Below are positions 1 to 64,000 of a DNA stretch of 64,000 nucleotides, piece after piece. The notes below the pieces were generated by a model. That model had not been told where the DNA came from. It saw only the letters and a list, made by a program, of their open reading frames with translations, and did not search any database. Both the position numbers and the translations under genes were made by a program. Source of the DNA: Pseudomonas sp. FP2309. Its GTDB lineage: Bacteria > Pseudomonadota > Gammaproteobacteria > Pseudomonadales > Pseudomonadaceae. Numbering within the stretch: position 1 is the stretch's first letter; each line of letters starts with the position of its first letter. Location of the stretch: contig NZ_CP117439.1 in NCBI RefSeq assembly GCF_030687575.1, positions 1,178,001 to 1,242,000 on the forward strand, written 5' to 3'.

Positions 1-167
1 CATTTCCGATCCGGTAACAGTGACAGAGTGTCGCTGCAAAAACAGGCGCTGAACCCCGGCTCTTTTGCTGAGCCTGCTCACCATGACGTCCGCGCGCCCC
101 AAAAAAGCCAGCCCGCCAACGTCCGCTTGTCACGCCGCTGGCGACGTGGGCAGCGGGGCGGTAAGGT

Positions 168-191
168 GTGCGCCTTTCTGCGCACTTTTTT
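168..191 (+). terminator. Terminator-like hairpin before the VF530 gene
   Basis: A 6-bp stem (GTGCGC/GCGCAC) with a 6-nt loop is followed directly by six T residues, the form of an intrinsic terminator on the + strand. No + strand gene is visible between the left edge and this point, so it either ends a transcript entering from outside the window or acts as a leader attenuator. It lies only 12 nt before the start codon of the next gene. The first 167 bases hold nothing else I can support. Confidence 0.5.
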
Positions 192-203
192 CATAGGCCC
201 GGC

Positions 204-437
204 ATGACCGCGACAAGCAACGACCCCCTCCACGGCGTGACCCTGCAACACGTCCTCACCACCCTGGTGGAACATTACGAATGGCAAGGCCTGGCCGAGC
301 GCATTGATGTGCGCTGCTTCAAGAGCGACCCGAGCATCAAGTCGAGCCTCACGTTTCTGCGCAAAACGCCGTGGGCGCGAGAGAAAGTCGAAGCGTTGTA
401 CGTCAAGCTGATGCGCACCAAACGCCCGCTGGATTGA
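204..437 (+). CDS. VF530-family small conserved protein (DUF2132-like)
   Basis: This is a 77-residue protein with the compact signature of the VF530/DUF2132 family: DPLHGVTL near the N-terminus, then [20 protein letters not shown], then AREKVEALY. The family is a small helical fold described as DNA-binding from its structure; its biological role is not established. The start at 204 is chosen because the family begins a few residues before NDPLHG; an upstream in-frame start at 168 lies inside the terminator hairpin and would add 12 atypical residues. The stop is 4 nt before the next gene, so the two may be co-transcribed. The family call is firm and the function unknown. Confidence 0.85.
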
Positions 438-441
438 GCCC

Positions 442-1065
442 ATGAAGCGGTATGTAGCGGCAGCGGCACTGGCCGGTTGGATAGGGTTGGCGATTCAGCA
501 GTACTTGATCTTCTATTCGCGCTGGTCCACCGGTGCGAGCCTCTTGGGCGGGCTGATCAACTTTTTCAGTTTTTTCACCGTACTCACCAACACCCTGGCG
601 GTGGTGGTGTTGAGCTATGCCGTGGTGAATCGCGATGGCAGGGCGAAGCGGTTTTTCCTTGCGCCCGCCGTCAGCAGCGGGATCACCGTGAGCATCCTGG
701 TAGTGAGCCTGGCTTACAGCCTGTTGTTGCGGCATTTGTGGCAACCGGAAGGTTTCCAGTTCATTGCCGATGAACTGCTCCACGACGTGATGCCGCTGCT
801 GTTTTTGATCTACTGGTGGCGGTGTGTGCCCAAGGGCACCTTGCGCCTCAGGCACATCGGCGCGTGGGTGATCTACCCGCTGGTGTACTTCGCCTATGCG
901 CTGCTGCGCGGTGATTTGCTCGGGCAATATCAGTACCCGTTCATCGATGTCGGCACGCTGGGTTATCCACAGGTGTTTGTGAACGCCGGGGGCATATTGG
1001 CGGGGTTCGTGCTGATCGCGTTGGTCCTGGTGGGGCTGGACAAAATCATCAAGCCCCACCCTTGA
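442..1065 (+). CDS. Pr6Pr-family integral membrane protein
   Basis: This 207-residue protein has about six hydrophobic segments, at roughly residues 2-20, 35-60, 72-95, 110-125, 140-155 and 180-202. The segment around residues 38-56 (LINFFSFFTVLTNTLAV) matches the FxxFTxxTN pattern of Pr6Pr membrane proteins, a family of unknown function distantly related to FAR-17a/AIG1-like proteins. A conserved HD pair lies in the middle (LLHDVMPLLF). The ATG at 442 follows the preceding stop by 4 nt. The gene is convergent with the reductase gene, with almost no intergenic space (stop 1065, neighbouring stop 1067). No substrate can be inferred. Confidence 0.75.
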   Translation: MKRYVAAAALAGWIGLAIQQYLIFYSRWSTGASLLGGLINFFSFFTVLTNTLAVVVLSYAVVNRDGRAKRFFLAPAVSSGITVSILVVSLAYSLLLRHLWQPEGFQFIADELLHDVMPLLFLIYWWRCVPKGTLRLRHIGAWVIYPLVYFAYALLRGDLLGQYQYPFIDVGTLGYPQVFVNAGGILAGFVLIALVLVGLDKIIKPHP

Positions 1066-1066
1066 T

Positions 1067-1834
1067 TCACTCTTCCTCACTGCCCTCGGCGCGCCAGTAA
1101 CCCACGGCCTTGAGGAACGCTTCGTTGACCTTGTGAGTGTCCAGCAGCACGCGGCGCACCTGGCGCGACAGTTTGGCTTCGGTGGCGACGAAACTGTACA
1201 GCGTGCCGCCGGGCAGGGTCAGCGCTTGTACCGTGGCGAGCAGGTCGTCTTTGCCGCGCACCACCCAGATCACCTCGACCTCGGCAGCGCTGTGCAGCGC
1301 TTGCTGTTCGGCCGCATCGGCAATTTCAATCACCGCCAGCACCTTGCGCCCGGCCGGCAGTTCCTCCAGGCGACGCCCGATGGCCGGCAGCGCGGTTTCA
1401 TCACCAATCAGCAAATAGCTGTCGAAGATATCCGGCACGATCAGCGAGCCCCGTGGCCCACCTATATACAGGTGTTGCCTTGGTTTGGCCTGTTCCGCCC
1501 AGGTGGACGCCGGGCCATCGCCGTGCAATACGAAGTCGATGTCCAGCTCGCCGATGCTCAGGTCGAAACGTCGTGGCGTGTAGTCGCGCATGGCCGGTTG
1601 CGGGCCATCGCCTTTGATGCTGAAGGTCGGGCTTTCCAGCGCGGCCTGTTCGGCGGCGTTCTGTGGGAACAGCAGCTTGATGTGGTCGTCACTGCCCAGG
1701 CTGACAAACCCGGCCAGTTCCGGGCCGCCCAGGGTGATGCGGCGCATGCGCGGGGTGATGTCGACCACGCGCAGCACCTCGAGGCGGCGGCGTTTGATCT
1801 CGTGGGTCACACGGTGGATGGCTTGTGTATTCAT
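1067..1834 (-). CDS. Siderophore-interacting FAD/NAD(P)H ferric reductase (NfeF/YqjH/ViuB-like)
   Basis: This is a 255-residue flavoprotein of the siderophore-interacting protein family, which reduces ferric siderophores or other ferric chelates in the cytoplasm to release Fe(II). The N-terminal FAD-binding half carries the flavin motif RDYTPRRFD near residue 83. The C-terminal half has the nucleotide-binding segment YLLIGDETALPAIGRRLEEL and ends in the family-typical FLKAVGYWRAEGSEEE. Its start codon overlaps the stop of the PadR gene by 4 nt (ATGA), so the pair is translationally coupled. In Enterobacteria the same two families form nfeF/nfeR (yqjH/yqjI) as divergent neighbours; here they are a co-directional operon. 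The general role is confident; the exact chelate is not predictable. Confidence 0.88.
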   Translation of the reverse strand: MNTQAIHRVTHEIKRRRLEVLRVVDITPRMRRITLGGPELAGFVSLGSDDHIKLLFPQNAAEQAALESPTFSIKGDGPQPAMRDYTPRRFDLSIGELDIDFVLHGDGPASTWAEQAKPRQHLYIGGPRGSLIVPDIFDSYLLIGDETALPAIGRRLEELPAGRKVLAVIEIADAAEQQALHSAAEVEVIWVVRGKDDLLATVQALTLPGGTLYSFVATEAKLSRQVRRVLLDTHKVNEAFLKAVGYWRAEGSEEE

Positions 1835-2373
1835 GAAAATTTCCCGTCGGCAATAGCTTGAGCGGTGCCGTTGAGCAGCGCCGCGACACGTTCGATTTCT
1901 TCCGGGCTCCAGCGCCCGTGGTGTGAATGCAAGGCATGGCGCAGGTTGTGCACCGCCTCGTGGATTTGCGGCGGGCGGTCATGCCCGCGCAGCGAGCGTT
2001 TGCTCAGTTGGATGCGCATGCGCACACCGTCCAGCGCCACCGTTTGCTCACCTAAGAAGAGACGTCCGGCGTCGGTGATTGTGTAGCGTTTTTTCCCGCC
2101 CTCGGCGTCGCCGCTGATCAATTCGCTTTCTTCCAGGAAGGTCAACGTCGGGTAGATCACACCGGGGCTTGGGGTGTAGGCACCGTCGAACAGACCTTCG
2201 ATGCGGCGGATCAGGTCGTAGCCGTGGCACGGTTGTTCGGCGATCAGTGCCGGCAGCAGCAATTTCAAGTCGCCCGGCGCGAACACGCGTGGCCCGCGCC
2301 CACCGCGTTCGCGGCCGGGGCGTTTCTCGAAGCCGTCAGGATCATTGCCGTGGTGGTGGGAAGGGTCGCGCAT
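1831..2373 (-). CDS. PadR-family transcriptional regulator (NfeR/YqjI-like)
   Basis: This 180-residue protein has a His/Gly/Arg-rich N-terminus (SHHHGNDPDG) that recalls the metal-sensing extension of E. coli YqjI/NfeR. It is followed by the PadR winged helix: LLLPALIAEQPCHGYDLIRRI, then the YTPSPGVIYPTLTFLEE recognition region at about residues 66-82 and EGGKKRYTIT for the wing. A C-terminal helix around residues 130-175 would form the dimer interface. It is first in the operon with the ferric reductase, overlapping it by 4 nt. A perfect 18-bp palindrome lies 32-49 nt before its start, which predicts autorepression. Metal dependence (Ni or Fe) is inferred from YqjI and not shown here. Confidence 0.88.
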   Translation of the reverse strand: MRDPSHHHGNDPDGFEKRPGRERGGRGPRVFAPGDLKLLLPALIAEQPCHGYDLIRRIEGLFDGAYTPSPGVIYPTLTFLEESELISGDAEGGKKRYTITDAGRLFLGEQTVALDGVRMRIQLSKRSLRGHDRPPQIHEAVHNLRHALHSHHGRWSPEEIERVAALLNGTAQAIADGKFS

Positions 2374-2404
2374 GTTCGCTGATCCGTGAAAGATTTAGAC
2401 ATAA

Positions 2405-2422
2405 CTTAAGATATATCTTAAG
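2405..2422. promoter_or_regulatory. Perfect 18-bp palindrome, candidate PadR operator
   Basis: CTTAAGATATATCTTAAG is a perfect inverted repeat lying 32-49 nt upstream of the PadR start codon, where it would overlap the promoter. PadR regulators bind palindromic AT-rich sites of this size. It is the only such site in the surrounding 1 kb, which supports autoregulation of the PadR-reductase operon. Confidence 0.7.
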
Positions 2423-2902
2423 GCGTGTGTAGTGGCTGGCGACCGACGGTCAGGTCCGGCTTCGACAGGTGCGTCGCACAATCCCACGGCAAAAAAACCG
2501 TGGACGTCCCTATAAAGACAGGACTATAAGTAGTAATTAGAGTTAAAGCTCCAATCGATTGTTATTAGCTGTAGCGTTGAGTCGGTGTGTTGTCCTTGTG
2601 GTATTGTTCTGACAGTTTCTTCCCTTCGCTACACTAACTTGTCTGTGTGTAGTCTCGTTCTTACGGATACTTTGTTAGTTTTGGCAGAATGCCATCTTTT
2701 TCTCTCAAGCCCAGTTTCCTTAGGCCACAGGCCTGTGGGAAGCTGCCTGCATACCTGAATTTTTAGTTGGTGGATCATTGCCTGGCGTTGCAGTAGTTCA
2801 ACTTACTGGCGGCGTATTTCGTTGTAAGTCACCTAAAGCCGCAGGCTTTTAACTCAACTTAACAACGAGCCAACTCATGCTAGAAAATTACAGGTATTGA
2901 TC
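2423..2902. other. Long AT-rich intergenic leader before the fimbrial operon
   Basis: About 480 bases with no supportable gene separate the PadR operator from the first pilin gene, noticeably more AT-rich than its surroundings. It holds several dyads: CCACGG-N8-CCGTGG (2484-2503), TGGCA-GAA-TGCCA (2682-2694), the perfect 14-mer CCACAGGCCTGTGG (2725-2738) and AAAGCC-GCA-GGCTTT (2835-2849). The fimbrial promoter should lie here, but I see no convincing -35/-10 or -24/-12 pair. A long structured 5' leader on the pilin mRNA is possible. Confidence 0.5.
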
Positions 2903-3400
2903 ATGTTCAAGAAGTTTGCGATTGCTGCTCCATTGGCTGTTATTGCACTGAGTTCGCAGGGGGCGTTCGCCGCCGGCGAAGCCAGCCATACCGTCAATCT
3001 CAAGGCGACCATTCCGACCACCGTGTTTCATGTGCAGCCACGCGATCCTAACTGGGGCCGTGACGAGACCATGAGCTACAACCTGGTGAACGGTGAGCTG
3101 TCGCCGCTGAGTGCTATCTACGATATGCGCAACACCAACGGTTCGATCCACGCCTACATCGAAGGCGGCCCGGCAGTGTTGTTCAACGGTGACGCGTCTC
3201 AGAACATCCCCCTGACCGCGACCCTGAATGGCGTCACCCTCACCGGTACCCCTCAGGAAGTGGTTAACGAAGCTGACTCCACGCCGGGTGTCGGTGCCGA
3301 GCTGCGCATTGCAGCCGCCAAGCCGACGGCCAACCAGCGTGGCGCTTACACCAGCGTCATGCCGTTGGTGTTCGACGCGGTACTGCCCGTAGGGCCTTGA
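2903..3400 (+). CDS. CS1/CFA-I-type fimbrial major pilin subunit
   Basis: This exported pilin of about 165 residues belongs to the CS1 type fimbrial major subunit family (CooA/CfaB/CblA), the shaft subunit of alternate chaperone-usher pili. The signal peptide runs from MFKKFAIAAPLAV to a cleavage site after GAFA near residue 23. The mature N-terminus is followed by VNLKATIPTTVFHVQP and the family-typical NPxW-like region DPNWGRDETMSYN. The ATG at 2903 is preferred over a TTG two codons upstream because it gives a standard signal peptide. It heads an operon in which the usher follows after 119 nt. The gap and first position fit higher expression of the main subunit. Confidence 0.88.
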   Translation: MFKKFAIAAPLAVIALSSQGAFAAGEASHTVNLKATIPTTVFHVQPRDPNWGRDETMSYNLVNGELSPLSAIYDMRNTNGSIHAYIEGGPAVLFNGDASQNIPLTATLNGVTLTGTPQEVVNEADSTPGVGAELRIAAAKPTANQRGAYTSVMPLVFDAVLPVGP

Positions 3401-3519
3401 TGTTGGTGGATGCCTGCTGAGCCGTTGCGCTCACGGGTAGCTGTTTGCAGGTCGGCGGGGGCCCCCACCTCGTCGGCCTGGTTTTCAACCCTGCATCTTG
3501 GCATTCAGAGTATCCGTTC

Positions 3520-6039
3520 ATGTTCCCGATGACCCCCATCGCGGCTGCGCTTGCGCTATTGATTTGTACGAGTGCCTTGGCCGCTCCGGCGCCTGCTCCG
3601 TCGACGCCCGGCAGTCTGCTCTCGCAGTCCCAAGGTTTGCCCGCCGGGTTTTCCGACCATTTCTTCGATGTGCCGCTGGCCGTACGTGTGGACCTTGACC
3701 AGCAGTTGCTGGGTGAGGCGCTGATCGTGTTGTCTCGAGATGATCGGGTCACCCTGCTCGAATTCACCGATACCGGCGACAGCAAAGTGCCTGCGGCGAC
3801 GCGCGACACCTGGCAGGCGATCCTGGAAGACGGCGTGGCCCTTGGCCCCTGCACCCAGTCCTGTCCTCAGCAGATGGTGTCGGCGTTCTACAACCTGGAA
3901 GGCTCGCAACTCTCGGTGATTACCCAGAACGTGGAGCACACCGGCGAAGCCCCGCGATTTTATGAACAACCCGAGGGCGGCAGCCTGGGGTTGATCGTCA
4001 ATAACCAGTTGAACCTCAACGGCGGTGACAACCAGGACCTGGGCGGGCGCTATGGCCTGCAAGCCAGTTCCAGCGTGGGCAACTGGAGTCAGGTGTTCAA
4101 CCTGCAGTTGGCGCGTCAAAGTGGCGACGATGAACCGATGCGTCACGCCATCCATGAGCTGTATACCCAGCGTGAACTGGAAGGGCGATTCTTCCGCCTG
4201 GGCCACTTCACCCCCAATTCCGACGGCCTGACCCGCCAGTTGCGCAGCTTCGGTGCCAGCCCCGATACCGCACTGGGCGTGATGTACGGCAGCTCCGACA
4301 ACCTGGCCATCAACAACCCCAAGCCCAGCGTGTACCCGATCTACGTGACCGCCAACCGTCAGGCCGCCGTCGAGATCTACCGCAATGGCCTGCTGATCAA
4401 CACCCAGGCCGTGCCGGCCGGCCTGCAGACCCTCGATACCCGCCCGTTACCCGGCGGTATTTATGAGGTGGAAGTGCGCTTGATCGAAGACGGCCTGACC
4501 GTCAGCACCACCCAGGAACTGGTGTACAAGCCCAATAACTGGCGCAACATTGAAGACCGCTGGCGCTACAACGTATTTGCCGGGCGCGAGACCAAACTGT
4601 TCAGTAACTGGGAAGAACAAGCCTCCGGTTCGATGACGGCGGGTGCGTCGCTCAACTACCTGGTGCACCCGCGTGTGATCCTTGGCCTGTCGGCCCGTGA
4701 AGTGCGCGAGCAGCTGCAATACGGTGGCTCGATCGACTGGAACGCGGCCAACAACATGAGCCTGTACGCCAACGTGTTCCAGACCCAGGATCACGGCACC
4801 GGCATGGATCTGCAGGGGCTCTATACCTTTGGCGCCACCAACCTGGTGTTCAGCCACAACCGCAGTTGGCTTGATACTCGCGACACCTACGAAACCCTGC
4901 CGGACGGCACCCGTCTGCGCCGCAACACGTTCGTCGGCGAAAGCAGTAACACCGCGCTGTCGGTCAACCACCGGGTCGATGCGAAAAACTCTTGGAACCT
5001 GCGCCTGTCCCACAGCGAAGGCAATGTGGAAGGGGCCGGCGTCGACCTGGGCTGGAGCCGCCGCGACACGCTGCTGGGCAGCGATGCCAACTGGCGCTTC
5101 TCGCTGTTCGACCGCCCCGGTACCAGCGGCACCAACGATCAGCGCAACCGTGGGGTGGACGTCACCCTCAGCCTGGCGCTGGGCACCGATGGCCGGCAGA
5201 TCTCCGGCAGCATCGGCAGCCGCACGGCCCGTGAAGGCGGGCGCGACAACAACGCCTCGGTCACCTATCGCCAGGACCTGCAGGATCACGCGCTGCAAAG
5301 CGTCTCGGCCACCGCTATCACCGACACCTATGGCGTGGGCCTGTCGGGCATGGCCAGCTTCAGTACCGATGCAGTCAGCGGCGACGGCTTTGTGCAGCGC
5401 AGTTCCTACAACAACGACCTCACCGGTGGCCTGAACCTCAACAGCACCCTGGTGGTGGGCGCCGGCAAGATGCTGCTGAGCAGCCAATACCAGGGCGACG
5501 GTGCCGGCATGATCATCGATGTGGAAACCGACCTCGACGAAATCGCCCTGCGTGCCGACGACTTGAGTGGCGGCAGCAGCGTGCTGCGTCCGGGGCGCAA
5601 CTACGTGCCGGTGTCCGCCTACAAGAGCAGCACCGTGGCGTTCGACTTCGACGGCAACCACCCACCAGCGGCCAACATCCAGCCGGCGCGGTCCAGCTAC
5701 CACCTGAACAAGGGCGGCGTGGACTATCGCAAGATCAGCGTGATGAAAACCGTCACCGTGCTCGGGCGCCTGCTCGACAACGAGGGCGCGCCGCTCAAGG
5801 GCCACCACGTGATCAACCACGCCAGCCGTGGCGTCAGCGAAGTCGACGGGTTCTTCTCCATGGAAATGAGCGCCAGCTCGCCGACCCTGGAGGTGCGTTA
5901 CCAGAACCAATTGCTCTGCCAGTTCCGTCTGGACCCTTCCAAGGTCGTTGAGGAAAGGGATGTGTTGATGATTGGTGATCTGCGCTGCACGCCGGACACC
6001 TTGGCTGAACTCACTCCTGCGCCCAAGGCGGCTGGCTGA
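3520..6039 (+). CDS. Outer-membrane usher of alternate (CS1-type) chaperone-usher pili
   Basis: This is an 839-residue outer-membrane usher like CooC/CfaC/CblC, which forms the pore that receives chaperone-subunit complexes and assembles the pilus. The start at 3520 gives a clean signal peptide (MFPMTPIAAALALLICTSALA). The first in-frame start, 25 codons earlier, would precede it with a non-signal sequence. An N-terminal domain is followed by a TcfC E-set-like segment (IYVTANRQAAVEIYRNGLLI, near residue 275). Then comes a long beta-rich barrel and a C-terminal CS1-pili formation domain (FDFDGNHPPAANIQPARSSY, near 710) ending in a plug-like fold with paired cysteines. The length suits this usher class. 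Confidence 0.9.
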   Translation: MFPMTPIAAALALLICTSALAAPAPAPSTPGSLLSQSQGLPAGFSDHFFDVPLAVRVDLDQQLLGEALIVLSRDDRVTLLEFTDTGDSKVPAATRDTWQAILEDGVALGPCTQSCPQQMVSAFYNLEGSQLSVITQNVEHTGEAPRFYEQPEGGSLGLIVNNQLNLNGGDNQDLGGRYGLQASSSVGNWSQVFNLQLARQSGDDEPMRHAIHELYTQRELEGRFFRLGHFTPNSDGLTRQLRSFGASPDTALGVMYGSSDNLAINNPKPSVYPIYVTANRQAAVEIYRNGLLINTQAVPAGLQTLDTRPLPGGIYEVEVRLIEDGLTVSTTQELVYKPNNWRNIEDRWRYNVFAGRETKLFSNWEEQASGSMTAGASLNYLVHPRVILGLSAREVREQLQYGGSIDWNAANNMSLYANVFQTQDHGTGMDLQGLYTFGATNLVFSHNRSWLDTRDTYETLPDGTRLRRNTFVGESSNTALSVNHRVDAKNSWNLRLSHSEGNVEGAGVDLGWSRRDTLLGSDANWRFSLFDRPGTSGTNDQRNRGVDVTLSLALGTDGRQISGSIGSRTAREGGRDNNASVTYRQDLQDHALQSVSATAITDTYGVGLSGMASFSTDAVSGDGFVQRSSYNNDLTGGLNLNSTLVVGAGKMLLSSQYQGDGAGMIIDVETDLDEIALRADDLSGGSSVLRPGRNYVPVSAYKSSTVAFDFDGNHPPAANIQPARSSYHLNKGGVDYRKISVMKTVTVLGRLLDNEGAPLKGHHVINHASRGVSEVDGFFSMEMSASSPTLEVRYQNQLLCQFRLDPSKVVEERDVLMIGDLRCTPDTLAELTPAPKAAG

Positions 6040-6068
6040 ATGTCAGGGCAGGGCGCTAAAACGGAATT

Positions 6069-7301
6069 ATGCGTATGAACACTCGAAACACGGGCACAGG
6101 TTGGCGAGCAGCGTTATTAGGCGTGCCCTTGTACCTGGCGACGCACTTCGCCTCGGCGGCAGTGCAAAACATTACAGCGGAGTTTCGCCCTGATCCCACC
6201 AACCCGATGATCAACAAGTTCACCAACACCACCCCGCAAAGCGGGGTATGCCCCGGGCATATGCCGGCAAGGTGCGAGGCGATGGGGATATTCAGTATCC
6301 GCACCACGGATATCACCTTTGCCAGTGTTGCGCCGATCGAGCCCTACCATGCCGACCCCCGGCAGGGCCTCACATTCAAGGTGCCGTCCGAGTGGCGCAG
6401 TTTTGAAGTGGTGTCCGCCCAGGGTGATCGCGAGGTGGTGGAGATGCGTATTTCCGGAGTTGGCAGCCGTTTCAATACGACCAACCCACCCGGCGTGCAT
6501 ATCTGGAGCCCGCTGCCGGCGAACTGGACCAATCCGCCTGCCCCTTGTCAATACACGGGTATGTGGGCGGCGGGTAGCACGCTGCGGTTGTGGTTCTGGA
6601 TTGTCCCGGAGGGCGCGGGGCCTTGCAGCATGCCGACGCCGGAGAGGGTCCCCACCTCCAACTTCAGCATGCTCGAATATGCCTATGAGCTGCGCACGCC
6701 CAATCCGTTGGGAATGCGGGCGGGACAGTACACCGGATCAATGTCTTACGGCATCGGGCCTTACAAGGATTTCGATTTCGGTGACATCTACAGGCCGAAC
6801 GACGAGGTGTTGACCTTCAACTTCACGTTGACGGTGGAGCACATCCTCAAAGTCGATCTGCCGCCGGGCGGCGACCGTATCGAACTGCTGCCCCAGGAAG
6901 GCTGGCAAGCCTGGCTCAACCAGGGGCGACGCCCGACGCGTTTGTTCCGCGACCAGACGTTCAGCATCGCCGCCAGCAACCGCTTCAAGATGATGCTCGA
7001 GTGCGGGTTGGTCATCGGTAACACCTGCGGCCTGCAAAACAGTGACGGTGATCAGGTGCCATTGCAGATCTCCACCACGCTGCCGTTCGGCCTGACCGAC
7101 AGGTACGACCAGGCGCTGAAAAAACGGCCACTGCGCCTGGACGGTTCGGGCACCGATTTTATCCAGGCTACCCATTACGTGAACCAGCGCCCCGGCACCT
7201 TGCACTTTGAAGTGGCCAGGGACGACGTGGGCGACATGCTTGAAAAACCCGGCAGCACCTACCGTGGCACGGCCACCGTGGTCTGGGATTCGGAAGTCTA
7301 G
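6069..7301 (+). CDS. CblD-like pilus initiator / tip adhesin, copy 1
   Basis: This 410-residue exported protein belongs to the CooD/CfaE/CblD family, the minor subunit that initiates assembly and sits at the pilus tip as adhesin. A signal peptide precedes AVQNITAEFRPDPTNP. The N-terminal half (to about residue 205) would be the adhesin domain and the C-terminal half the pilin domain, containing VDLPPGGDRIELLPQEGWQA and ending VVWDSEV. It follows the usher by 29 nt. It is clearly homologous to the two later copies but the most divergent of the three, with the same end motif. Receptor specificity cannot be predicted. Confidence 0.85.
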   Translation: MRMNTRNTGTGWRAALLGVPLYLATHFASAAVQNITAEFRPDPTNPMINKFTNTTPQSGVCPGHMPARCEAMGIFSIRTTDITFASVAPIEPYHADPRQGLTFKVPSEWRSFEVVSAQGDREVVEMRISGVGSRFNTTNPPGVHIWSPLPANWTNPPAPCQYTGMWAAGSTLRLWFWIVPEGAGPCSMPTPERVPTSNFSMLEYAYELRTPNPLGMRAGQYTGSMSYGIGPYKDFDFGDIYRPNDEVLTFNFTLTVEHILKVDLPPGGDRIELLPQEGWQAWLNQGRRPTRLFRDQTFSIAASNRFKMMLECGLVIGNTCGLQNSDGDQVPLQISTTLPFGLTDRYDQALKKRPLRLDGSGTDFIQATHYVNQRPGTLHFEVARDDVGDMLEKPGSTYRGTATVVWDSEV

Positions 7302-7359
7302 TGCTGCCGTGGGCACGGTTGCCCAGGGCGCGCGTTCAATCAACGAGGCGTAATCAACA

Positions 7360-8118
7360 ATGAAACATGCAGTGTTATGGATCGGGCTGTTCCTGTACTC
7401 CCTCACGGCCCAGGCCGGACCGGCGATCAACGTGGGCGTGGTGTACGACTACCTGGAGGGGGACCGCAGTTCCTACCTCAAGCGCGTCTTCAACGGCGGC
7501 ACCACCACCGCGTTCATCAAGGTCAATGTGCTGGAAATTCTCTACAACGAAGACGGCACTTCCCGTGAAGTACCGGTGGCCTCGCTGACCGACAACAAAG
7601 GCGCCACCACCAGCCGTGACGGCCTCATGGCCAGCCCGGCACGGATGATCGTGCCGGCGAACGGGCGCCAGGGCACGCGCTTGCTGTACATGGGGCAGCG
7701 CGACAAAGAGCGTTATTTCCGCGTGCGGTTTATCCCCGTGGTGCCGGAGAAGGAAGATGACTTCGCCGTCACCGACCAGGAGCGCGCTGATTACAAGCAA
7801 GGCCTGGCGGCCGGGGTCAATGTGTTGGCCGGCTACGGCACAGTGTTTTTCGTGCGGCCCAAAGACACCCGTTTCGACACGCAGATCATCGAGAGCACTG
7901 AGCAGTACCGGTTGCGCAACGCCGGCAACAGCGTGGTGGTGCTCGACGAGTTCCGCAACTGCGCCAAGGCCAAGTCCACCGACTGCGAGCCCACTACCAA
8001 GCATCACATCCTGCCGGGGCGTGAGCTGAAATTCGAGATAAAAGCCGACCGTCAATACAGCTTCCAGATGATTGAAGGCCGCGACAAAAAACTGATGACG
8101 GTCAACAGCAACGGGTGA
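7360..8118 (+). CDS. Periplasmic pilus chaperone of CS1/CFA-I type
   Basis: This 252-residue protein has a short signal peptide (MKHAVLWIGLFLYSLTAQA) and then GPAINVGVVYDYLEGDRSSY. It matches the alternate-family chaperones CooB/CfaA/CblB, which bind and stabilise pilins through donor-strand complementation in the periplasm. Chaperone features include ASPARMIVPANGRQGTRLLY near residue 91, the strand that carries the basic residue and alternating hydrophobics, and YFRVRFIPVVPEKEDD after it. A Cys pair in the second domain (NCAKAKSTDCEP) may form a disulfide. The stop overlaps the start of the next pilin gene (TGATG), so chaperone and pilin 2 are coupled. Its position after the tip gene, not before the usher, departs from the coo/cfa order. 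Confidence 0.85.
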   Translation: MKHAVLWIGLFLYSLTAQAGPAINVGVVYDYLEGDRSSYLKRVFNGGTTTAFIKVNVLEILYNEDGTSREVPVASLTDNKGATTSRDGLMASPARMIVPANGRQGTRLLYMGQRDKERYFRVRFIPVVPEKEDDFAVTDQERADYKQGLAAGVNVLAGYGTVFFVRPKDTRFDTQIIESTEQYRLRNAGNSVVVLDEFRNCAKAKSTDCEPTTKHHILPGRELKFEIKADRQYSFQMIEGRDKKLMTVNSNG

Positions 8119-8606
8119 TGACGATGTTCAAGCAACTGACACGACTCGCCGGGTTGGCGGCGCTGACACTCACCGCCACCCACGCCTTGAGTTTTCAGGA
8201 ACGCCACAGCTTCGACGTATCGGTGACGATTCCAGTGCATGAAGCCTATGTGCTGCCGTCCGAAACCGACTGGATGGGCCAGGAGCAACAACTGGCCTGG
8301 AACCTGGCAACGGCGCAACTGGGCAGCCTGCGCAAAAACTTCGACGTGAAGAACCTCAACGGCGGCGTCGCCGCGCGTCTGGGGGCTGAACCGTACCTGT
8401 TCAGCGGCCGCGACCGCATTGACTTGCAGGTGCTGTTCAACCGCGTACCGCTGACCCTGGACGCCACCGAAGTGGTCAATGCCGACGAGGCCCGAGCGGG
8501 CCGGCGCGCGTTGCTCGACATCGCCGCCATCGAACCTGTCGGCGGCTATCAGGGTGGGGATTACTACGGCACGGTGCATATCGTGTTTGATTTTCTGGCG
8601 CCATAA
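8118..8606 (+). CDS. Second CS1-type pilin subunit
   Basis: This 162-residue exported pilin resembles the first subunit in layout: a signal peptide ending THALS, then SFDVSVTIPVHEAYVLPSE, then DWMGQEQQLAWNLATAQL (compare DPNWGRDETMSYNLVNGEL in pilin 1). Sequence identity looks low, so it is an old paralogue, perhaps a minor or alternative shaft subunit. The ATG at 8118 overlaps the chaperone stop by one base; an ATG two codons later is also possible. CFA/I-like operons normally encode a single major pilin, so a second one is unusual. It is followed by the two extra tip genes, suggesting a second subunit-tip set. Confidence 0.8.
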   Translation: MTMFKQLTRLAGLAALTLTATHALSFQERHSFDVSVTIPVHEAYVLPSETDWMGQEQQLAWNLATAQLGSLRKNFDVKNLNGGVAARLGAEPYLFSGRDRIDLQVLFNRVPLTLDATEVVNADEARAGRRALLDIAAIEPVGGYQGGDYYGTVHIVFDFLAP

Positions 8607-8708
8607 GGTACGCCCGGTGCCTCGTCGGATGTGCGTTGCCACTACCTGGCTGTCGCCGCATTCGACTGCACGCAGCCCTGCGCGAGCGATGGATAAATTG
8701 AGCGATTT

Positions 8709-9944
8709 ATGAAAAGAAGTAGATTGATGGTGGCGTGCCTTGGACTCAGCGCGATGCTCTGGGACAGCCCTGCCGTGGCATTCGTCCAGGAGGTCACTGC
8801 CAACTTCCGCCCCGACCCCTCCAACCCGAACGTGAACCGCTTTACCAACACCACACCGGTCAGTGGGTATTGTGCAAATGCGCCGGCCGTGTGCGAATAC
8901 TTGAATATCTTCAGTATTCGCATGCCGGTGGTGTTCGAATCCAGTGCCCCGCTGGCCGCTGTTCCCACCGATCCGCGCCAGACTTCCATGTGGACCGTAC
9001 CTGTTCAATGGCGTCCATTGACGGTGGTCAATGCATTTGGCGAACAGGAAACCGTGGAAATACGCATCAGTGGTATCGGCTCACGATACACCCTGGACCG
9101 ACGGGTTGATGAGGTGGTGCCTGGGCCGGTTGGGATGTTCGACGCGCACGACAGGTTATGGCGCGAAGGATTCTGGACTGCGCCGTCGCCTTGTCGGGCG
9201 GCCAACTCGTCGGGGCTCGGGTGGACCTATGTCTCGTTTTTCTGGATGACGCCACAGGAGGGCAATTGCGTAAAAACCGCCCAATTTGAAATTCCCTCCC
9301 TGCGCTATGACTACACGGATATCGCCTACGAGTTACGCACGCCCAACCCGTTGGGCATGTCGTCCGGCGTGTACACCGGCACCCTGACCTACAGCATTGG
9401 GCCTTATCAGGATTTCGATATGGGCGACGTGATGTTGCCCAATGACTCGGCGCTGACCCTGAATTTCACGCTGGACGTGCAACACGTGCTCAAGGTCGAC
9501 ATTCCACCGGGGGGCGATCGCGTTGAATTGCTGCCGCAAGGGGGGTGGCAGGCCTGGCTCAATCGGGGGCGCCAACCCGCCAGGCTGTTTCGCGACCAGA
9601 CGTTCCGCATCCACGCCAGCTCACGCTTCAAAATGTCGCTTGAGTGCGGCCTGGAGATCGGCAACACCTGTGCCCTGCGCAACGCGGACGGTGACGAAGC
9701 GCCGGTGCAACTGGCCGTCAGTTTGCCAGGGGGCATCAGTGATCAGTACGGGCAACCGGCGAACAGGCGTGCACTGCGGTTGGATGGCGCGGGCACTGAG
9801 CTGTTTCAGCCGGCGCGCTACATCAGTGATCGACCGGGCACTCTGCATTTTGAGGTTGAGCGTGATGACGTCAGCGACATGCTCGAGTACCCAGGCTCCA
9901 CCTACGCGGGGGTGGTGACCGTGGTGTGGGATTCGGAAGTCTAG
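8709..9944 (+). CDS. CblD-like pilus tip protein, copy 2
   Basis: This is a 411-residue tip adhesin/initiator paralogue with a signal peptide ending in PAVA and the mature start FVQEVTANFRPDPSNPN. The C-terminal pilin half (VDIPPGGDRVELLPQGGWQA onwards) is almost identical to copy 3, even at the DNA level (for example 9571-9610 against 10891-10930). The stretch at about residues 100-180 differs and carries its own cysteines. It is the second of three such genes in one operon and lies 102 nt after pilin 2. The most likely role is an alternative tip with a changed ligand-binding face; this is inference. Confidence 0.85.
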   Translation: MKRSRLMVACLGLSAMLWDSPAVAFVQEVTANFRPDPSNPNVNRFTNTTPVSGYCANAPAVCEYLNIFSIRMPVVFESSAPLAAVPTDPRQTSMWTVPVQWRPLTVVNAFGEQETVEIRISGIGSRYTLDRRVDEVVPGPVGMFDAHDRLWREGFWTAPSPCRAANSSGLGWTYVSFFWMTPQEGNCVKTAQFEIPSLRYDYTDIAYELRTPNPLGMSSGVYTGTLTYSIGPYQDFDMGDVMLPNDSALTLNFTLDVQHVLKVDIPPGGDRVELLPQGGWQAWLNRGRQPARLFRDQTFRIHASSRFKMSLECGLEIGNTCALRNADGDEAPVQLAVSLPGGISDQYGQPANRRALRLDGAGTELFQPARYISDRPGTLHFEVERDDVSDMLEYPGSTYAGVVTVVWDSEV

Positions 9945-10035
9945 GCCGCAGTTGCACTGCGCCGGTGTGTGTTCAGTAGCCACGCGTTATTGGTAAAGGG
10001 CGACGTGGGAACGGGGATTTGAGTTGGAGTTGTCC

Positions 10036-11271
10036 ATGAGCAAAAGCAGAATGATGATGGCGTGCCTGGGTCTGGGTGGGGTGCTATGGGGCAGTCCTGC
10101 CGTGGCATTCGTTCAGGACATTACGGCCAATTTCCGTCCCGATCCGACTAACCCGAGCCTCAACCGCTTCACCAACACCACACCGGTGAGTGGTTATTGC
10201 GCAACCTACCCGAGCCAGTGCGAGCTCTACAACATGTTCAGTATCCGCGTGCCGGTCGGTGCCGTGTCCAGCGGTCCGTTGCCCGCTGCGCCAAGCGACC
10301 CGCGCCAGAGCGCGCTGTGGAAAGTCCCGTCCGAATGGCGCCCGTTGACGGTAGTCAATTCATTGGGCGAACAGGAGACCGTGGAAATACGCATCAGCGG
10401 CCTTGGCTCAAATTACGTGCTCGACCGGCCAGCGATGGAGCTGGTGCCCTCGGCAGAGAATGCCTTGCAAGCCCATGGGCGGTTATGGGGCTCCAGCTGG
10501 GTGTATCCGCCGGCACCCTGTCGCTACAGCGGTGTCGCGGCTTACGGCGTCGCCAATTTCAGGTTCTTTTGGCGAACGCCGGATGAGGGCGCTTGTGTAA
10601 AAACGGCCCAATATGAAATTCCCTATCTGCGCTATGACTACCTGGATATCGCCTACGAATTACGCACGCCCAACCCGTTGGGAATGTCGTCCGGCGTGTA
10701 CACCGGCGCGCTGACTTACGGCATCGGCCCCAATCAGGACTTCGACATGGGCGACGTGATGTTGCCCAACGATTCCGCACTCACCCTTGACGTTACGCTG
10801 GACGTGCTGCATGTGCTCAAGGTCGAGATCCCGCCGGGGGGCAATCGTGTTGAGTTGCTGCCTGAGGGCGGATGGCAGGCCTGGCTCAATCGCGGGCGCC
10901 AACCCGCCAGGCTGTTTCGCGACCAGACGTTCCGCCTCCATGCCAGCTCACGCTTCAAGATGTCGCTTGAGTGCGGCCTGGTGATCGGCAACACCTGTGG
11001 CCTGCGCAACGCTGAGGGTGACGAAGTGCCGGTGCACCTCGCCGTCAGTTTGCCCGCAGGCATCAGTGATCAATACGGGCAACCGGCGAACAGGCGCGCC
11101 CTGCGGTTGGATGGCGCGGGCACTGAGCTGTTCCAGCCGGCGCACTACATCAGCGATCGACCGGGCACTGTGCATTTTGAGGTTCAGCGCGATGACGTCG
11201 GCGACATGCTCAGGTACCCAGGCTCTACCTACTCGGGCGTGGTGACGGTGGTGTGGGATTCGGAAGTCTAG
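10036..11271 (+). CDS. CblD-like pilus tip protein, copy 3
   Basis: This 411-residue tip protein paralogue is closest to copy 2. The ATG at 10036 has a GGAG at suitable spacing; in-frame TTG codons at 10024 and 10030 are less likely starts. The signal peptide ends in PAVA and the mature protein begins FVQDITANFRPDPTNPS. Conserved blocks are RTPNPLGMSSGVYTG, IPPGGNRVELLPEGGWQA and a terminal VVWDSEV shared with both other copies. The variable segment spans about residues 100-180. The gene ends the fimbrial operon; a REP-type repeat follows. The strong 3' similarity to copy 2 indicates recent duplication or ongoing gene conversion. Confidence 0.85.
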   Translation: MSKSRMMMACLGLGGVLWGSPAVAFVQDITANFRPDPTNPSLNRFTNTTPVSGYCATYPSQCELYNMFSIRVPVGAVSSGPLPAAPSDPRQSALWKVPSEWRPLTVVNSLGEQETVEIRISGLGSNYVLDRPAMELVPSAENALQAHGRLWGSSWVYPPAPCRYSGVAAYGVANFRFFWRTPDEGACVKTAQYEIPYLRYDYLDIAYELRTPNPLGMSSGVYTGALTYGIGPNQDFDMGDVMLPNDSALTLDVTLDVLHVLKVEIPPGGNRVELLPEGGWQAWLNRGRQPARLFRDQTFRLHASSRFKMSLECGLVIGNTCGLRNAEGDEVPVHLAVSLPAGISDQYGQPANRRALRLDGAGTELFQPAHYISDRPGTVHFEVQRDDVGDMLRYPGSTYSGVVTVVWDSEV

Positions 11272-11380
11272 GTGGCCCATCGAAGGCAGGAGCTGCGCAC
11301 GCTCTGAAAAGGGCCACCCCTCTGGAAAGCACCACTCCCCTGTGGTGAACAGGGTTGTTGTGGTGGGCGGGGTCGTTGTA

Positions 11381-11506
11381 GTGAGCAGGCTTGCCCTGCG
11401 CTGGGCTGCGAAGCGGCCCCCCTTCAGGCGGTGAGGTTTTCCTCTTGGTGCGCGGCGGCTGGTTTTGGGGCTGCTGCGCAGCCCAGCGCGGGGCAAGCCC
11501 GCTTAC
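11381..11506. repeat. REP-type 40-bp imperfect inverted repeat doublet
   Basis: A 40-nt block at 11381-11420 recurs inverted at 11467-11506 with about five mismatches; the core is GGCTTGCCC(T/C)GCGCTGGGCTGCG. It resembles the Pseudomonas repeats organised as inverted pairs (REPIN/BIME-like). A related copy lies at 47783-47890. It occupies most of the roughly 300-bp gap between the convergent fimbrial operon and the first NEL gene; the rest of the gap (11272-11380 and 11507-11572) shows nothing else. Confidence 0.75.
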
Positions 11507-11572
11507 CACATAAGCTTACTCACCATAGAAGTCTTGCCCACCACACAAAGCCTGCCCACTCAGCGTTACTGT

Positions 11573-14500
11573 TCAGCCTTCGATGCTGTTCAGGGCGTTT
11601 TGTGTGAAGGTGCGTTTGAGCTCCCGGTAGGGAAGCTCCGCCAGTCGGTAGAAGTTGTTCAAGGTTGCCTGCGACAGCGGTGTTTCGATCAGTACATCCT
11701 TTGCCTCGATACCCAATTTGGCGCCGTCCGGCCGGTTCAATTCGGTGAGCAGTGTGATCAGTTCCGTTTCCAGCTGTGCCTTGGGTTCAAGCGAGGTGGT
11801 GGTGCTCCACTCCAGTTGTTTGGGTTGCAGGTCGTCGTGCAGCAGGCTGAAGGCTGTTTGAAACTGTTCCCGCGCGCGCGTCACGGCGGGGTCCTGTTCC
11901 ACGAGGTCATTCCAGAACCCTTGGTCGAGCAGGCCGTCGAGCAAGGTGTTGCCTGATGCCTTGCTGCTGATCAGTTCAAACGCGGTGTCGAGTTGCGCAT
12001 CGGTGACGCCGGATAGATGCCGGTACACCATGTGCTCGGACACCCAGGGCAGGTCGAGGCGTTGTTTGAGTCCGGTCTGAAACGCCAGGTAGACCTCCAC
12101 CTCGTCCACTTGACCAGGGTTGCTGCCGAACGTCTGGCCCAGGCCGCCTTCGCTCACCGGATCGGTTCGGTGCGCTATTTCGCTGCGGGCGATTTTACCG
12201 ACTTCATCCAGCCGCCATCTCTGCAGGGCCAGTTTCGCCAACCGGCGGGTGCGTGTGGCCAGGCCTTGGGGCGACGTATCGGTGAGGATTTTTTTCTTCA
12301 GCACCTCACCCCCCATGCTGTTGAAAATCGTCGCGCTGGCATCCGCGCAGTTGGTTGGAGCGCTGGCTTCGTGGAACAGCCGGTCGCGCAACTCGGCATC
12401 GCCGTGCAATGCAATCATCAACTCCCAGGCACGGCCGATCAGGTCTTTGCGGCCTTGTTCGAAGCGGGTTCTTTCGGCCGCGTTGTGAAACTCTTCCGGC
12501 GGCCTGAGCATCTTCAAAATTCTGAAAAAACCCTCCGAATCAGGCGCCGCTTCCAGTTCGTTCCAGATCGTCTCGGCCTCGCTGCGTTCGTTGAGCGGGC
12601 GGCCGCGCACCCAGAACGCGCGGTCCTGCGGGTCGCTGGCGGGCAGTGTGCGCTCGGGGTCGATGCCGTTGGCCTGGCGGTAACGGCTGAACCGCTGCTG
12701 GGCCTCGGGTTCCAGGGTGGTGCGGTCCAGCCAACTGTTGGCAATGATGCGCGTGGCCGGCGCGTCGTCGGGATACTCCGGAACCGTGTTGATTGCGGTA
12801 TCGAGCAGGTCCATTTCCATCAGGCTGTCGCGTGGTGTGTTCAACCCGGAGGGCCATTGGTCGACGCTGGTGCGGCGCAGGTTCAGCCTGCGCAGGCGTG
12901 GCAGCCGATTGAGATTGAGTTGTGCGCGCAGCTCGGTATTGCCTTGCAGATTGAGGCTTTCCAGCATCGAACAGGCGTACAGGTCCTTGATATCCACGGC
13001 GTCCCAACGAATCCCAGGGTTTGCGCTCAAGTCCAGGTTTGTCAGATGGCGCAGGCTTCGCAGCTGGGTGGGCACGCCATCCAGTTCGTTCTCCGACAGG
13101 TTCAGCTCGCGCACGTTGGGGAAATTTTTCAGAAACTCCAGGTCACGGTGCAGCGGTCGGGTGGTGCTCAGGTCCAGTTCCGTGATGTGGTCGAAGAATC
13201 CAGGGGGCAACTCCAGGCTGCGGATATACAAGGTCAGCACGCTGAAACTCAGGTCCAGCGACGAACTCTCCGGATTGGCCGCCGATTCGCTGATGCGCCC
13301 AGGGCAGGTCGATTCCCAGTTGCTGCGCAGTTGGTCGCTGATATAGCGCCGATAGTAGGGTTCGTTCTCGCGGTCGAAGAGGGGCTTTTTCCGCCAGGCG
13401 TCCAGATGCTGCTCAAGCACTTTTTTCTCGCTTTCCAACTGGCTCAACTGGCGTTGCCCCGGTTCAGTCTGCAGTTCCAGCAGCACACTCTGCGCCTGCG
13501 CATCGGTGAGCAACGGGCAGAGCCGGCGCATCCGGGTTTCCAGGGCCTGCGGCGTCGTAGCGTTGCCGCCCAGCAGGCTGCGCAGGGCGCCGAACATCGG
13601 TTTTTGCAGCAAGGTCTGGGTTTCTTGCTTGTCGACCTGGCGCAGGGCAGCGGGCTCCAGCACCTCGCGGCGCGCCTCCGAGGAGAGCAACCGGTCCTTG
13701 AGCCAACCCTTGAACAGCCGCCCCTGGCCGGGTACGTAGTCGGTCTTGCCTTCCGGCAGTGCGCGCAGCAGGGCTTCGAAAAAGTCGTATTCGGCGCCGC
13801 CAGGCGGGTCAATTGTGTAGCGGCCGTTGTCCAGGCGCAGCAGGGTTTTTTCGGCGGCGTCCGACGGTCCGGCCTGGCTGCGAAGGTCGCCATCGGGCAA
13901 TTGGTCGCGCACGGTGATCCGCAGCTCACCCAAGGCATCGCTGTGCAGGCGCAAGGTATTGAGGGCCATGCGTTCGGTCTCGGCGCTCAGCAGGTCGTCG
14001 TTGTAAAAACCTTCGAAGGCGTGGCTGGCGATGGCTTCGTTTTGCAGTTCCCAGGCCAGGTTTTTCACGCGCAGGGGGATGTGCTGCTCCTCGGTCATCG
14101 CTAAGACTTCCCTGGGCGAGGTGCGCAGCATCAGGCGTTGCACCAGTTCGGCGGGCAACTGCGGGAACTCCTGCTGCAGCAACCTGCCGGGCGCACTGTC
14201 GAGCACCTGCCGGCCGCTGTAGAGGTGGTTGAAGGTGGCGATCCTGTTGCGCTCCAGGTCATCGGCCATCTGGTCGCGCAACGCCTGGATACGCGCCTCG
14301 GCGGTGTCAGGCAAGGGCTCGGGCAGCAAGGCTTCGAGCTGCGCAGGTGACAGAAAGTCGTGGAGTCTTTGCGCCAACTGGCCGGCGCCGACGTCCTGGT
14401 GGCTGATGTCCAGCGTCTGGGCATCGCCGCGTGCGCTGCCAAAGGTCAAATGATCGCCAGTCAGTTCGGCGTTATTGAACACCCGGATGGCTTTATCGGC

Positions 14501-16690
14501 TGGCCAGCCGCGGCGTTCGGTGGTGATTTGCGCCGCCCAGGTAAACCAGTCCGCGGTGGGGGCGCCGCTGCGTACCTGTTGCGGCAGCATGCGCGCTTCG
14601 TCTGCCAGGCGCAGACGGCTGAGGCTGTCTTCCAACAGTGGCGGCGTGGGCTCAAGGTTCAGGTACATCTTGCGCAGCGCGCCGGGTTGGGTGTCGCTGA
14701 TGTCGCAGGCGTTGGCCACTTCATCGGCGCTCAGCCCGTCGGTTGCGTGGCCCAGGCGATTGCGCAACTGCGCGTCGTCCCAGGTCCAGGGATCTTCGCC
14801 TTCGTGCACCCAGGCCCCGCTGCCGTTGGCTTCGATAGTGGGCGCGTAGGCAGCGGGCCGGGTGGGATGCTTGACCCGGTGCGCGTTGCGCTCGGTGTCC
14901 TCTTCGACCACAAACTGCTGATCGTTCAGGCGCACCACCTTTTGCCCCTGATGATCGTACAGGCCGGCCTTGTCGGGCTTGGCCTGCGCCGGCAGTTGCA
15001 GGTCGTTGCGCGCGTAAGGGCTCAGGTCCGGGTTCCATAGGCGGGTCTTGTCCCCGACCTGCACCGGCTTGAGGCGGTTGACGAATGGCGAGGGTTTGAA
15101 CAGCAGCTCCTTGGCCAAAATACCGCCGCCGGCCATGGCCGACAGTTGCAGCACATCGGTGACCACGGCGATCACGTGTTGAGTGGCTTCCAGGGCCTGG
15201 CCTTCGCTGAAGTCGACGATGCTTTCGAACACTTCGTCGGCCAGTTGATAGGCGGTGTAGGCCAGCATCAGCTCACCCAGCAACGGCACGAACGGCGTGA
15301 CCACCAGCAGGGCTGCGTTGAGCAGGTCTGCACCGATTTTCAGCACATTTTCCCACCAGGCCCAGCGCTGGTTGTCGTCAGCCTCGGCGGTGGAGACGGC
15401 CAGGCTGCGCCCATCGTTGAGGATTTTATTCAAGGCCGACTGGTACAGCTGCTCCCACAGCTCGCCGACGATGGGCAGCCCTTTGAATTGCAGCTTGGGC
15501 GTGTTGACCGCTTCTTCGCACCAGGCGGGCGCCGGGTCCTGGGTGTCGCGTTCATGCCATTGCACGCGGTACAGGCGCTCGGTCAGCTCGGCAAAAAACA
15601 CGCCGCGCCGGGCGTGGGGAACGAACTGGCTGAAAAACTGCTGGTAGGTAGTGGGCGGCACTTCTTTACTGGAGGGCAGGGGCCGGTTGAGTTGCAGCTT
15701 GCGCGTAAGGTCCTGGATGAACGCGGTACTGGAATCGTATTCCTTCACCGGGGCTTCTGGGTCGTGGGGAATATAGGCGATCAGCTTCGACACGCTGGAC
15801 ACCTGATCCAGATTCCGCGCGATCAGCACAATGCCGCTCAGCGGTGTGTCGAGCAGGTCCAATTGATAAAAGTGCGCGCGTTTTTCCGTGCCATCGAGCA
15901 CACCGGTTATGACCGCGTAGGCCCCCGCGCCCAGTTCCTCCTTGGCCAGTGCCATGAACGCGGCAGCTTTGAAGGCGGCCTTCTGGCTGGCGATAACCTG
16001 AGGTTTGAGCACCGCTTGGGCGACCGGTTCGGTCGGTGCCAGGTAGTCCTCGAGGTGGCGCTGATAAAGGCTGCCCAGGTCCAGTTCGCGGCACAAGGTT
16101 TTGAACTGCTCAAGGCTCATGTGCCGGTCGTGACGCAGAATCTGGAAGTGACCGCGGTAGTCGGGTTTGGAAATGTAGCAGGAGTACTGTTCGAAGCGTT
16201 CCCCGCTGGCGAAGTTATGCAGCGCGGCATCGAGCAGCGACACCGAGCGTGACGTGACGCCCTTGGACAATTCGAGCGCGTACCACGGCAACTGTTTGGG
16301 CGTGTAGATGTGCAGGAACGTGGCTTTGACGTCCAGGTCCAGGTTGTACTGGTCTTTGATCGCGCGTTTGAGCAACGGCTCGGCAAACGCGTACACGTCC
16401 TGCACCGGCCCAAGCTTGGCATCCAGCGCATTTTGCAGGCGCCAGGCCTCGGCATTGAGCTGTTTCAGGGTTTGGTGTTGATAGGCGCTGGCCGAGGCGT
16501 ACCAGGCCGGCCGTCGCGCGAGCAGGTCATTGAGTGAATGCAGGCGGTGCAGGCTGGCTTGTGTCAGCCAGCCTGGCGCCTGCGCTTTGATCCAGGCGTA
16601 GTGCGGGCCTTTTGCTGCGAGGGCCATGGTGGAATCAAGCCAGTCAAGGCGTGTGGCGGAAACCGTTTTTAATCGTGGACGTTCAGACAT
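11573..16690 (-). CDS. Giant NEL-type E3 ubiquitin ligase effector with LRRs, copy A (1705 aa)
   Basis: This is a very large cytoplasmic protein with no signal peptide. Residues 1 to about 430 form a toxin-like N-terminal region of the kind annotated as dermonecrotic toxin domain in Pseudomonas. At about 443-530 lies a hydrophobic stretch (LLNAALLVVTPFVPLLGELM). Residues of about 1165-1315 are leucine-rich repeats (NVRELNLSENELDGVPTQL, then LTNLDLSANPG). From about 1320 to the end is a NEL domain, whose cysteine forms a ubiquitin thioester; the signature TNCADASATIFNSMG gives Cys1448 and Asp1450 in the CxD motif. NEL proteins of the IpaH/SspH class ubiquitinate eukaryotic host proteins. No secretion genes are nearby. 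It is a full-length paralogue of the next gene. Confidence 0.85.
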   Translation of the reverse strand: MSERPRLKTVSATRLDWLDSTMALAAKGPHYAWIKAQAPGWLTQASLHRLHSLNDLLARRPAWYASASAYQHQTLKQLNAEAWRLQNALDAKLGPVQDVYAFAEPLLKRAIKDQYNLDLDVKATFLHIYTPKQLPWYALELSKGVTSRSVSLLDAALHNFASGERFEQYSCYISKPDYRGHFQILRHDRHMSLEQFKTLCRELDLGSLYQRHLEDYLAPTEPVAQAVLKPQVIASQKAAFKAAAFMALAKEELGAGAYAVITGVLDGTEKRAHFYQLDLLDTPLSGIVLIARNLDQVSSVSKLIAYIPHDPEAPVKEYDSSTAFIQDLTRKLQLNRPLPSSKEVPPTTYQQFFSQFVPHARRGVFFAELTERLYRVQWHERDTQDPAPAWCEEAVNTPKLQFKGLPIVGELWEQLYQSALNKILNDGRSLAVSTAEADDNQRWAWWENVLKIGADLLNAALLVVTPFVPLLGELMLAYTAYQLADEVFESIVDFSEGQALEATQHVIAVVTDVLQLSAMAGGGILAKELLFKPSPFVNRLKPVQVGDKTRLWNPDLSPYARNDLQLPAQAKPDKAGLYDHQGQKVVRLNDQQFVVEEDTERNAHRVKHPTRPAAYAPTIEANGSGAWVHEGEDPWTWDDAQLRNRLGHATDGLSADEVANACDISDTQPGALRKMYLNLEPTPPLLEDSLSRLRLADEARMLPQQVRSGAPTADWFTWAAQITTERRGWPADKAIRVFNNAELTGDHLTFGSARGDAQTLDISHQDVGAGQLAQRLHDFLSPAQLEALLPEPLPDTAEARIQALRDQMADDLERNRIATFNHLYSGRQVLDSAPGRLLQQEFPQLPAELVQRLMLRTSPREVLAMTEEQHIPLRVKNLAWELQNEAIASHAFEGFYNDDLLSAETERMALNTLRLHSDALGELRITVRDQLPDGDLRSQAGPSDAAEKTLLRLDNGRYTIDPPGGAEYDFFEALLRALPEGKTDYVPGQGRLFKGWLKDRLLSSEARREVLEPAALRQVDKQETQTLLQKPMFGALRSLLGGNATTPQALETRMRRLCPLLTDAQAQSVLLELQTEPGQRQLSQLESEKKVLEQHLDAWRKKPLFDRENEPYYRRYISDQLRSNWESTCPGRISESAANPESSSLDLSFSVLTLYIRSLELPPGFFDHITELDLSTTRPLHRDLEFLKNFPNVRELNLSENELDGVPTQLRSLRHLTNLDLSANPGIRWDAVDIKDLYACSMLESLNLQGNTELRAQLNLNRLPRLRRLNLRRTSVDQWPSGLNTPRDSLMEMDLLDTAINTVPEYPDDAPATRIIANSWLDRTTLEPEAQQRFSRYRQANGIDPERTLPASDPQDRAFWVRGRPLNERSEAETIWNELEAAPDSEGFFRILKMLRPPEEFHNAAERTRFEQGRKDLIGRAWELMIALHGDAELRDRLFHEASAPTNCADASATIFNSMGGEVLKKKILTDTSPQGLATRTRRLAKLALQRWRLDEVGKIARSEIAHRTDPVSEGGLGQTFGSNPGQVDEVEVYLAFQTGLKQRLDLPWVSEHMVYRHLSGVTDAQLDTAFELISSKASGNTLLDGLLDQGFWNDLVEQDPAVTRAREQFQTAFSLLHDDLQPKQLEWSTTTSLEPKAQLETELITLLTELNRPDGAKLGIEAKDVLIETPLSQATLNNFYRLAELPYRELKRTFTQNALNSIEG

Positions 16691-16722
16691 GGGTGTTGGC
16701 TTTGTGGCTGGATTTAATGCAC

Positions 16723-16760
16723 TAGCCTATGCCTGAACCGGCAGAACAAAAGTTCAAAAT
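16723..16760 (-). promoter_or_regulatory. Shared upstream element of NEL gene A
   Basis: Read on the minus strand, this contains GAACTT, 20 bases, then TAGGCTA, ending 33 nt before the start codon. The same two boxes, with exactly the same 20-base spacing and nearly the same distance to the start, precede NEL gene B. It does not match the HrpL box (GGAACC...CCAC) or a clear sigma-70 promoter. It is probably a promoter or regulator site retained after duplication. Confidence 0.5.
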
Positions 16761-16835
16761 TCGCCGCGCATCAAGAGGTAATTATTCAATGAAATCAGTT
16801 ATTTGAATGTGATCGATACATAACTGACGCATACG

Positions 16836-19800
16836 CTATGGGGCTGCGTCCTCCCACGCCGGCAACGGACCGAAGCGCGCTTTTTCCACCGCCTCTTGCG
16901 TCAACTTGAGGGGCAGGGCGTTGTACCTGTCCTGAATGTTTTCATAGAGCCGTTTGAGCATGGCGTCCGGCAGCACGTGCTCTGCCAGGATCTCCTCAGG
17001 GGCGACACCGAGGGCGTCGGCCAGGCGCGTGATTTGTTGTTGCAGATGCGCCTTGCGCTTGGGCGTGATCTCGGCGCTGCGCCATTGCTCATGGGCGTCG
17101 CGCAGGTCTTCCACGTGGCTGGCCGCCTGCTCGCGCTGCTCGCGTCTGGCGTCGAACGCGGGCCCATGGGCCTGCTCCAGGTACTCGATCCAGAACGGCT
17201 GTTCCAGCAGGCCGTTGACCAGACCGGCGCCGGCTTCCCGTTCGGCCACGGTGGTGTACGCGCTTTTCAACTGTTGTGCGCTGACGCCTGCCACGGTGCG
17301 ATAGGTCATGTGCTCGGACAGCCATGGCAGGTCGAGGCGGCGTTTGAGCCCGGTTTGATAAGCCAGATAGACCTCCACGTCGTCCACCTGGTCGGCACCG
17401 CTGCCGTAGTCCTGGCCTAAACCCCCCTCGCTGACCGGCGTGGTGCGGTGGCGGATAGCTTCGCGGGCAATCTCCTTGACCCGCTCCAGGCGCCAGGTTT
17501 GCCGGGCCAGGCCCAGCAAGCGGTTTTCGCGCTGGGCCAGGCCTTCGAGGCTGTGATCGCGCAGGACAGTCTCCAGCAGGGTTTCCACGCCGATGCGGTT
17601 GAAGGTGTTGGCGCCGGCATCCGCACAGTTGATGGGCGCGCCCGCCAGGCTGAAGACGCGCTCACGGAACCCTGTATCACGGTCGGCGGCGATCAACACG
17701 TCCCACACTCGTTTGCGCAGATCGTCGCGGCCGCGCACGAACAACGCGTGGTCTTCCAGCGTTTGGAAGCCTTCGGGTTGCAGCAATCTGATCATGTTGA
17801 AAAAGCCCTCCGAACCCGGTTCGTTTTCCAGGTCGTTCCAGATCAGTTGCGCAGTGGCCCGGGTCTCCGCGCTCAGGCCTTCCAGCCAGTAGCGGCTGTC
17901 CGTCGAACCGCGCACAGGCACCGTGCGGTAGGGGTCCAGACCTGCCGCCCGGCGATAGCTGACAAACCGTTGTTCGTCATCGGCGGGCAGGTGATGACGG
18001 TTCAGCCAACTGCGGGCAATGATGCGGGCGGCCTGGGAGTCCTCGGCCACGGCGGGCACGCTGTTGACCAGGGTCTGCGTCAAATCCAGTTCCGGCAGGT
18101 GCGCGCGCGGGCTGTCGAGCCCGGCCGGCCACGCGCTGATCCCGGTCCGGCGCAGTTGCAGGCGACGCAATCGGGGCCAGGGGCTGAGGTCCGGGGCGCT
18201 GAGCAATTGGGGGTGGCGAGACAGGTTCAACGAACGCAACTGCGAGCACTGAGCCAGTCGCTGATAGTCCTCGGCGCTCCAGGTAATCGGGTTGTGTTCC
18301 AGGTCCAGCAGCGCCAGACGCGGCATCTGCGTCAACGATGCGGGCACGTGCTCCAGGCTGTTGGCGGACAGGTCCAGCGCGTACAGGTTGGGGAAGTTGT
18401 CGAGGAATGCCAGGGTCTGCGCATTGAAGTGGGTGCCACGCAGGTCCAGGCGCGAGACGTGTCCGAAATCGCCGCGCAACGGGCCCAGGCTGGGCAGGTA
18501 ACGCCCCAGGTCGAGGCCGCCCAGGCTGAGCAATTCGCCTTGCACACGCACCCCGTGGGAAAGCAGCGCGGCGCGCGAGCGGCTCTCCCAGCACTCGATC
18601 AGCAGGCCGATGATGTGGCCGCGCAGCACGCGCTCGTCGCCGGCGGCCTGGCTGTGGGCGGCGGCGAGGGTGGGGTGGTCGCGCCAGGTTTCCAGGCCTT
18701 GCAGCAGGTTGCGTTTTTCGGTTTCGAGGTCGCTGAGAATCTGCTCGCCTTCGGTTGAATCGAGGTTGCGCGCGTAGGCCTCGACGTGTTCCCGGCTCAT
18801 GTGCGGGTAGAGGTCACGTACACGGTCTTCGGCTGAGAGTGCCAAGCCTTGCATCAAGCGACAGAAGCTGCCGAACATCGGGCGTTGCAACAGGGCCTGG
18901 GTGGTCGGTTCGTCTGCCTGGCGCAGGCTCGCCGGTTCCAGCACCTGACGGCGCTGCGCCGGCGCCTGCAGGTGCGCCTTGATCCACTGTCTGAACGCCC
19001 GGCCCTGGCCGGGTTGGAAGGCCAGTTTGCCGGGCGCGATAGCCTGCAGCAGCGCCTCGAAAAAATCCTGCGGCGCCAGGTTGGCGTTGTGGCGCTGATA
19101 ACGGCCGTCGCCGTCACGCAGCAGCAGGACCCGTTCGCTGGCGTCCTGCGCGCCGACCTCGCAGCGCAGCGTGCCGTGCGGTGCCTGATCACGCACGCTG
19201 ATGCGCAGGTCGCCCAGGGCGTCGCTGTGCAGGCGCAGGGTGTTGAGCACCATCCGTTCGCTGTCCGCGGTGGGCATGGCGTCGGCGTAAAGGCCTTCGT
19301 AGGCGTGGCAGGCACGGGTTTCCTGTTGCAGCGCGCGAGCCAGGTTGCTCAGGCGCAACGGCACGGATGCCTGCGCGTCCAGCCGCGCACGTTCCTCGGG
19401 CAATGCGCGGCGGACCAGGCGCTCCACCAGCGGCCTGGGCAACTGTGGGAAGTGTTCGCGCAGCCTCTGGCCGTGGGCGCTTGGGGGCTGCTGTGTGGTG
19501 CTGTAGAGCTGCGCGAACAGCTCCGGCAGTTGTGGCTCGAGGGACTCGGCGATCTGCCCGCGCAGCGCCGCGATTCGCTCGCCGCGCAGCGATGGCAGCG
19601 GCGCTGGGAGCATGGCCTGGAGTTCGGCGTCGTCGAGAAAATCCACAAGGCCCGGCGCCAGTGCGCCCTCGGCCAGGCCCTGGCGGCTGAGTTTGAGACG
19701 GTCGGCCGCGCCGGCCGCATTGCTGCCGTAGACGCGGTGGTCGCCGCTCAACGTGCTGTTTTCGAACACCTGGATGGCCTTGCCCACCGGCCAGCCGGGC

Positions 19801-21983
19801 AGTTCGCTTGCCAGTTGCGCCGACCAGTCATAGGACGCCCCCATGGGTTCGCCACGGCGCAGGCGCCCCGGCAACGCCTGCACTTCGCGCATCAGTTGCA
19901 GGCGTTGGAGGCTGTCGGCCAACAGCGGCGGGAGGGGCTCCAGGCGGGTGAACAGCTTGCGCAGCGCGCCGTCGTCGGTGCCGCTGCTCTCACAGGCCTG
20001 CCGCACCTGTTCGACGCTGAGGCCGTCAGTGTTGTGCCCCAGGCGGCTGCGCAGGGTGGCGCCGTCCCAGGTTCTGGGGTTCTCGCCTTCATGTACCCAG
20101 ACGCCCTCGCCGTTGTGTTCGAGCCTTGGTGAATAGGCGTCGGCGCGCGTCGGGTGGGTGATGCGACGGGTGTCGCTCGCTTGGTTGTGGTCGATGCGGT
20201 AAAGCCGATTTGCCATGGGCAGTACCTGCCCGTCCGGGTGGGCGTGAAGGCCCAGGGCATTGGGTTGGGAATCGACCGGCAGGGCATTCTGCGCCAGGGA
20301 GTAGGGCGTAATGTCCGGGTTCCACAGGCGCGGTTCGCCATTGACCCGCACCGCCCGCAACCCATCGACAAAGGCTGAGCGCGGGTAGAGCAGTTGCTGC
20401 GCAAGCTCGCCGCCGACGGCCTGCGCGCCGAGTTGGACCATATCGGTCAACACCGCGACCACGTGTCGCGTCGCTTCGGCGACCTGGCCCTGGCTCAGGT
20501 CGACGATGCCTTCAAACAGATCGTCGGTCACTTGGTAGGCGGTATAGGCCAGCATCAGCTCGCCCACCAACGGCAAAAACGGCGCGGCAACCATCAGCGC
20601 GGCATTGAAAATATCCGCCAGCATGCGCGTGACGTTATCCCACCAGGCCTGGCGTGCCTGGCTGTCGGCATCGGCCGTGGGCACGACGATGTGCCGCGCG
20701 TCATTGAGGATTTTATCCACGGCGCGCTGATAGCCGTGCTCCCAGGCGTCGCCGCTGATCTTGCGTGCCTCGAACTGCAGGCGCGGCTGTTCCACCGGGG
20801 TGTCGCGCCAACCGGGGCGCGGGTCAAGCGGTTGCCGCGCATGCCACTGCACCTTGCACAGCCGCTGCTCCAGGCCGGCGAAAAAATAGCCGCGCTGGGC
20901 ATGGTCGACAAACTGGCTGAAGAACTGCCGATAGGTGGGCCTGGGCATGCGTGCGCTGGAGGGCAATTCGGCGTTGGCGCGCAACTTGCGCGTCAGGTCG
21001 CGCATGAAGTCGAGGCTCGACGCGTACTCTTTCAGCGGGCTTTCCGGGTCGTGGGGGAGGTAGGCGATCAGCCGCGACACGCTGGCGGTCTGCTCCAGAT
21101 CGGCGGCGATCAGCAGCACGCCGGTCAGCACCGCATCCAGGATGCTCAACTGATAGAACTGCATCAGGCCTTCCCCGCGCAGGGCTCGCAGCAGCATGTG
21201 ATGGGCCGCCTGGCTGAGGTCTGGGGTGCCGCTGGCGTCGGTTTTCATCACGGCCAGTTGGGCGGCAGCCTTGAGCGCGGCCTTTTGACTGGCGATCACC
21301 TGTTGCTTCAAGGCATATCGTGCGTTGAGGTCGTCGGCCAGCAGGTGTTGAGTCAGGTGCTGCTGGTAACGCTTGCCCAGGTCCAGTTCGCGACACAGCT
21401 GCTTGAATTGCTCGATGGGCATGCGCCGGTGCAGCTCAAGCACCTCGAAGTGGCCGCGCGCGTCCGGTTGGCTGATGTAGCACGAGGGCGTCACAAACCG
21501 CTCACCGGCGGCAAAGTTGTGCAGCGCCGCATCCAGCAGCGACAGCGTGCGCGTGGTCACGCCATTGGAAAAATCCTTGCTGTACCACGGCAATTGCCGA
21601 GGCAGATACAGGCGCAGGAAGGTGGTCTGCACGTTCAGGTCCAGGCTGTATGTGTCCTTGATCGCGCGTTTCAACAAGGGCAGGGCGAAGGCGTAGACGT
21701 CCTTGAGCGTGCTCAGTTGTCGGTCCAGCGTGTTCTGGCGGCGCCAGCTCTCGGCGTTGTCGGCCTTGAGCGCCTGGTGTCGGACCTGGCTGGCGCCGAG
21801 GTACCAGGCGGGAAGCATCGGTGTGACGGCGCTAAGGGCCTGTACCCGGTGCGGCGTCGCGCTGGAGAGCCACGCGGGGATGTGCTGTTGGATCAGGGCA
21901 TGGTGCGGGCCAGGGTGTGGCGTGTCGCCGTCGGCGGTGCGCAGGGGAGTGCAGAGGCGGGCGGGTATTTGGAGGTCGGGCAT
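16836..21983 (-). CDS. Giant NEL-type E3 ubiquitin ligase effector with LRRs, copy B (1715 aa)
   Basis: This is a second giant protein with the same architecture and collinear similarity to copy A along its whole length: the N-terminal toxin-like region, a hydrophobic segment (FNAALMVAAPFLPLVGELML), LRRs (NLYALDLSANSLEHVPASL), and the NEL domain with INCADAGANTFNRIG. The catalytic Cys is residue 1453 and the Asp 1455. Both copies keep PVSEGGLGQ and QVD(E/D)VEVYLA(F/Y)QTGLK(R/Q)RLDLPW, so both ligase domains look intact. The gene ends 145 nt before copy A starts and both share an upstream element, so each may have its own promoter. Divergence between copies is broad, indicating an old tandem duplication. 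Targets are unknown. Confidence 0.85.
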   Translation of the reverse strand: MPDLQIPARLCTPLRTADGDTPHPGPHHALIQQHIPAWLSSATPHRVQALSAVTPMLPAWYLGASQVRHQALKADNAESWRRQNTLDRQLSTLKDVYAFALPLLKRAIKDTYSLDLNVQTTFLRLYLPRQLPWYSKDFSNGVTTRTLSLLDAALHNFAAGERFVTPSCYISQPDARGHFEVLELHRRMPIEQFKQLCRELDLGKRYQQHLTQHLLADDLNARYALKQQVIASQKAALKAAAQLAVMKTDASGTPDLSQAAHHMLLRALRGEGLMQFYQLSILDAVLTGVLLIAADLEQTASVSRLIAYLPHDPESPLKEYASSLDFMRDLTRKLRANAELPSSARMPRPTYRQFFSQFVDHAQRGYFFAGLEQRLCKVQWHARQPLDPRPGWRDTPVEQPRLQFEARKISGDAWEHGYQRAVDKILNDARHIVVPTADADSQARQAWWDNVTRMLADIFNAALMVAAPFLPLVGELMLAYTAYQVTDDLFEGIVDLSQGQVAEATRHVVAVLTDMVQLGAQAVGGELAQQLLYPRSAFVDGLRAVRVNGEPRLWNPDITPYSLAQNALPVDSQPNALGLHAHPDGQVLPMANRLYRIDHNQASDTRRITHPTRADAYSPRLEHNGEGVWVHEGENPRTWDGATLRSRLGHNTDGLSVEQVRQACESSGTDDGALRKLFTRLEPLPPLLADSLQRLQLMREVQALPGRLRRGEPMGASYDWSAQLASELPGWPVGKAIQVFENSTLSGDHRVYGSNAAGAADRLKLSRQGLAEGALAPGLVDFLDDAELQAMLPAPLPSLRGERIAALRGQIAESLEPQLPELFAQLYSTTQQPPSAHGQRLREHFPQLPRPLVERLVRRALPEERARLDAQASVPLRLSNLARALQQETRACHAYEGLYADAMPTADSERMVLNTLRLHSDALGDLRISVRDQAPHGTLRCEVGAQDASERVLLLRDGDGRYQRHNANLAPQDFFEALLQAIAPGKLAFQPGQGRAFRQWIKAHLQAPAQRRQVLEPASLRQADEPTTQALLQRPMFGSFCRLMQGLALSAEDRVRDLYPHMSREHVEAYARNLDSTEGEQILSDLETEKRNLLQGLETWRDHPTLAAAHSQAAGDERVLRGHIIGLLIECWESRSRAALLSHGVRVQGELLSLGGLDLGRYLPSLGPLRGDFGHVSRLDLRGTHFNAQTLAFLDNFPNLYALDLSANSLEHVPASLTQMPRLALLDLEHNPITWSAEDYQRLAQCSQLRSLNLSRHPQLLSAPDLSPWPRLRRLQLRRTGISAWPAGLDSPRAHLPELDLTQTLVNSVPAVAEDSQAARIIARSWLNRHHLPADDEQRFVSYRRAAGLDPYRTVPVRGSTDSRYWLEGLSAETRATAQLIWNDLENEPGSEGFFNMIRLLQPEGFQTLEDHALFVRGRDDLRKRVWDVLIAADRDTGFRERVFSLAGAPINCADAGANTFNRIGVETLLETVLRDHSLEGLAQRENRLLGLARQTWRLERVKEIAREAIRHRTTPVSEGGLGQDYGSGADQVDDVEVYLAYQTGLKRRLDLPWLSEHMTYRTVAGVSAQQLKSAYTTVAEREAGAGLVNGLLEQPFWIEYLEQAHGPAFDARREQREQAASHVEDLRDAHEQWRSAEITPKRKAHLQQQITRLADALGVAPEEILAEHVLPDAMLKRLYENIQDRYNALPLKLTQEAVEKARFGPLPAWEDAAP

Positions 21984-22014
21984 GGGCGGGGCCAGGGCTG
22001 ATGAACAAGCGCTT

Positions 22015-22050
22015 TAGCCTAGCCGGCAGTACCGCAAAAAAAAGTTCAAA
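22015..22050 (-). promoter_or_regulatory. Shared upstream element of NEL gene B
   Basis: On the minus strand this reads GAACTT, 20 bases, TAGGCTA, ending 32 nt before the start of NEL gene B, and contains the CTGCCGG also found at the other copy. The match in spacing to 16723-16760, while the coding sequences have diverged, argues for functional constraint. Confidence 0.5.
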
Positions 22051-22130
22051 AACTTAAGGTTTTCAAGGAGTAAGTAGTGATCCTGGACGAAATTACAGAT
22101 GCGTGCGCTACCTGGCTGACACCCGTCGCA

Positions 22131-25100
22131 TCAGGGCGCGTTGGTGGCCTGGCACAGGCTGTGTCCGTCCTGTTGCAGGTAGGGCGTGAGCAGCGGCGCC
22201 ATGCCTTTGAGCACCTGCACCGGCAACGCCGAGGTGAAGGTGAAGTGCTGCGCGGAGCTGCCCGGCACAAAGGCCGTGAGGGTGCCGAAGTGATGCTCGC
22301 CGATGTAGAACACGAAGGTCGCCGTGCGGTTGATCGACTTGGACGCAATCACCCGCCCGCCGGCGCCGATGGCTTCGATGCGGTTGTCGCCGGTGCCGGT
22401 CTTGCCGCCCATGGCTAACGGCGTGCCGTCGGCCAGTTTGAAGCTGCCGGCCACCCGTTTTGCCGTGCCCGCGTCCACCACTTGCGACAGCGCGTTGCGC
22501 AGTGCCGCCGCGACTTCGGCAGGCATCACCCGGCGCGCGCGGTTCGGGTCGGGGATCAGCCGGGTGTCGTAGGGGGTGTCGGCGGCGAAGTGCAGGCTGT
22601 CGATGCGCAACACCGGCAAGCGCACGCCGTCGTTGAGGATGATGCCCATCAGCTCGGCCAATGCCGCCGGACGGTCGCCGGAGCTGCCGATGGCGGTCGC
22701 CAGCGAGGGCACGAGGTGATCGAAGGGGTAGCCCACGGCTTTCCAGCGCTGATGAATATCCAGAAAGGCCTCGACCTCCAATAAGGTGCGGATGCGGCTG
22801 TCCCGGGCGCTCTGATGCCGGCTTTTGAACAACCAGCCATAGACCTCCTGGCGTTCGAAGCGGCTGGCCTCGATGATCTGGCTGAGGCTGGCGTCCGGGT
22901 GTTGCAGCAGGTAGCCCAGCAGCCATAGGTCCAGGGGGTGGACCTTGGCGATGTAGCCCTGGTCGGGCAAGTCGAAGCGGCCGGGGCCGTAGCTGTCATA
23001 GAGCGTTGCCAGGCGCTTGTCGCTGAGCTTTTCCTGGCTTTTGGCGCTTGTCAGGTGTGAGCGCACGAAGTGGTTGAAGGTGGCCGGGTCGGCATCGGGG
23101 AACAGGTAGCGATGCACGGCGGCCAGGCGAATCGGCGTCGGGCGCAGGCTGTCGAGAAAGGTTTCGAGGCGCGCCTGGGTGTCTTTCTTCTGGTATTTCT
23201 TCCAGAACTTGCGCAGGAAGGTGCTGCCTTCGCGGTCGGCGAACGCAGCCAGGTATTCCTGGCGACGCGGGTCATTGTCGTCCTTGAGCAATTGCGCACT
23301 GTTGTCGGGGCCGGCGTAGGTGCTGTAGCGCACCAGGTCGCGCATCAGGCGAATGAACGGCAGGTTGATCGACTCGCGCAAGGCATCGCGCAGGGTCGGG
23401 TTGCGGCCGTTGTCCTGGCTGCGAAAGTTATTGAAGCGATGTACGCCGCCGCCGGTGAAAAACGCCTCGCCGGGGCTGGCCGAATAGGTGCGGTCGAGGG
23501 CGGCGTCGAGCATGGGGGCCAGGCCTTTGTCACGCGCCTGCAGCAGGTAGTCGACAGCCCAGCGACTGAGGCGGTCCTGCTCGGCGATGTCGACGCTGCG
23601 CAGCGCGGCGGGTGTCATGTGGGCGTAGCGCTGATGCAACTCAGCGATGATTTGCAGGTAGGTGGTGAGCACCCTCAGCTTGGCGGTGGACCCCAGTTCC
23701 AGCTTGCTGCCTTCGTTGATGTCGAAGGGTTGGTCGGTGTTGTCGGTCTGTACCCGCACCCGCGCACCGTCGGCGGTCCGCTCGAACAAGGTGAAGCTGT
23801 AGCGCACCTGCGCGGTGGTGCCGGGCGTGAGTAAGCGTTCGCCCACCAGCCCGACCTGCGCGGCAAACGCGGGGTCGGCCAGTTGCTTGAGGTACGCGGT
23901 GAGCCGGGCCTGCAAGTCGCCCTGCAAGGTGCTGGTGGCGGCCAGGTCGAGCCGGTCCAGGTCGTAGAGTGGACGGTTGAGCAGGCTGCCCAATTGGCTG
24001 CGGGCCACGCTGATGCCTTTGTTGCTCTCGACCCGTTGCACGGTGGGCTGCAACTGCCAGTCGCGGTAGCTGAGGCGGGCAACGAGCGCGGCCTCGAGGG
24101 TGGTGGCATCGACGATGCCGTTCCGCGCGAGCAGGCGCAGGTGGCTGTCGGTCAGTTGCGCCAGCGCCTCGCGGCCTCTGGCCAGGTAGAACGAAGGACG
24201 GCGCTGGGCAATCATCAACGACAGCACTTGGCGCAGCGCCAGGCCGCGCGCCGCAGCGTTGGCCGGGGCGGTGTCGGCCAGGGCCCGGTTGACCTGCTCG
24301 AAGTCTGCGCCGTACCACACGCGTAACCCCTCGGCCATGCCGTGCACCTCACCATGTCCCGGCACGGCCGACAGCGGCACGCTGTTGAGGTAGTCGCGCA
24401 CCACGGTCTGGCGCGCCAGCAGGGTGTCGGGGCCATTGCGGTAGGCACGCACGCTGGCGGAGAACATCTGCCGCAACTTTTCACCGCCCGACAGGGTGCG
24501 GCCGTCCGGCGAGTGGCGGTATTTTTCCAACTGCGTGGCCAGGGTGCTGCCGCCAGCAGTTTGGCCGGGCAGGTGCAGTTGGCGGGCGACTTGCGACCCC
24601 GCGGCCTTGGCAAAGCGCGGCCAGTCGACGGCGGGGTTAGCCTGGGGGTGGTCGGGGTCGAGCAGGTCGCGGTTTTCGATAAACAGCAGACTGTCGACCA
24701 TCAGCGGCGGTATGTCGCTGAAGCGCGCATACAACTGCGTCGGGTAGTTGAACTGATACAACGGCGCCGCGCGACAGTCGGTGATGGTCAGCCCGGCCTG
24801 GCTCTTTTCGGCGTAGGGGATGAACAGGCCGTGGCGGCTGTAATCCATCAGTGCGGGCGAAAAACGCGACTGGGCGGCGATCAGGTAATTGCGCTTGATC
24901 AGGCGTGGCAGGAACTCGCCAAGGGCGCTGTAGCCCAGGCGCTGGTCGAACGGCCCGGCGCCGGGATAGACGATGCTGTCGCTGGCACCGGGCTCAACGC
25001 GGTAGGTAAGCCGAGACGCCAGTTGGCTGAGCTCACGGGCCTGCCAGCGGGCGCTGTGGAGTTCGCGCAGCGTGGCGTAACCCAGCCCGAGCAGGGCCAT

Positions 25101-25241
25101 CAGCACAATCAATCCGCCGACCCGTCGCCAGGGGCGTGAGGGGGTGGTTTTCGCGGGCAAAGGCGCCTGTGACGGGCTGTCGCTGGCTTCAGCCTGGGTG
25201 GGATCTTTTTGCCACAGTGCGCCCATAGTCGATTGATCCAT
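22131..25241 (-). CDS. Divergent class A penicillin-binding protein (GT51 transglycosylase + transpeptidase)
   Basis: This 1036-residue inner-membrane protein has an N-terminal cytoplasmic tail, one membrane span at about residues 42-57 and a large periplasmic part. The glycosyltransferase 51 domain shows the catalytic Glu189 in LLFIENRD and the GGSTLATQLEK block (residues 230-240), a variant of GGSTITQQ. The transpeptidase domain has Ser518 in STAK, an SIN motif (ESINLPFIRL) and KTGT at residue 947. It would polymerise lipid II and cross-link peptidoglycan. The GT motifs deviate from canonical PBP1a/1b (ENRD in place of EDxxF), placing it in a less-studied subfamily. It is co-directional with the NEL genes but separated by 147 nt. 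Confidence 0.82.
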   Translation of the reverse strand: MDQSTMGALWQKDPTQAEASDSPSQAPLPAKTTPSRPWRRVGGLIVLMALLGLGYATLRELHSARWQARELSQLASRLTYRVEPGASDSIVYPGAGPFDQRLGYSALGEFLPRLIKRNYLIAAQSRFSPALMDYSRHGLFIPYAEKSQAGLTITDCRAAPLYQFNYPTQLYARFSDIPPLMVDSLLFIENRDLLDPDHPQANPAVDWPRFAKAAGSQVARQLHLPGQTAGGSTLATQLEKYRHSPDGRTLSGGEKLRQMFSASVRAYRNGPDTLLARQTVVRDYLNSVPLSAVPGHGEVHGMAEGLRVWYGADFEQVNRALADTAPANAAARGLALRQVLSLMIAQRRPSFYLARGREALAQLTDSHLRLLARNGIVDATTLEAALVARLSYRDWQLQPTVQRVESNKGISVARSQLGSLLNRPLYDLDRLDLAATSTLQGDLQARLTAYLKQLADPAFAAQVGLVGERLLTPGTTAQVRYSFTLFERTADGARVRVQTDNTDQPFDINEGSKLELGSTAKLRVLTTYLQIIAELHQRYAHMTPAALRSVDIAEQDRLSRWAVDYLLQARDKGLAPMLDAALDRTYSASPGEAFFTGGGVHRFNNFRSQDNGRNPTLRDALRESINLPFIRLMRDLVRYSTYAGPDNSAQLLKDDNDPRRQEYLAAFADREGSTFLRKFWKKYQKKDTQARLETFLDSLRPTPIRLAAVHRYLFPDADPATFNHFVRSHLTSAKSQEKLSDKRLATLYDSYGPGRFDLPDQGYIAKVHPLDLWLLGYLLQHPDASLSQIIEASRFERQEVYGWLFKSRHQSARDSRIRTLLEVEAFLDIHQRWKAVGYPFDHLVPSLATAIGSSGDRPAALAELMGIILNDGVRLPVLRIDSLHFAADTPYDTRLIPDPNRARRVMPAEVAAALRNALSQVVDAGTAKRVAGSFKLADGTPLAMGGKTGTGDNRIEAIGAGGRVIASKSINRTATFVFYIGEHHFGTLTAFVPGSSAQHFTFTSALPVQVLKGMAPLLTPYLQQDGHSLCQATNAP

Positions 25242-25614
25242 CCTACAGATTGATCGGACTTGTCTGAAGCGTAGACGCAGATTGCTGCGGCCACGAGGTT
25301 TGTCGCCGGGCAGCCACCGGATTGTGCGTGTTATGTATACTTCGCGCCGTTTTGCGCCGGGAGGGCCGGTCTAGACAGCTGGCGCACTCGCCGTCGAATG
25401 TCTGTTTGTCGGGGCTTATCGCCAAATTTTGCTGTTTATTGAGTGAAAAGCCCTGTCGGTAGCTTTTTATACTGCACGCCCGCTGACCTGGCCGCTGACG
25501 AGTGCCAGGCGAGTCTGCCCACGAGGCAGGCCGGTCCAGCCGGCGTATGAGCCCATCTGCTGATATGCCCAAGGCTCGGTGGTTATATCAATAACAAAAT
25601 GAGGTTGTATTCCT
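25242..25614. other. Divergent intergenic region, PBP gene / permease gene
   Basis: This 373-base region has no supportable gene. It must hold both divergent promoters. A TATACT hexamer at about 25468-25473 could be a -10 for the permease, but I find no -35 at normal spacing. A GAGG at 25601-25604 is the likely ribosome-binding site for the permease. Confidence 0.4.
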
Positions 25615-27027
25615 ATGCCAGTTGGCACTCCACTGCCCCATGACCAGGCCGCTCAAGGCGGCCCGCTCAAACGCGAATTGGGCGAACGCCACATTCGTCT
25701 CATGGCCCTTGGCGCCTGTATCGGTGTGGGCCTGTTCCTCGGCTCGGCCAAGGCCATCGAAATGGCCGGTCCGGCGATCATGCTCTCGTACATTCTCGGC
25801 GGTCTGGCGATCCTGGTGATCATGCGCGCCCTCGGCGAGATGGCGGTGCACAACCCGGTCGCCGGTTCGTTCGGGCGTTATGCCCAGGATTACCTCGGCC
25901 CGTTGGCGGGCTTTCTGACCGGCTGGAACTACTGGTTCCTGTGGCTGGTGACGTGCGTCGCGGAGATCACCGCCGTGGCCGTGTACATGGGCGTGTGGTT
26001 TCCCGACGTACCGCGCTGGATCTGGGCCCTGGCGGCGCTGATCAGCATGGGCAGCATCAACCTCATCGCGGTCAAGGCCTTTGGTGAGTTCGAGTTCTGG
26101 TTTGCCTTGATCAAGATCGTCACCATCATCGCCATGGTGCTGGGCGGCATCGGCATCATTGCCTTTGGCTTCGGCAACGACGGCGTGGCGCTGGGTATCT
26201 CCAACCTGTGGGCCCACGGCGGCTTCATGCCCAACGGCGTGACCGGTGTGTTGATGTCCCTGCAAATGGTGATGTTCGCCTACCTGGGCGTGGAGATGAT
26301 CGGCCTTACCGCCGGTGAAGCGAAGAACCCCCAAAAGACCATCCCCAATGCAATCGGCTCGGTGTTCTGGCGGATTCTGCTGTTCTACGTCGGCGCGCTG
26401 TTCGTGATCCTGTCGATCTACCCGTGGAATGAAATCGGCACCCAGGGCAGCCCGTTCGTGATGACCTTCGAGCGGCTGGGCATCAAGACGGCGGCCGGGA
26501 TCATCAACTTTGTGGTGATCACTGCGGCACTGTCGTCGTGCAACGGTGGCATCTTCAGTACCGGGCGCATGCTCTACAGCCTGGCGCAGAACGGCCAGGC
26601 CCCGGCGACGTTCGCCACCACTTCCAGCAATGGCGTACCGCGCCGTGCGCTGCTGCTGTCGATCGCTGCGTTGCTGCTGGGTGTGCTGCTCAACTACCTG
26701 GTGCCGGAAAAGGTATTCGTGTGGGTCACGTCCATCGCCACCTTCGGCGCGATCTGGACCTGGGTGATGATCCTGCTGGCGCAACTCAAGTTCCGTAAAG
26801 GCCTGAGCCCCGCCGAGCGCAGCGCCCTTAAATATCGCATGTGGCTGTACCCGGTCAGCTCGTACCTGGCGCTGGCGTTCCTGGTGCTGGTGGTGGGCCT
26901 GATGGCGTACTTCCCCGACACACGCATTGCGCTGTATGTGGGCCCGGCCTTCCTGGTGATGCTGACGGTGCTGTTCTACGTGTTCAAGTTGCAGCCAACC
27001 GGTGCTGCGGTGCGTGCTGAAGCCTGA
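25615..27027 (+). CDS. AAT-family amino acid permease, ProY-like
   Basis: This 470-residue transporter has about 12 membrane segments and the amino acid-polyamine-organocation fold. The start region GERHIRLMALGACIGVGLFLGSA and the block GEMAVHNPVAGSFGRYA are hallmarks of the AAT family. The segment VMSLQMVMFAYLGVEMIG (near residue 215) carries the substrate-side helix, followed by TAGEAKNPQKTIPNAI. By recall the sequence resembles E. coli ProY most (MGVWFP, IYPWN, LNYLVPE), suggesting proline or a related neutral or aromatic amino acid, but AAT specificity cannot be read from the sequence. It is monocistronic: a strong terminator follows and the next gene is convergent. Confidence 0.88.
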   Translation: MPVGTPLPHDQAAQGGPLKRELGERHIRLMALGACIGVGLFLGSAKAIEMAGPAIMLSYILGGLAILVIMRALGEMAVHNPVAGSFGRYAQDYLGPLAGFLTGWNYWFLWLVTCVAEITAVAVYMGVWFPDVPRWIWALAALISMGSINLIAVKAFGEFEFWFALIKIVTIIAMVLGGIGIIAFGFGNDGVALGISNLWAHGGFMPNGVTGVLMSLQMVMFAYLGVEMIGLTAGEAKNPQKTIPNAIGSVFWRILLFYVGALFVILSIYPWNEIGTQGSPFVMTFERLGIKTAAGIINFVVITAALSSCNGGIFSTGRMLYSLAQNGQAPATFATTSSNGVPRRALLLSIAALLLGVLLNYLVPEKVFVWVTSIATFGAIWTWVMILLAQLKFRKGLSPAERSALKYRMWLYPVSSYLALAFLVLVVGLMAYFPDTRIALYVGPAFLVMLTVLFYVFKLQPTGAAVRAEA

Positions 27028-27042
27028 CTGCCCCGCGTTCGA

Positions 27043-27070
27043 CAAAAAGCCCCGTGATCGGGGCTTTTTG
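27043..27070. terminator. Bidirectional intrinsic terminator
   Basis: CAAAAAGCCCCG-TGAT-CGGGGCTTTTTG forms a perfect 12-bp stem with a 4-nt loop and T runs in both directions. It sits between the convergent permease and OpgC genes and can end transcripts from both. Confidence 0.9.
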
Positions 27071-27074
27071 CGGT

Positions 27075-28232
27075 TCAGGGGTTGGCCGCAGGGGCCGGCC
27101 GCCCCAGTTGTTTGTTGTACTCCAGCCAGGCCGCCAACAGCGCCATCAAGCCGGCGCCTACCAGCGCCGTGAACACCTGCATGGCGAAGGCATCGCCGGT
27201 CATGGCATTGACCATGTCCGCCAACGGCGCCAGCAATACGCCCAGGCAGAAAACTTCCAGGGAGTAGCGCCCCATGCGGCAGGTTTGCTGTGCCAGCCAG
27301 TTGTGTGTCCACTCGCGACCGGGCAGTTGCTTGGCGGTGACGTAGGCCAGGGCCAGGAAGTGCAGCAAGCGTACCGGCGACAGGTCGGTCTTGCTGATGG
27401 GGTACAGCCATTCGCTCAGTCGCGCGGGCATCAGCGCATCGTGAATCTCCGGCCAGCGCCAGGACACCGTGATAATGCCCGCCGCCAGGGAGTAGGCGGC
27501 CGCGGCAATGAACAACGGCTGGCGTGACAGCGGGCGGTCCTGCGTTGTCTGCGGGCGCTGACTGTGCAACGCCGCCGCGCCACCGAGTACAAATAGAAAC
27601 TGCCAGGTGATCGGGTTGAAGTACCACACGCCGTCGGCAATCGCCCGCAGGTTCCAGCCCAGCTTCGGCGCCAGCAGGTAGACCGTCATCGACACCGCCA
27701 CCACCGCCCACGTCTTGCGCACCAGCAACGGCAGCACCAGCGGCAGCCCGGCCAGCAGCACGATATACAACGGCAGCGGGTCCATCAGGTTGGGCTTGAA
27801 GCGCAGCAGCAACTCGTCCGTCAGGGCCTGTTGGGGGTGGGTGATGAAGTGGGTCAGGCCCATTTCCTGGACCAGGTCGCGGGTTTCGACATGGTTATTG
27901 GCGTAGAACACGATGCCCATCAGCATCGCCAGCAGGAAGATGTGCACCACGTACAGCACCCAGGCGCGCCGCAGGATTTTCACGCAGGTAATCCAATACC
28001 CCTCGCGTTGCAGGATCTTGCCGTAGGCCAGGATCGCCGCATAGCCGGCGAGAAATACGAACACTTCGGCCGCATCGCTGAAGCCGAAATTGCGCAGGGT
28101 GATCTGGCCGAGTGGGTTGTGGGGGACGTGATCCCAAAAGATGAAGATCAACGCCAGGCCCCGAAAAAAATCGATGCGTGGGTCGCGTCCGTTCAGCATG
28201 GCAGCGGGCTCTTGAACAATAGTTTTAGTCAT
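27075..28232 (-). CDS. OpgC-domain membrane acyltransferase
   Basis: This 385-residue integral membrane protein has about ten hydrophobic helices. It matches the OpgC family, which transfers succinyl groups onto osmoregulated periplasmic glucans; other members modify other polysaccharides. The family start RIDFFRGLALIFIFWDHVPHNP (near residue 19) includes the conserved Arg and His of acyltransferase-3-like enzymes, and FSDAAEVFVFLAGYA follows. The annotated ATG at 28232 has a strong hairpin just upstream and no ribosome-binding site, so the in-frame ATG at 28199 (start MLNGRDPRIDF), preceded by AAGAG, may be the real start. It is convergent with the permease across a terminator. Confidence 0.82.
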   Translation of the reverse strand: MTKTIVQEPAAMLNGRDPRIDFFRGLALIFIFWDHVPHNPLGQITLRNFGFSDAAEVFVFLAGYAAILAYGKILQREGYWITCVKILRRAWVLYVVHIFLLAMLMGIVFYANNHVETRDLVQEMGLTHFITHPQQALTDELLLRFKPNLMDPLPLYIVLLAGLPLVLPLLVRKTWAVVAVSMTVYLLAPKLGWNLRAIADGVWYFNPITWQFLFVLGGAAALHSQRPQTTQDRPLSRQPLFIAAAAYSLAAGIITVSWRWPEIHDALMPARLSEWLYPISKTDLSPVRLLHFLALAYVTAKQLPGREWTHNWLAQQTCRMGRYSLEVFCLGVLLAPLADMVNAMTGDAFAMQVFTALVGAGLMALLAAWLEYNKQLGRPAPAANP

Positions 28233-28236
28233 GACC

Positions 28237-28262
28237 GGCGTACGCGCGCGGTGGCGTACGCC
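28237..28262. promoter_or_regulatory. Perfect 9-bp stem-loop abutting the first opgC-like ATG
   Basis: GGCGTACGC-N8-GCGTACGCC is a perfect inverted repeat beginning 5 nt from the ATG at 28232. It would mask any ribosome-binding site for that ATG. It could be a regulator operator, a translational control hairpin, or a sign that translation begins at 28199. Confidence 0.4.
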
Positions 28263-28360
28263 GCGCGTCGGGCGGGGGCAGGTTGGCGGTATTTGTAAGC
28301 AATTGCAAAGAGCGGTTATTACTGAATATCTCTGTCTGGCCGTGCCCTCGTCTACGTTCT

Positions 28361-29980
28361 TTAAGCGGCGACAATCTCAGCGGGTTCAAAACTGTCGGCG
28401 CGCGCCATTTGCCACATGCGTGAATAGAACTGGCCGTTCACATCCCCCGTGAGTAATTCACCGGGTTTGAGGAAGAGGTGCAACTGCGAGAACAGCTTGA
28501 TCTCGGTGGCTGACATGCGCCGCACCAGGTGCTTGGCCGACAGCTGCGAGGGATGATCCAAACCTGCCGCCGCGAGCATTTCCGCCAGGGCCTTGAGCGT
28601 GTTGCGGTGAAAGTTGAACACACGTTGGGCTTTGTCCGGCACCACCAGCGCACGTTGACGCAATGGGTCCTGGGTGGCGACGCCGGTCGGGCATTTATTG
28701 GTGTGGCAGCTTTGCGACTGGATGCAGCCGATGGCGAACATGAAGCCGCGCGCCGAGTTGGCCCAGTCGGCACCGATGGCCAGCACGCTGGCGATGTCGA
28801 ACGCACTGACGATCTTGCCGCTGGCGCCCAGTTTGATCTTGTCGCGCAGGTTCAGCCCCACCAGCGTGTTGTGCACGAACAGCAGGCCTTCACGCAGCGG
28901 TACGCCGATGTGGTCGGTGAACTCCACCGGTGCAGCGCCGGTGCCGCCTTCCTTGCCGTCGACCACGATGAAGTCCGGCAGGATGCCAGTCTCGAGCATG
29001 GCCTTGGCGATGCCCATGAATTCCCACGGGTGACCCAGGCAGAACTTGAAGCCCACCGGCTTGCCGCCGGACAGCTCGCGCAATTGAGCGATGAACTGCA
29101 TCAGCTCGATGGGGGTGGAAAACGCGCTGTGGCGCGACGGTGATACGCAGTCCTCGCCCATGGGGATACCGCGGGTGTCGGCGATTTCCTGGGTCACTTT
29201 GTGCTTGGGCAAAATCCCGCCGTGGCCCGGCTTTGCGCCCTGGCTCATCTTGATTTCGATCATGCGCACTTGCGGGTTTTGCGCCTGCACGGCAAAGCGT
29301 TCCGGGTCGAAACGGCCGTCGCGGGTGCGGCAGCCGAAGTAACCGCTGCCCAGTTCCCAAGTGAGGTCGCCGCCGTTTTCGCGGTGATACGGGCTGATGC
29401 TGCCTTCGCCGGTGTCGTGGGCAAAGTTGCCCAGCTTGGCGCCGGCGTTGAGCGCGCGAATCGCGTTGGCGCTCAGCGAACCGAAACTCATCGCTGAGAT
29501 GTTGAACACCGACGCCGAATACGGCTGGGTGCATTGCGGGCCGCCGACCATCACGCGAAACGCGCTGGGATCGCTCAACGGCGCGGGGCGCATGGAGTGG
29601 CCGATGAACTCGAAGCCCGACTGGTACACATCAATGAGGGTGCCGAACGGTTTGTCGGCGGTTTCGTTTTTGGCGCGCGAGTACACCAGTGAGCGCTGGG
29701 CCCGCGAGAAGGGCAGGGCGTCGCTGTCGGACTCGAGCAGGTACTGGCGGATCTCCGGGCGGATGGCTTCCACCAGGTAGCGGATATTGCCCAGGATCGG
29801 GTAGTTGCGGCGTACCGCATGGGGGCTTTGCAGCAGGTCGAACAGGCCGATCAGGCTGAGCACGCCGGTGACCAGGGTGATGGGCCACAGCCATTCGTGT
29901 TCGATAAAGGGGAGGCTGGCGAGGGTGAACATGACGCATACAGCGAAGAAGGCGTAGCGGCTTAGCAAGGACAGGCTCAT
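28361..29980 (-). CDS. FMN-binding glutamate synthase family protein, membrane-anchored
   Basis: This 539-residue protein has two N-terminal hydrophobic segments (about residues 8-25 and 31-48) followed by a glutamate-synthase alpha-subunit-like FMN barrel. Typical blocks are MSFGSLSANAIRALNAGAKL, then GEGSISPYHRENGGDLTWELGSGYFGC, then KMSQGAKPGHGGILP and the GKEGGTGAAP flavin site. The cysteine cluster CIQSQSCHTNKCPTGVA (CX5CX4C) is that of the 3Fe-4S site. It lacks the glutamine amidotransferase domain, so it is not a conventional GOGAT; physiological substrates of these stand-alone proteins are not settled. It is monocistronic, divergent from the L31 gene. Confidence 0.85.
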   Translation of the reverse strand: MSLSLLSRYAFFAVCVMFTLASLPFIEHEWLWPITLVTGVLSLIGLFDLLQSPHAVRRNYPILGNIRYLVEAIRPEIRQYLLESDSDALPFSRAQRSLVYSRAKNETADKPFGTLIDVYQSGFEFIGHSMRPAPLSDPSAFRVMVGGPQCTQPYSASVFNISAMSFGSLSANAIRALNAGAKLGNFAHDTGEGSISPYHRENGGDLTWELGSGYFGCRTRDGRFDPERFAVQAQNPQVRMIEIKMSQGAKPGHGGILPKHKVTQEIADTRGIPMGEDCVSPSRHSAFSTPIELMQFIAQLRELSGGKPVGFKFCLGHPWEFMGIAKAMLETGILPDFIVVDGKEGGTGAAPVEFTDHIGVPLREGLLFVHNTLVGLNLRDKIKLGASGKIVSAFDIASVLAIGADWANSARGFMFAIGCIQSQSCHTNKCPTGVATQDPLRQRALVVPDKAQRVFNFHRNTLKALAEMLAAAGLDHPSQLSAKHLVRRMSATEIKLFSQLHLFLKPGELLTGDVNGQFYSRMWQMARADSFEPAEIVAA

Positions 29981-30145
29981 ACGGTTTCCTTGGGTTCGGA
30001 CTCTTCAGGTCGATGCGCGCATTCTGCGCCTGTCAGCCGATTGAAAACAGCTTGAGCGCCTGCACCGGGGGCTTTCACAGGGGCGTATAGACCTGACTGC
30101 GCTTGGCTTATTGCAATCGTTTCTCGTTTGGGCGCATGATTTGCG

Positions 30146-30158
30146 TTACTGTATAACA
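30146..30158. promoter_or_regulatory. Zur-box-like site upstream of rpmE2
   Basis: GTTACTGTATAAC keeps the outer GTTA/TAAC arms of the gamma-proteobacterial Zur site GTTATANTATAAC, with two mismatches in the left half. It lies 32-44 nt before the start codon of a zinc-independent L31 paralogue, a classic Zur target. The site is inferred, without binding data. Confidence 0.6.
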
Positions 30159-30189
30159 TGTATAAAACACCCAATGCCCCGGAGGCCCT

Positions 30190-30462
30190 ATGAAAGCTGG
30201 TATCCATCCCGACTACCGCACCGTGCTGTTCCATGACACCGCCGCCGATGTGTTTTTCCTGATCGGCTCCACCGCCGACAGCGATCGCACCCATAAACAC
30301 AGCGATGGCAACACCTACCCTTACATCCCGCTGGACGTGTCCAGCGCGTCGCACCCGATCTACACCGGCCAGCAGCGCAAGACTCAGGCCGAAGGGCGGA
30401 TTGCCGGGTTCAACAAGCGTTTTGCGGCGTTTGGTTCCAGCCCGAAAAAAGCCGACGCATGA
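30190..30462 (+). CDS. rpmE2: Type B (zinc-independent) 50S ribosomal protein L31
   Basis: This 90-residue protein matches the C-minus L31 paralogue (YkgM/RpmE2) that replaces zinc-binding L31 in zinc starvation. It begins [20 protein letters not shown] and includes [10 protein letters not shown] and RIAGFNKRF, both family-typical. No cysteine is present anywhere, in contrast to the CxxC-containing zinc form. GGAGG at 30181-30185 is its ribosome-binding site. A Zur-like box upstream predicts repression when zinc is plentiful. It is convergent with the kinase gene, with an intervening hairpin. Confidence 0.93.
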
Positions 30463-30471
30463 GCATGACTG

Positions 30472-30494
30472 CGGCGGCGTGTCCTACGCCGCCG
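30472..30494. terminator. GC-rich hairpin between convergent genes
   Basis: CGGCGGCGT-GTCCT-ACGCCGCCG forms a perfect 9-bp stem between the L31 stop and the end of the convergent REC-kinase gene, partly inside the latter. It has no T run, so it is a weak candidate terminator or transcript-end stabiliser. Confidence 0.4.
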
Positions 30495-31863
30495 TCTGCC
30501 GAATCGGCAACACCACGCGAAATTTCGTGCCCTTGCCCAGCTCACTGCTCACGGAAATATCGCCACGGTGTTTCTTGATAATGCCGTAGGAGAGCGACAA
30601 CCCCAGCCCTGTTCCTTCGCCCACCGGTTTGGTGGTGAAGAACGGATCGAAGATGTTCTTCACGGTCTCCGGGCTTATTCCGCAGCCGTCGTCCGCGATT
30701 TCCAGCCAAATGTTTTCGCCCTCCACGCCATTGCTGATGGTGATGGTGCCGCGCTCCGGGCCCATGGCCTGGGCGGCGTTGATCACCAGGTTCATCACCA
30801 CCTGATTGAGCTGCGATGCCAGGCACTCGATGTCCGGCAACGGTGCATAGTTTTTCACCACATCGGCCTTGTACTTGAGTTCGCTGGCGACGATGTTCAG
30901 CGTCGAATCGATGCCTTGTTGCAGGTTGGCAAACTGCCAGGTCTGGCCGTTGTCCACGCGCGAGAAGTTTTTCAGGTCCTTGACGATCTGCGCCACGCGG
31001 CCGATGCCGTCCTTGGATTCGCGGATCAGCACCGGAATGTCGTCCTTGAGAAAGTCCACCTCCAGCTCGTTGCGCAAGGCCTTGAGCTGATCACGTTGCT
31101 CGCCCGGTGCGAGGCTATCCTCGGCCTGCCGGTAGGCATCCAGCATTTTTTGCAACTGGCTGAAGTAGCCGTCGAGGCTGCTGAGGTTGGACGAGATAAA
31201 CCCCACCGGGTTATTGATCTCATGGGCCACGCCCGCTGCCAGTTGCCCCAGGGATGCGAGTTTTTCCGACTGCACCAGTTGGCTTTCCAGGTGCTTGCGC
31301 TCGTTGATTTCCACTTGCAGCGCCTGGGTGCGTTGCTCCACCAATTGCTCCAGGTGAATGGTTTGCAGGGAGGCGCGGCGCGCCATGTCCCATTTGTTGG
31401 CCAGGGTGTTGGCCATCTGTTGAACTTCGATGTTGTCGAACGGTTTTTTCAGGATCAGCAAACGGTCATAGCCGTGCAGGCGATGCAGCAGGTCATCCCA
31501 GGAATAATCCGAGTACGCGGTGCACACCACCACTTGCAGGCCCGGGTCGACCTTCCATAGCGCTTCGATGGTCCTGGCACCGTCCCAGCCCTGGGGCATG
31601 CGCATGTCGACGAAGGCCAACGCGTAAGGGCGTTGCTCGGTCATGGCGGTGGTGAGCAACTGCAGGCCCTCTTCGCCGCCATAGGCCGAGTGCAGCTCAA
31701 AGGCTTGAGCGGTGGGGGCGCTGGTATCGCCAAACAGTGCCGCCTCCATATCATCCAGCGCCTGGTTCGATTCAACCACGGGGGTGAGGATTTTGCGGAA
31801 GTCGTCATGGATCGACGGGGTGTCGTCGATCAGCAGGATACGCCGGTTGGGAGGTTGGTTCAT
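30484..31863 (-). CDS. Receiver-histidine kinase protein (REC-HisKA-HATPase)
   Basis: This is a 459-residue cytoplasmic protein. An N-terminal receiver domain (about residues 1-150) starts RRILLIDDTPSIHDDFRKIL and carries the phospho-acceptor Asp in FVDMRMPQGWDG. A coiled coil follows (LEQLVEQRTQALQVEINERK, about 170-190), then the H-box LAAGVAHEINNPVGF near residue 215 and a C-terminal ATPase with N-box NLVINAAQAM, ADDGCGI, FTTKPVGEGTGLGL. No membrane segment is present. The first gene of the kinase pair ends in its start by a 4-nt overlap, so both are co-translated. Its receiver is a close paralogue of that of the REC-GGDEF-EAL protein, suggesting a shared phosphodonor. Confidence 0.85.
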   Translation of the reverse strand: MNQPPNRRILLIDDTPSIHDDFRKILTPVVESNQALDDMEAALFGDTSAPTAQAFELHSAYGGEEGLQLLTTAMTEQRPYALAFVDMRMPQGWDGARTIEALWKVDPGLQVVVCTAYSDYSWDDLLHRLHGYDRLLILKKPFDNIEVQQMANTLANKWDMARRASLQTIHLEQLVEQRTQALQVEINERKHLESQLVQSEKLASLGQLAAGVAHEINNPVGFISSNLSSLDGYFSQLQKMLDAYRQAEDSLAPGEQRDQLKALRNELEVDFLKDDIPVLIRESKDGIGRVAQIVKDLKNFSRVDNGQTWQFANLQQGIDSTLNIVASELKYKADVVKNYAPLPDIECLASQLNQVVMNLVINAAQAMGPERGTITISNGVEGENIWLEIADDGCGISPETVKNIFDPFFTTKPVGEGTGLGLSLSYGIIKKHRGDISVSSELGKGTKFRVVLPIRQTAA

Positions 31864-33674
31864 GCGGGGCTTCCGGCAAGGGTGAGGGGCATCGTCAAGG
31901 TGAATATCGCGCCTTGGCCTGGCCCATCGCTGTGGGCGCTGAGCTGGCCATTCATTTCCACGGCGGCCAATGCGCAGCTGTGCAGGCCAAAGCCGTGCCC
32001 TTCTTTGCGGGTGGTAAAGCCGTGGGTAAAAATGCGGGTCATATTCTCGGCCGGGATGCCTTCGCCCTCGTCCTTCACGCTGATCTGCAAGGTGTTGTCT
32101 TCCAGCGTTTGCACGCGCAAGGTCATCTGCCGTGGCCGGTCGCTGAGGTTGGACATGGCGTATTTGGCGTTGCTGATCAAGTTGACCATGATCAGCAGCA
32201 AGCGGTGTTTGTCCGCGAGCACTTCCGGCACCTGCCCGTACTCCTTGACCACCGTGACGTTGTGGCGGCTCAATGCGCCGGCGTTCATGCGCAGCGCGTC
32301 TTCCATCAGTGCGCTGATGTGCACCGGCTCCTTGAGCGCGGACGCGCCGGCATAGGATTGCTGGGTGGAAACGATGTCTTTGATGTGGTCGACGCTTTTG
32401 CTCAATTGCGCCAGTTCGTCGGCCATGCCTTGCTGTTCGACGGCAATCGCTTCGACCAATTGGTTGAGGTAGCCAGGCAGCAACTTGCCTTTTTCATCCT
32501 CGGTGAGAAAGGTCCCCAGGTCACTCTGATGCTCGTTGATCAGTTGCATGGCCTTGCCCAGGCCCAGCGCTTTGCTGCCGCGCAGTTTGCGGGTGACCAG
32601 CTCGGCGGAAATGTTCACGCTGTTGAGCACGTTGCCGACGTTATGCAGCACGTTGGTGGCGATCTCCGCCATGCCGGCCTGGCGCGCGCTGTCCAGCAGC
32701 TCGCTTTGCGCATCCTTGAGCTGCCGGGTGCGCCGCTCCACCCGCTGCTCCAGGGTTTCGTTGGCGGCCTGCAAAGCACGGTTGACCCGGTTGATCTCGG
32801 CAAAGCTGCGCAGCAGGCTCACTGCCAGGTACAGCAACAGCACCACCAGCAAGGTCGAGAAAATCAGCAGGTAGCGGTGGTATCGATGCTCGATCATGTC
32901 GGCCGCTTGCTGGTCCTGGTCCAGGTGGCTGGTCAGGTCGTCCAGGCGCTCGGACACGGGCACTGCCGCGATCCGTTCGAGCAGGCTGTTGACCACAGGT
33001 TGTTCGCGCAGAATCAGCGAGATGTGATTGCTGAGGATCTCCACCGGGGCCTGGAACTCGATGGGCAGGCGTTCCTTGTTGATCGCCAGTTTGCCCAGGC
33101 CCACGAGGATATCGGCGGCGCGCTCGTCACTGGTGACCTGGGCGAATTCCAGGCTGCTGAGCAGCAGGTCATAGGTGTCGATGGCGACACCGTGCAATTG
33201 CAGGCGGCCTTCGTCATTGAGGCGGTTGAACTCGGCCTGGATGTCATCTTCTGCCGTCGGTAGAAAGGCCAGCGAGTTGCGCAGCACCGCGTTGTGGGAT
33301 TTGAACTGGTCCACCAACCGGGCCTTTTCCTGGATCGCGGTTTGATATGCCTCCTGGTTGGCTTGCCAGGCATTCAGGTCCTGGGGGCTGTGGTAGGTCT
33401 TGCGGTCGTCCAGTTCGGCCCAGAGCCGGGTCATTTCCGCCAGCGGTGTAACCAGCGGGTCGTAGTTGTGGGTGATGGCGATACGTGCCTTGAGCACTTC
33501 GCTGTCCCATTGCGCATTGAGCTGCTGCAACTGACGGATCAGGTCCCGTGACTGGGTGTAGCTGGCCGTCTGGTCGCTGGAGGACTTGAGGTACAGAAAC
33601 ACCAGTGTCGAGGCCAGCAACATGGCGATCAGGCCCAGCGACACTTGGCTGGTGCGACGGCGGTTGAGGGTCAT
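31860..33674 (-). CDS. Membrane sensor histidine kinase with DAHL-type periplasmic domain
   Basis: This is a 604-residue kinase. One membrane span lies near residues 12-28. A helical periplasmic sensor domain (about 30-260) resembles the DAHL double-helical sensor (QLNAQWDSEVLKARI, YDPLVTPLAEMTRLW). A second span is at about 268-290, then a coiled coil, then an H-box-like EIATNVLHNVGNVLNSV near residue 335. The ATPase has NLISNAKYAM, DEGEGI and FTTRKEGHGFGLH. The LHNVGNVLN histidine region is a variant typical of these kinases, not the usual HELRTPL. It overlaps the next gene by 4 nt and follows the cytochrome peroxidase gene by 10 nt. It lacks its own receiver, so it probably phosphorylates the neighbouring REC proteins. 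Confidence 0.85.
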   Translation of the reverse strand: MTLNRRRTSQVSLGLIAMLLASTLVFLYLKSSSDQTASYTQSRDLIRQLQQLNAQWDSEVLKARIAITHNYDPLVTPLAEMTRLWAELDDRKTYHSPQDLNAWQANQEAYQTAIQEKARLVDQFKSHNAVLRNSLAFLPTAEDDIQAEFNRLNDEGRLQLHGVAIDTYDLLLSSLEFAQVTSDERAADILVGLGKLAINKERLPIEFQAPVEILSNHISLILREQPVVNSLLERIAAVPVSERLDDLTSHLDQDQQAADMIEHRYHRYLLIFSTLLVVLLLYLAVSLLRSFAEINRVNRALQAANETLEQRVERRTRQLKDAQSELLDSARQAGMAEIATNVLHNVGNVLNSVNISAELVTRKLRGSKALGLGKAMQLINEHQSDLGTFLTEDEKGKLLPGYLNQLVEAIAVEQQGMADELAQLSKSVDHIKDIVSTQQSYAGASALKEPVHISALMEDALRMNAGALSRHNVTVVKEYGQVPEVLADKHRLLLIMVNLISNAKYAMSNLSDRPRQMTLRVQTLEDNTLQISVKDEGEGIPAENMTRIFTHGFTTRKEGHGFGLHSCALAAVEMNGQLSAHSDGPGQGAIFTLTMPLTLAGSPA

Positions 33675-33684
33675 GACGGTGTGC

Positions 33685-34647
33685 TCATAGTGGCTTGCCC
33701 GCCCATTCGCCGGTCAGGGTCTGGAGAAACAGGATGATCAGGTCTTTGTCTTCCTGGGAGGGGTTGCGTCCCAACTGGTACTTGAACATCACATCGACGG
33801 CTTCAGCCAGGGTCTTTGCCGAGGCATCGTGGAAATACGGCGCAGTGACGGCCACATTGCGCAGGCTCGGCACCTTGAACACATGGCGGTCGTCCTCATC
33901 CTTGGTCAGCAGGTAGCGCCCGAGGTCCGATTCGACTTCATTGCCGCGCGCCTTGAAGTAGTCGCCCATGACGCCGAATTTCTGGAACATATTGCCGCCG
34001 ATGTTGATGCCCTGGTGACAGGCGATGCAGCCGTAATCCTTGAAGCGCTGGTAGCCGTATTTTTCCTGGATCGTGAGGATGTCGGTATTGCCCGAGAGGT
34101 ATTGGTCGAAGCGCGAGTTTGGTGTGAGCAGCGTGCGCTCATAGGTCGCCAGGGCGTTTTGCACATTGGCTGCGGTGACACCGTCGGGGTAGGCCTCGCT
34201 GAAGGCGCGCTGGTAGAGGGGCAGGTCGGTGAGGTTTCGCACCACGGTGTGCCAGTCGCTGCCCATTTCCACCGGACTGATGACCACGTGCTCGATCTGC
34301 TTTTCCAGGGTCTCTGCGCGGCCGTCCCAGAACTGCTTGAAGTTCAGGCTGGCGTTGAACACCGACGGCGTATTGATCTGCACCGGCTTGCCGTCGACGC
34401 CGAGGGAGAAGGGTTTGTCGTCGGCGCCGCCCGTTGCCAGGCGATGGCAACTGGCGCAGGACAAGGTGTTATTGGCCGACAGGCGCGGCTCATTGAACAA
34501 CTTGCGGCCCAGCTCGACCTTGGCCGCATCCAACGCCGGAACCGCCGGCAAGGGTTTGAGCGCCTCGTTCAGCGGTGCGGCGATCAGCGGTTGACCGAGC
34601 CCCAAGGCGAGGACCAGGCCGAAAGCGTAAATTGAGACGTCACTCAA
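33685..34647 (-). CDS. Dihaem cytochrome c peroxidase family protein
   Basis: This is a 320-residue exported dihaem protein. A signal peptide (to about residue 23, ending IAAP) precedes the first haem site CASCH (near residue 64) and second haem site CIACH (near residue 209). Between them are NTPSVFNASLNFKQFWDGRAETLE and PVEMGSDW, typical of bacterial cytochrome c peroxidases, which reduce periplasmic hydrogen peroxide with electrons from c-type cytochromes. The distal EDDRHVFKVPSLRNVAVTAPYFHDA block is intact. Its place inside a block of sensory kinases and c-di-GMP proteins, 10-27 nt from both neighbours, suggests that the signalling module senses or responds to peroxide or respiratory state. 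That link is inference. Confidence 0.9.
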   Translation of the reverse strand: MSDVSIYAFGLVLALGLGQPLIAAPLNEALKPLPAVPALDAAKVELGRKLFNEPRLSANNTLSCASCHRLATGGADDKPFSLGVDGKPVQINTPSVFNASLNFKQFWDGRAETLEKQIEHVVISPVEMGSDWHTVVRNLTDLPLYQRAFSEAYPDGVTAANVQNALATYERTLLTPNSRFDQYLSGNTDILTIQEKYGYQRFKDYGCIACHQGINIGGNMFQKFGVMGDYFKARGNEVESDLGRYLLTKDEDDRHVFKVPSLRNVAVTAPYFHDASAKTLAEAVDVMFKYQLGRNPSQEDKDLIILFLQTLTGEWAGKPL

Positions 34648-34673
34648 GCGAGCACTCCTTGCTGGCGGGTGGG

Positions 34674-36551
34674 CTATAGACGGGTTATCGGCATGGCGCA
34701 GCCCACCTGCAGCAGTTGGGCGAAATCTTTTGCCGGTACGGCCTTGCTGAACAGAAACCCCTGGCCCTCCTCGCAGTTCTGGGCTCTGAGGAAATCCAGC
34801 TGCTCGGCGGTTTCCACGCCCTCGGCGATAATCGTGAGTTCGAGGCTCTTGCCCATGCCGATAATTGCGCTGATCAACTGGGCGTCCTGACTGTTGGCGT
34901 TCAGCCCGCGCACAAAGGACTGGTCGATTTTCAGCACATCGATCGGGAAGCGTCGCAGGTAGCTGAGGCTTGAGTAGCCTGTGCCGAAATCATCCAGGGC
35001 CAGGCGTATGCCCATGGCCTTGACCCTCTGCAGCGTTTCGACGGTCTCGTCGACGTTCTGCATCAGCACGCTTTCGGTGATTTCCAGCTCCAGCTGGGCG
35101 GGTGGCAGACCGGTTTGCTTAAGGATCGCTGTCAGCTTGTCGACAAAGTCCCGTTGACGAAAGTCGATGGCCGAGATGTTGACCGACACACACAGTGTCG
35201 GCAGGCCCATGACACGCCAGATCTGTGCCTGCTCACAGGCATGGCGCAGCACCCACTGGGTCAACGGCACGATCAGCCCGCTGTCTTCAGCCACGGGAAT
35301 GAAATCGGCCGGGCTCACCCAACCCACGCGCGGCCGGAACCAGCGTATCAGCGCCTCGGCACCGACGATTTTTCCGGATTTGAGCTCCAGTTTGGGCTGG
35401 TAATGCAGCACGAACTCATTACGCTCCAGGGCATGGCGGATAGCACTTTCCAGGTTTTGCTGGTGTTGGGCGCGCAAGTTCATGTCGTGGGTATAAAAAC
35501 TGAAGCCGTCCGGGCCGCGCTCTTTACTGGTGTGCATGGCGGTTTCCGCGTGCTTGATCAACTCCACCGCGGTACCGCTGTCGTTGGGGCAAATACTGAT
35601 GCCCAGGCTGGCGGTGATGCTCAGGTCATGCCCCGCGACATGCCGGGTGGCGCTGATGGCCTTGAGCAGTTTGTGGGCGATGTGTTGGGTTTGCTGGGGG
35701 TGTTGCACATCGTTGAGCAGCACCACGAACTCGTCGGAGCCATAGCGAAACACCGAGTCGGACTCACGTACCGCCGCCGTCAGGCTCTGGCTGACCTGTT
35801 GCAGCACGTCGTCCCCCGCCGGGTAGCCCAATGCGTTGTTGACGCGTTTAAAGCGGTCGAGGCCGATAAACATCACTGCCAGCTGGGTGTCATGGCGCCG
35901 GCCCAGGGCAATTGCCTGGGTCAGCCGATCGCCCAGCAGCGTGCTGTTGGGCAACTGGGTGAGGGCGTCGTATTGCAGCAGGTGCGAGACCTTGAGCAGC
36001 TCCTGCACACGTTCTTCGATGGTGCGCTCAAGGTTAATGACCTTGAGCGCGGCGTCCTGGGCGAGCTGCCACTTCCAGGTCAGGGCGCTGGCCATCTGGC
36101 GGATTTCCAACGGGTCGAAGGGCTTTTTCAGGATCAGCAACTGGTCGTTGTATTTCAACCTGGCTTCGATGGCTTCGAAGGAGTAGTCCGAATAGGCGGT
36201 GCATAGCGCGATTTGCAGGTTGGGGTCGACGTTCCACAGCGCTTCGATGGTTTGCAGGCCATCCCAGCCGGGCGGCATGCGCATGTCGATAAACACCAGT
36301 GCATAGGGCGCGTTGGCGGCCAGTGCCTGGTTCACCAGGGCGAGGGCTTCCTGGCCCTGGTAGGCGGAGTCAAGTACGAATGCTTGGCGCGGCGGGGCAG
36401 CGGTGGCGCCGAACAGGGTGGCTTCGAGGCTGTCCAGTGACGGTGCGCCCGCAGTATCGGCGCCCAGGATCTTGCGGAAGTCCTCATGGATAGACGCCGT
36501 GTCATCGACGATCAGGATCCGACGGTTGGCCCGCGTTGAATCCGGGTTCAT
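34674..36551 (-). CDS. REC-GGDEF-EAL response regulator (likely c-di-GMP phosphodiesterase)
   Basis: This is a 625-residue protein. The receiver domain (about 1-160) begins RRILIVDDTASIHEDFRKIL with Asp in FIDMRMPPGWDG. The GGDEF-like domain (about 190-355) has the signature RYGSDEFVVLL, in which the first Gly-Gly is replaced by Gly-Ser, so cyclase activity is doubtful. The EAL domain (about 365-620) keeps GAEALIRWFRP, LELEITESVL, ALDDFGTGYSSL, LKIDQSFV and IAEGVETAEQ. All expected catalytic positions look present, so c-di-GMP hydrolysis is likely. It is first in the minus-strand block, followed 26 nt later by the cytochrome peroxidase. The receiver resembles that of the REC-kinase. Confidence 0.88.
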   Translation of the reverse strand: MNPDSTRANRRILIVDDTASIHEDFRKILGADTAGAPSLDSLEATLFGATAAPPRQAFVLDSAYQGQEALALVNQALAANAPYALVFIDMRMPPGWDGLQTIEALWNVDPNLQIALCTAYSDYSFEAIEARLKYNDQLLILKKPFDPLEIRQMASALTWKWQLAQDAALKVINLERTIEERVQELLKVSHLLQYDALTQLPNSTLLGDRLTQAIALGRRHDTQLAVMFIGLDRFKRVNNALGYPAGDDVLQQVSQSLTAAVRESDSVFRYGSDEFVVLLNDVQHPQQTQHIAHKLLKAISATRHVAGHDLSITASLGISICPNDSGTAVELIKHAETAMHTSKERGPDGFSFYTHDMNLRAQHQQNLESAIRHALERNEFVLHYQPKLELKSGKIVGAEALIRWFRPRVGWVSPADFIPVAEDSGLIVPLTQWVLRHACEQAQIWRVMGLPTLCVSVNISAIDFRQRDFVDKLTAILKQTGLPPAQLELEITESVLMQNVDETVETLQRVKAMGIRLALDDFGTGYSSLSYLRRFPIDVLKIDQSFVRGLNANSQDAQLISAIIGMGKSLELTIIAEGVETAEQLDFLRAQNCEEGQGFLFSKAVPAKDFAQLLQVGCAMPITRL

Positions 36552-36771
36552 GGCGCGCCTCCCAACAGCAAAAGGTCCGACGGCATCACGACTCCTTCCC
36601 TGGTTCGACCTCAGGGCGAGGGCGCTGAGCGGTTATGACAGCATAGCTGAGCTCCCTTGAAATCGTCGGCCAGTTGGCGTCAAATCAACCCCGCGCCAAA
36701 AGCGAGGGAAGACGGCTTGGCACAAGGGAGCGATTCAGCTCAACTCAGTTCAATGTGAAGGCGCAGCAAGC

Positions 36772-38073
36772 ATGGATGAACCACTCGCGACGAAACCCAC
36801 TGTCCTGTTGGTCGACGATGAAGAGTCGATTCTCAACAGCCTGCGCCGTCTGTTGCGCGGCCAGCCCTTTGATGTGGTGCTGGCCGGCGGCGGTGCCCAG
36901 GCCCTGGAGATCATGGCCGCCCAGCCCATCGACCTGGTGATGAGCGACGCGCGCATGCCCGGCATGGATGGCGCGCAGTTGCTGGCCGAGGTCCATCGGC
37001 TGTATCCCGCCACCAGCCGCATTCTGCTCACCGGTTACGCCGACCTGCCGACGATCATCAAGGCGATCAACGAAGGGCAGATCCACCGTTATATCGCCAA
37101 GCCCTGGAACGACGACGAACTCAAGCTGATCCTGCAACAGGCCCTGGAACACCAGCGTCTGGAACGCCTGACCCACGAACAGAACGATCAGCTCAAGCTG
37201 TTGAACGCTACCCTGGAAAAGCGCGTGGCGGCGCGCACCAGTGAGCTGCAACAGACCGCCGACATGCTCGATCTGGCCTACGACGAGCTCAAACGCAGCT
37301 ACGTGACCGGTACCGAGGTGTTTTCGCTGCTGGCCAACCTGCGCCTGCCCAAAGCGAAACAGACCAACCGCCCGTTGATCGAGTTGGTGCGCGTGTATTG
37401 CGCTGCCCAGGGTATCGACGAAGCCAGTTCGCGCGACCTGGCCATGGCGGCCGCGTTGTACAACATCGGCAAGCTGAGCTGGAGCGACAGTATGTTGGTC
37501 GAGCCGGCCGACAAGCTGCACAGCACCGATCGCGAACGCTATCGTGGCTACCCGACCCAGAGCGAATCGCTGTTGATGACTCTGGAACCGATGAAGGATG
37601 CGGCGCGCATTATTCGCCATCACCAGGAGCGCTGGGATGGCAGCGGGTTCCCCGACCACCTCAAGGGCGACGCGATTCCGTTCGGTTCACGCCTGCTGAA
37701 ACTGGCAGTGGATTTCATCGAGTTGCAGAAAGGCTTGATTCTCGAACGGCATTTGAACAGTGATGAAGCGCTGTTATACATCCGTAAATACGCCGGGCGC
37801 CTGTACGACCCGGAACTGATCGATGACTTCGTCCAGGCCTGTGCGGCGTTTCTCAGTGATGTGACCCTGGGCGACCCTACCGTCAAAGTGTTGAGCACCC
37901 GTGAGCTGGCCGATGGCATGGTCCTGGCGCGCAACCTCAACGCCGATAACGGCATGTTGCTGCTTAACGCCGGCAAGGTGTTGAACCTGCCACTGGTGGA
38001 CAAGCTGATCGCGTTCGAAGCGATGGAAGGCGCCAAGTACAGCGTCTTTATCAAGGAACCGGACGAGGCGTGA
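36772..38073 (+). CDS. REC-HD-GYP-like response regulator with degenerate HD motif
   Basis: This is a 433-residue protein. The receiver domain (about 1-130) is RpfG-like (TVLLVDDEESILNSLRRLL, Asp in VMSDARMPGMDG). A coiled coil at about 135-165 links to an HD-GYP-like domain (about 180-430). The normal HD dyad reads YN here (AALYNIGKLSW), while the downstream HHQERWDGSGFP is intact. The metal-binding Asp is therefore missing and c-di-GMP hydrolysis is questionable; it may bind ligand or act structurally. It is divergent from the REC-GGDEF-EAL gene across a 220-nt gap. The next gene may start 4 nt after its stop. Confidence 0.85.
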   Translation: MDEPLATKPTVLLVDDEESILNSLRRLLRGQPFDVVLAGGGAQALEIMAAQPIDLVMSDARMPGMDGAQLLAEVHRLYPATSRILLTGYADLPTIIKAINEGQIHRYIAKPWNDDELKLILQQALEHQRLERLTHEQNDQLKLLNATLEKRVAARTSELQQTADMLDLAYDELKRSYVTGTEVFSLLANLRLPKAKQTNRPLIELVRVYCAAQGIDEASSRDLAMAAALYNIGKLSWSDSMLVEPADKLHSTDRERYRGYPTQSESLLMTLEPMKDAARIIRHHQERWDGSGFPDHLKGDAIPFGSRLLKLAVDFIELQKGLILERHLNSDEALLYIRKYAGRLYDPELIDDFVQACAAFLSDVTLGDPTVKVLSTRELADGMVLARNLNADNGMLLLNAGKVLNLPLVDKLIAFEAMEGAKYSVFIKEPDEA

Positions 38074-38112
38074 GCCGTGCTCCCTTATTGTTCAATTGAA
38101 GTCTTTTACTCG

Positions 38113-38526
38113 ATGCCCATGACTATCCGTATCGCCGCTGCACTGCTTATCAATGGCGCCGGCCAGACCCTGCTGGTGCGCAAGCGCGGCACTCAGGCGT
38201 TTATGCAACCGGGCGGCAAGATCGACGCCGGCGAACAACCTGCGCAGGCTCTGGCCCGCGAACTGTACGAAGAGCTGAACCTGCAGGTTGACCCTGAGCA
38301 CGCCGTTTACCTGGGCCAGTTTTCGGCACCGGCGGCCAATGAGCCAGGGTTTACCGTGCACGCCGAGTTGTTCAAGGTTCAGGTCGACGTGCAGGTGAGC
38401 CCCGCCGCCGAGATCGAAGAGATACGCTGGATCGACCCGACGGGTGATGGCGGCCTGCATTTGGCGCCGCTGACGCGTGACCTGATCCTGCCGTTCTATC
38501 GCTCGTCCCTGGCGATCCCGGCCTGA
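38113..38526 (+). CDS. Nudix hydrolase
   Basis: This protein of about 137 residues has a clear Nudix box GGKIDAGEQPAQALARELYE followed by EL (GX5EX7REUXEE), at about residues 33-55. The start IRIAAALLINGAGQTLLVRK gives the usual first beta strand. Nudix enzymes hydrolyse nucleoside diphosphates linked to other groups; the substrate is not predictable. Starts at 38113 or 38119 give the conventional N-terminus, but an upstream GTG at 38077 has a good ribosome-binding site (GAGG) and would add 12 residues. Its last base is the first base of the next gene's ATG, so the two are coupled. Confidence 0.88.
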   Translation: MPMTIRIAAALLINGAGQTLLVRKRGTQAFMQPGGKIDAGEQPAQALARELYEELNLQVDPEHAVYLGQFSAPAANEPGFTVHAELFKVQVDVQVSPAAEIEEIRWIDPTGDGGLHLAPLTRDLILPFYRSSLAIPA

Positions 38527-39032
38527 TGCTCATACGCGGGTTGGCGGCCAGTGACGCGCAGGCGTATCGGGCATTGATGCTGGAGGCGTATGGGGTGTAC
38601 CCGCAAGCCTTCACCTCCAGCGTGGCCGAGCGCGCGTCATTGCCCTTGAGCTGGTGGGAAAAGCGCCTGGACAACCCGCTGGACCGACTGCTCGGCGCAT
38701 TTGCCGGTGATCAACTGACGGGCATTGTCGGCCTGGCCTTCGAGCCACGGGAAAAGGCCCGGCACAAGGTGACGTTGTTCGGCATGTACGTGAACGCGGC
38801 CTATCAGCAACAAGGCCTGGGCCGTCGGTTGGTGGAGGCGGCGCTCGCGGATGCGCGCCAGCACCCGCGCCTCAAGGTCATTCAACTGACCGTCACCGCC
38901 GGCAACGACGCTGCGTTCGCGTTGTACCAGCGCTGCGGTTTTATCCAATATGGCCTGGAGCCTTTGGCCGTGCGGGTCGGCATTGAGTATTTCGACAAGA
39001 TCCACATGTGGCGCGAACTCAAGGGCGACTGA
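38526..39032 (+). CDS. GNAT family N-acetyltransferase
   Basis: This is a 168-residue protein with the GNAT acetyl-CoA fold. The conserved motif A is FGMYVNAAYQQQGLGRRLVE, with the Q-x-x-G-x-G/R pyrophosphate loop near residue 97, and the late beta strand VTAGNDAAFALYQRCGF lies near residue 122. It acetylates an amine on a small molecule, antibiotic or protein; the substrate is unknown. It starts on the last base of the Nudix stop. It is convergent with metR, 30 nt apart. Confidence 0.85.
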   Translation: MLIRGLAASDAQAYRALMLEAYGVYPQAFTSSVAERASLPLSWWEKRLDNPLDRLLGAFAGDQLTGIVGLAFEPREKARHKVTLFGMYVNAAYQQQGLGRRLVEAALADARQHPRLKVIQLTVTAGNDAAFALYQRCGFIQYGLEPLAVRVGIEYFDKIHMWRELKGD

Positions 39033-39062
39033 GAGTGCGCCACGCAAGCGGGGCGCGAAAAA

Positions 39063-39980
39063 TCAGCGCACCGCACTCACGCCATCCAGGGTCGAGAACG
39101 ACGTGTCTTTGGCCGTGAGCAAAAAGTCGCGCATATATGGCGCATCCAGCATGTCCGCGCGGATCCCCGCATACAGGGTCGCAAACAACCCTTTCTCACC
39201 CAGGCGCTTGGCTTTCACGTAGCCGCGCGAGCTGTATTCATGCAGCGCCCAATGGGGCATGCCACACACGCCACGACCGCTGGCCACCAGTTGCATCATC
39301 ATCACTGTGAGTTCCGAGGTGCGCACCTGGGCCGGTTCCACGTCGGCGGGTTCCAGGAAACGGGTGAAAATGTCCAGGCGGTCACGCTCCACCGGGTAAG
39401 TGATCAGGGTTTCGGTCAGCAGGTCTTCGGGCACGATGTAGGATTTGTTCGCCAGCGCATGCTGATTGGCCACGGCCAGCATGGCTTCGTAGGTGAACAG
39501 CGGCACATAGGTGATGCCCGGCAGCTCCAGCGGGTCGGAGGTCACCACCAGGTCCAGGTCACCACGGGCCAGCGCCGGCAGGGGGGCGAAAGCGAAACCT
39601 GAGGCCAGGTCCAGCTCGACCTCGGGCCAGGCGTCACGGAACTGGTCGATGGTCGGCATCAGCCACTGAAAGCAACTGTGGCACTCGATGGCCATGTGCA
39701 AACGCCCTGCGGTGCCGCCGGCCAACCGTGCAATATCGCGCTCGGCGCCGCGCAGCAAGGGCAGGGTGGCGTCGGCCAGTTGCAGCAGGCGCAACCCGGC
39801 GCTGGTAAAGCGCAGCGGCTTGGTCTTGCGCACGAACAACGGCATGCCCAGGCGTTCTTCCAGCTCTTTGAACTGATGGGACAGTGCCGATTGCGTCAGG
39901 TGCAGACGCTCGGCGGCTTCCACTAGGCTGTCGGACTCACGCAGCGCGTGCAGGGTCTTGAGGTGACGGATTTCGAGCAC
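39063..39980 (-). CDS. metR: MetR, LysR-family regulator of methionine biosynthesis
   Basis: This is a 305-residue LysR protein. The N-terminal winged helix is MLEIRHLKTLHALRESDSL and then LHLTQSALSHQFKELEERL. The effector domain carries AIECHSCFQWLMPTIDQF and LASGFAFAPLPALARGDLDL, both very like E. coli MetR (IECHSCIQWLTPALENF, ELDLVMTSD). MetR activates metE/metH and related genes with homocysteine as co-activator. The usual partner metE is not adjacent here; the divergent neighbour is an alpha/beta hydrolase. I could not find a clean MetR box (TGAAN5TTCA) in the 180-nt divergent gap. Confidence 0.88.
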   Translation of the reverse strand: MLEIRHLKTLHALRESDSLVEAAERLHLTQSALSHQFKELEERLGMPLFVRKTKPLRFTSAGLRLLQLADATLPLLRGAERDIARLAGGTAGRLHMAIECHSCFQWLMPTIDQFRDAWPEVELDLASGFAFAPLPALARGDLDLVVTSDPLELPGITYVPLFTYEAMLAVANQHALANKSYIVPEDLLTETLITYPVERDRLDIFTRFLEPADVEPAQVRTSELTVMMMQLVASGRGVCGMPHWALHEYSSRGYVKAKRLGEKGLFATLYAGIRADMLDAPYMRDFLLTAKDTSFSTLDGVSAVR

Positions 39981-40162
39981 GGGCTCTCCATGAAGACAAT
40001 TTGTGAAGAATTCGAATGGCGTGAGTTTGTCTCATGTTGCAAAGCCTGTCGACAGTGACCACCCGGCACTCTTCATCAAACTGTCATGGAACTGTGGCAG
40101 CGCGCTTGAACAAACTTCATCAGACTCGCGCTCTACTGGGGTTCTGCGTTTCGGTGTTTTTC

Positions 40163-41182
40163 ATGCGCGTGTTGCTTTTACTGGCCGCTTTCTTGTTCGG
40201 CCTGCCGTCTTTTGCGGCTTCTCGATGTGATGTCAATGTCCCGACCCAAACGGTCGACCTGGAAACGGTGAGCATCGCCTACCAGAGTATCGGCCGTGCC
40301 TCCGACCCCGCCTTGCTGCTGGTGATGGGCCTGGGCGGGCAGTTGATCCATTGGCCGGACGAAGTGGTCGTTGCGTTGTGCCAGCAAGGCTTTCGGGTGA
40401 TTCGCTACGACAACCGTGACGTGGGCCTGTCCACCTGGCGTCAGGCCCCGGCCAACGCCAACCTCACGTTTGAAGTGCTGCGCTACAAACTCGGTTTGCC
40501 GGTGGCGGCACCCTATACCCTGACCGATATGGCGGACGACGCGCTCGGGCTGATGGACGCGTTGCAGGTCCGGCAGTTCCACGTCCTGGGTGCGAGCATG
40601 GGCGGCATGATCGCCCAGCACCTGGCGGCCATGGCGCCGCAGCGGGTGGAGAGCCTGACCCTGATCATGACCAGCTCCGGTGCCGAAGGCCTGCCGGCGC
40701 CGAACGCGGCGCTGGTCCAGTTGCTGTCGCGGCGCGGCGCGCCCAACCGTGAAGTGGCCTTGGAACAACAGGCCGACTTGCTGGCCGCATTGGGCAGCCC
40801 GAATGTGAAGGACGACCGCCAGGCCTTGCTGCACCAGGCGGCGCTGTCCTACGACCGCGCCTTCAACCCCGAAGGCGTGAAACGTCAGATCATGGCGATC
40901 CTTGCCGAGCCGAGCCGCGTGCCCTTGCTGAACCAGTTGCGCGTGCCGACGCTGGTCGTGCACGGCACCGCCGACCCGTTGTTGCCGGTGATGCATGGCG
41001 TGCACTTGGCGGCGCATATCCAGGGCAGCCAATTGAAGCTGATTCCCGGCATGGCCCATCGTTTCCAGGAAGCTTTCAAGGCGCCGCTGCTGACCGCGGT
41101 GCTGCCGTACCTGCAAGCCCATCGCGAAGACACGGCCCATTGGGCGCAGATTGATCAGGTGGCGCCTGCGAAGCTGTTGTGA
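40163..41182 (+). CDS. Secreted alpha/beta hydrolase
   Basis: This is a 339-residue hydrolase. The start at 40163 gives a standard signal peptide ([18 protein letters not shown]); the open frame continues 43 codons upstream but without signal character. The fold shows [15 protein letters not shown] (oxyanion region), [10 protein letters not shown], the nucleophile elbow [10 protein letters not shown] near residue 152, the acid HGTADPLLP near 275, and the His in MAHRFQEAF near 305. An intact Ser-Asp-His triad supports esterase or lactonase-type activity in the periplasm. It is divergent from metR and 54 nt ahead of the FrnE-like gene. The substrate is unknown. Confidence 0.85.
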
Positions 41183-41236
41183 GGTGGTGTATCGTGCAGC
41201 CTTTGCGGCGTATTACTGCTAACGAGGTTGCCTGTC

Positions 41237-41890
41237 ATGAGTACTCCCCTGAAAATCGATTTCGTCAGCGACGTGTCGTGCCCCTGGTGCATTATCGGCC
41301 TGCGTGGCCTGACCGAAGCCCTCGACCAACTGGGTGCCGAGGTGCAGGCCGAGATCCATTTCCAGCCGTTCGAACTGAACCCGAACATGCCCGCCATCGG
41401 TCAGAATATCGTCGAACACATCACTGAAAAGTACGGATCGAGCGCCGAAGAGTCCCAGGCCACCCGTGCGCGCATCCGCGACATGGGCGCGGCGCTGGGA
41501 TTTGCCTTTCGCACTGACGGACAAAGCCGTATCTACAACACCTTCGATGCCCACCGCCTGCTGCATTGGGCCGGTTTGGAGGGCTTGCAGTACAACCTCA
41601 AGGAAGCGCTGTTCAAGGCTTACTTCAGCGATGGCCAGGACCCCTCCGACCACGCCACCCTGGCGATGATCGCCGAGGGCGTGGGCCTGGACATCAAGCG
41701 CGCCGCCGAAATTCTCGCCAGCGATGAATACGCCGCTCAAGTGCGTGAGCAAGAGCAGCTGTGGGTCTCCCGTGGCGTGAGTTCGGTGCCGACCATTGTG
41801 TTCAACGATCAGTACGCCGTGAGCGGCGGCCAGCCGGCCGAAGCGTTTGTCGGTGCGATTCGTCAGATCATCAACGAAGCGAAATCCTGA
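41237..41890 (+). CDS. FrnE-like DsbA-family oxidoreductase
   Basis: This is a 217-residue thioredoxin-fold protein with no signal peptide, matching the cytoplasmic DsbA/FrnE (2-hydroxychromene-2-carboxylate isomerase-like) group. The active site CPWC lies at about residues 15-18 (SDVSCPWCIIG). The cis-proline loop is SSVPTIVFNDQYAVSGGQPA near residue 185, with the helical insertion between. The ATG at 41237 has a GAGG 9 nt upstream. Such proteins catalyse dithiol-disulfide exchange and often relate to oxidative stress. It is followed by a structured spacer and the arginase-like gene. Confidence 0.9.
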   Translation: MSTPLKIDFVSDVSCPWCIIGLRGLTEALDQLGAEVQAEIHFQPFELNPNMPAIGQNIVEHITEKYGSSAEESQATRARIRDMGAALGFAFRTDGQSRIYNTFDAHRLLHWAGLEGLQYNLKEALFKAYFSDGQDPSDHATLAMIAEGVGLDIKRAAEILASDEYAAQVREQEQLWVSRGVSSVPTIVFNDQYAVSGGQPAEAFVGAIRQIINEAKS

Positions 41891-41953
41891 CCCCGCTCAC
41901 ACACTGCCCCCTCATCGTCCCCAAGCAACCCCTGGCCCGGCCCTTGCATTGAC

Positions 41954-41998
41954 CCCCTAAAGCCCATCCGGTCTGCGGATGGGCGCTGCCATTAGGGG
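41954..41998 (+). promoter_or_regulatory. Nested stem-loop leader covering the ribosome-binding site of the arginase-like gene
   Basis: An inner perfect stem GCCCATCCG-GTCTG-CGGATGGGC (41962-41984) is enclosed by an outer stem CCCCTAA (41954-41960) with TTAGGGG (41992-41998). The right outer arm includes AGGGG, the only Shine-Dalgarno-like sequence before the TTG start at 42011. Folding would therefore hide it. It could be a translational switch or a terminator-like remnant of the preceding gene. It does not match the guanidine-II (ACGR loops) pattern. Confidence 0.45.
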
Positions 41999-42010
41999 TG
42001 AAACATTACC

Positions 42011-42931
42011 TTGAATATCCTTGATCTCGACCACAGCCTCACGGCTCAGGCGCCGATTGCGCGGCGCTTGGCCAGTGGCCGTGCCACCCGCATCGACCTG
42101 TTGGACCTGGGCCCCAAATTGCGCCTGTGGTCCACCGAGAAAACCTGGAAGCGCTTCGCCGAGCGCCTGGCCAAACGGCCACGGCCCACGGACGCGCGGC
42201 CGGAAATCCTGTTTGTCGGCTCCGGCGATTATCACCATCTCACGCCTGCGTTCCTCGCCGACCTCAAAGAGCCCATCAGCCTGATCCACTTCGATAACCA
42301 CCCGGACTGGGTGCGCTTTGCGCCCAAGCGCCACTGTGGCTCGTGGGTCAACCGCGCGCTGAAAATGCCGGCGATCAAACGCATCGTCACGCTCGGGCCA
42401 TGCAGCGACGATCTGCATAACCCGCAACTGCGCGGCGGCAACCTGAGTGCCCTCAAGCGCGGGCATTTGCAGCTGTTTCCGTGGCAGCACCCGCCGTCGA
42501 AAGTGTGGGGAAGGGTCGGCGATGGCGCCGGTCACCAGCAGCAGGAAAACTACCTGCACTGGCGCAATCTGGCGGAGTTGGACTGGACGGCGTTTCTTGA
42601 GCAGATGATCACCAGCCTGCCTACCGAGGCGATCTGGATCACTGTCGACAAAGACGTCCTGGCCAGCGAAGACGCGGCCACCAATTGGGACCAGGGCGGT
42701 ATGCGCCTGAGCCATCTGCTGCAAGCCCTGCGGGCGTTGGCGGCGCGCAAGCGCATCATCGGCATCGATGTGTGCGGCGAGTTCGCCGCGCCGGCGTTCA
42801 GCAACGCCTTCAAACGCTGGGAAGCCAAGTCCGACCAGCCGCCGCCGGAGCGCTGGAACCCTGAAGATTTGCAGCGCAATGCCGCCACCAATGAAGCCTT
42901 GATCGAGCTGTTTGAGGAGCTGTTCCCGTGA
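42011..42931 (+). CDS. Arginase-family (ureohydrolase-like) protein
   Basis: This is a 306-residue protein with the ureohydrolase fold. Metal-binding signatures appear in altered form: GSGDYHHLT near residue 76, HFDNHPDW near 98 (DAHxD-like) and WITVDKDVL near 216 (DxDxxD-like). Arginases, agmatinases and formimidoylglutamases cleave guanidino or amidino groups with two Mn ions. The substrate-binding parts differ too much to choose one. The start is TTG at 42011; no ATG fits. It overlaps the first SMR-like transporter by 4 nt, so an amine or guanidine-derived product may be exported by the pair that follows. That role is inference. Confidence 0.75.
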   Translation: MNILDLDHSLTAQAPIARRLASGRATRIDLLDLGPKLRLWSTEKTWKRFAERLAKRPRPTDARPEILFVGSGDYHHLTPAFLADLKEPISLIHFDNHPDWVRFAPKRHCGSWVNRALKMPAIKRIVTLGPCSDDLHNPQLRGGNLSALKRGHLQLFPWQHPPSKVWGRVGDGAGHQQQENYLHWRNLAELDWTAFLEQMITSLPTEAIWITVDKDVLASEDAATNWDQGGMRLSHLLQALRALAARKRIIGIDVCGEFAAPAFSNAFKRWEAKSDQPPPERWNPEDLQRNAATNEALIELFEELFP

Positions 42932-43308
42932 GCCTGACCGTGGTGTTGCTGGTGGCGTTTTCCATCGTGCTCGATGTGATCGGCCAGTTGTGTTTCAAGC
43001 TCGGCCTGGACCGCTTGCCTGAACTGGACGGTGGCTTTCGCCTGAGTGCGTTCTGGGGCCAGGTGTTCAATGCGCCGTTGTTGTGGGCGGGTATCGGGGC
43101 CTACGTCATCGAGTTTTTCGTCTGGCTCGAAGCCTTGTCCCGTGCGCCGTTGAGCCTGTTGTTTCCGGCTGCGGCGCTGGCCTATTGCGGGGTGGTGCTG
43201 GTGGGCAAAGTGGTGCTGGGGGAAACCGTCAGCCGGCGTCGCTGGCTGGGTACGTTGGTGATTACCCTTGGCGTGATGTTGGTGGCAATTGCAGGGAGTC
43301 AGGCATGA
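42928..43308 (+). CDS. EamA/SMR-type small transporter, subunit 1
   Basis: This 126-residue protein has four transmembrane helices, the size of a small multidrug resistance (SMR) subunit or an ArnE/MdtI-like half transporter. The start GTG (MSLTVVLLVAF) overlaps the arginase-like stop. The glutamate in YVIEFFVWLEALSRAPLSLL sits in a helix in the middle of the protein; GETVSRRRWLGT precedes the last helix. It overlaps the next gene by 4 nt. Paired SMR genes usually form heterodimers (EbrAB, MdtIJ), so this and the next gene likely act together. Polyamine or cation export is a guess from the neighbourhood. Confidence 0.8.
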   Translation: MSLTVVLLVAFSIVLDVIGQLCFKLGLDRLPELDGGFRLSAFWGQVFNAPLLWAGIGAYVIEFFVWLEALSRAPLSLLFPAAALAYCGVVLVGKVVLGETVSRRRWLGTLVITLGVMLVAIAGSQA

Positions 43309-43709
43309 AGACGCAAACGATCAATGCGGGTTGGTTGCATGAGCGCCTGGGTACCGTGGTGCTGTGGGCCTTGCTGATCTGTACCGAGAGCGCCGGGCAG
43401 TTGTTCACCAAGGTGGCCGGTGACCAGGTGGGGCAGATGGATTTCGGCTGGTCATGGCTGGCCGATGTGGCGCATAACCCGGCGATCCTGGCGGCGATTG
43501 CCTGCTATATCGGGGCTTTCTTCGTGTGGATGCTGATCCTGCGGCGCAGCAGTCTGTCCCTGGCGTTTCCGCTCAGTTCGCTGGTGTTCGTGGTGGTGCT
43601 GCTGGGGTCGTGGCTGGGGCTGGGGGAACATATCAGCGCGCTGCACTGGGTGGGAGTCGCGGTGATTATTGGCGGGATTGCGCTGTTGGCCGAAGGTGAA
43701 GAGAACTGA
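43305..43709 (+). CDS. EamA/SMR-type small transporter, subunit 2
   Basis: This is a 134-residue protein with an N-terminal 15-residue cytoplasmic stretch and four transmembrane helices. It is homologous to subunit 1; compare RRSSLSLAFPLSSLVF with SRAPLSLLFPAAALAY and GEHISALHWVGVAVI with GETVSRRRWLGTLVI. A Glu in helix 1 (CTESAGQLF) may be the proton/substrate coupling residue of SMR proteins; subunit 1 has Asp at the matching place (LDVIGQLCF). Complementary charges at this position fit a heterodimer. It ends the three-gene operon; a common Pseudomonas repeat follows. Confidence 0.8.
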   Translation: MKTQTINAGWLHERLGTVVLWALLICTESAGQLFTKVAGDQVGQMDFGWSWLADVAHNPAILAAIACYIGAFFVWMLILRRSSLSLAFPLSSLVFVVVLLGSWLGLGEHISALHWVGVAVIIGGIALLAEGEEN

Positions 43710-43716
43710 CCGACTG

Positions 43717-43822
43717 GATCGTTCCCACTTCGCGTGGGAATGCCTCTTGTGACGCTCTGCGTCACGCTTTGGGACGCGGAGCGTCCACTGGCTGCATTCC
43801 CACGCGGAGCGTGGGAACGATC
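43717..43822. repeat. Interspersed palindromic Pseudomonas repeat
   Basis: A 106-bp block begins GATCGTTCCCAC and ends in its inverse GTGGGAACGATC. It contains two internal hairpins: GTGACGCTCTGCGTCAC and GGACGCGGAGCGTCC. This nested palindrome is a frequent intergenic element in Pseudomonas genomes. It lies between the convergent transporter and MipA genes and may also act as a terminator. Confidence 0.8.
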
Positions 43823-43836
43823 AGGACCCGTGTGAG

Positions 43837-44592
43837 TTAGTCGAAGGTGTAGCTGATCGCCGTCTGCACCTGGCCCTGGTTCACGTCACCGGCCTGTTTG
43901 ACGATGCTGCTGTTCGCCGCCGAGCCCACCAGATGCACCCAGCTGGCACTGGTCAGCAACGACCAGTGGGGTGCCAGGGGCAACTGGAAACTCTGGCTCA
44001 GCGTCACGTTCTGAAACCCGCCGCTGGCGTTGTAGGGCTTGAAACCGGTGGCGGCCGCCTCGTGGTCATCCACCCCGAAAAACGTCTGGGTCTGGCGTGC
44101 ATCGGCAAAATGCGCCACCAGGCCGCTGCTGCCGATGACGCCGCCGCCCAGCGGGTAGCCCAGCTCGCCGCCGATTTTGCCCAGCGCACCGCTCTGCGCG
44201 TGACCACCGCCGACCGCCTGGCCCAGCTGTGCATAGACGCGCCAGAAGTCAGCCGGAGCGTACTGGATAAACCCCCCGACCTCGGCCATGTCCGACACAT
44301 TGCGCAGCCCCTGCAATGAGCCGTTGGAGGTGCGGCCCTGCAGGTAATTGATGTACGGCCCGGCGCTCAAGCCGTGGGTGTTCAGCGCGCTCCACGCCAA
44401 GCCGTCGTCGGTGCCCAGGCTCACAGCACCCCAGTCCAGATCGAGATAGGGCACCGGCCGGGTTTCATAGCGGCTGCCGGTCGGGTCATGAGGTTGGTAG
44501 CTGACGCCTGCGCCGACGTCGCCGGTGATGCCTTGGGCCTGCGCGGTGAGGCTCAGTAAGCCGGCCAGTGCAGCGCATGTGATCCGCAACAT
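43837..44592 (-). CDS. MipA/OmpV-family outer-membrane protein
   Basis: This is a 251-residue protein with a signal peptide (MLRITCAALAGLLSLTAQA). The start at 44592 is chosen for that signal; the frame stays open 54 codons upstream without signal features. The mature part is rich in aromatic and alternating residues and ends with ISYTFD, a C-terminal Phe-type beta-barrel ending as in OmpV/MipA proteins. Members scaffold murein hydrolases/synthases or act as small porins, and many are induced by two-component systems. It is divergent from the sigma-54 operon at 44820; the intervening gap holds an 18-bp dyad 73-90 nt before its start, so co-regulation is plausible. Confidence 0.82.
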   Translation of the reverse strand: MLRITCAALAGLLSLTAQAQGITGDVGAGVSYQPHDPTGSRYETRPVPYLDLDWGAVSLGTDDGLAWSALNTHGLSAGPYINYLQGRTSNGSLQGLRNVSDMAEVGGFIQYAPADFWRVYAQLGQAVGGGHAQSGALGKIGGELGYPLGGGVIGSSGLVAHFADARQTQTFFGVDDHEAAATGFKPYNASGGFQNVTLSQSFQLPLAPHWSLLTSASWVHLVGSAANSSIVKQAGDVNQGQVQTAISYTFD

Positions 44593-44664
44593 GGTCACAG
44601 TTCCTTGAGTGAATACACGCGCATGAACGCGCAAACCGGCGCGCCTGTGCAAGCACTCATCTTG

Positions 44665-44682
44665 TTTGTAGCAAGCTACAAA
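44665..44682. promoter_or_regulatory. Inverted repeat, candidate activator site (UAS) for the sigma-54 operon
   Basis: TTTGTAGC-AA-GCTACAAA is a perfect 8-bp dyad with a 2-nt spacer; another TTGTAGC half-site follows at 44685-44691. It ends 74 nt before the -24 element, the range used by sigma-54 enhancer-binding proteins, and lies between the mipA-like gene and the operon. The obvious ligand is the response regulator at the end of that operon. That assignment is inference. Confidence 0.5.
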
Positions 44683-44755
44683 AATTGTAGCTGTTGCGAC
44701 ACAAAACCCCTGGGCGCATCGAGAAAAACCCCGGCCACGCTGGGCTTGCGCCAAT

Positions 44756-44771
44756 TGGCACAGTCCCTGCT
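44756..44771 (+). promoter_or_regulatory. Sigma-54 (-24/-12) promoter
   Basis: TGGCACAGTCCCTGCT matches the consensus TGGCAC-N5-TTGCW with one base difference, and the GG and GC dinucleotides are exactly 10 bases apart (44757-44758, 44769-44770). The start codon follows 49 nt after. The operon it drives ends in a GAFTGA-containing sigma-54 activator. Confidence 0.85.
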
Positions 44772-44819
44772 CTAGCCCTGTTGAACGCGCAGACAGCGCA
44801 CTCCTTCAGGGTAACCGCA

Positions 44820-45533
44820 ATGATTGACTGGCATATCGTGTGCGACTTCGACGGGACCATCACCCCCACCGACGTCATCGACAACGTCCTCCAACGCTTC
44901 GCCGCGCCGGAGTGGGAAACCATCGAACAGCAATGGTTGGATGGGCACATCGGTTCCCGCGAATGCCTGAGCCGCCAGCTGTCGCTGATCAAGGCTACGC
45001 CCGCCGAGCTGCTGGCGTACTTCGACAGTGTTGAGATCGACCCGGACTTCCCGGACTTCGTCGATCATGTGATCGGCCTGGGCGCCTCCCTCGAGGTCGT
45101 CAGCGACGGCATCGAGCAAGGCATCGCGCGGATTCTGTCGCGCAACTACGTGAGCCTGTTGCCGATCCTCGCCAACCGCCTGCGTCAGGTTGACCAGAAC
45201 AGCTGGCGCATCGACTTCCCTTATTCAAGCGATGCCTGCCGCGCTGCGTCGGGCAACTGCAAGTGCAAATCCACCCCGCGCAACAAGCGCGTGTTGGTGA
45301 TCGGTGACGGCAAGTCCGACATGTGCGTGGCCTCAACCGCCGACTTTGTATTCGCCAAGGGCAGCCTCGCCGAGTACTGCGTCGCCCACAGCATTCCCCA
45401 TGCGCGTTTCGACAGCTTTGCCCAATTGCCGGCGTTGCTCGCGCAACTGCCGCACAGCATTGCTGCCAACGCCACCTCCTTTACGACTGCTGACCTCTCT
45501 ATTGAAAATCAGGAACTCTTCCATCATGTCTGA
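44820..45533 (+). CDS. MtnX-like HAD-IB phosphatase
   Basis: This is a 237-residue HAD-superfamily phosphatase. Motif I is CDFDGTITPTD (residues 8-18), motif II is VVSDG near residue 96, and motif III is VIGDGKSDMCVA near residue 161. A cysteine-rich insertion (CRAASGNCKCK, near 141) is seen in MtnX-like enzymes and may bind metal. Family members dephosphorylate small keto-phosphates or phosphoserine-like metabolites; the true substrate is not evident. The start has AGGGT upstream. It is the first gene behind the sigma-54 promoter and overlaps the aminotransferase by 8 nt, implying tight coupling. Confidence 0.85.
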   Translation: MIDWHIVCDFDGTITPTDVIDNVLQRFAAPEWETIEQQWLDGHIGSRECLSRQLSLIKATPAELLAYFDSVEIDPDFPDFVDHVIGLGASLEVVSDGIEQGIARILSRNYVSLLPILANRLRQVDQNSWRIDFPYSSDACRAASGNCKCKSTPRNKRVLVIGDGKSDMCVASTADFVFAKGSLAEYCVAHSIPHARFDSFAQLPALLAQLPHSIAANATSFTTADLSIENQELFHHV

Positions 45534-46920
45534 TATCCGCATCGCTACTGCCGAAGACCAGATCCTTCTGGATAAAGAAGCCAAATATTGCTCCTACGGC
45601 GACACCGTCCACTACATCGAGCCGCCGCGTATTTTCAGCCGTTGCGAAGGCTCCTATGTGTGGGACACCGAAGACCAGGCCTACCTCGACCTGCAAATGT
45701 GGTACTCGGCCGTCAACTTCGGCTACGCCAACCCGCGCCTGAACAACGCGCTGAAACAGCAGATCGACACCCTGCCGCAAATCGCCAGCCAGTACCTGCA
45801 CAAGGGCAAGATCGAGCTGTCGGAAATGATCGCGGTGGACGCCAAGAACAAATTCGGCCTCGACGGCCGCGTGCACTTCAACGTCGGCGGCTCGCAATCC
45901 ATCGAGGACTCACTGAAAGTGGTGCGCAACGCCACCAACGGCAAGAGCCTGATGTTCGCCTTCGAAGGCGGTTACCACGGGCGCACCCTCGGCGCGTCGT
46001 CGATCACGTCCAGCTACCGCTACCGTCGTCGTTACGGCCACTTCGGCGAGCGCGCGCAGTTCATCCCGTTCCCGTATCACTTCCGTGGCCCCAAAGGCAT
46101 GACGAAAGAGGAATACGGCAGCCACTGCGTGCAGCAATTCGCCCGCCTGTTCGAGACCGAATACAACGGCGTGTGGGACCCGAAAGTCGGTCAGAGCGAA
46201 TACGCCGCGTTTTACGTAGAGCCGATCCAGGGCACGGGCGGTTATGTCATCCCGCCGATGAACTTTTATCGCGAGCTCAAGCATGTGCTCGATCAGCACG
46301 GCATCCTGATGGTGTCCGACGAAATCCAGATGGGCTTCTACCGCACCGGCAAGCTGTGGTCGATCGAACACTTCGATGTGCAGCCGGATGTGATCGTGTT
46401 CGGCAAGGCGCTGACCAACGGCCTCAACCCACTGGGCGGGATCTGGGCCCGTGAAGAGTTGATCAACCCGAAGATCTTCCCGCCAGGCTCCACCCACTCC
46501 ACCTTCGCGTCCAACCCGTTGGGCACGGCGGTCGGCCTGGAAATGTTCAAGATGACCAACGAAGTCGACTACGGCGCGATGGTCATGGCCAAGGGCAAAT
46601 ACTTCCTGGAAGGCCTGCAGGACCTGCAAAAACGCTTCCCGATCATTGGCGACGTCGACGGCCTGGGCCTGGCGCTGCGCTGCGAAATCTGTGGCCCGGA
46701 TGGCTTCACGCCGGACAAGGCGACCCTGGACTATATGGTCGAGGAAGGCATGAAGGGCGACATGCTGGTGGACGGGCGCAAACTCGGGCTGATCCTCGAC
46801 GTGGGCGGCTACTACAAGAACGTGATCACCCTGGCGCCGTCCCTGGAAATCAGCTACCCGGAGATAGAATTGGGGCTCAAGCTGCTCGAGCAACTGCTGG
46901 TGCGAGCGACCACACGGTGA
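45526..46920 (+). CDS. Class III PLP-dependent aminotransferase
   Basis: This is a 464-residue fold-type I aminotransferase. PLP-site features are GGSQSIEDSLK near residue 124, AFEGGYHGRTLGASS near 145, EPIQGTGGYVIPP near 233, SDEIQMGFYRTG near 265 and the Schiff-base Lys294 in FGKALTNG. The protein groups with ornithine/acetylornithine-type omega-amino acid transaminases but its exact amine donor is not clear. ATG at 45526 (MSDIRIATAEDQ) lies inside the end of the phosphatase gene; its stop overlaps the next gene's GTG by 3 nt. Phosphatase, transaminase and hydrolase together suggest formation of an amino compound from a phosphorylated keto precursor. Confidence 0.9.
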   Translation: MSDIRIATAEDQILLDKEAKYCSYGDTVHYIEPPRIFSRCEGSYVWDTEDQAYLDLQMWYSAVNFGYANPRLNNALKQQIDTLPQIASQYLHKGKIELSEMIAVDAKNKFGLDGRVHFNVGGSQSIEDSLKVVRNATNGKSLMFAFEGGYHGRTLGASSITSSYRYRRRYGHFGERAQFIPFPYHFRGPKGMTKEEYGSHCVQQFARLFETEYNGVWDPKVGQSEYAAFYVEPIQGTGGYVIPPMNFYRELKHVLDQHGILMVSDEIQMGFYRTGKLWSIEHFDVQPDVIVFGKALTNGLNPLGGIWAREELINPKIFPPGSTHSTFASNPLGTAVGLEMFKMTNEVDYGAMVMAKGKYFLEGLQDLQKRFPIIGDVDGLGLALRCEICGPDGFTPDKATLDYMVEEGMKGDMLVDGRKLGLILDVGGYYKNVITLAPSLEISYPEIELGLKLLEQLLVRATTR

Positions 46921-47843
46921 ACAGCGCTGAGATCGACCTCGGTGAAGGTGATGCCGGCTTCGTTCTCGGTGACGGTCCGGTCGGGATCCTGTTGATCCAC
47001 GGCCTGACCGGCACCCCGACTGAACTGCGCCAGGTCGCCAAAGGCCTGGCGAAGGTGGGCAATTGCTCGGTGTACGTGCCCACGCTGGCCGGGCATTGCG
47101 GCGACAACAGCGACCTGCAAGCCACTGGCTGGCGGGACTGGTACGAAGGCGTGCGCAAGACCTTCGTGCAGATCAAGCGGCGCCACGGGCAGGTGTTTGT
47201 CGGCGGGTTGTCCATGGGGGCGGTGATGTCGATGTACTTGGCGTCCGAGCATCCGGGGCAGGTCGCGGGGTTGTTGTTGTATTCGACCACCCTGAAGTAC
47301 GACGGTTGGAGCATCAGCAAGATGGCGTTCATCACGCCGCTGCTGATCCGCATTCCGTTCGGCGTGCGCTTGTTCCGTTTCACCGAGAAGCCGCCCTACG
47401 GCATCAAGAATGAACGCCTGCGGGCCATCGTCGAGCGCCAGATGAAAGAGGGCGAGAGCAGCGAGGCCGGCTTGCTGACCATGGAAGGCGTCACCGTGCG
47501 CGAGTTGCACTGGATGAACGCGGTGGTCAAAAAGCGCATGCCGCAAATAAAGGTTCCGGCCCTGGTGCTGCACTCCATCGAGGACGACATCACCAGTCGT
47601 TGGAACGCCGACTACGTGGAACGCCACCTCGGCGGGCCGGTGACCAAGATCCTGTTGGACAACTGCTACCACATGATCACCGTCGACTTGCAATACCGAC
47701 GGGTGATTGAACTGAGTGCCGAGTTCATCAGCCGGCAAGTGTCATGCAGTGAGCAGGGCTGTAATGAGCAGGGCTGTGGTGCTGAGCAGGCTTGTCCCGC
47801 GCTGGGCTGCGAAGCCGCCCCAAAACCTGCCATCGCGGTGTAG
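46917..47843 (+). CDS. Alpha/beta hydrolase (carboxylesterase/monoacylglycerol lipase-like) with repeat-encoded tail
   Basis: This is a 308-residue cytoplasmic hydrolase like Est30/CarE and monoglyceride lipases. Motifs are LLIHGLTGTP (oxyanion hole, near residue 25), GGLSMGAVMS (nucleophile Ser, near 98), SIEDDIT (Asp, near 222) and the His in YHMITVD (near 252). GTG at 46917 overlaps the upstream stop. The last ~30 residues (from about SCSEQGCNEQGCG) are encoded by a REP-type repeat and are Cys-rich and low complexity, so the natural family C-terminus is probably near residue 277. Acyl or ester cleavage of the pathway product is the likely role. Confidence 0.82.
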   Translation: MNSAEIDLGEGDAGFVLGDGPVGILLIHGLTGTPTELRQVAKGLAKVGNCSVYVPTLAGHCGDNSDLQATGWRDWYEGVRKTFVQIKRRHGQVFVGGLSMGAVMSMYLASEHPGQVAGLLLYSTTLKYDGWSISKMAFITPLLIRIPFGVRLFRFTEKPPYGIKNERLRAIVERQMKEGESSEAGLLTMEGVTVRELHWMNAVVKKRMPQIKVPALVLHSIEDDITSRWNADYVERHLGGPVTKILLDNCYHMITVDLQYRRVIELSAEFISRQVSCSEQGCNEQGCGAEQACPALGCEAAPKPAIAV

Positions 47844-47890
47844 CTGGAGAAACTCATTGCCGGAATAGGGCTGCTGCGCAGCCCTGCTCA
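47783..47890. repeat. REP-type inverted repeat, overlapping the hydrolase 3' end
   Basis: TGAGCAGGCTTGTCCCGCGC followed by TGGGCTGCGAAGCCGCCCC (47783-47822) is related to the doublet at 11381-11506; its inverse partner (core CTGCTGCGCAGCCCTGCTCA) lies at 47867-47890. Its left arm is translated as the hydrolase tail. Short GAGCAGGGCTGT repeats at 47755-47780 extend it. Confidence 0.7.
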
Positions 47891-47955
47891 CCACAAAACA
47901 GCCTTTTCCCACACGTACTCTTTCCCCACAAGAACGCCAATTGGAAGCAACTGTG

Positions 47956-49077
47956 ATCACCACCCAAGCCTTCCCGACCATAAGGGCCATCCAGCGCAGT
48001 GCCTGGAACGACTGTTTTCCGGGGGCATTGGAGGACTGGGACTACTACGTCGCCGTGGAAAACGCCGCCATGGATGATTTTCAGTGGCGCTACCTCGCGG
48101 TTTACGAAGATGGAACGTTGGTGGCGGTCGCGCCGGCGTTCATCACCCATTACCGCCTCGACACTACGGTGTCCGGCGCGGGCAAGCGGTTGACCGAGCG
48201 CCTGGAGCGGCTGTGGCCTGGCGTCCTGCAATTGGGGCTGTATGCCATCGGCTCGCCGGTGGCCGAGCGCTGTGATGCCGGTTTTGCCGGTCACGTTCCC
48301 ACGTCGCGCCGCCCGCTGTTGCTCAAGCACGTGCTGGACGTCGCGCGCCACGATGCCGATGACTTCGGTATCGGCCTGGTGGCGGTCAAGGACGCGCCGA
48401 GCAACGATTCCCACTGGCTGGAGAGTTGTCGCGCGGCCGGTTTCCAGACCATGCCGAGCCTGCCCACCGGTGTGCTGCCGTTGCCCTATGGCTCGGTGGA
48501 CGCCTACCTCGGCTCCCTGGGCAAATCCACCCGCAAGGACCTGCGCCGCAAACTGCGTGCGCCGGGCCCACGGGTGGAATGGCGGCGCAATATCGATGAC
48601 GTGCTGCCCGAGGTCATGCGCCTGTACGAGGCCACGCTGAGTCGCGCCGAGTTGCAGTTCGAACGCTTGCCCGCGAGCTATTTCACCGGTGTGCTCGAAC
48701 GCCTTGAAGCACGGGCGGTGTGTGCGCTTTACTGGGTGGACGAGCAATTGGTGGCTTTCAACTTGATGCTGGTGGACGAACACCGGCTGGTGGACAAGTT
48801 TTTCGGGCATGACGTGGCGTTCAGTCGCGACTACAACCTGTATTTCCGCAGCTGGCTGACCAACGTCGATTACTGTATTGAGCACAACATTGCGCTGTAC
48901 GAGTGCGGCCAGGCCGGGTATGCCAGTAAGCTGCGCCTGGGCTGCGAGTTCCAGGGCAACAATGTGTTTTTTCGCCACCGCAACCGGCTGGTCAACGGCC
49001 TGCTCAAGCTCGTAAAACTGTTTATTCGACCGGACCGTTCCGACCCTGCCATGGCTGCTGCGATAAGCGAAACCTGA
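47956..49077 (+). CDS. GNAT/FemAB-like acyltransferase
   Basis: This is a 373-residue protein with the two-lobed GNAT arrangement of FemAB-type acyl/aminoacyl transferases. The N-terminal lobe holds FQWRYLAVYEDGTLVAVAPA, and the C-terminal lobe holds STRKDLRRKLRAPGPRVEW, then YWVDEQLVAFNLMLVDEHRL, with the acceptor-side ALYECGQAGYASKLRLGCE near residue 315. The GTG at 47956 with GGAAG before it is preferred over a TTG five codons earlier. The REP repeat separates it from the hydrolase. It starts a strictly coupled stretch: its stop TGA overlaps the kinase ATG. It may N-acylate the amine made by the aminotransferase; this is inference. Confidence 0.75.
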   Translation: MTTQAFPTIRAIQRSAWNDCFPGALEDWDYYVAVENAAMDDFQWRYLAVYEDGTLVAVAPAFITHYRLDTTVSGAGKRLTERLERLWPGVLQLGLYAIGSPVAERCDAGFAGHVPTSRRPLLLKHVLDVARHDADDFGIGLVAVKDAPSNDSHWLESCRAAGFQTMPSLPTGVLPLPYGSVDAYLGSLGKSTRKDLRRKLRAPGPRVEWRRNIDDVLPEVMRLYEATLSRAELQFERLPASYFTGVLERLEARAVCALYWVDEQLVAFNLMLVDEHRLVDKFFGHDVAFSRDYNLYFRSWLTNVDYCIEHNIALYECGQAGYASKLRLGCEFQGNNVFFRHRNRLVNGLLKLVKLFIRPDRSDPAMAAAISET

Positions 49078-50846
49078 TGATCACCAAGACCCGCCAGAAA
49101 GCCCGCCCCTTCGCCATTTCACGCTGGAGCGTCCAGCGCAAGCTGGTGCTGGCGTTCTGGTTGGTCAGTGTCATTCCCACCATGATCGCCGCGGAGCTGG
49201 CGGCCACCACGCTGTCGCAGATTTTCGACAGCAACGTACGCATCTGGCTGCAGGAGTCGACCAAGATCGTCAAGGACGAGATTGGCGACATCCTTCATGA
49301 CAACGCGCGCATGGCCAAACTGTTCCTGCGCTACACCAGCCCGCCTTCCAGCAAACAAGCGGCCAAGCACGACCGGTTGACGGCGGATATCGCCGATGCC
49401 ACGGATATCGACGTGGTCGCACTGATCCGCGTCAGCGACCACAAAACCGTGTTCAGCACCGCCTCCGACGACATCGTCAAACAGATCAGCCTGACCAGCA
49501 ATGCGGTGTTGCAGACCGTGCAAGTGGCGGGGGTGAGCACCGGTATTGTGGTCTCCACTTTTGACACCACCCAGGACGGCGTCGACTACCAGTTGTTGGT
49601 GGCCACCTACCTGGACAGCAGCTTCCTCACCAGCGTGGCCGATGTGCATTCCCTCGACCTGCGCCTGTACCTGGCCAACCCGGACGGCTTCTCGGAAATC
49701 TTTTCGACTCAACGTTTCGAGGACCACCCGTCGCGCATTCCCAAGAATGTCGAGACTGCCATGCGCGCCACCCGCCAGCCCAGCGAGCAGTTCACCAATA
49801 ACTACAGCGGCTTGTACTGGCCGATCTTCAGTGATGCCGGTGACCTGCAAGGCGTGATTTTCAGCGGCCTGTTGCGCCACACCAGCCTGGTGGGGCTGGT
49901 CAACCAGAGCAATCTGTTCGTGCTGATCTTTTTGCTCAGCTCGGCGCTGTCATTGGCGGCGGGGGTATTGGTGTCACGTCGCCTGACCCGGCCGTTGCGG
50001 GATTTGTCCCAGGGCGTGGGCGCGGTGATTTCCGGCAACTACACCCACCGCGTGGCGGTCAGCGGTGGCGACGAACTGGCGCAATTGAGCAGCACCTTCA
50101 ACCACATGACCGAGCGCCTGGGGGAGTTGCATCACCTGGAGGCCCAGTTGCGCCGCCGTGACCGCCTGCACGCACTGGGAGAAGTGGCCATGGGCCTGGC
50201 CCACGAGATCCGCAACCCTCTGGGTATTATTAAAACCGCCACTCAGTTGCTGCACCGCCGCGCCGACTTGCCGGACAGCGACAAACGCCACCTGGAATAC
50301 GTGATCAGCGAAGTCAGCCGCATCAACGAATTGATCACCGAGTTTCTCGACTTCGCCAAACCCAACCCGCCGCTGCGCGTTTTGCAGGCGGCGCGCCCGC
50401 TGGTGGAGGAGATCCTCGGTTTTTGTGCGCCGGAACTGGCGAGCCATAACATTGATGCGCAGCTCGATGACCAGTCCCCTGGCGCGACGATCTATGCCGA
50501 TGCCAAACAACTCAAGCAGGCCTGCCTCAACCTGATTCTCAACGCCATCGACGCGATGCCCGACGGCGGACGCCTGACCCTGGCGATTCGCACGGTCGAT
50601 GCCAACACCGTGATCAGCATCGCCGACACCGGCCAGGGCATCGCCGCCGAGATGGTCGAGCGCATCTTCACGCCCTTTGTCACCACCAAGGCCTCGGGTA
50701 CGGGGTTGGGGCTGGCTAAAGTCTATTCGATCATGGAAAGTCACGACGGCAGCATCGAATGTGCCAGCGAGAAGGATGCAGGCGCCACCTTCAGCCTGTA
50801 CATTCCGGCGATTGGCGAAGACGACGAGGACACGCATGACGCATAA
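49077..50846 (+). CDS. Membrane sensor histidine kinase (partner of the sigma-54 regulator)
   Basis: This is a 589-residue kinase. Membrane span 1 is at about residues 21-45, with a periplasmic dCache-like sensor region at 46-275. Span 2 (LFVLIFLLSSALSLAAGVLV) is at about 281-300, then a HAMP domain (RRLTRPLRDLSQGVGAVISG). The dimerisation domain has His376 in GLAHEIRNPLG, and the ATPase has NLILNAIDAM, ADTGQGI, FVTTKASGTGLGLA. It belongs to the NtrB/AtoS-like group, which pairs with sigma-54 activators. It overlaps both neighbours (1 nt and 11 nt), so it is co-expressed with the enzymes it presumably controls. The ligand is unknown. Confidence 0.9.
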   Translation: MITKTRQKARPFAISRWSVQRKLVLAFWLVSVIPTMIAAELAATTLSQIFDSNVRIWLQESTKIVKDEIGDILHDNARMAKLFLRYTSPPSSKQAAKHDRLTADIADATDIDVVALIRVSDHKTVFSTASDDIVKQISLTSNAVLQTVQVAGVSTGIVVSTFDTTQDGVDYQLLVATYLDSSFLTSVADVHSLDLRLYLANPDGFSEIFSTQRFEDHPSRIPKNVETAMRATRQPSEQFTNNYSGLYWPIFSDAGDLQGVIFSGLLRHTSLVGLVNQSNLFVLIFLLSSALSLAAGVLVSRRLTRPLRDLSQGVGAVISGNYTHRVAVSGGDELAQLSSTFNHMTERLGELHHLEAQLRRRDRLHALGEVAMGLAHEIRNPLGIIKTATQLLHRRADLPDSDKRHLEYVISEVSRINELITEFLDFAKPNPPLRVLQAARPLVEEILGFCAPELASHNIDAQLDDQSPGATIYADAKQLKQACLNLILNAIDAMPDGGRLTLAIRTVDANTVISIADTGQGIAAEMVERIFTPFVTTKASGTGLGLAKVYSIMESHDGSIECASEKDAGATFSLYIPAIGEDDEDTHDA

Positions 50847-52236
50847 CATTCTGGTGGTCGACGACGAACCCAAGCTGTGTGACCTGCTGGCATCGGCCCT
50901 GGGCCAGAACGGCGTCCAGGTGTTCATTGCCGGCAACGGCCTGCACGCGCTCAAGGTGCTGGAGCAGGAAGACATCGATCTGGTGATCAGCGACTGGCGC
51001 ATGCCGGGCATGGACGGGCCGGCGCTGCTGGCCGAGATCAAGGTGCGTTACCCGCATGTGCCGGTCATTGTGATGACCGCCTACAGCACCGTTAAAAATG
51101 CCGTGCAGTCGATGCGCAACGGCGCCTACGACTACATCGCCAAACCGTTCGACATTGACGAGCTGGACATCACCGTGGCCAAGGCCCTGCAGTTTCGCGA
51201 CATCATGCGCGACAACGCACGCTTGCGCGCCGAGTTGGACGCCCATGCGCAGTTCGACAGCCTGGTGGGTGACAGTCCGGCGTTTCGCAAGGTGCTGCAA
51301 GCGGTGGACTCGGTGCGTGACAGCAGCGCCACCATCCTGCTGACCGGTGAAAGCGGCACCGGCAAGGAAATGGTCGCCCGCGCGATTCACAAGCACGGCA
51401 GCCGTGCCGACCAACCCTTCGTGGCGGTCAACTGCGCGGCGATCCCCGAAGGCCTGCTGGAAAGCGAGATGTTCGGCCATCGTAAAGGTGCGTTTACCGG
51501 CGCCGTGGCCGACCGGGTCGGACGCTTTATGCAAGCGGACAAGGGCACGTTGTTTCTCGACGAAGTGGGCGACATGCCCCTGGCCCTGCAAGCCAAAATC
51601 CTGCGCGCTTTGCAGGAGCGCGTGATCGAGCCGGTGGGCGACCCTCGCGAGCGCAAGGTGGACGTGCGGGTGATTGCGGCCACCAACAAAAACCTGTTGG
51701 ACGCGGTGGCCAACAAGGAATTTCGCGAAGACCTGTATTACCGCCTCAACGTGTTTCCGATCCCGCTGCCGGCCTTGCGCGAGCGCGTGGAAGACATCGC
51801 GCCGCTGGCACGCCACTTCGCCCACACCCTCAGCGCCACCGCCGGCAAGCGCATCACCGGCTTCAGCCCCGAGGCTTTGCAGGCGATGGCGGCCTACCAC
51901 TGGCCGGGCAATATCCGCGAGCTGCAAAACTGTGTGGAGCGCGCGACCATCGTCGCGGCGTCACCGGTGATCGAAGACATCGATTTGCCGGGTTACCTGT
52001 TTGCGTCCAAACCGAGCGGAGAGGGCGGGGCGGCGGCGATCCTGAGCGAGGGGCCGGGGATTCCACAGGACCTGGATGCGGCGCTGGCGGAGGTGGAGAA
52101 GGCTTATATTCTGGCAGCGCTGCAGGAGAGCAATGGGGTGCAGGCAGCGGCCGCGGCGAAGATCGGGATCTCGGAGCGCAGCTTTTGGTATCGCTTGAAG
52201 AAGCTGGGGATTCAGGTGGACAAGATCGTCCGCTGA
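50836..52236 (+). CDS. Sigma-54-dependent response regulator (NtrC-type)
   Basis: This is a 466-residue activator. The receiver domain (1 to about 120) has Asp53 in VISDWRMPGMDG. The AAA+ domain has the Walker A GESGTGKE near residue 172, the sigma-54 contact GAFTGA at 218-223, Walker B LFLDEVGD near 238 and the arginine-finger region. The C-terminal Fis-type HTH includes AAAAAKIGISERSFWYRLKK. The start ATG at 50836 follows the kinase's last codons; in-frame starts further up would disrupt the receiver. As last gene of an operon with a sigma-54 promoter it probably activates its own operon through the dyad at 44665-44682. Confidence 0.92.
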   Translation: MTHNILVVDDEPKLCDLLASALGQNGVQVFIAGNGLHALKVLEQEDIDLVISDWRMPGMDGPALLAEIKVRYPHVPVIVMTAYSTVKNAVQSMRNGAYDYIAKPFDIDELDITVAKALQFRDIMRDNARLRAELDAHAQFDSLVGDSPAFRKVLQAVDSVRDSSATILLTGESGTGKEMVARAIHKHGSRADQPFVAVNCAAIPEGLLESEMFGHRKGAFTGAVADRVGRFMQADKGTLFLDEVGDMPLALQAKILRALQERVIEPVGDPRERKVDVRVIAATNKNLLDAVANKEFREDLYYRLNVFPIPLPALRERVEDIAPLARHFAHTLSATAGKRITGFSPEALQAMAAYHWPGNIRELQNCVERATIVAASPVIEDIDLPGYLFASKPSGEGGAAAILSEGPGIPQDLDAALAEVEKAYILAALQESNGVQAAAAAKIGISERSFWYRLKKLGIQVDKIVR

Positions 52237-52270
52237 GTCAGTCGGGACAAAAGCGGGGGAGCGTGGTGGG

Positions 52271-52609
52271 TCAGGTGTGGATGCGCACCCAGATGCTCAC
52301 CAATAGCGTTGCGGCCATCAGCCAAGCGACCGCCGCGATCGCTAAAGACGCCTCCAGCCGCATCCGGTCCACCATCACATACAACGTCGCCAAATACACA
52401 AAGTACGGAATGATCGACCACATCCCGAACAGGATCGTGGTCTTCAAGTCTTCTACCGAGCGGCCCTTGCCGACGATGTAGTGGGCGATCAGTGCGAAGG
52501 TGGGGAACAGCGGCACCAAGCCTGCGATGTAGTAGTTTTTGGTCTTGGCCAGCGCCGCCAGGATCAGCACCACCGCCGCGCCGAGGGCGGCCTTCAGCAA
52601 TAAATCCAT
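52271..52609 (-). CDS. glpM: GlpM family small membrane protein
   Basis: This is a 112-residue hydrophobic protein with four predicted transmembrane helices (MDLLLKAALGAAVVLIL at the start). PLFPTFALIAHYIVGKGRS and ILFGMWSIIPYFVYL identify the GlpM family, first named in P. aeruginosa near glpD and implicated in alginate production. Its role is not settled. Its ATG overlaps the aauR stop by one base (TGATGG), so it is translationally coupled to an acidic amino acid regulator rather than placed with the glp genes 7 kb away. It is convergent with the sigma-54 regulator gene. Confidence 0.85.
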   Translation of the reverse strand: MDLLLKAALGAAVVLILAALAKTKNYYIAGLVPLFPTFALIAHYIVGKGRSVEDLKTTILFGMWSIIPYFVYLATLYVMVDRMRLEASLAIAAVAWLMAATLLVSIWVRIHT

Positions 52610-53958
52610 CAGTGGCCCAACCCGTATTTCTTGACCTTGTCGAACAGGGTGGTCTTGGCCATGCCCAGTTCCTGGCTGGCCTGGGTCAGGTTGCCGCCGC
52701 TGCGTTGCAGGGCGTCGCTGAGCAGGTTGCGTTCAAAGGCTTCCACCGCTTCGGTAAAGGCCAGGCCGTGGCTGCCGCTGCTGGCGCCGCTTTTCTTGAA
52801 GGCGGGCAGGCCCAGGGCGAAACGCTCGGCGACGTTGCGCAGTTCGCGCACGTTGCCGGGCCAGTCGTGGCTCATCAGGCTGGACAGGGTCTGGTTGTCC
52901 AGCTCCGGCACGGTTCGGTCAAAACGCAGGGATGACTGCTGCAGGAAGTGTTCGAACAGCTGCAGAATGTCTTCACGGCGCTCGCGCAGGGGCGGCAGTT
53001 CCAGGGTGACCACATTGAGGCGGTAATACAGGTCGCTGCGGAACTGGCTGGCGCGGCTCAGTTCGTCGAGGTCCGATTTGGTGGCGGCGATCACTCGGCA
53101 GTCCACGGCCACGCTTTGGTTCGAGCCCAGGCGTTCCAATGTGCGTTCCTGCAACACCCGCAGCAATTTGATCTGCAGGTTGATCGGCATGCTTTCCACT
53201 TCATCGAGGAACAGCGTGCCTTCGTGGGCGTGTTCGATCTTGCCGATGCGCCGCTTGCCCGCGCCGGTGAAGGCGTTGGCTTCGTGGCCGAAAATCTCGC
53301 TTTCGAACAGGTTCTCCGGCAGGCCACCGCAGTTGAGGGCGACGAACTGGTGCGCGTGGCGCCGACTGAAATCATGCAGGCAGCGGGCGACCAGTTCCTT
53401 GCCGGTGCCGGTTTCACCTTCGATCAGCACGTTGGCCGAGGTGTCGGCGACGTTGGCGATCAGTTCGCGCAGGTTCTGCATGGCCGGCGAGCGACCGATG
53501 ATGCGGCCTTCCAGGGAGTCACGCTCGGCCAACTGGCGGCGCAGCGACCAGACTTCCCGCGCCAGCCCGCGTTGTTCGAGGGCGCGCCGGGCGACCTCCA
53601 CCAGGCGTTCCGGGGAGAAGGGTTTTTCCATGAAATCGTAAGCGCCATTGCGCATCGCGCCGACGGCCATGGAGATATCGCCATGCCCGGTGATCAGCAC
53701 CACCGGCAGGCTTTTATCCAGGGCCTTGAGGCGGGTGAGCAGCTCCAGGCCGTCGATGCCCGGCAGGCGAATATCGCTGATCACAATGCCGGCGAAGTTC
53801 TCGCCGATGCGCTTGAGCGCCTCTTCGGCACTGCCCACGCCCACGCTGTGGATGTCTTCCAGGGCCAGGGCTTGCTGGCAGCCGAGCAGCACATGGGGGT
53901 CGTCTTCGACGATCAGCACGGTGAGGTCATTGGCAGGGGCTGTCGCGTCTATATTCAT
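52609..53958 (-). CDS. aauR: AauR, sigma-54 response regulator for acidic amino acid use
   Basis: This is a 449-residue DctD-type activator. Receiver domain: LTVLIVEDDPHVLLGCQQAL with Asp in VISDIRLPGIDG. AAA+ domain: GETGTGKE near residue 180, Walker B LFLDEVES. The C-terminal HTH ends NLTQASQELGMAKTTLFDKV. The sigma-54 contact motif reads NAFTGA, not GAFTGA: Asn228 replaces the first Gly. In Pseudomonas AauSR activates the aat glutamate/aspartate transporter, and a TTCGG-N4-CCGAA site lies upstream of aatJ here. Its start overlaps the aauS stop by 4 nt. Orthology to AauR is inferred from family and context. Confidence 0.87.
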   Translation of the reverse strand: MNIDATAPANDLTVLIVEDDPHVLLGCQQALALEDIHSVGVGSAEEALKRIGENFAGIVISDIRLPGIDGLELLTRLKALDKSLPVVLITGHGDISMAVGAMRNGAYDFMEKPFSPERLVEVARRALEQRGLAREVWSLRRQLAERDSLEGRIIGRSPAMQNLRELIANVADTSANVLIEGETGTGKELVARCLHDFSRRHAHQFVALNCGGLPENLFESEIFGHEANAFTGAGKRRIGKIEHAHEGTLFLDEVESMPINLQIKLLRVLQERTLERLGSNQSVAVDCRVIAATKSDLDELSRASQFRSDLYYRLNVVTLELPPLRERREDILQLFEHFLQQSSLRFDRTVPELDNQTLSSLMSHDWPGNVRELRNVAERFALGLPAFKKSGASSGSHGLAFTEAVEAFERNLLSDALQRSGGNLTQASQELGMAKTTLFDKVKKYGLGH

Positions 53959-55859
53959 GTCGACTCAGCTAAATGAGCGCCCGCCAACGGCAGGCTCAGG
54001 ACAAAGGCGGTACCACCACTGGCCGGGTGTTCCACGGCCAGATTGCCGCCGGTGGCGGCCGCGAGGCTGGCGGACAGGGTGAGGCCAAGGCCCAGGCCTT
54101 GCTCACCGGGTTTGGTGGTGAAGAACGGTTCGAACAAATGCTTGCGCGCCTCGGGGTCGATGCCGTGGCCATTGTCGCGTACGCACAGGCGATATTTGCC
54201 TTCGTTGCTGCTGCCTTCCAGCCAGAGTTCGGGGGCCGGTTGCGCCTGCATGGCGTCGAGGGCGTTGCCGATCAGGTTGACCAGGATCTGCTCCAGGCGT
54301 GTCTGGTCGATCTGCAATTGGGCCGGTGTGAAGTTGCGATGCAGGGTCAGCGGCAGGCTGTCCAGGCGCGCGCCGAGCACCTGGAACGCGGCGTCCACGG
54401 CCTTGACGAGGCTGGCTTCGCCCTGATCATCGCCGCGCCGGGCGAAGGAGCGCAGGCTGGCGGTGATGCGGCCCATGCGGTCGATCAGTTCGTTGATGGT
54501 CTTGAGGTTGGCGCTGGCGGTGTCCAGCGCACCGCGCTCGAGGAAGCGCACGGTATTGCCGGACAAGGTGCGCAGCGCGGCCAGCGGTTGGTTCAGTTCA
54601 TGGGCGATGCTGGTGGACATCTGACCAATGGCCGCAAGTTTACCGGCCTGTACCAGTTCGTCCTGGGCACGGCGCAGGGTTTCTTCGGCCTGGCGGCGTT
54701 CGCGGATCTGGCCCTTGAGCCGTTCGTTGCTGGCGCGCAGGTCGGCGGTGCGTTCGGTGATGCGTCGCTCCAGCTGGCTGTTGGCTTCCTGCAAGGCTTC
54801 CCGCGCGGCGAGGCGGGTGGCGATGACCTTGCGTCGCTCGTTCCAGGCAATCAGCAAGAAGGCCACCAAGCCAAAGGCTACCGCCACCAGGATGCCTTGG
54901 TTGATGGCGGCGCGGCGCAGGTCGTTGAGCGGGGTGAGCAGGGTAAAATTCCACGGTGTGTCGTTGAGCGGGCGGGTTTGCGCCAGGTAACTGACTTCGT
55001 GCTCGTCGTTGACCACTTCGCTGTTGGCCGGGAAGGTCAGTTTTTCGCTGCGTTCGTTCAGGCGCTCGCGGGCCAGGGGTTCCAGCTCGTTCAATGTGGC
55101 CCAGTAATATTGCAGGCTGTGGGCCAGACGTTCTTTGGTCTCATCGCTCAGCGGTCGCACCGCCTTGAGACGGCGCGCCGGGTCGCTGGAGAGGATGATG
55201 ATGCCGTTCTCGTCGCTTACAAAGGCTTCGAGACGCGCACGTTGCCAGCGTTCTTCCAGGGCTTCGAGGCGCACTTTGACCACGGCCACGCCGATGATCT
55301 TGCCGTGCTCTTCCAGGCCGTGGGCCAGGTAGTAGCCAGGCTCGCCGTTGGTACTGCCGATGCCGTAGAAGCGCCCGGGACGGCCGCGCACGGCGTTCTG
55401 GAAATAGGCGCGAAAGGACAGGTCTTCACCTTGGTAACTGTCGGCATCGCGCCAGTTACTGGTGGCCAGTACGCGACCGGTGGTGTCCATCACGTAGATG
55501 GCCCGGCTGCGACTGCGTCGGTTCAGGCCTTCGAGGTAATCGTTGACGGTTTGCCGCACGCCCTGGTCCGGCTCGGCCAGCAACTGCGAGACGCTGGACT
55601 CCAGCTCCAGCAGGCTGGGCAGGTAGGTGTATTTGCTGATTTCACTTTCGACGGTGCGGGCATGCAGCTCCAGCTGGCGTTCGCCATTGTCGCTGAGGGT
55701 GCGGATGCCGTAGTACTCGCTGATCCAGAAGCCGATATAACCCAGGCCGATCATCAGGGCGATGATCAACGGCGGCAGGAACAGTTGGCGAATCAGACGA
55801 GGTTTCACGGCAAGTGATGGCGGTGCGGCGCGAAATTGGTTGGGGTCGCATTTCATCAC
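53955..55859 (-). CDS. aauS: AauS, sensor kinase for acidic amino acids
   Basis: This is a 634-residue DctB-like kinase. Membrane span 1 (LFLPPLIIALMIGLGYIGF) is at about residues 26-44. The periplasmic double-PAS-like domain (about 50-315) includes VLATSNWRDADSYQGEDLSF. Span 2 is at about 325-342, then a coiled coil (RAAREALQEANSQLERRITE region). The H-box ISTSIAHELNQPLAALR-type segment is MSTSIAHELNQPLAA near residue 415, and the ATPase has NLIGNALDAM, DNGHGI, FTTKPGEQGLGLGL. It overlaps aauR by 4 nt. A REP element separates it from aatP; in P. aeruginosa ggt and ansB lie in that gap, but here they are absent. Confidence 0.88.
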   Translation of the reverse strand: MMKCDPNQFRAAPPSLAVKPRLIRQLFLPPLIIALMIGLGYIGFWISEYYGIRTLSDNGERQLELHARTVESEISKYTYLPSLLELESSVSQLLAEPDQGVRQTVNDYLEGLNRRSRSRAIYVMDTTGRVLATSNWRDADSYQGEDLSFRAYFQNAVRGRPGRFYGIGSTNGEPGYYLAHGLEEHGKIIGVAVVKVRLEALEERWQRARLEAFVSDENGIIILSSDPARRLKAVRPLSDETKERLAHSLQYYWATLNELEPLARERLNERSEKLTFPANSEVVNDEHEVSYLAQTRPLNDTPWNFTLLTPLNDLRRAAINQGILVAVAFGLVAFLLIAWNERRKVIATRLAAREALQEANSQLERRITERTADLRASNERLKGQIRERRQAEETLRRAQDELVQAGKLAAIGQMSTSIAHELNQPLAALRTLSGNTVRFLERGALDTASANLKTINELIDRMGRITASLRSFARRGDDQGEASLVKAVDAAFQVLGARLDSLPLTLHRNFTPAQLQIDQTRLEQILVNLIGNALDAMQAQPAPELWLEGSSNEGKYRLCVRDNGHGIDPEARKHLFEPFFTTKPGEQGLGLGLTLSASLAAATGGNLAVEHPASGGTAFVLSLPLAGAHLAEST

Positions 55860-55888
55860 AGATGCCTTGGGTCAACCAGAGCTGCCAG

Positions 55889-55913
55889 GTGGGAGGGGGC
55901 TTGCCCCTCCCAC
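55889..55913. repeat. Short REP hairpin between aatP and aauS
   Basis: GTGGGAGGGG-GCTTG-CCCCTCCCAC is a perfect 10-bp stem, the common Pseudomonas fluorescens-group REP core (GTGGGAGGGGGCTTGCCCC). A partial copy (CAGTGGGAGCTGTC) follows at about 55930. It may stabilise or attenuate the message between the transporter and its sensor genes. Confidence 0.75.
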
Positions 55914-55949
55914 ATTGGCCATGTTTCTACAGTGGGAGCTGTCTGGTAC

Positions 55950-56684
55950 TTAGTGCTGCAGGATTTTCTCGAGGAAGTGCTGGGCACGTTCGGAGCGGGC
56001 GCTGATGTCGCCGAAGAACTCTTCTTTCGGGCAGTCTTCGATGATCTTGCCGGCGTCCATGAAGATCACGCGGTCGGCCACTTTGCGGGCAAAGCCCATT
56101 TCGTGGGTCACGCACATCATGGTCATGCCTTCCTGGGCCAGTTGCACCATCACGTCCAGCACTTCGTTGACCATTTCCGGATCCAGGGCCGAGGTCGGTT
56201 CGTCGAACAGCATGACGATCGGGTCCATGGCCAGGGCGCGGGCAATCGCCACCCGTTGCTGCTGACCGCCGGAGAGTTGGCCGGGGTGCTTGTGGGCATG
56301 TGCCGACAGGCCTACGCGCTCAAGCAGTTGCAGGCCTTTCTTGGTGGCCTCTTCCTTGCTGCGGCCCAACACCTTGATCTGCGCGATGGTCAGGTTTTCG
56401 GTGATGGTCAGGTGCGGGAACAGTTCGAAGTGCTGGAACACCATGCCCACGCGCGAGCGCAGTTTCGGCAGGTTGGTCTTCGGGTCGGCGATGGAGGTGC
56501 CGTCGACTACGATGTCACCTTTCTGGAACGGTTCCAGCGCGTTGACGCACTTGATCAGGGTGGACTTACCCGAGCCCGACGGCCCGCACACCACGATCAC
56601 TTCGCCTTTTTTGACATCAGTGCTGCAATCGGTCAGCACCTGGAAGTCGCCATACCACTTGTTGATGTTCTTGATAGAGATCAT
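55950..56684 (-). CDS. aatP: AatP, ATPase of the acidic amino acid ABC transporter
   Basis: This is a 244-residue ABC ATPase of the polar amino acid class. Walker A is GPSGSGKST near residue 35, the Q-loop [12 protein letters not shown] near 85, the signature LSGGQQQR near 136, Walker [15 protein letters not shown] near 156 and the H-loop VTHEMGFA near 195. Each conserved site is intact. It energises uptake of glutamate/aspartate (and their amides in Pseudomonas). It overlaps aatM by 4 nt and is last of the aatJQMP set. Confidence 0.93.
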
Positions 56685-57352
56685 ACGGCAAACCTTTTTT
56701 GCAGACGCTTGACCAGCAGCGAGGCGGAAAAGCTGATGATGAAGTAGACGACACCGGCGAAGATCAGGAACTCATTGGAGCGGCCGATGATGTCGCCGTT
56801 GGAGCGGGCGGAGTTGAGGAAGTCCACCAGGCCCACGGTGTAGACCAGCGAGGTGTCCTGGAACAGGATGATGCTCTGTTGCAGCAGCAACGGGGTCATC
56901 TTGCGGAACGCCTGGGGCAGGATGATCAGGCGCATGGTCTGGCCATAGGTCATGCCCATCGCTTGCGCCGCGCCCATCTGGCCCTTGGGGATCGACTGTA
57001 CGCCGGCCCGCACGATCTCACAGAAGTACGCAGCTTCGAACATCATGAACGCCACGACGCAAGAAGCGAACGCACCGATCGGGGTGTCTTCACCGGTGAT
57101 CCAGCGCAGCACGAAGGGTACCGCCAGGTAGAACCAGGTGATCACCAACAGCAGGGGGATCGAACGGAAGTAGTTCACGTAGGCGCCGGCCAGGCGCGAC
57201 AGCAGTTTGTTGGACGACAGGCGCATCAGCGCCAGGATCGTGCCCAGCGCGATACCGCCGACCACGCCCATGACCATCAGCTTCAAGGTCATGACCATGC
57301 CGTTCCACAGGCCTGGGAGGGCGGGGATGATGCCGCTGAAATCGAGTTCCAT
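56681..57352 (-). CDS. aatM: AatM, permease of the acidic amino acid ABC transporter
   Basis: This is a 223-residue inner-membrane permease of the HisMQ/GltK type with about five helices. The EAA loop is [20 protein letters not shown] near residue 140. The family signature [17 protein letters not shown] lies near residue 60. Its ATG overlaps the aatQ stop by one base (TAATG), so subunit synthesis is coupled. It pairs with AatQ to form the channel for glutamate and aspartate. Confidence 0.92.
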
Positions 57353-58098
57353 TATTTACCCCCCACGGAGATCAGGCCCGGCACTGCGACTTTCTTCTCG
57401 ACCATGCGCATCAGCAGCATCAGGCTCATGTTCAGGGTGAAGTAGATCAGCGTGGCCAGGGTGAAGGCCTCAAACAGGTTGGCCGAGAACTCGGCGGTCT
57501 GCTTGGTTTGCGCCAGCAGCTCCATCAAGCCGATCAAGGACGCCACGGAGGAGTTCTTGAACACGTTGAGGAATTCGGAGGTAAGCGGCGGAATGATGAT
57601 GCGGTAAGCCTGAGGCAGCAGCACGTTCCAGTAGATCTGCGGCAGCTTGAAGCCCATGGCGCGCGCAGCAGCCTCTTGGCCCCGTGGCAGCGCCTGGATA
57701 CCGGTGCGCACCTGCTCGCACACACGGGCGGCGGTGAACAGGCCCAGGCACACGACGACGCTCAGGTAGGCCGAGGTGGTGGGGTTCAGGTCTTGTTTGT
57801 ACCAGTCCTGCAGGTTCTGCGGCAGCAGGTCGGGTATCAGGAAATACCAGATGAACAGCTGAACCAGCAGCGGCACGTTACGAAACAGTTCCACGTAGCA
57901 GGTCGCGATGCCCGCCACGATACGGTTTGGCACGGTGCGCATGACCCCCAGAATGGAGCCCAGCAGCAAGGCGATAATCCATGCCACGACAGCGATGGCG
58001 ATGGTCCAGCCCAGGCCGGCGATGTACCAGTCGAGATAAGTCTCGCTGCCAACGCCGGTGGACTTGAAGAACACGCCCCAGTCCCAGTTGTAATTCAT
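57352..58098 (-). CDS. aatQ: AatQ, permease of the acidic amino acid ABC transporter
   Basis: This is a 248-residue inner-membrane permease like GltJ. The start at 58098 (MNYNWDWGVFF) has GGAG upstream; eleven codons of open frame further up lack a site. The family segments are YVELFRNVPLLVQLFIWYF near residue 80 and the EAA loop AMGFKLPQIYWNVLLPQAYR near 155. It lies 194 nt after aatJ with an intercistronic hairpin, a common way to make more binding protein than permease. Confidence 0.92.
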   Translation of the reverse strand: MNYNWDWGVFFKSTGVGSETYLDWYIAGLGWTIAIAVVAWIIALLLGSILGVMRTVPNRIVAGIATCYVELFRNVPLLVQLFIWYFLIPDLLPQNLQDWYKQDLNPTTSAYLSVVVCLGLFTAARVCEQVRTGIQALPRGQEAAARAMGFKLPQIYWNVLLPQAYRIIIPPLTSEFLNVFKNSSVASLIGLMELLAQTKQTAEFSANLFEAFTLATLIYFTLNMSLMLLMRMVEKKVAVPGLISVGGK

Positions 58099-58245
58099 TA
58101 GGGTCTCCCCTCGAAATCGATCGATGTACAAGCACCCGCTTGGGGAAAATCCATTCCCGCCTGACGATGAGCGTCAGGCACACGCGATCGGCTCGAAAAC
58201 CGCCAGGTCGAGTGTTCCAAGTTAAAGCCAGCAGGTAGTAACAGA

Positions 58246-58275
58246 CGCCTGAGGAAGGGTTGGCTCCCCCAGGCG
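58246..58275 (-). terminator. Intercistronic hairpin after aatJ
   Basis: CGCCTG at 58246-58251 pairs with CAGGCG at 58270-58275, extended by GG/CC inside, 18 nt past the aatJ stop. There is no T run, so it probably stabilises the aatJ message or causes partial termination before aatQMP. Confidence 0.4.
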
Positions 58276-58292
58276 ATAAGGTTAGTCAGGAA

Positions 58293-59219
58293 TCAGATTT
58301 TTACGTCAGGCGCCGGCTTGTCGGTCGGGTTCTTGATCAGTTCCTTGACCTTGTCGCTCATCGGGAAGTTGAGGTTCAGGCCTTTTGGTGGGATCGCGGT
58401 TTCGAACCACTTGGCGTAGATCTTGTTGATCTCGCCGGATTTGTACAGGCCCACGATGGCGTCATCCACTGCCTTTTTGAAGGCTGGGTCGTCTTTACGA
58501 ACCATGCATGCGTAGGCTTCGAACGACTGGGGAGTACCGGTGATGATCCAGTCCGCCGGCTTCTTGGCCTTGGCTTCTTCACCGGCCAGCAGGGCGTCGT
58601 CCATCATGAACGCAACGGCGCGGCCGCTTTCGAGCATCTGGAAGGATTCGCCGTGGTCTTTGGCGGAGATGACGTTCATGCCCATCTGCTTGTCGGCGTT
58701 CATCGCTTTGATGATGCGCTCGGACGTGGTGCCGGCGGTGGTTACGACGTTCTTGCCTTTGAGGTCGGCGAAGTCGGCGTAGCTTGGCTTGCCATCTTTA
58801 TCTTTCTTGACCAGCAGACGGGTGCCGATTTCGAAGATGTTGGTGGTGAACGCGACTTGCTGGGCGCGTTCGGCGTTGTTGGTGGTGGAACCGCACTCGA
58901 TATCGACGGTGCCGTTCTGGACCAACGGAATACGGGTCTGCGAGGTGACCAGGTTGTACTTGGCCAGCAGATCAGGTTTGTTCAGATCTTTTTTCAGGGC
59001 TTCAACGATGGCCAGCTGAATGTCGTGGGAGTAGCCCACCGGTTTGCCCGAACCATCCGCGATATAGGAAAACGGAATGGAACTGTCGCGGTGCCCGAGG
59101 GTGATGGTGCCGGAGTCGTTGATTTTCTTCAGTGTGCCGGTGAGTTCGGCGGCAAAAACTGGAGTGCTGATCAGAGCAGCAGCGATAGCTGCGCCCAGGA
59201 TATGGGGAACGATGCGCAT
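58293..59219 (-). CDS. aatJ: AatJ, periplasmic glutamate/aspartate-binding protein
   Basis: This is a 308-residue solute-binding protein with signal peptide MRIVPHILGAAIAAALISTPVFA. GTITLGHRDSSIPFSYI (mature residues about 15-31) and DIECGSTTNNAERA (near 125) are the ligand-binding hallmarks of GltI/AatJ. The start at 59219 is chosen for its ribosome-binding site (GAGGAAG) and signal peptide; the frame is open 39 codons further up without either. It is the first gene behind the sigma-54 promoter and AauR-type sites. In Pseudomonas this protein binds glutamate and aspartate. Confidence 0.92.
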   Translation of the reverse strand: MRIVPHILGAAIAAALISTPVFAAELTGTLKKINDSGTITLGHRDSSIPFSYIADGSGKPVGYSHDIQLAIVEALKKDLNKPDLLAKYNLVTSQTRIPLVQNGTVDIECGSTTNNAERAQQVAFTTNIFEIGTRLLVKKDKDGKPSYADFADLKGKNVVTTAGTTSERIIKAMNADKQMGMNVISAKDHGESFQMLESGRAVAFMMDDALLAGEEAKAKKPADWIITGTPQSFEAYACMVRKDDPAFKKAVDDAIVGLYKSGEINKIYAKWFETAIPPKGLNLNFPMSDKVKELIKNPTDKPAPDVKI

Positions 59220-59331
59220 CAATACTTCCTCGACATTTGTTTTTTTTATGAAGCCGGCTAAACGGCTCTGTTGTACAGCGAATGCCCGTGACGGCTCCTG
59301 AGGCATCTCAGGCAATCGTCCAGAAGTGTAG

Positions 59332-59347
59332 AGCATGAGTCGTGCCA
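59332..59347 (-). promoter_or_regulatory. Sigma-54 promoter of aatJQMP
   Basis: On the minus strand it reads TGGCACGACTCATGCT: TGGCAC, five bases, ATGCT, with GG and GC exactly 10 bases apart. It lies about 113 nt before the aatJ start codon and downstream of the AauR-type sites. Confidence 0.85.
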
Positions 59348-59423
59348 GACCGGATGCAAAAGGTTAAATCTATGATTTATATCGATATTAAATTTGTATG
59401 ACGAGAATTCGGCAGCTCGGTGG

Positions 59424-59468
59424 TCCGGCAAACCGACCAATCGAGGCTGTGGCGTTCGGAAAACCGAA
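59424..59468. promoter_or_regulatory. AauR-type upstream activator sites
   Basis: A perfect TTCGG-AAAA-CCGAA (59455-59468) matches the palindrome reported for AauR (TTCGG-N4-CCGAA). A second copy TCCGG-CAAA-CCGAC (59424-59437) has one change in each arm. They lie about 80-120 bases upstream of the -24 element, as expected for enhancer sites. The rest of this 311-base gap (59220-59530) holds the promoter, an AT-rich stretch near 59365-59400, and the glpD terminator. Confidence 0.8.
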
Positions 59469-59480
59469 TAGCACCCTGTA

Positions 59481-59517
59481 CAAAAAGCCCCTGGACCTCA
59501 CGGCACAGGGGCTTTTG
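59481..59517 (-). terminator. Intrinsic terminator after glpD
   Basis: CAAAAAGCCCCTG (59481-59493) pairs with CAGGGGCTTTTG (59506-59517). Read on the minus strand it is a GC stem followed by TTTTTG, 14 nt after the glpD stop. It separates glpD transcription from the aat promoter region. Confidence 0.8.
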
Positions 59518-59530
59518 TAGGAAGAGGCTT

Positions 59531-61069
59531 TCAGGCAGCCTGGGTCTTGCTGCGATTCTGCTCAACCTTTGACAGGTAACGTTGCAGGTTGTCCTGTTCC
59601 TGCTCGGTGGTGGACAGGCCGAGCTTGGTACGCCGCCACAGCACGTCCTGGGGTTGGGTGGCCCACTCCTCGGCGCACAGGTAGTCGACTTCGCGGGTGT
59701 ACAGGCCACCACCCAAGTGGTCGCCGAGGTCAGCCAGCGATTGCACGCCTTCGAGCAGACGCCAGGTTCGGCTGCCATAGGTGGTGGACCAGCGGCGCGC
59801 GATGTCGCTCGGTACCCAGTCGAATTTGGCGCGAATGGCCTCGACCAGGGCTTCTGGTGTGGTCATGTCTTCACCGCCCGGCAGGCTGGCGTTGCCGGTC
59901 CAACTGGGGCGCATTTGGGTGAAATACGGCGCCAGTTGGGCCATCGCCGATTCGGCGAGCTTGCGGTAGGTGGTGAGCTTGCCGCCGAACACCGACAGGA
60001 TTGGCGCTTCGCCGGTACCACCGGACAGCGACAGGGTGTAGTCGCGGGTGATGGCAGAGGGGTTGTCCGACTCGTCGTTGCACAGCGGGCGCACGCCGGA
60101 GTAGGTATGCACGATGTCGTCGCGGCTCAGTTGCTTTTTGAAGTGCGCGTTGACCACCTTGAGCATGTAGTCGGTTTCGCCTTCGGTGATCGCCACTTTC
60201 GCCGGGTCGCCGGTGTATTCGCGGTCCGTGGTGCCGATGATCGTCAGGTCGTCCAGGTACGGAATGGTGAATACGATGCGCTGATCTTCGTTCTGCAGGA
60301 TGTGTGCGTGGGCGCCTTCGTACAGTTTCGGCACGATCAGATGGCTGCCCTGGATCAGGCGGATGCCGTAGGGAGAGTCCAGCTTGAGGTCGTCCTTGAT
60401 GAACTTGGCGACCCATGGGCCTGCGGCGTTCACCAGTGCGCGAGCGCGGATCGAAAACAGGCTGCCGTCGGCGCGTTCCATGTTCATGTCCCACATGCCG
60501 TTGCTGCGGTGCGCGCTGACGCAGCGGGTCTGGGTGTGGATATGTGCACCTTTTTCGCGGGCGGCCATGGCGTTGAGCACCACGAGACGTGCGTCATCGA
60601 CCCAGCAGTCGGAGTATTCGAAACCCTTGGTGATTTCGCTTTTCAGCGGGCTGTCTGCGCCGAACTTGAGGCTTTTGGAGCCGGCGAGTTTTTCGCGCTT
60701 GCCCAGATGATCGTAAAGGAACAGGCCGGCACGAATCATCCACGCCGGGCGCAGGTGCGGACGGTGCGGCAATACAAAACGCATCTGCTTGACGATATGC
60801 GGCGCCTTGGCCAGCAGCACTTCGCGTTCGGCCAGGGCCTCGCGCACCAGGCGGAATTCATAATGTTCCAAATAACGCAGGCCGCCATGAATCAGCTTGC
60901 TGCTGGCGGAGGAGGTATGGCTGGCCAAGTCATCCTTTTCGCAAAGGAATACCGACAAACCGCGACCGGCTGCATCTGCTGCAATGCCGACGCCATTGAT
61001 CCCGCCGCCGATTACGGCAACGTCATAGACTTCGGCAAGCGGTGGAGCAGGCAAGGTAGAAGGGTTCAT
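59531..61069 (-). CDS. glpD: GlpD, aerobic glycerol-3-phosphate dehydrogenase
   Basis: This is a 512-residue membrane-associated flavoenzyme that oxidises sn-glycerol-3-phosphate to dihydroxyacetone phosphate and passes electrons to quinone. The FAD Rossmann motif is DVAVIGGGINGVGIAADAAG near residue 15, followed by LASHTSSASSKLIHGGLRYL near 48. Later blocks are ARALVNAAGPWVAKF near 210 and the substrate-binding TIIGTTDREYTGDP near 274, all typical. The length is standard. Tandem GlpR-like operators lie just upstream of its start, predicting repression without glycerol. It is monocistronic with its own terminator. Confidence 0.95.
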   Translation of the reverse strand: MNPSTLPAPPLAEVYDVAVIGGGINGVGIAADAAGRGLSVFLCEKDDLASHTSSASSKLIHGGLRYLEHYEFRLVREALAEREVLLAKAPHIVKQMRFVLPHRPHLRPAWMIRAGLFLYDHLGKREKLAGSKSLKFGADSPLKSEITKGFEYSDCWVDDARLVVLNAMAAREKGAHIHTQTRCVSAHRSNGMWDMNMERADGSLFSIRARALVNAAGPWVAKFIKDDLKLDSPYGIRLIQGSHLIVPKLYEGAHAHILQNEDQRIVFTIPYLDDLTIIGTTDREYTGDPAKVAITEGETDYMLKVVNAHFKKQLSRDDIVHTYSGVRPLCNDESDNPSAITRDYTLSLSGGTGEAPILSVFGGKLTTYRKLAESAMAQLAPYFTQMRPSWTGNASLPGGEDMTTPEALVEAIRAKFDWVPSDIARRWSTTYGSRTWRLLEGVQSLADLGDHLGGGLYTREVDYLCAEEWATQPQDVLWRRTKLGLSTTEQEQDNLQRYLSKVEQNRSKTQAA

Positions 61070-61090
61070 CGGCTGGCCTCGCGATCTTTT

Positions 61091-61130
61091 CGTATTGGAA
61101 TTCGAACATTAATGTTCATTTGCGAAAATG
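61091..61130. promoter_or_regulatory. Tandem GlpR-like operators before glpD
   Basis: Two adjacent 20-bp segments (61091-61110 and 61111-61130) each partly fit the E. coli GlpR site WATGTTCGWTAWCGAACATW. By hand count the first matches 13 and the second 15 of 20. They meet in a perfect palindrome, GAACATTAATGTTC (61104-61117). They lie 22-61 nt upstream of the glpD start codon, and glpR is the neighbouring gene. Confidence 0.65.
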
Positions 61131-61292
61131 GTAGCTGATAAATGCGGGCACAGCCAGCTGACTTCGATTGAAAAAACTGATCGAAGGGCGGGAAAAGGAA
61201 AATTTATGAACATGGGCCTGGGGAAGGCTCAAGAAAAAGGCGCTGGATAAATCGCCATCGGGGGTAAACCACCGATGGCTTCCGGGCGGGCG

Positions 61293-62048
61293 TTACACGA
61301 CTTCCAGACGAACCTTGTGTTGATTCAACAACTGCACCAGCGCCGGCACCGGCTCCTGGTCAGTCACCAGACAGTCCACCAGGCTGATCGGCCCCAGGCG
61401 AATCATGGCATTGCGCCCGAATTTGCTGGAGTCGGCCGCGAGGATCACCTGGCGCGCATTGGCGATGATCGCCTGGGAGACCCGCACTTCCTGATAATCG
61501 AAGTCGAGCAGGCTGCCGTCCTCGTCGATACCACTGATGCCGACCAGGGCAAAGTCGACCTTGAACTGGTTGATGAAGTCGACGCTGGCCTGGCCGACCA
61601 CGCCGCCGTCACGCCTGACGTTACCGCCGGTGAGCAGCACGTCGAAGTCGTCCTTGGCGCTGAGCATGGTGGCGACGTTGAGGTTGTTGGTGATGATTTT
61701 CAGGTGGTTGTGGTTGAGCAGCGCACGCGCGATGGATTCGGTGGTGGTGCCGATATTGATGAACAGCGAGGCGTGATCGGGAATTTGTGCGGCGATGGCT
61801 TCGCCGATGCGCTGTTTCTCGTCGCGCATCTGGTCGGCACGCATGGCGTATGCGGTGTTTTCGACACTGGAGTCATAGGCCGCGCCGCCGTGGTAGCGGC
61901 GCAGCAGATTGGCGTCCGCCAACTGGTTGATATCGCGGCGGATGGTTTGCGGGGTGACAACGAACAGCTGCGCCATTTCCTCGATACTGACGTAGCCGCG
62001 TTCGCGGACAAGTTCGAGGATTTGTTGCTGGCGGGGAGGCAGATTCAT
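61293..62048 (-). CDS. glpR: GlpR, DeoR-family repressor of glycerol genes
   Basis: This is a 251-residue DeoR-family repressor whose inducer is glycerol-3-phosphate. The start at 62048 ([20 protein letters not shown]) is the family N-terminus; an upstream open stretch of 41 codons is discarded. The DNA-binding domain has [21 protein letters not shown] (residues about 20-40). The sugar-phosphate domain has [14 protein letters not shown] and [11 protein letters not shown]. It lies between glpK and glpD as in other Pseudomonas, 95 nt after glpK. Confidence 0.93.
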
Positions 62049-62143
62049 GGGGCGTCCTTTGGGCTGCCATACAAAAGTGGCCCATGATGACCCAGGAATC
62101 GGCTCCCTGCCAGTTACAACCCTAAGCAGGTCCTGCGCATGGC

Positions 62144-64000
<1,857 letters not shown>

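Follow-up and report, generated by a model that had tools for sequence, protein, structure and literature searches.

A conserved Pseudomonas gene set with an unusual class III PLP enzyme and a FemX-fold transferase, and its promoter as proposed native target of PFLU1132

The genes considered here lie in a 64,000-nucleotide stretch of the genome of the soil bacterium Pseudomonas sp. FP2309 (NZ_CP117439.1, positions 1,178,001 to 1,242,000), hereafter called the window, in which positions are counted from the first letter. Six genes, designated HAD, AT3, ABH, FEM, HK and RR, follow each other on the plus strand (Table 1). A sequence-only reading had proposed gene types for these six open reading frames, which were borne out by Pfam and NCBIfam profiles. 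The unit as it was drawn (44665..52236) is too small, since the functional unit reaches upstream to position 42011: the system includes the arginase-like gene with its two EamA-type neighbours (42011-43709), and probably also the divergent MipA gene. The MipA gene adjoins HAD in the Pseudomonas loci and is found near AT3 in two of 26 distant loci. Sigma-54 control of this gene was rejected, as no minus-strand box with two mismatches or fewer is present between 42453 and 49349.

Table 1. Genes and sequence features of the locus, in window positions.
Feature	Position	Strand	Description
Second sigma-54 box, TGGCCC-N5-TTGCA	41933..41948	+	1 mismatch; upstream of the arginase-like operon
Structured mRNA leader	41954..41998	+	outer stem CCCCTAA/TTAGGGG covers likely Shine-Dalgarno run
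Arginase-like (ureohydrolase-fold) hydrolase	42011..42931, TTG start	+	PF00491
DMT1, small EamA-like membrane protein	42928..43308	+	36% identity to DMT2 (tblastn-type match), conserved position
DMT2, second small EamA/ArnE-F-like protein	43305..43709	+	EamA and ArnE/ArnF profile scores
MipA/OmpV outer-membrane protein	43837..44592	-	PF06629; divergent; possible system member
Candidate regulator site, three alternating half-sites TTGTAGC-AA-GCTACAA-AAA-TTGTAGC	44665..44691	+	pattern and conservation
Sigma-54 box, TGGCAC-N5-CTGCT	44756..44771	+	10/11 consensus positions; TGGCACAGTCCCTGCT
HAD	44820..45533	+	MtnX-like HAD-IB phosphatase (predicted); TIGR01489; PFLU1127 by position
AT3	45526..46920	+	class III PLP aminotransferase-like enzyme, distinct subfamily; PF00202; PFLU1128 by position
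ABH	46917..47843	+	alpha/beta hydrolase, monoacylglycerol-lipase-like, Cys-rich tail; PFLU1129 by position
FEM	47953..49077, GTG start	+	double-GNAT transferase, FemX/MprF fold (predicted); PF04339, PF13480; PFLU1130 equivalent
HK	49077..50846	+	sensor kinase, periplasmic double-Cache-like domain; PFLU1131 equivalent
RR	50836..52236	+	NtrC/AtoC-family sigma-54 activator, GAFTGA; PFLU1132 equivalent

The six genes had been read as one self-regulated operon of overlapping genes. Overlap is indeed present at four of the five junctions, but 109 nt separate the end of ABH from the GTG start codon of FEM, which divides the presumed operon into HAD-AT3-ABH and FEM-HK-RR. The published account of P. 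fluorescens SBW25 places the equivalent genes in two operons, PFLU1127/8/9 and PFLU1130/1/2, separated by a predicted Rho-dependent terminator (PMC10621929). A pattern scan of positions 47700-48100 revealed neither sigma-70 nor intrinsic-terminator patterns, so that both the FEM promoter and a terminator between ABH and FEM were not located. Probably, HAD-AT3-ABH and FEM-HK-RR are two transcription units in this genome as well. However, the self-regulated operon may have been the earlier state, since HK-RR is located downstream of HAD-AT3, in the same direction, in six distant loci (L131, L133, L135, L136, L138, and L150).

The near-consensus sigma-54 box at 44756 and the perfect dyad TTTGTAGC-AA-GCTACAAA at 44665-44682, both noted earlier, are present. 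The dyad forms an array with an overlapping 17-bp dyad (44675-44691). It is the sole match in the window at three mismatches or fewer; shuffled sequences contained 0.08 matches on average, and 8 out of 100 contained one. Also in the whole genome, where the regulator site has one exact copy, the dyad is the only match at fewer than three mismatches, with three further places at three, and a backward control pattern gave six matches per strand. The sigma-54 pattern taken by itself is weak evidence, with 35 matches in the window at two mismatches or fewer vs. 51 expected, and the case rests on conservation. Array and box are kept in all 74 Pseudomonas-type loci scored (a count that excludes L067, a rearranged partial copy with no ATG at the expected place), the box equivalent showing 10/11 positions in 73 loci and 9/11 in one. 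The distance to the box is 79-80 bp (21 loci), 89-92 bp (50 loci), or 101-102 bp (2 loci) for the 18-bp dyad and 69-70, 79-82, or 91-92 bp in the corresponding numbers of loci for the 17-bp dyad, with one outlier at 146 and 136 bp, respectively. These groups differ by about one helical turn, and the helical face is roughly constant. A 17-bp dyad matching at 12-14 of 14 positions also precedes the core in Nevskia (L131, L133), in Hydrocarboniphaga (L135), and in L138 and L140; of the six distant loci with HK-RR, L136 and L150 yielded no site of at least 12/14. A sigma-54 box of at least 9/11 precedes HAD in six out of six distant loci with HK-RR vs. two out of 17 without. Judged by its box and the conserved upstream site, the promoter at 44756 appears to be an enhancer-regulated sigma-54 (RpoN) promoter.

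As had been read, the last gene encodes a GAFTGA activator, with the motif at residue 218 of RR. The protein consists of a receiver, a sigma-54 AAA+ domain and a Fis-type HTH, which are the features of the NtrC/AtoC family. The periplasmic domain of HK has the features of a double-Cache fold, with middling Cache matches (Z 12.5). The system had been put forward as a candidate for an undescribed one, but its regulator RR corresponds to PFLU1132 of the work on motility rewiring in SBW25 (PMC10621929). The length of HK (1770 bp), its GEVAM motif at 368-372 and A375, and D111 of RR are all shared with PFLU1131/PFLU1132; also shared, in the part of the account available, are a GNAT gene ahead of the kinase gene and a predicted RpoN site upstream of the PFLU1127/8/9 operon (PMC10621929). 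By these sequence characteristics, HK and RR are orthologues of PFLU1131 and PFLU1132. This pair is known only from experimental evolution, where it was rewired to activate flagellar genes, and its native targets are given as unknown in that account (PMC10621929). The same accessible part of the account does not discuss the PFLU1127/8/9 products and the operon further upstream. PFLU1130/1/2 were up-regulated in a PFLU1131 mutant, but so were 54% of the RpoN-activator-controlled genes, and the induction is therefore not specific (PMC10621929). From the sequence comparisons, we propose that PFLU1132 natively acts on the promoter of HAD-AT3-ABH, i.e., of PFLU1127/8/9 by position.

The arginase-like operon is preceded by its own sigma-54 box at 41933, the equivalent of which shows 10/11 positions in 39 and 9/11 in one of 40 loci (those of L056-L130 with an arginase-like gene and enough upstream DNA). 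Where the arginase-like gene is absent, a box of at least 9/11 still precedes DMT1 in 12 out of 14 loci, and the box is also kept at a displaced copy of the operon on another contig in P. viridiflava p11.D4 (L208). No TTGTAGC dyad was found within 300 bp of this promoter at the loci scored, nor, at 10/14, within 1.5 kb of the displaced operon. The idea that the arginase-like promoter carries a TTGTAGC site was thus rejected, and because the site is absent RR may not control the 41933 promoter. Across 39 distinct mRNA leaders, each compared with 100 shuffles, the median folding z-score was -2.4, and 23 leaders lay below -2. Covariation was weak (RNAalifold on 15 leaders, term -0.07; both sides changed in 4 of 15 pairs), and an Rfam scan of 41600-52700 gave one chance-level match off the leader and none at the leader. 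The leader is conserved, and a riboswitch reading is not claimed. The arginase-like protein scores 38.8 bits against PF00491 (cut-off 22), and H75/H76, D95, H97, D99, D213, and D215, which we take to be binuclear metal ligands, are conserved at 95% or more in a 209-sequence alignment. These predicted ligands and the Pfam score would place it in the ureohydrolase superfamily; a sequence search yielded no solved relative. DMT2 scores 26.3 bits for EamA, just under the cut-off of 28.2, and the annotations of Xanthomonas and Agrobacterium give EamA for genes similar to DMT1.

Among the core enzymes, HAD reaches 84.5 bits for TIGR01489 (cut-off 81.55), and its residues D9/D11 (DxD) and D163/D167 (GDxxxD) are conserved at 95% or more in 100 sequences, which suggests an MtnX-like HAD-IB phosphatase. 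AT3 shares its fold family, Lys294, and PLP-site motifs with class III aminotransferases, such as those for GABA and ornithine, and with the Pyrococcus alanine/serine racemase, but it has Thr435 at the position of the switch Arg and Thr237 at the partner position. The switch Arg of the other class III enzymes binds the α-carboxylate. Among the five solved chains listed, Arg is present in the four whose alignment covers this position. Both Thr residues of AT3 are found in 223 out of 223 aligned sequences, many of them close kin, and an Arg-rich stretch is nearly invariant (R165 and R167 in 223, R168 in 221, R169 in 222). AT3 therefore lacks the switch Arg that marks the 2-oxoglutarate-using class III aminotransferases, and a plain GABA or ornithine transaminase was rejected on this ground; its best equivalog score (275 bits) is about half the cut-off (552). 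Judged from these alignments, AT3 represents a distinct, very conserved class III subfamily without the canonical switch arginine. The best match of ABH in the structural database is 4lhe (4.5e-29, residues 11-120), and S99, D223/D224, and H252 are conserved in 98 sequences.

The structure model of FEM (pLDDT 89.8) has FemX, Sbb17, and MprF as top fold matches, the first two scoring above MprF. The predicted fold is the double-GNAT fold of FemX/MprF, with aminoacyl-tRNA-dependent transferases as the nearest in fold; an acetyl-CoA-type GNAT was rejected, as FemX-type matches outrank CoA-dependent ones, a ranking that concerns the fold only. A scheme in which an amine is formed and then acylated, as suggested earlier, fits the enzymes, but in view of this fold acylation may mean the addition of an amino acid.

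The genes stay together in alpha- and gammaproteobacterial relatives; gene order and conservation of the site had both been put forward earlier as checks. All loci collected (an 80-locus set and further sets) were used save L067 and L153 (AT3 55%, other genes not found there), and the conserved set was found in Pseudomonas, Xanthomonas, Rhizobium, Agrobacterium, bat Bartonella, and Nevskia. In the 26 distant loci, from which L153 is excluded, AT3 is accompanied by HAD in 23, ABH in 24, EamA-type transporters in 16, and GNAT and arginase-like genes in 15 each; in L138 the full list is present together with HK-RR, with all genes pointing the same way. An HlyD-ABC-FtsX set is present in 10 of the 26 loci, eight of which also have TolC, and ACP/ketosynthase genes in six. 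Neither an ABC-TolC exporter nor ACP/ketosynthase is found among the ORFs adjoining the window genes, and the FtsX-type exporter permease L143:12775-13908 gave nothing at E 0.001 against the own genome in a run without positive control. Out of 199 Pseudomonas genomes, 60 contain AT3, 46 the arginase-like gene, and 49 FEM (at least 62%), the latter two always together with AT3. When an alternative B locus is counted, where the ORF caller had missed one gene each in L194 (GNAT) and L201 (arginase-like), both genes are present in 46 of the 60 AT3 genomes, FEM alone in four, the arginase-like gene alone in none, and neither in 10. Thus, FEM co-occurs with the arginase-like gene, although the figures overstate independence since the genomes are related. 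In several Pseudomonas loci, ABH is followed by HK with no FEM in between. This pattern of presence suggests a core of HAD-AT3-ABH and an optional tailoring module made up of FEM and the arginase-like gene.

We consider it rather probable that the locus encodes a signal-responsive biosynthesis-and-export system in which the PFLU1127 promoter is the native target of PFLU1132. Comparison among relatives lends good support to the regulatory part, and synthesis, tailoring, and export of an amine are the probable task of the widely conserved enzyme set. A ligand would be sensed by the periplasmic domain of HK, and phosphorylated RR, bound to the TTGTAGC array ~65-90 bp ahead of the box, would open the promoter at 44756 for expression of HAD-AT3-ABH, while the promoter at 41933 would drive the arginase-like hydrolase and the two small transporters. 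AT3 may aminate a phosphorylated carbonyl compound that HAD dephosphorylates, or the reverse order may apply; ABH might trim or release an acyl or ester group, FEM might transfer an amino acid from aminoacyl-tRNA onto the amine, and the arginase-like enzyme might act on the product by hydrolysing a C-N group. Transport of the product over the inner membrane would fall to the EamA-type pair, possibly with MipA as outer-membrane part. The product is, at a guess, an aminopolyol or aminolipid. Peptide arginases convert arginine to ornithine in peptides. In a specific version, which we hold to be a long shot, FEM would add arginine from Arg-tRNA to the AT3-HAD-ABH amine, the arginase-like enzyme would turn it into ornithine, the EamA pair would export the cationic product, and the kinase would read the product or its acceptor. 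If true, the natural role of PFLU1131/PFLU1132 would be reading an arginine/ornithine-tailored product or its acceptor, and a widespread, undescribed aminoacyl-tRNA-dependent pathway would exist.

Instead of synthesis, the genes might serve uptake and breakdown of a phosphorylated amine or an amino-lipid headgroup from outside the cell, with HK sensing the nutrient by an NtrC/AauR-type logic. Sigma-54 two-component pairs of Pseudomonas often govern nutrient use, and catabolic pathways commonly employ HADs, aminotransferases, and hydrolases. Also, by its position the regulator gene that comes next is aauR (PFLU1134 in PMC10482368), and the ORFs after it, judged by eye, form an apparent amino-acid ABC importer. 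However, the conserved set comes without a recurring uptake system; EamA pairs recur instead, as do, in some of the distant loci, the HlyD-ABC-FtsX and TolC proteins; the ACP and ketosynthase genes point away from breakdown, and the nearest folds to FEM form amide or ester bonds. We regard this catabolic role as unlikely.

Two other possibilities are special cases of biosynthesis and export. The system could modify the cell envelope, with the ArnE/F-like pair and MipA exporting a cationic lipid or headgroup that alters the surface charge, as in MprF- or Arn-like systems. This is a possibility of some, albeit minor, weight: MprF is outscored by FemX and Sbb17, the ArnE/F cut-offs are not reached, the recurring set has no visible glycosyl- or phosphotransferase, and a substrate does not follow from a shared fold. 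Alternatively, AT3 might convert dihydroxyacetone phosphate to serinol phosphate, from which HAD would make serinol for acylation by FEM. Precedents are found in available parts of reports on the N-terminal domain of RtxA, which forms serinol phosphate (PMC3222319), and on Campylobacter Cj1437 with the HAD phosphatase Cj1435 (PMC11800397); HAD rarely fails to accompany AT3, and R165-R169 could bind phosphate. RtxA favours glutamate as donor (PMC3222319), whereas AT3 has Thr at the position of the α-carboxylate-binding Arg, and a serinol route seems quite improbable.

The earlier statement that no named pathway was recognised with this gene set stands, in that no description of a pathway joining these enzymes was found in the open-access literature. 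The proposal provides a native target, a site, and an enzyme set for a transcription factor that has been used in experimental evolution without known purpose, and a conserved set of Pseudomonadota is seen in which an unusual class III PLP enzyme stands together with a FemX-fold transferase and an arginase-like enzyme.

Several known systems resemble parts of this one. HAD shares the HAD-IB superfamily with MtnX of methionine salvage (solved relative, 2fea), but its scores for the MtnX equivalogs, 106.5 and 89.7 bits, are far under the cut-offs of 292 and 303.2; methionine salvage was ruled out by these scores and by adjoining genes without methionine-salvage families. The likeness of FEM to FemX/FemA, Sbb17/Sba18, and MprF/aaPGS is one of predicted fold, with 10-19% identity only. 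The two adjoining small EamA-like proteins recall the ArnE/ArnF flippase and paired SMR exporters, but DMT2 remains below the equivalog cut-offs (38.0 and 37.5 bits vs. 92 and 99), and Arn sugar genes are absent from the recurring set here. Finally, HK and RR share their architecture with AtoS-AtoC and NtrC-type systems, and AtoC is the best NCBIfam match of RR. Nevertheless, RR (483 bits) stays under the AtoC cut-off of 714 and HK (224.7 bits) under the AtoS cut-off of 646, and AtoS-AtoC differs from HK/RR in site and targets.

The sequence-only reading had described a self-regulated operon of six genes, and its assignments agreed with ours for all six: an MtnX-like phosphatase of the HAD type (HAD), a class III aminotransferase-like protein (AT3), an α/β-hydrolase-type protein (ABH), a FemAB-like/GNAT transferase (FEM), a sensor kinase (HK) and a GAFTGA activator (RR). 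Overlaps, which it had reported for five of the genes, were found at four of the five junctions, whilst ABH and FEM are separated by 109 nt.

Features of the window, with neighbouring regions as they appear by eye or by position
Feature	Position	Strand	Remark
Fimbrial cluster	3445-11271	+	By eye: usher-like ORF, three similar ~410-aa ORFs (repeated adhesin-type genes), chaperone-like ORF
Two large ORFs	11573-21983	-	1705 and 1715 aa, by eye a paralogous pair; leucine-rich-repeat-like stretches
Second sigma-54 box	41933..41948		TGGCCC-N5-TTGCA
Second box and leader	41933-41998		Box first, then the short structured leader; TTG start
Upstream operon	42011-43709	+	Arginase-like gene, DMT1 and DMT2 (small EamA-type)
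MipA/OmpV	43837..44592	-	Divergent
Half-site array	44665-44691		TTGTAGC-AA-GCTACAA-AAA-TTGTAGC
Sigma-54 box	44756-44771		10/11 consensus positions
HAD	44820..45533	+
AT3	45526..46920	+
ABH	46917..47843	+	Cys-rich C-terminal tail (47742-47843, ~residues 276-301), outside many pairwise alignments to relatives
FEM	47953..49077	+	GTG start codon
HK	49077..50846	+	1770 bp; GEVAM at residues 368-372
RR	50836..52236	+
aauR (PFLU1134) locus, by position	52609-59336	-	Second NtrC-type two-component pair, then ORFs resembling an amino-acid ABC importer by eye

The proposed regulatory region upstream of HAD held up well. The dyad at 44665 occurs once within the window when up to 3 mismatches are allowed, against an expectation of 0.08. 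In the genome as a whole, no other place matches with fewer than 3 mismatches, and three others match at 3. Conservation was scored in the 260 nt preceding HAD in 75 loci (L056-L130), from Pseudomonas plus a metagenome contig titled Gammaproteobacteria (L127). L067 from P. libanensis DSM 17149 was left out: it is a partial and rearranged second copy of HAD-AT3-ABH that lacks the usual site upstream, in a genome that also carries a standard locus (L079). In the remaining 74 loci, the dyad scored 16/16 in 46, 15/16 in 21 and 14/16 in 7, and the box 10/11 in 73 and 9/11 in one. Their distance is 79-80 nt in 21 loci, 89-92 in 50, 101-102 in two and 146 in a single outlier, thus stepping by approximately one helical turn. 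The dyad is followed by a third half-site, which creates an overlapping 17-bp dyad, GCTACAA-N3-TTGTAGC, matching at 14/14 in 47 loci, 13/14 in 26 and 12/14 in one. A genome-wide scan for this 17-bp dyad gave a single exact copy, no site with 1 mismatch and seven with 2; with up to 3 allowed, the pattern had 108 matches and a backward control 366. Since there is one exact copy, RR would have one obvious target of its own, and the comparison among relatives supports well that RR probably controls the promoter at 44756.

In distant loci, i.e., those outside the Pseudomonas set, the site ahead of the core genes recurs in its 17-bp form: in Nevskia (13/14 in L131, 14/14 in L133), Hydrocarboniphaga (12/14 in L135) and L138 and L140 (12/14 each). 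No site at 12/14 or better was found in L136 and L150, which contain HK-RR. Of the distant loci, 23 have a scored HAD; a sigma-54 box of 9/11 or better precedes this gene in all six with HK-RR (L131, L133, L135, L136, L138 and L150) and in 2 of 17 without the pair. The latter are L140, where a contig edge adjoins ABH, and L149, near which another regulator of the NtrC type (33% identity) is encoded. Judged from these sequences, the predicted box travels with the regulator pair.

The six-gene extent is too narrow. Genes within 10 kb of AT3 were counted in 26 distant loci (L131-L157 minus L153), several of which end at contig edges and three of which (L154, L156 and L157) were themselves the source of some queries. 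The neighbours were HAD (23), ABH (24), EamA-type transporters (16), GNAT (15), arginase-like (15), DegT-type (10), HlyD/ABC/FtsX (10), TolC (8), ACP plus ketosynthase (6), HK-RR (6) and MipA (2). L138 has the co-directional order HAD-AT3-arginase-DMT1-ABH-FEM-DMT2-HK-RR, Agrobacterium pAspH13-3a has HAD-AT3-arginase-EamA-ABH-GNAT-EamA-TolC-ABC permease-ABC ATPase-HlyD, and a Xanthomonas sacchari plasmid combines the gene set with ACP, ketosynthase, DegT and exporter genes. AT3 relatives of 71-79% identity were found on 34 plasmids, 26 of them from Rhizobium and Agrobacterium. Because relatives keep arginase-like and EamA-type genes with AT3, the upstream operon probably belongs to one single system with the six genes.

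In 199 Pseudomonas genomes (AT3, E 1e-150; FEM orthologue, at least 62%; arginase-like, E 1e-10), AT3 was present in 60, FEM in 49 and an arginase-like gene in 46, the latter two always within the 60. The 46 comprise 37 of the local type and nine of a second type, locus B, a GNAT-arginase beside DegT and EamA genes. When the locus B GNAT is counted as FEM, 46 AT3 genomes have both genes, four FEM only, none the arginase-like gene only and ten neither (45/4/1/10 with local FEM alone); the 26 distant loci gave 14/1/1/10. Fisher values for co-occurrence (1e-8, 1e-7 and 2e-5) overstate the evidence, since the genomes are related. By this co-occurrence, FEM and the arginase-like gene are a putative tailoring module beside the core. 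Locus B (L194-L196, L201-L205 and L209) is a separate GNAT-arginase/DegT-EamA-EamA locus of the Xanthomonas type; none of its nine genomes shows the local arginase-like gene, although the search listed one arginase-like match per genome and so could not show both types in the same one. It looks like one module replaced by another. Seven loci lack FEM (L092, L093, L096, L101, L109, L113 and L123) and have, upstream of DMT1 and behind a sigma-54 box, a short stretch resembling by eye the start of an arginase-like gene; these loci suggest that FEM and the arginase-like gene were lost together.

The second box scores 10/11 in 39 of 40 loci and 9/11 in the other. Of 14 loci that lack the arginase-like gene and start with DMT1 instead, 12 still have a box at 9/11 or better. 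Within L056-L130, the conserved box is followed by a short structured leader. In the majority of 39 distinct leaders, a stem covers the probable Shine-Dalgarno run (median folding z -2.4; 23 of 39 below -2), and a search of Rfam with the leader gave no match. Possibly, the leader confers translational control on the arginase-like operon. No TTGTAGC array was found near this promoter, nor in L208, where the operon sits on another contig, so its activator may not be RR.

As to function, biosynthesis is moderately favored over catabolism, and any particular product would be a guess. No description of the gene set as a pathway was found in the open-access literature, as covered by titles and the beginnings of abstracts, with subscription papers mostly outside this scope. 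In the available parts of three papers that mention these genes, no enzyme function or target is named (PMC10482368; PMC13325599; PMC9234803). The regulatory pair has a published counterpart in P. fluorescens SBW25. According to the accessible text, which names no products for PFLU1127/8/9, a predicted RpoN site precedes PFLU1127, mutation of PFLU1131 raises expression of PFLU1130/1/2 and of 54% of the genes controlled by RpoN activators, and the native targets of PFLU1132 are stated to be unknown (PMC10621929). HK agrees exactly with PFLU1131, as published there, in length and in the position of GEVAM, and its neighbours match PFLU1127/8/9 (by position), PFLU1130 (GNAT) and PFLU1132 of that strain (PMC10621929).
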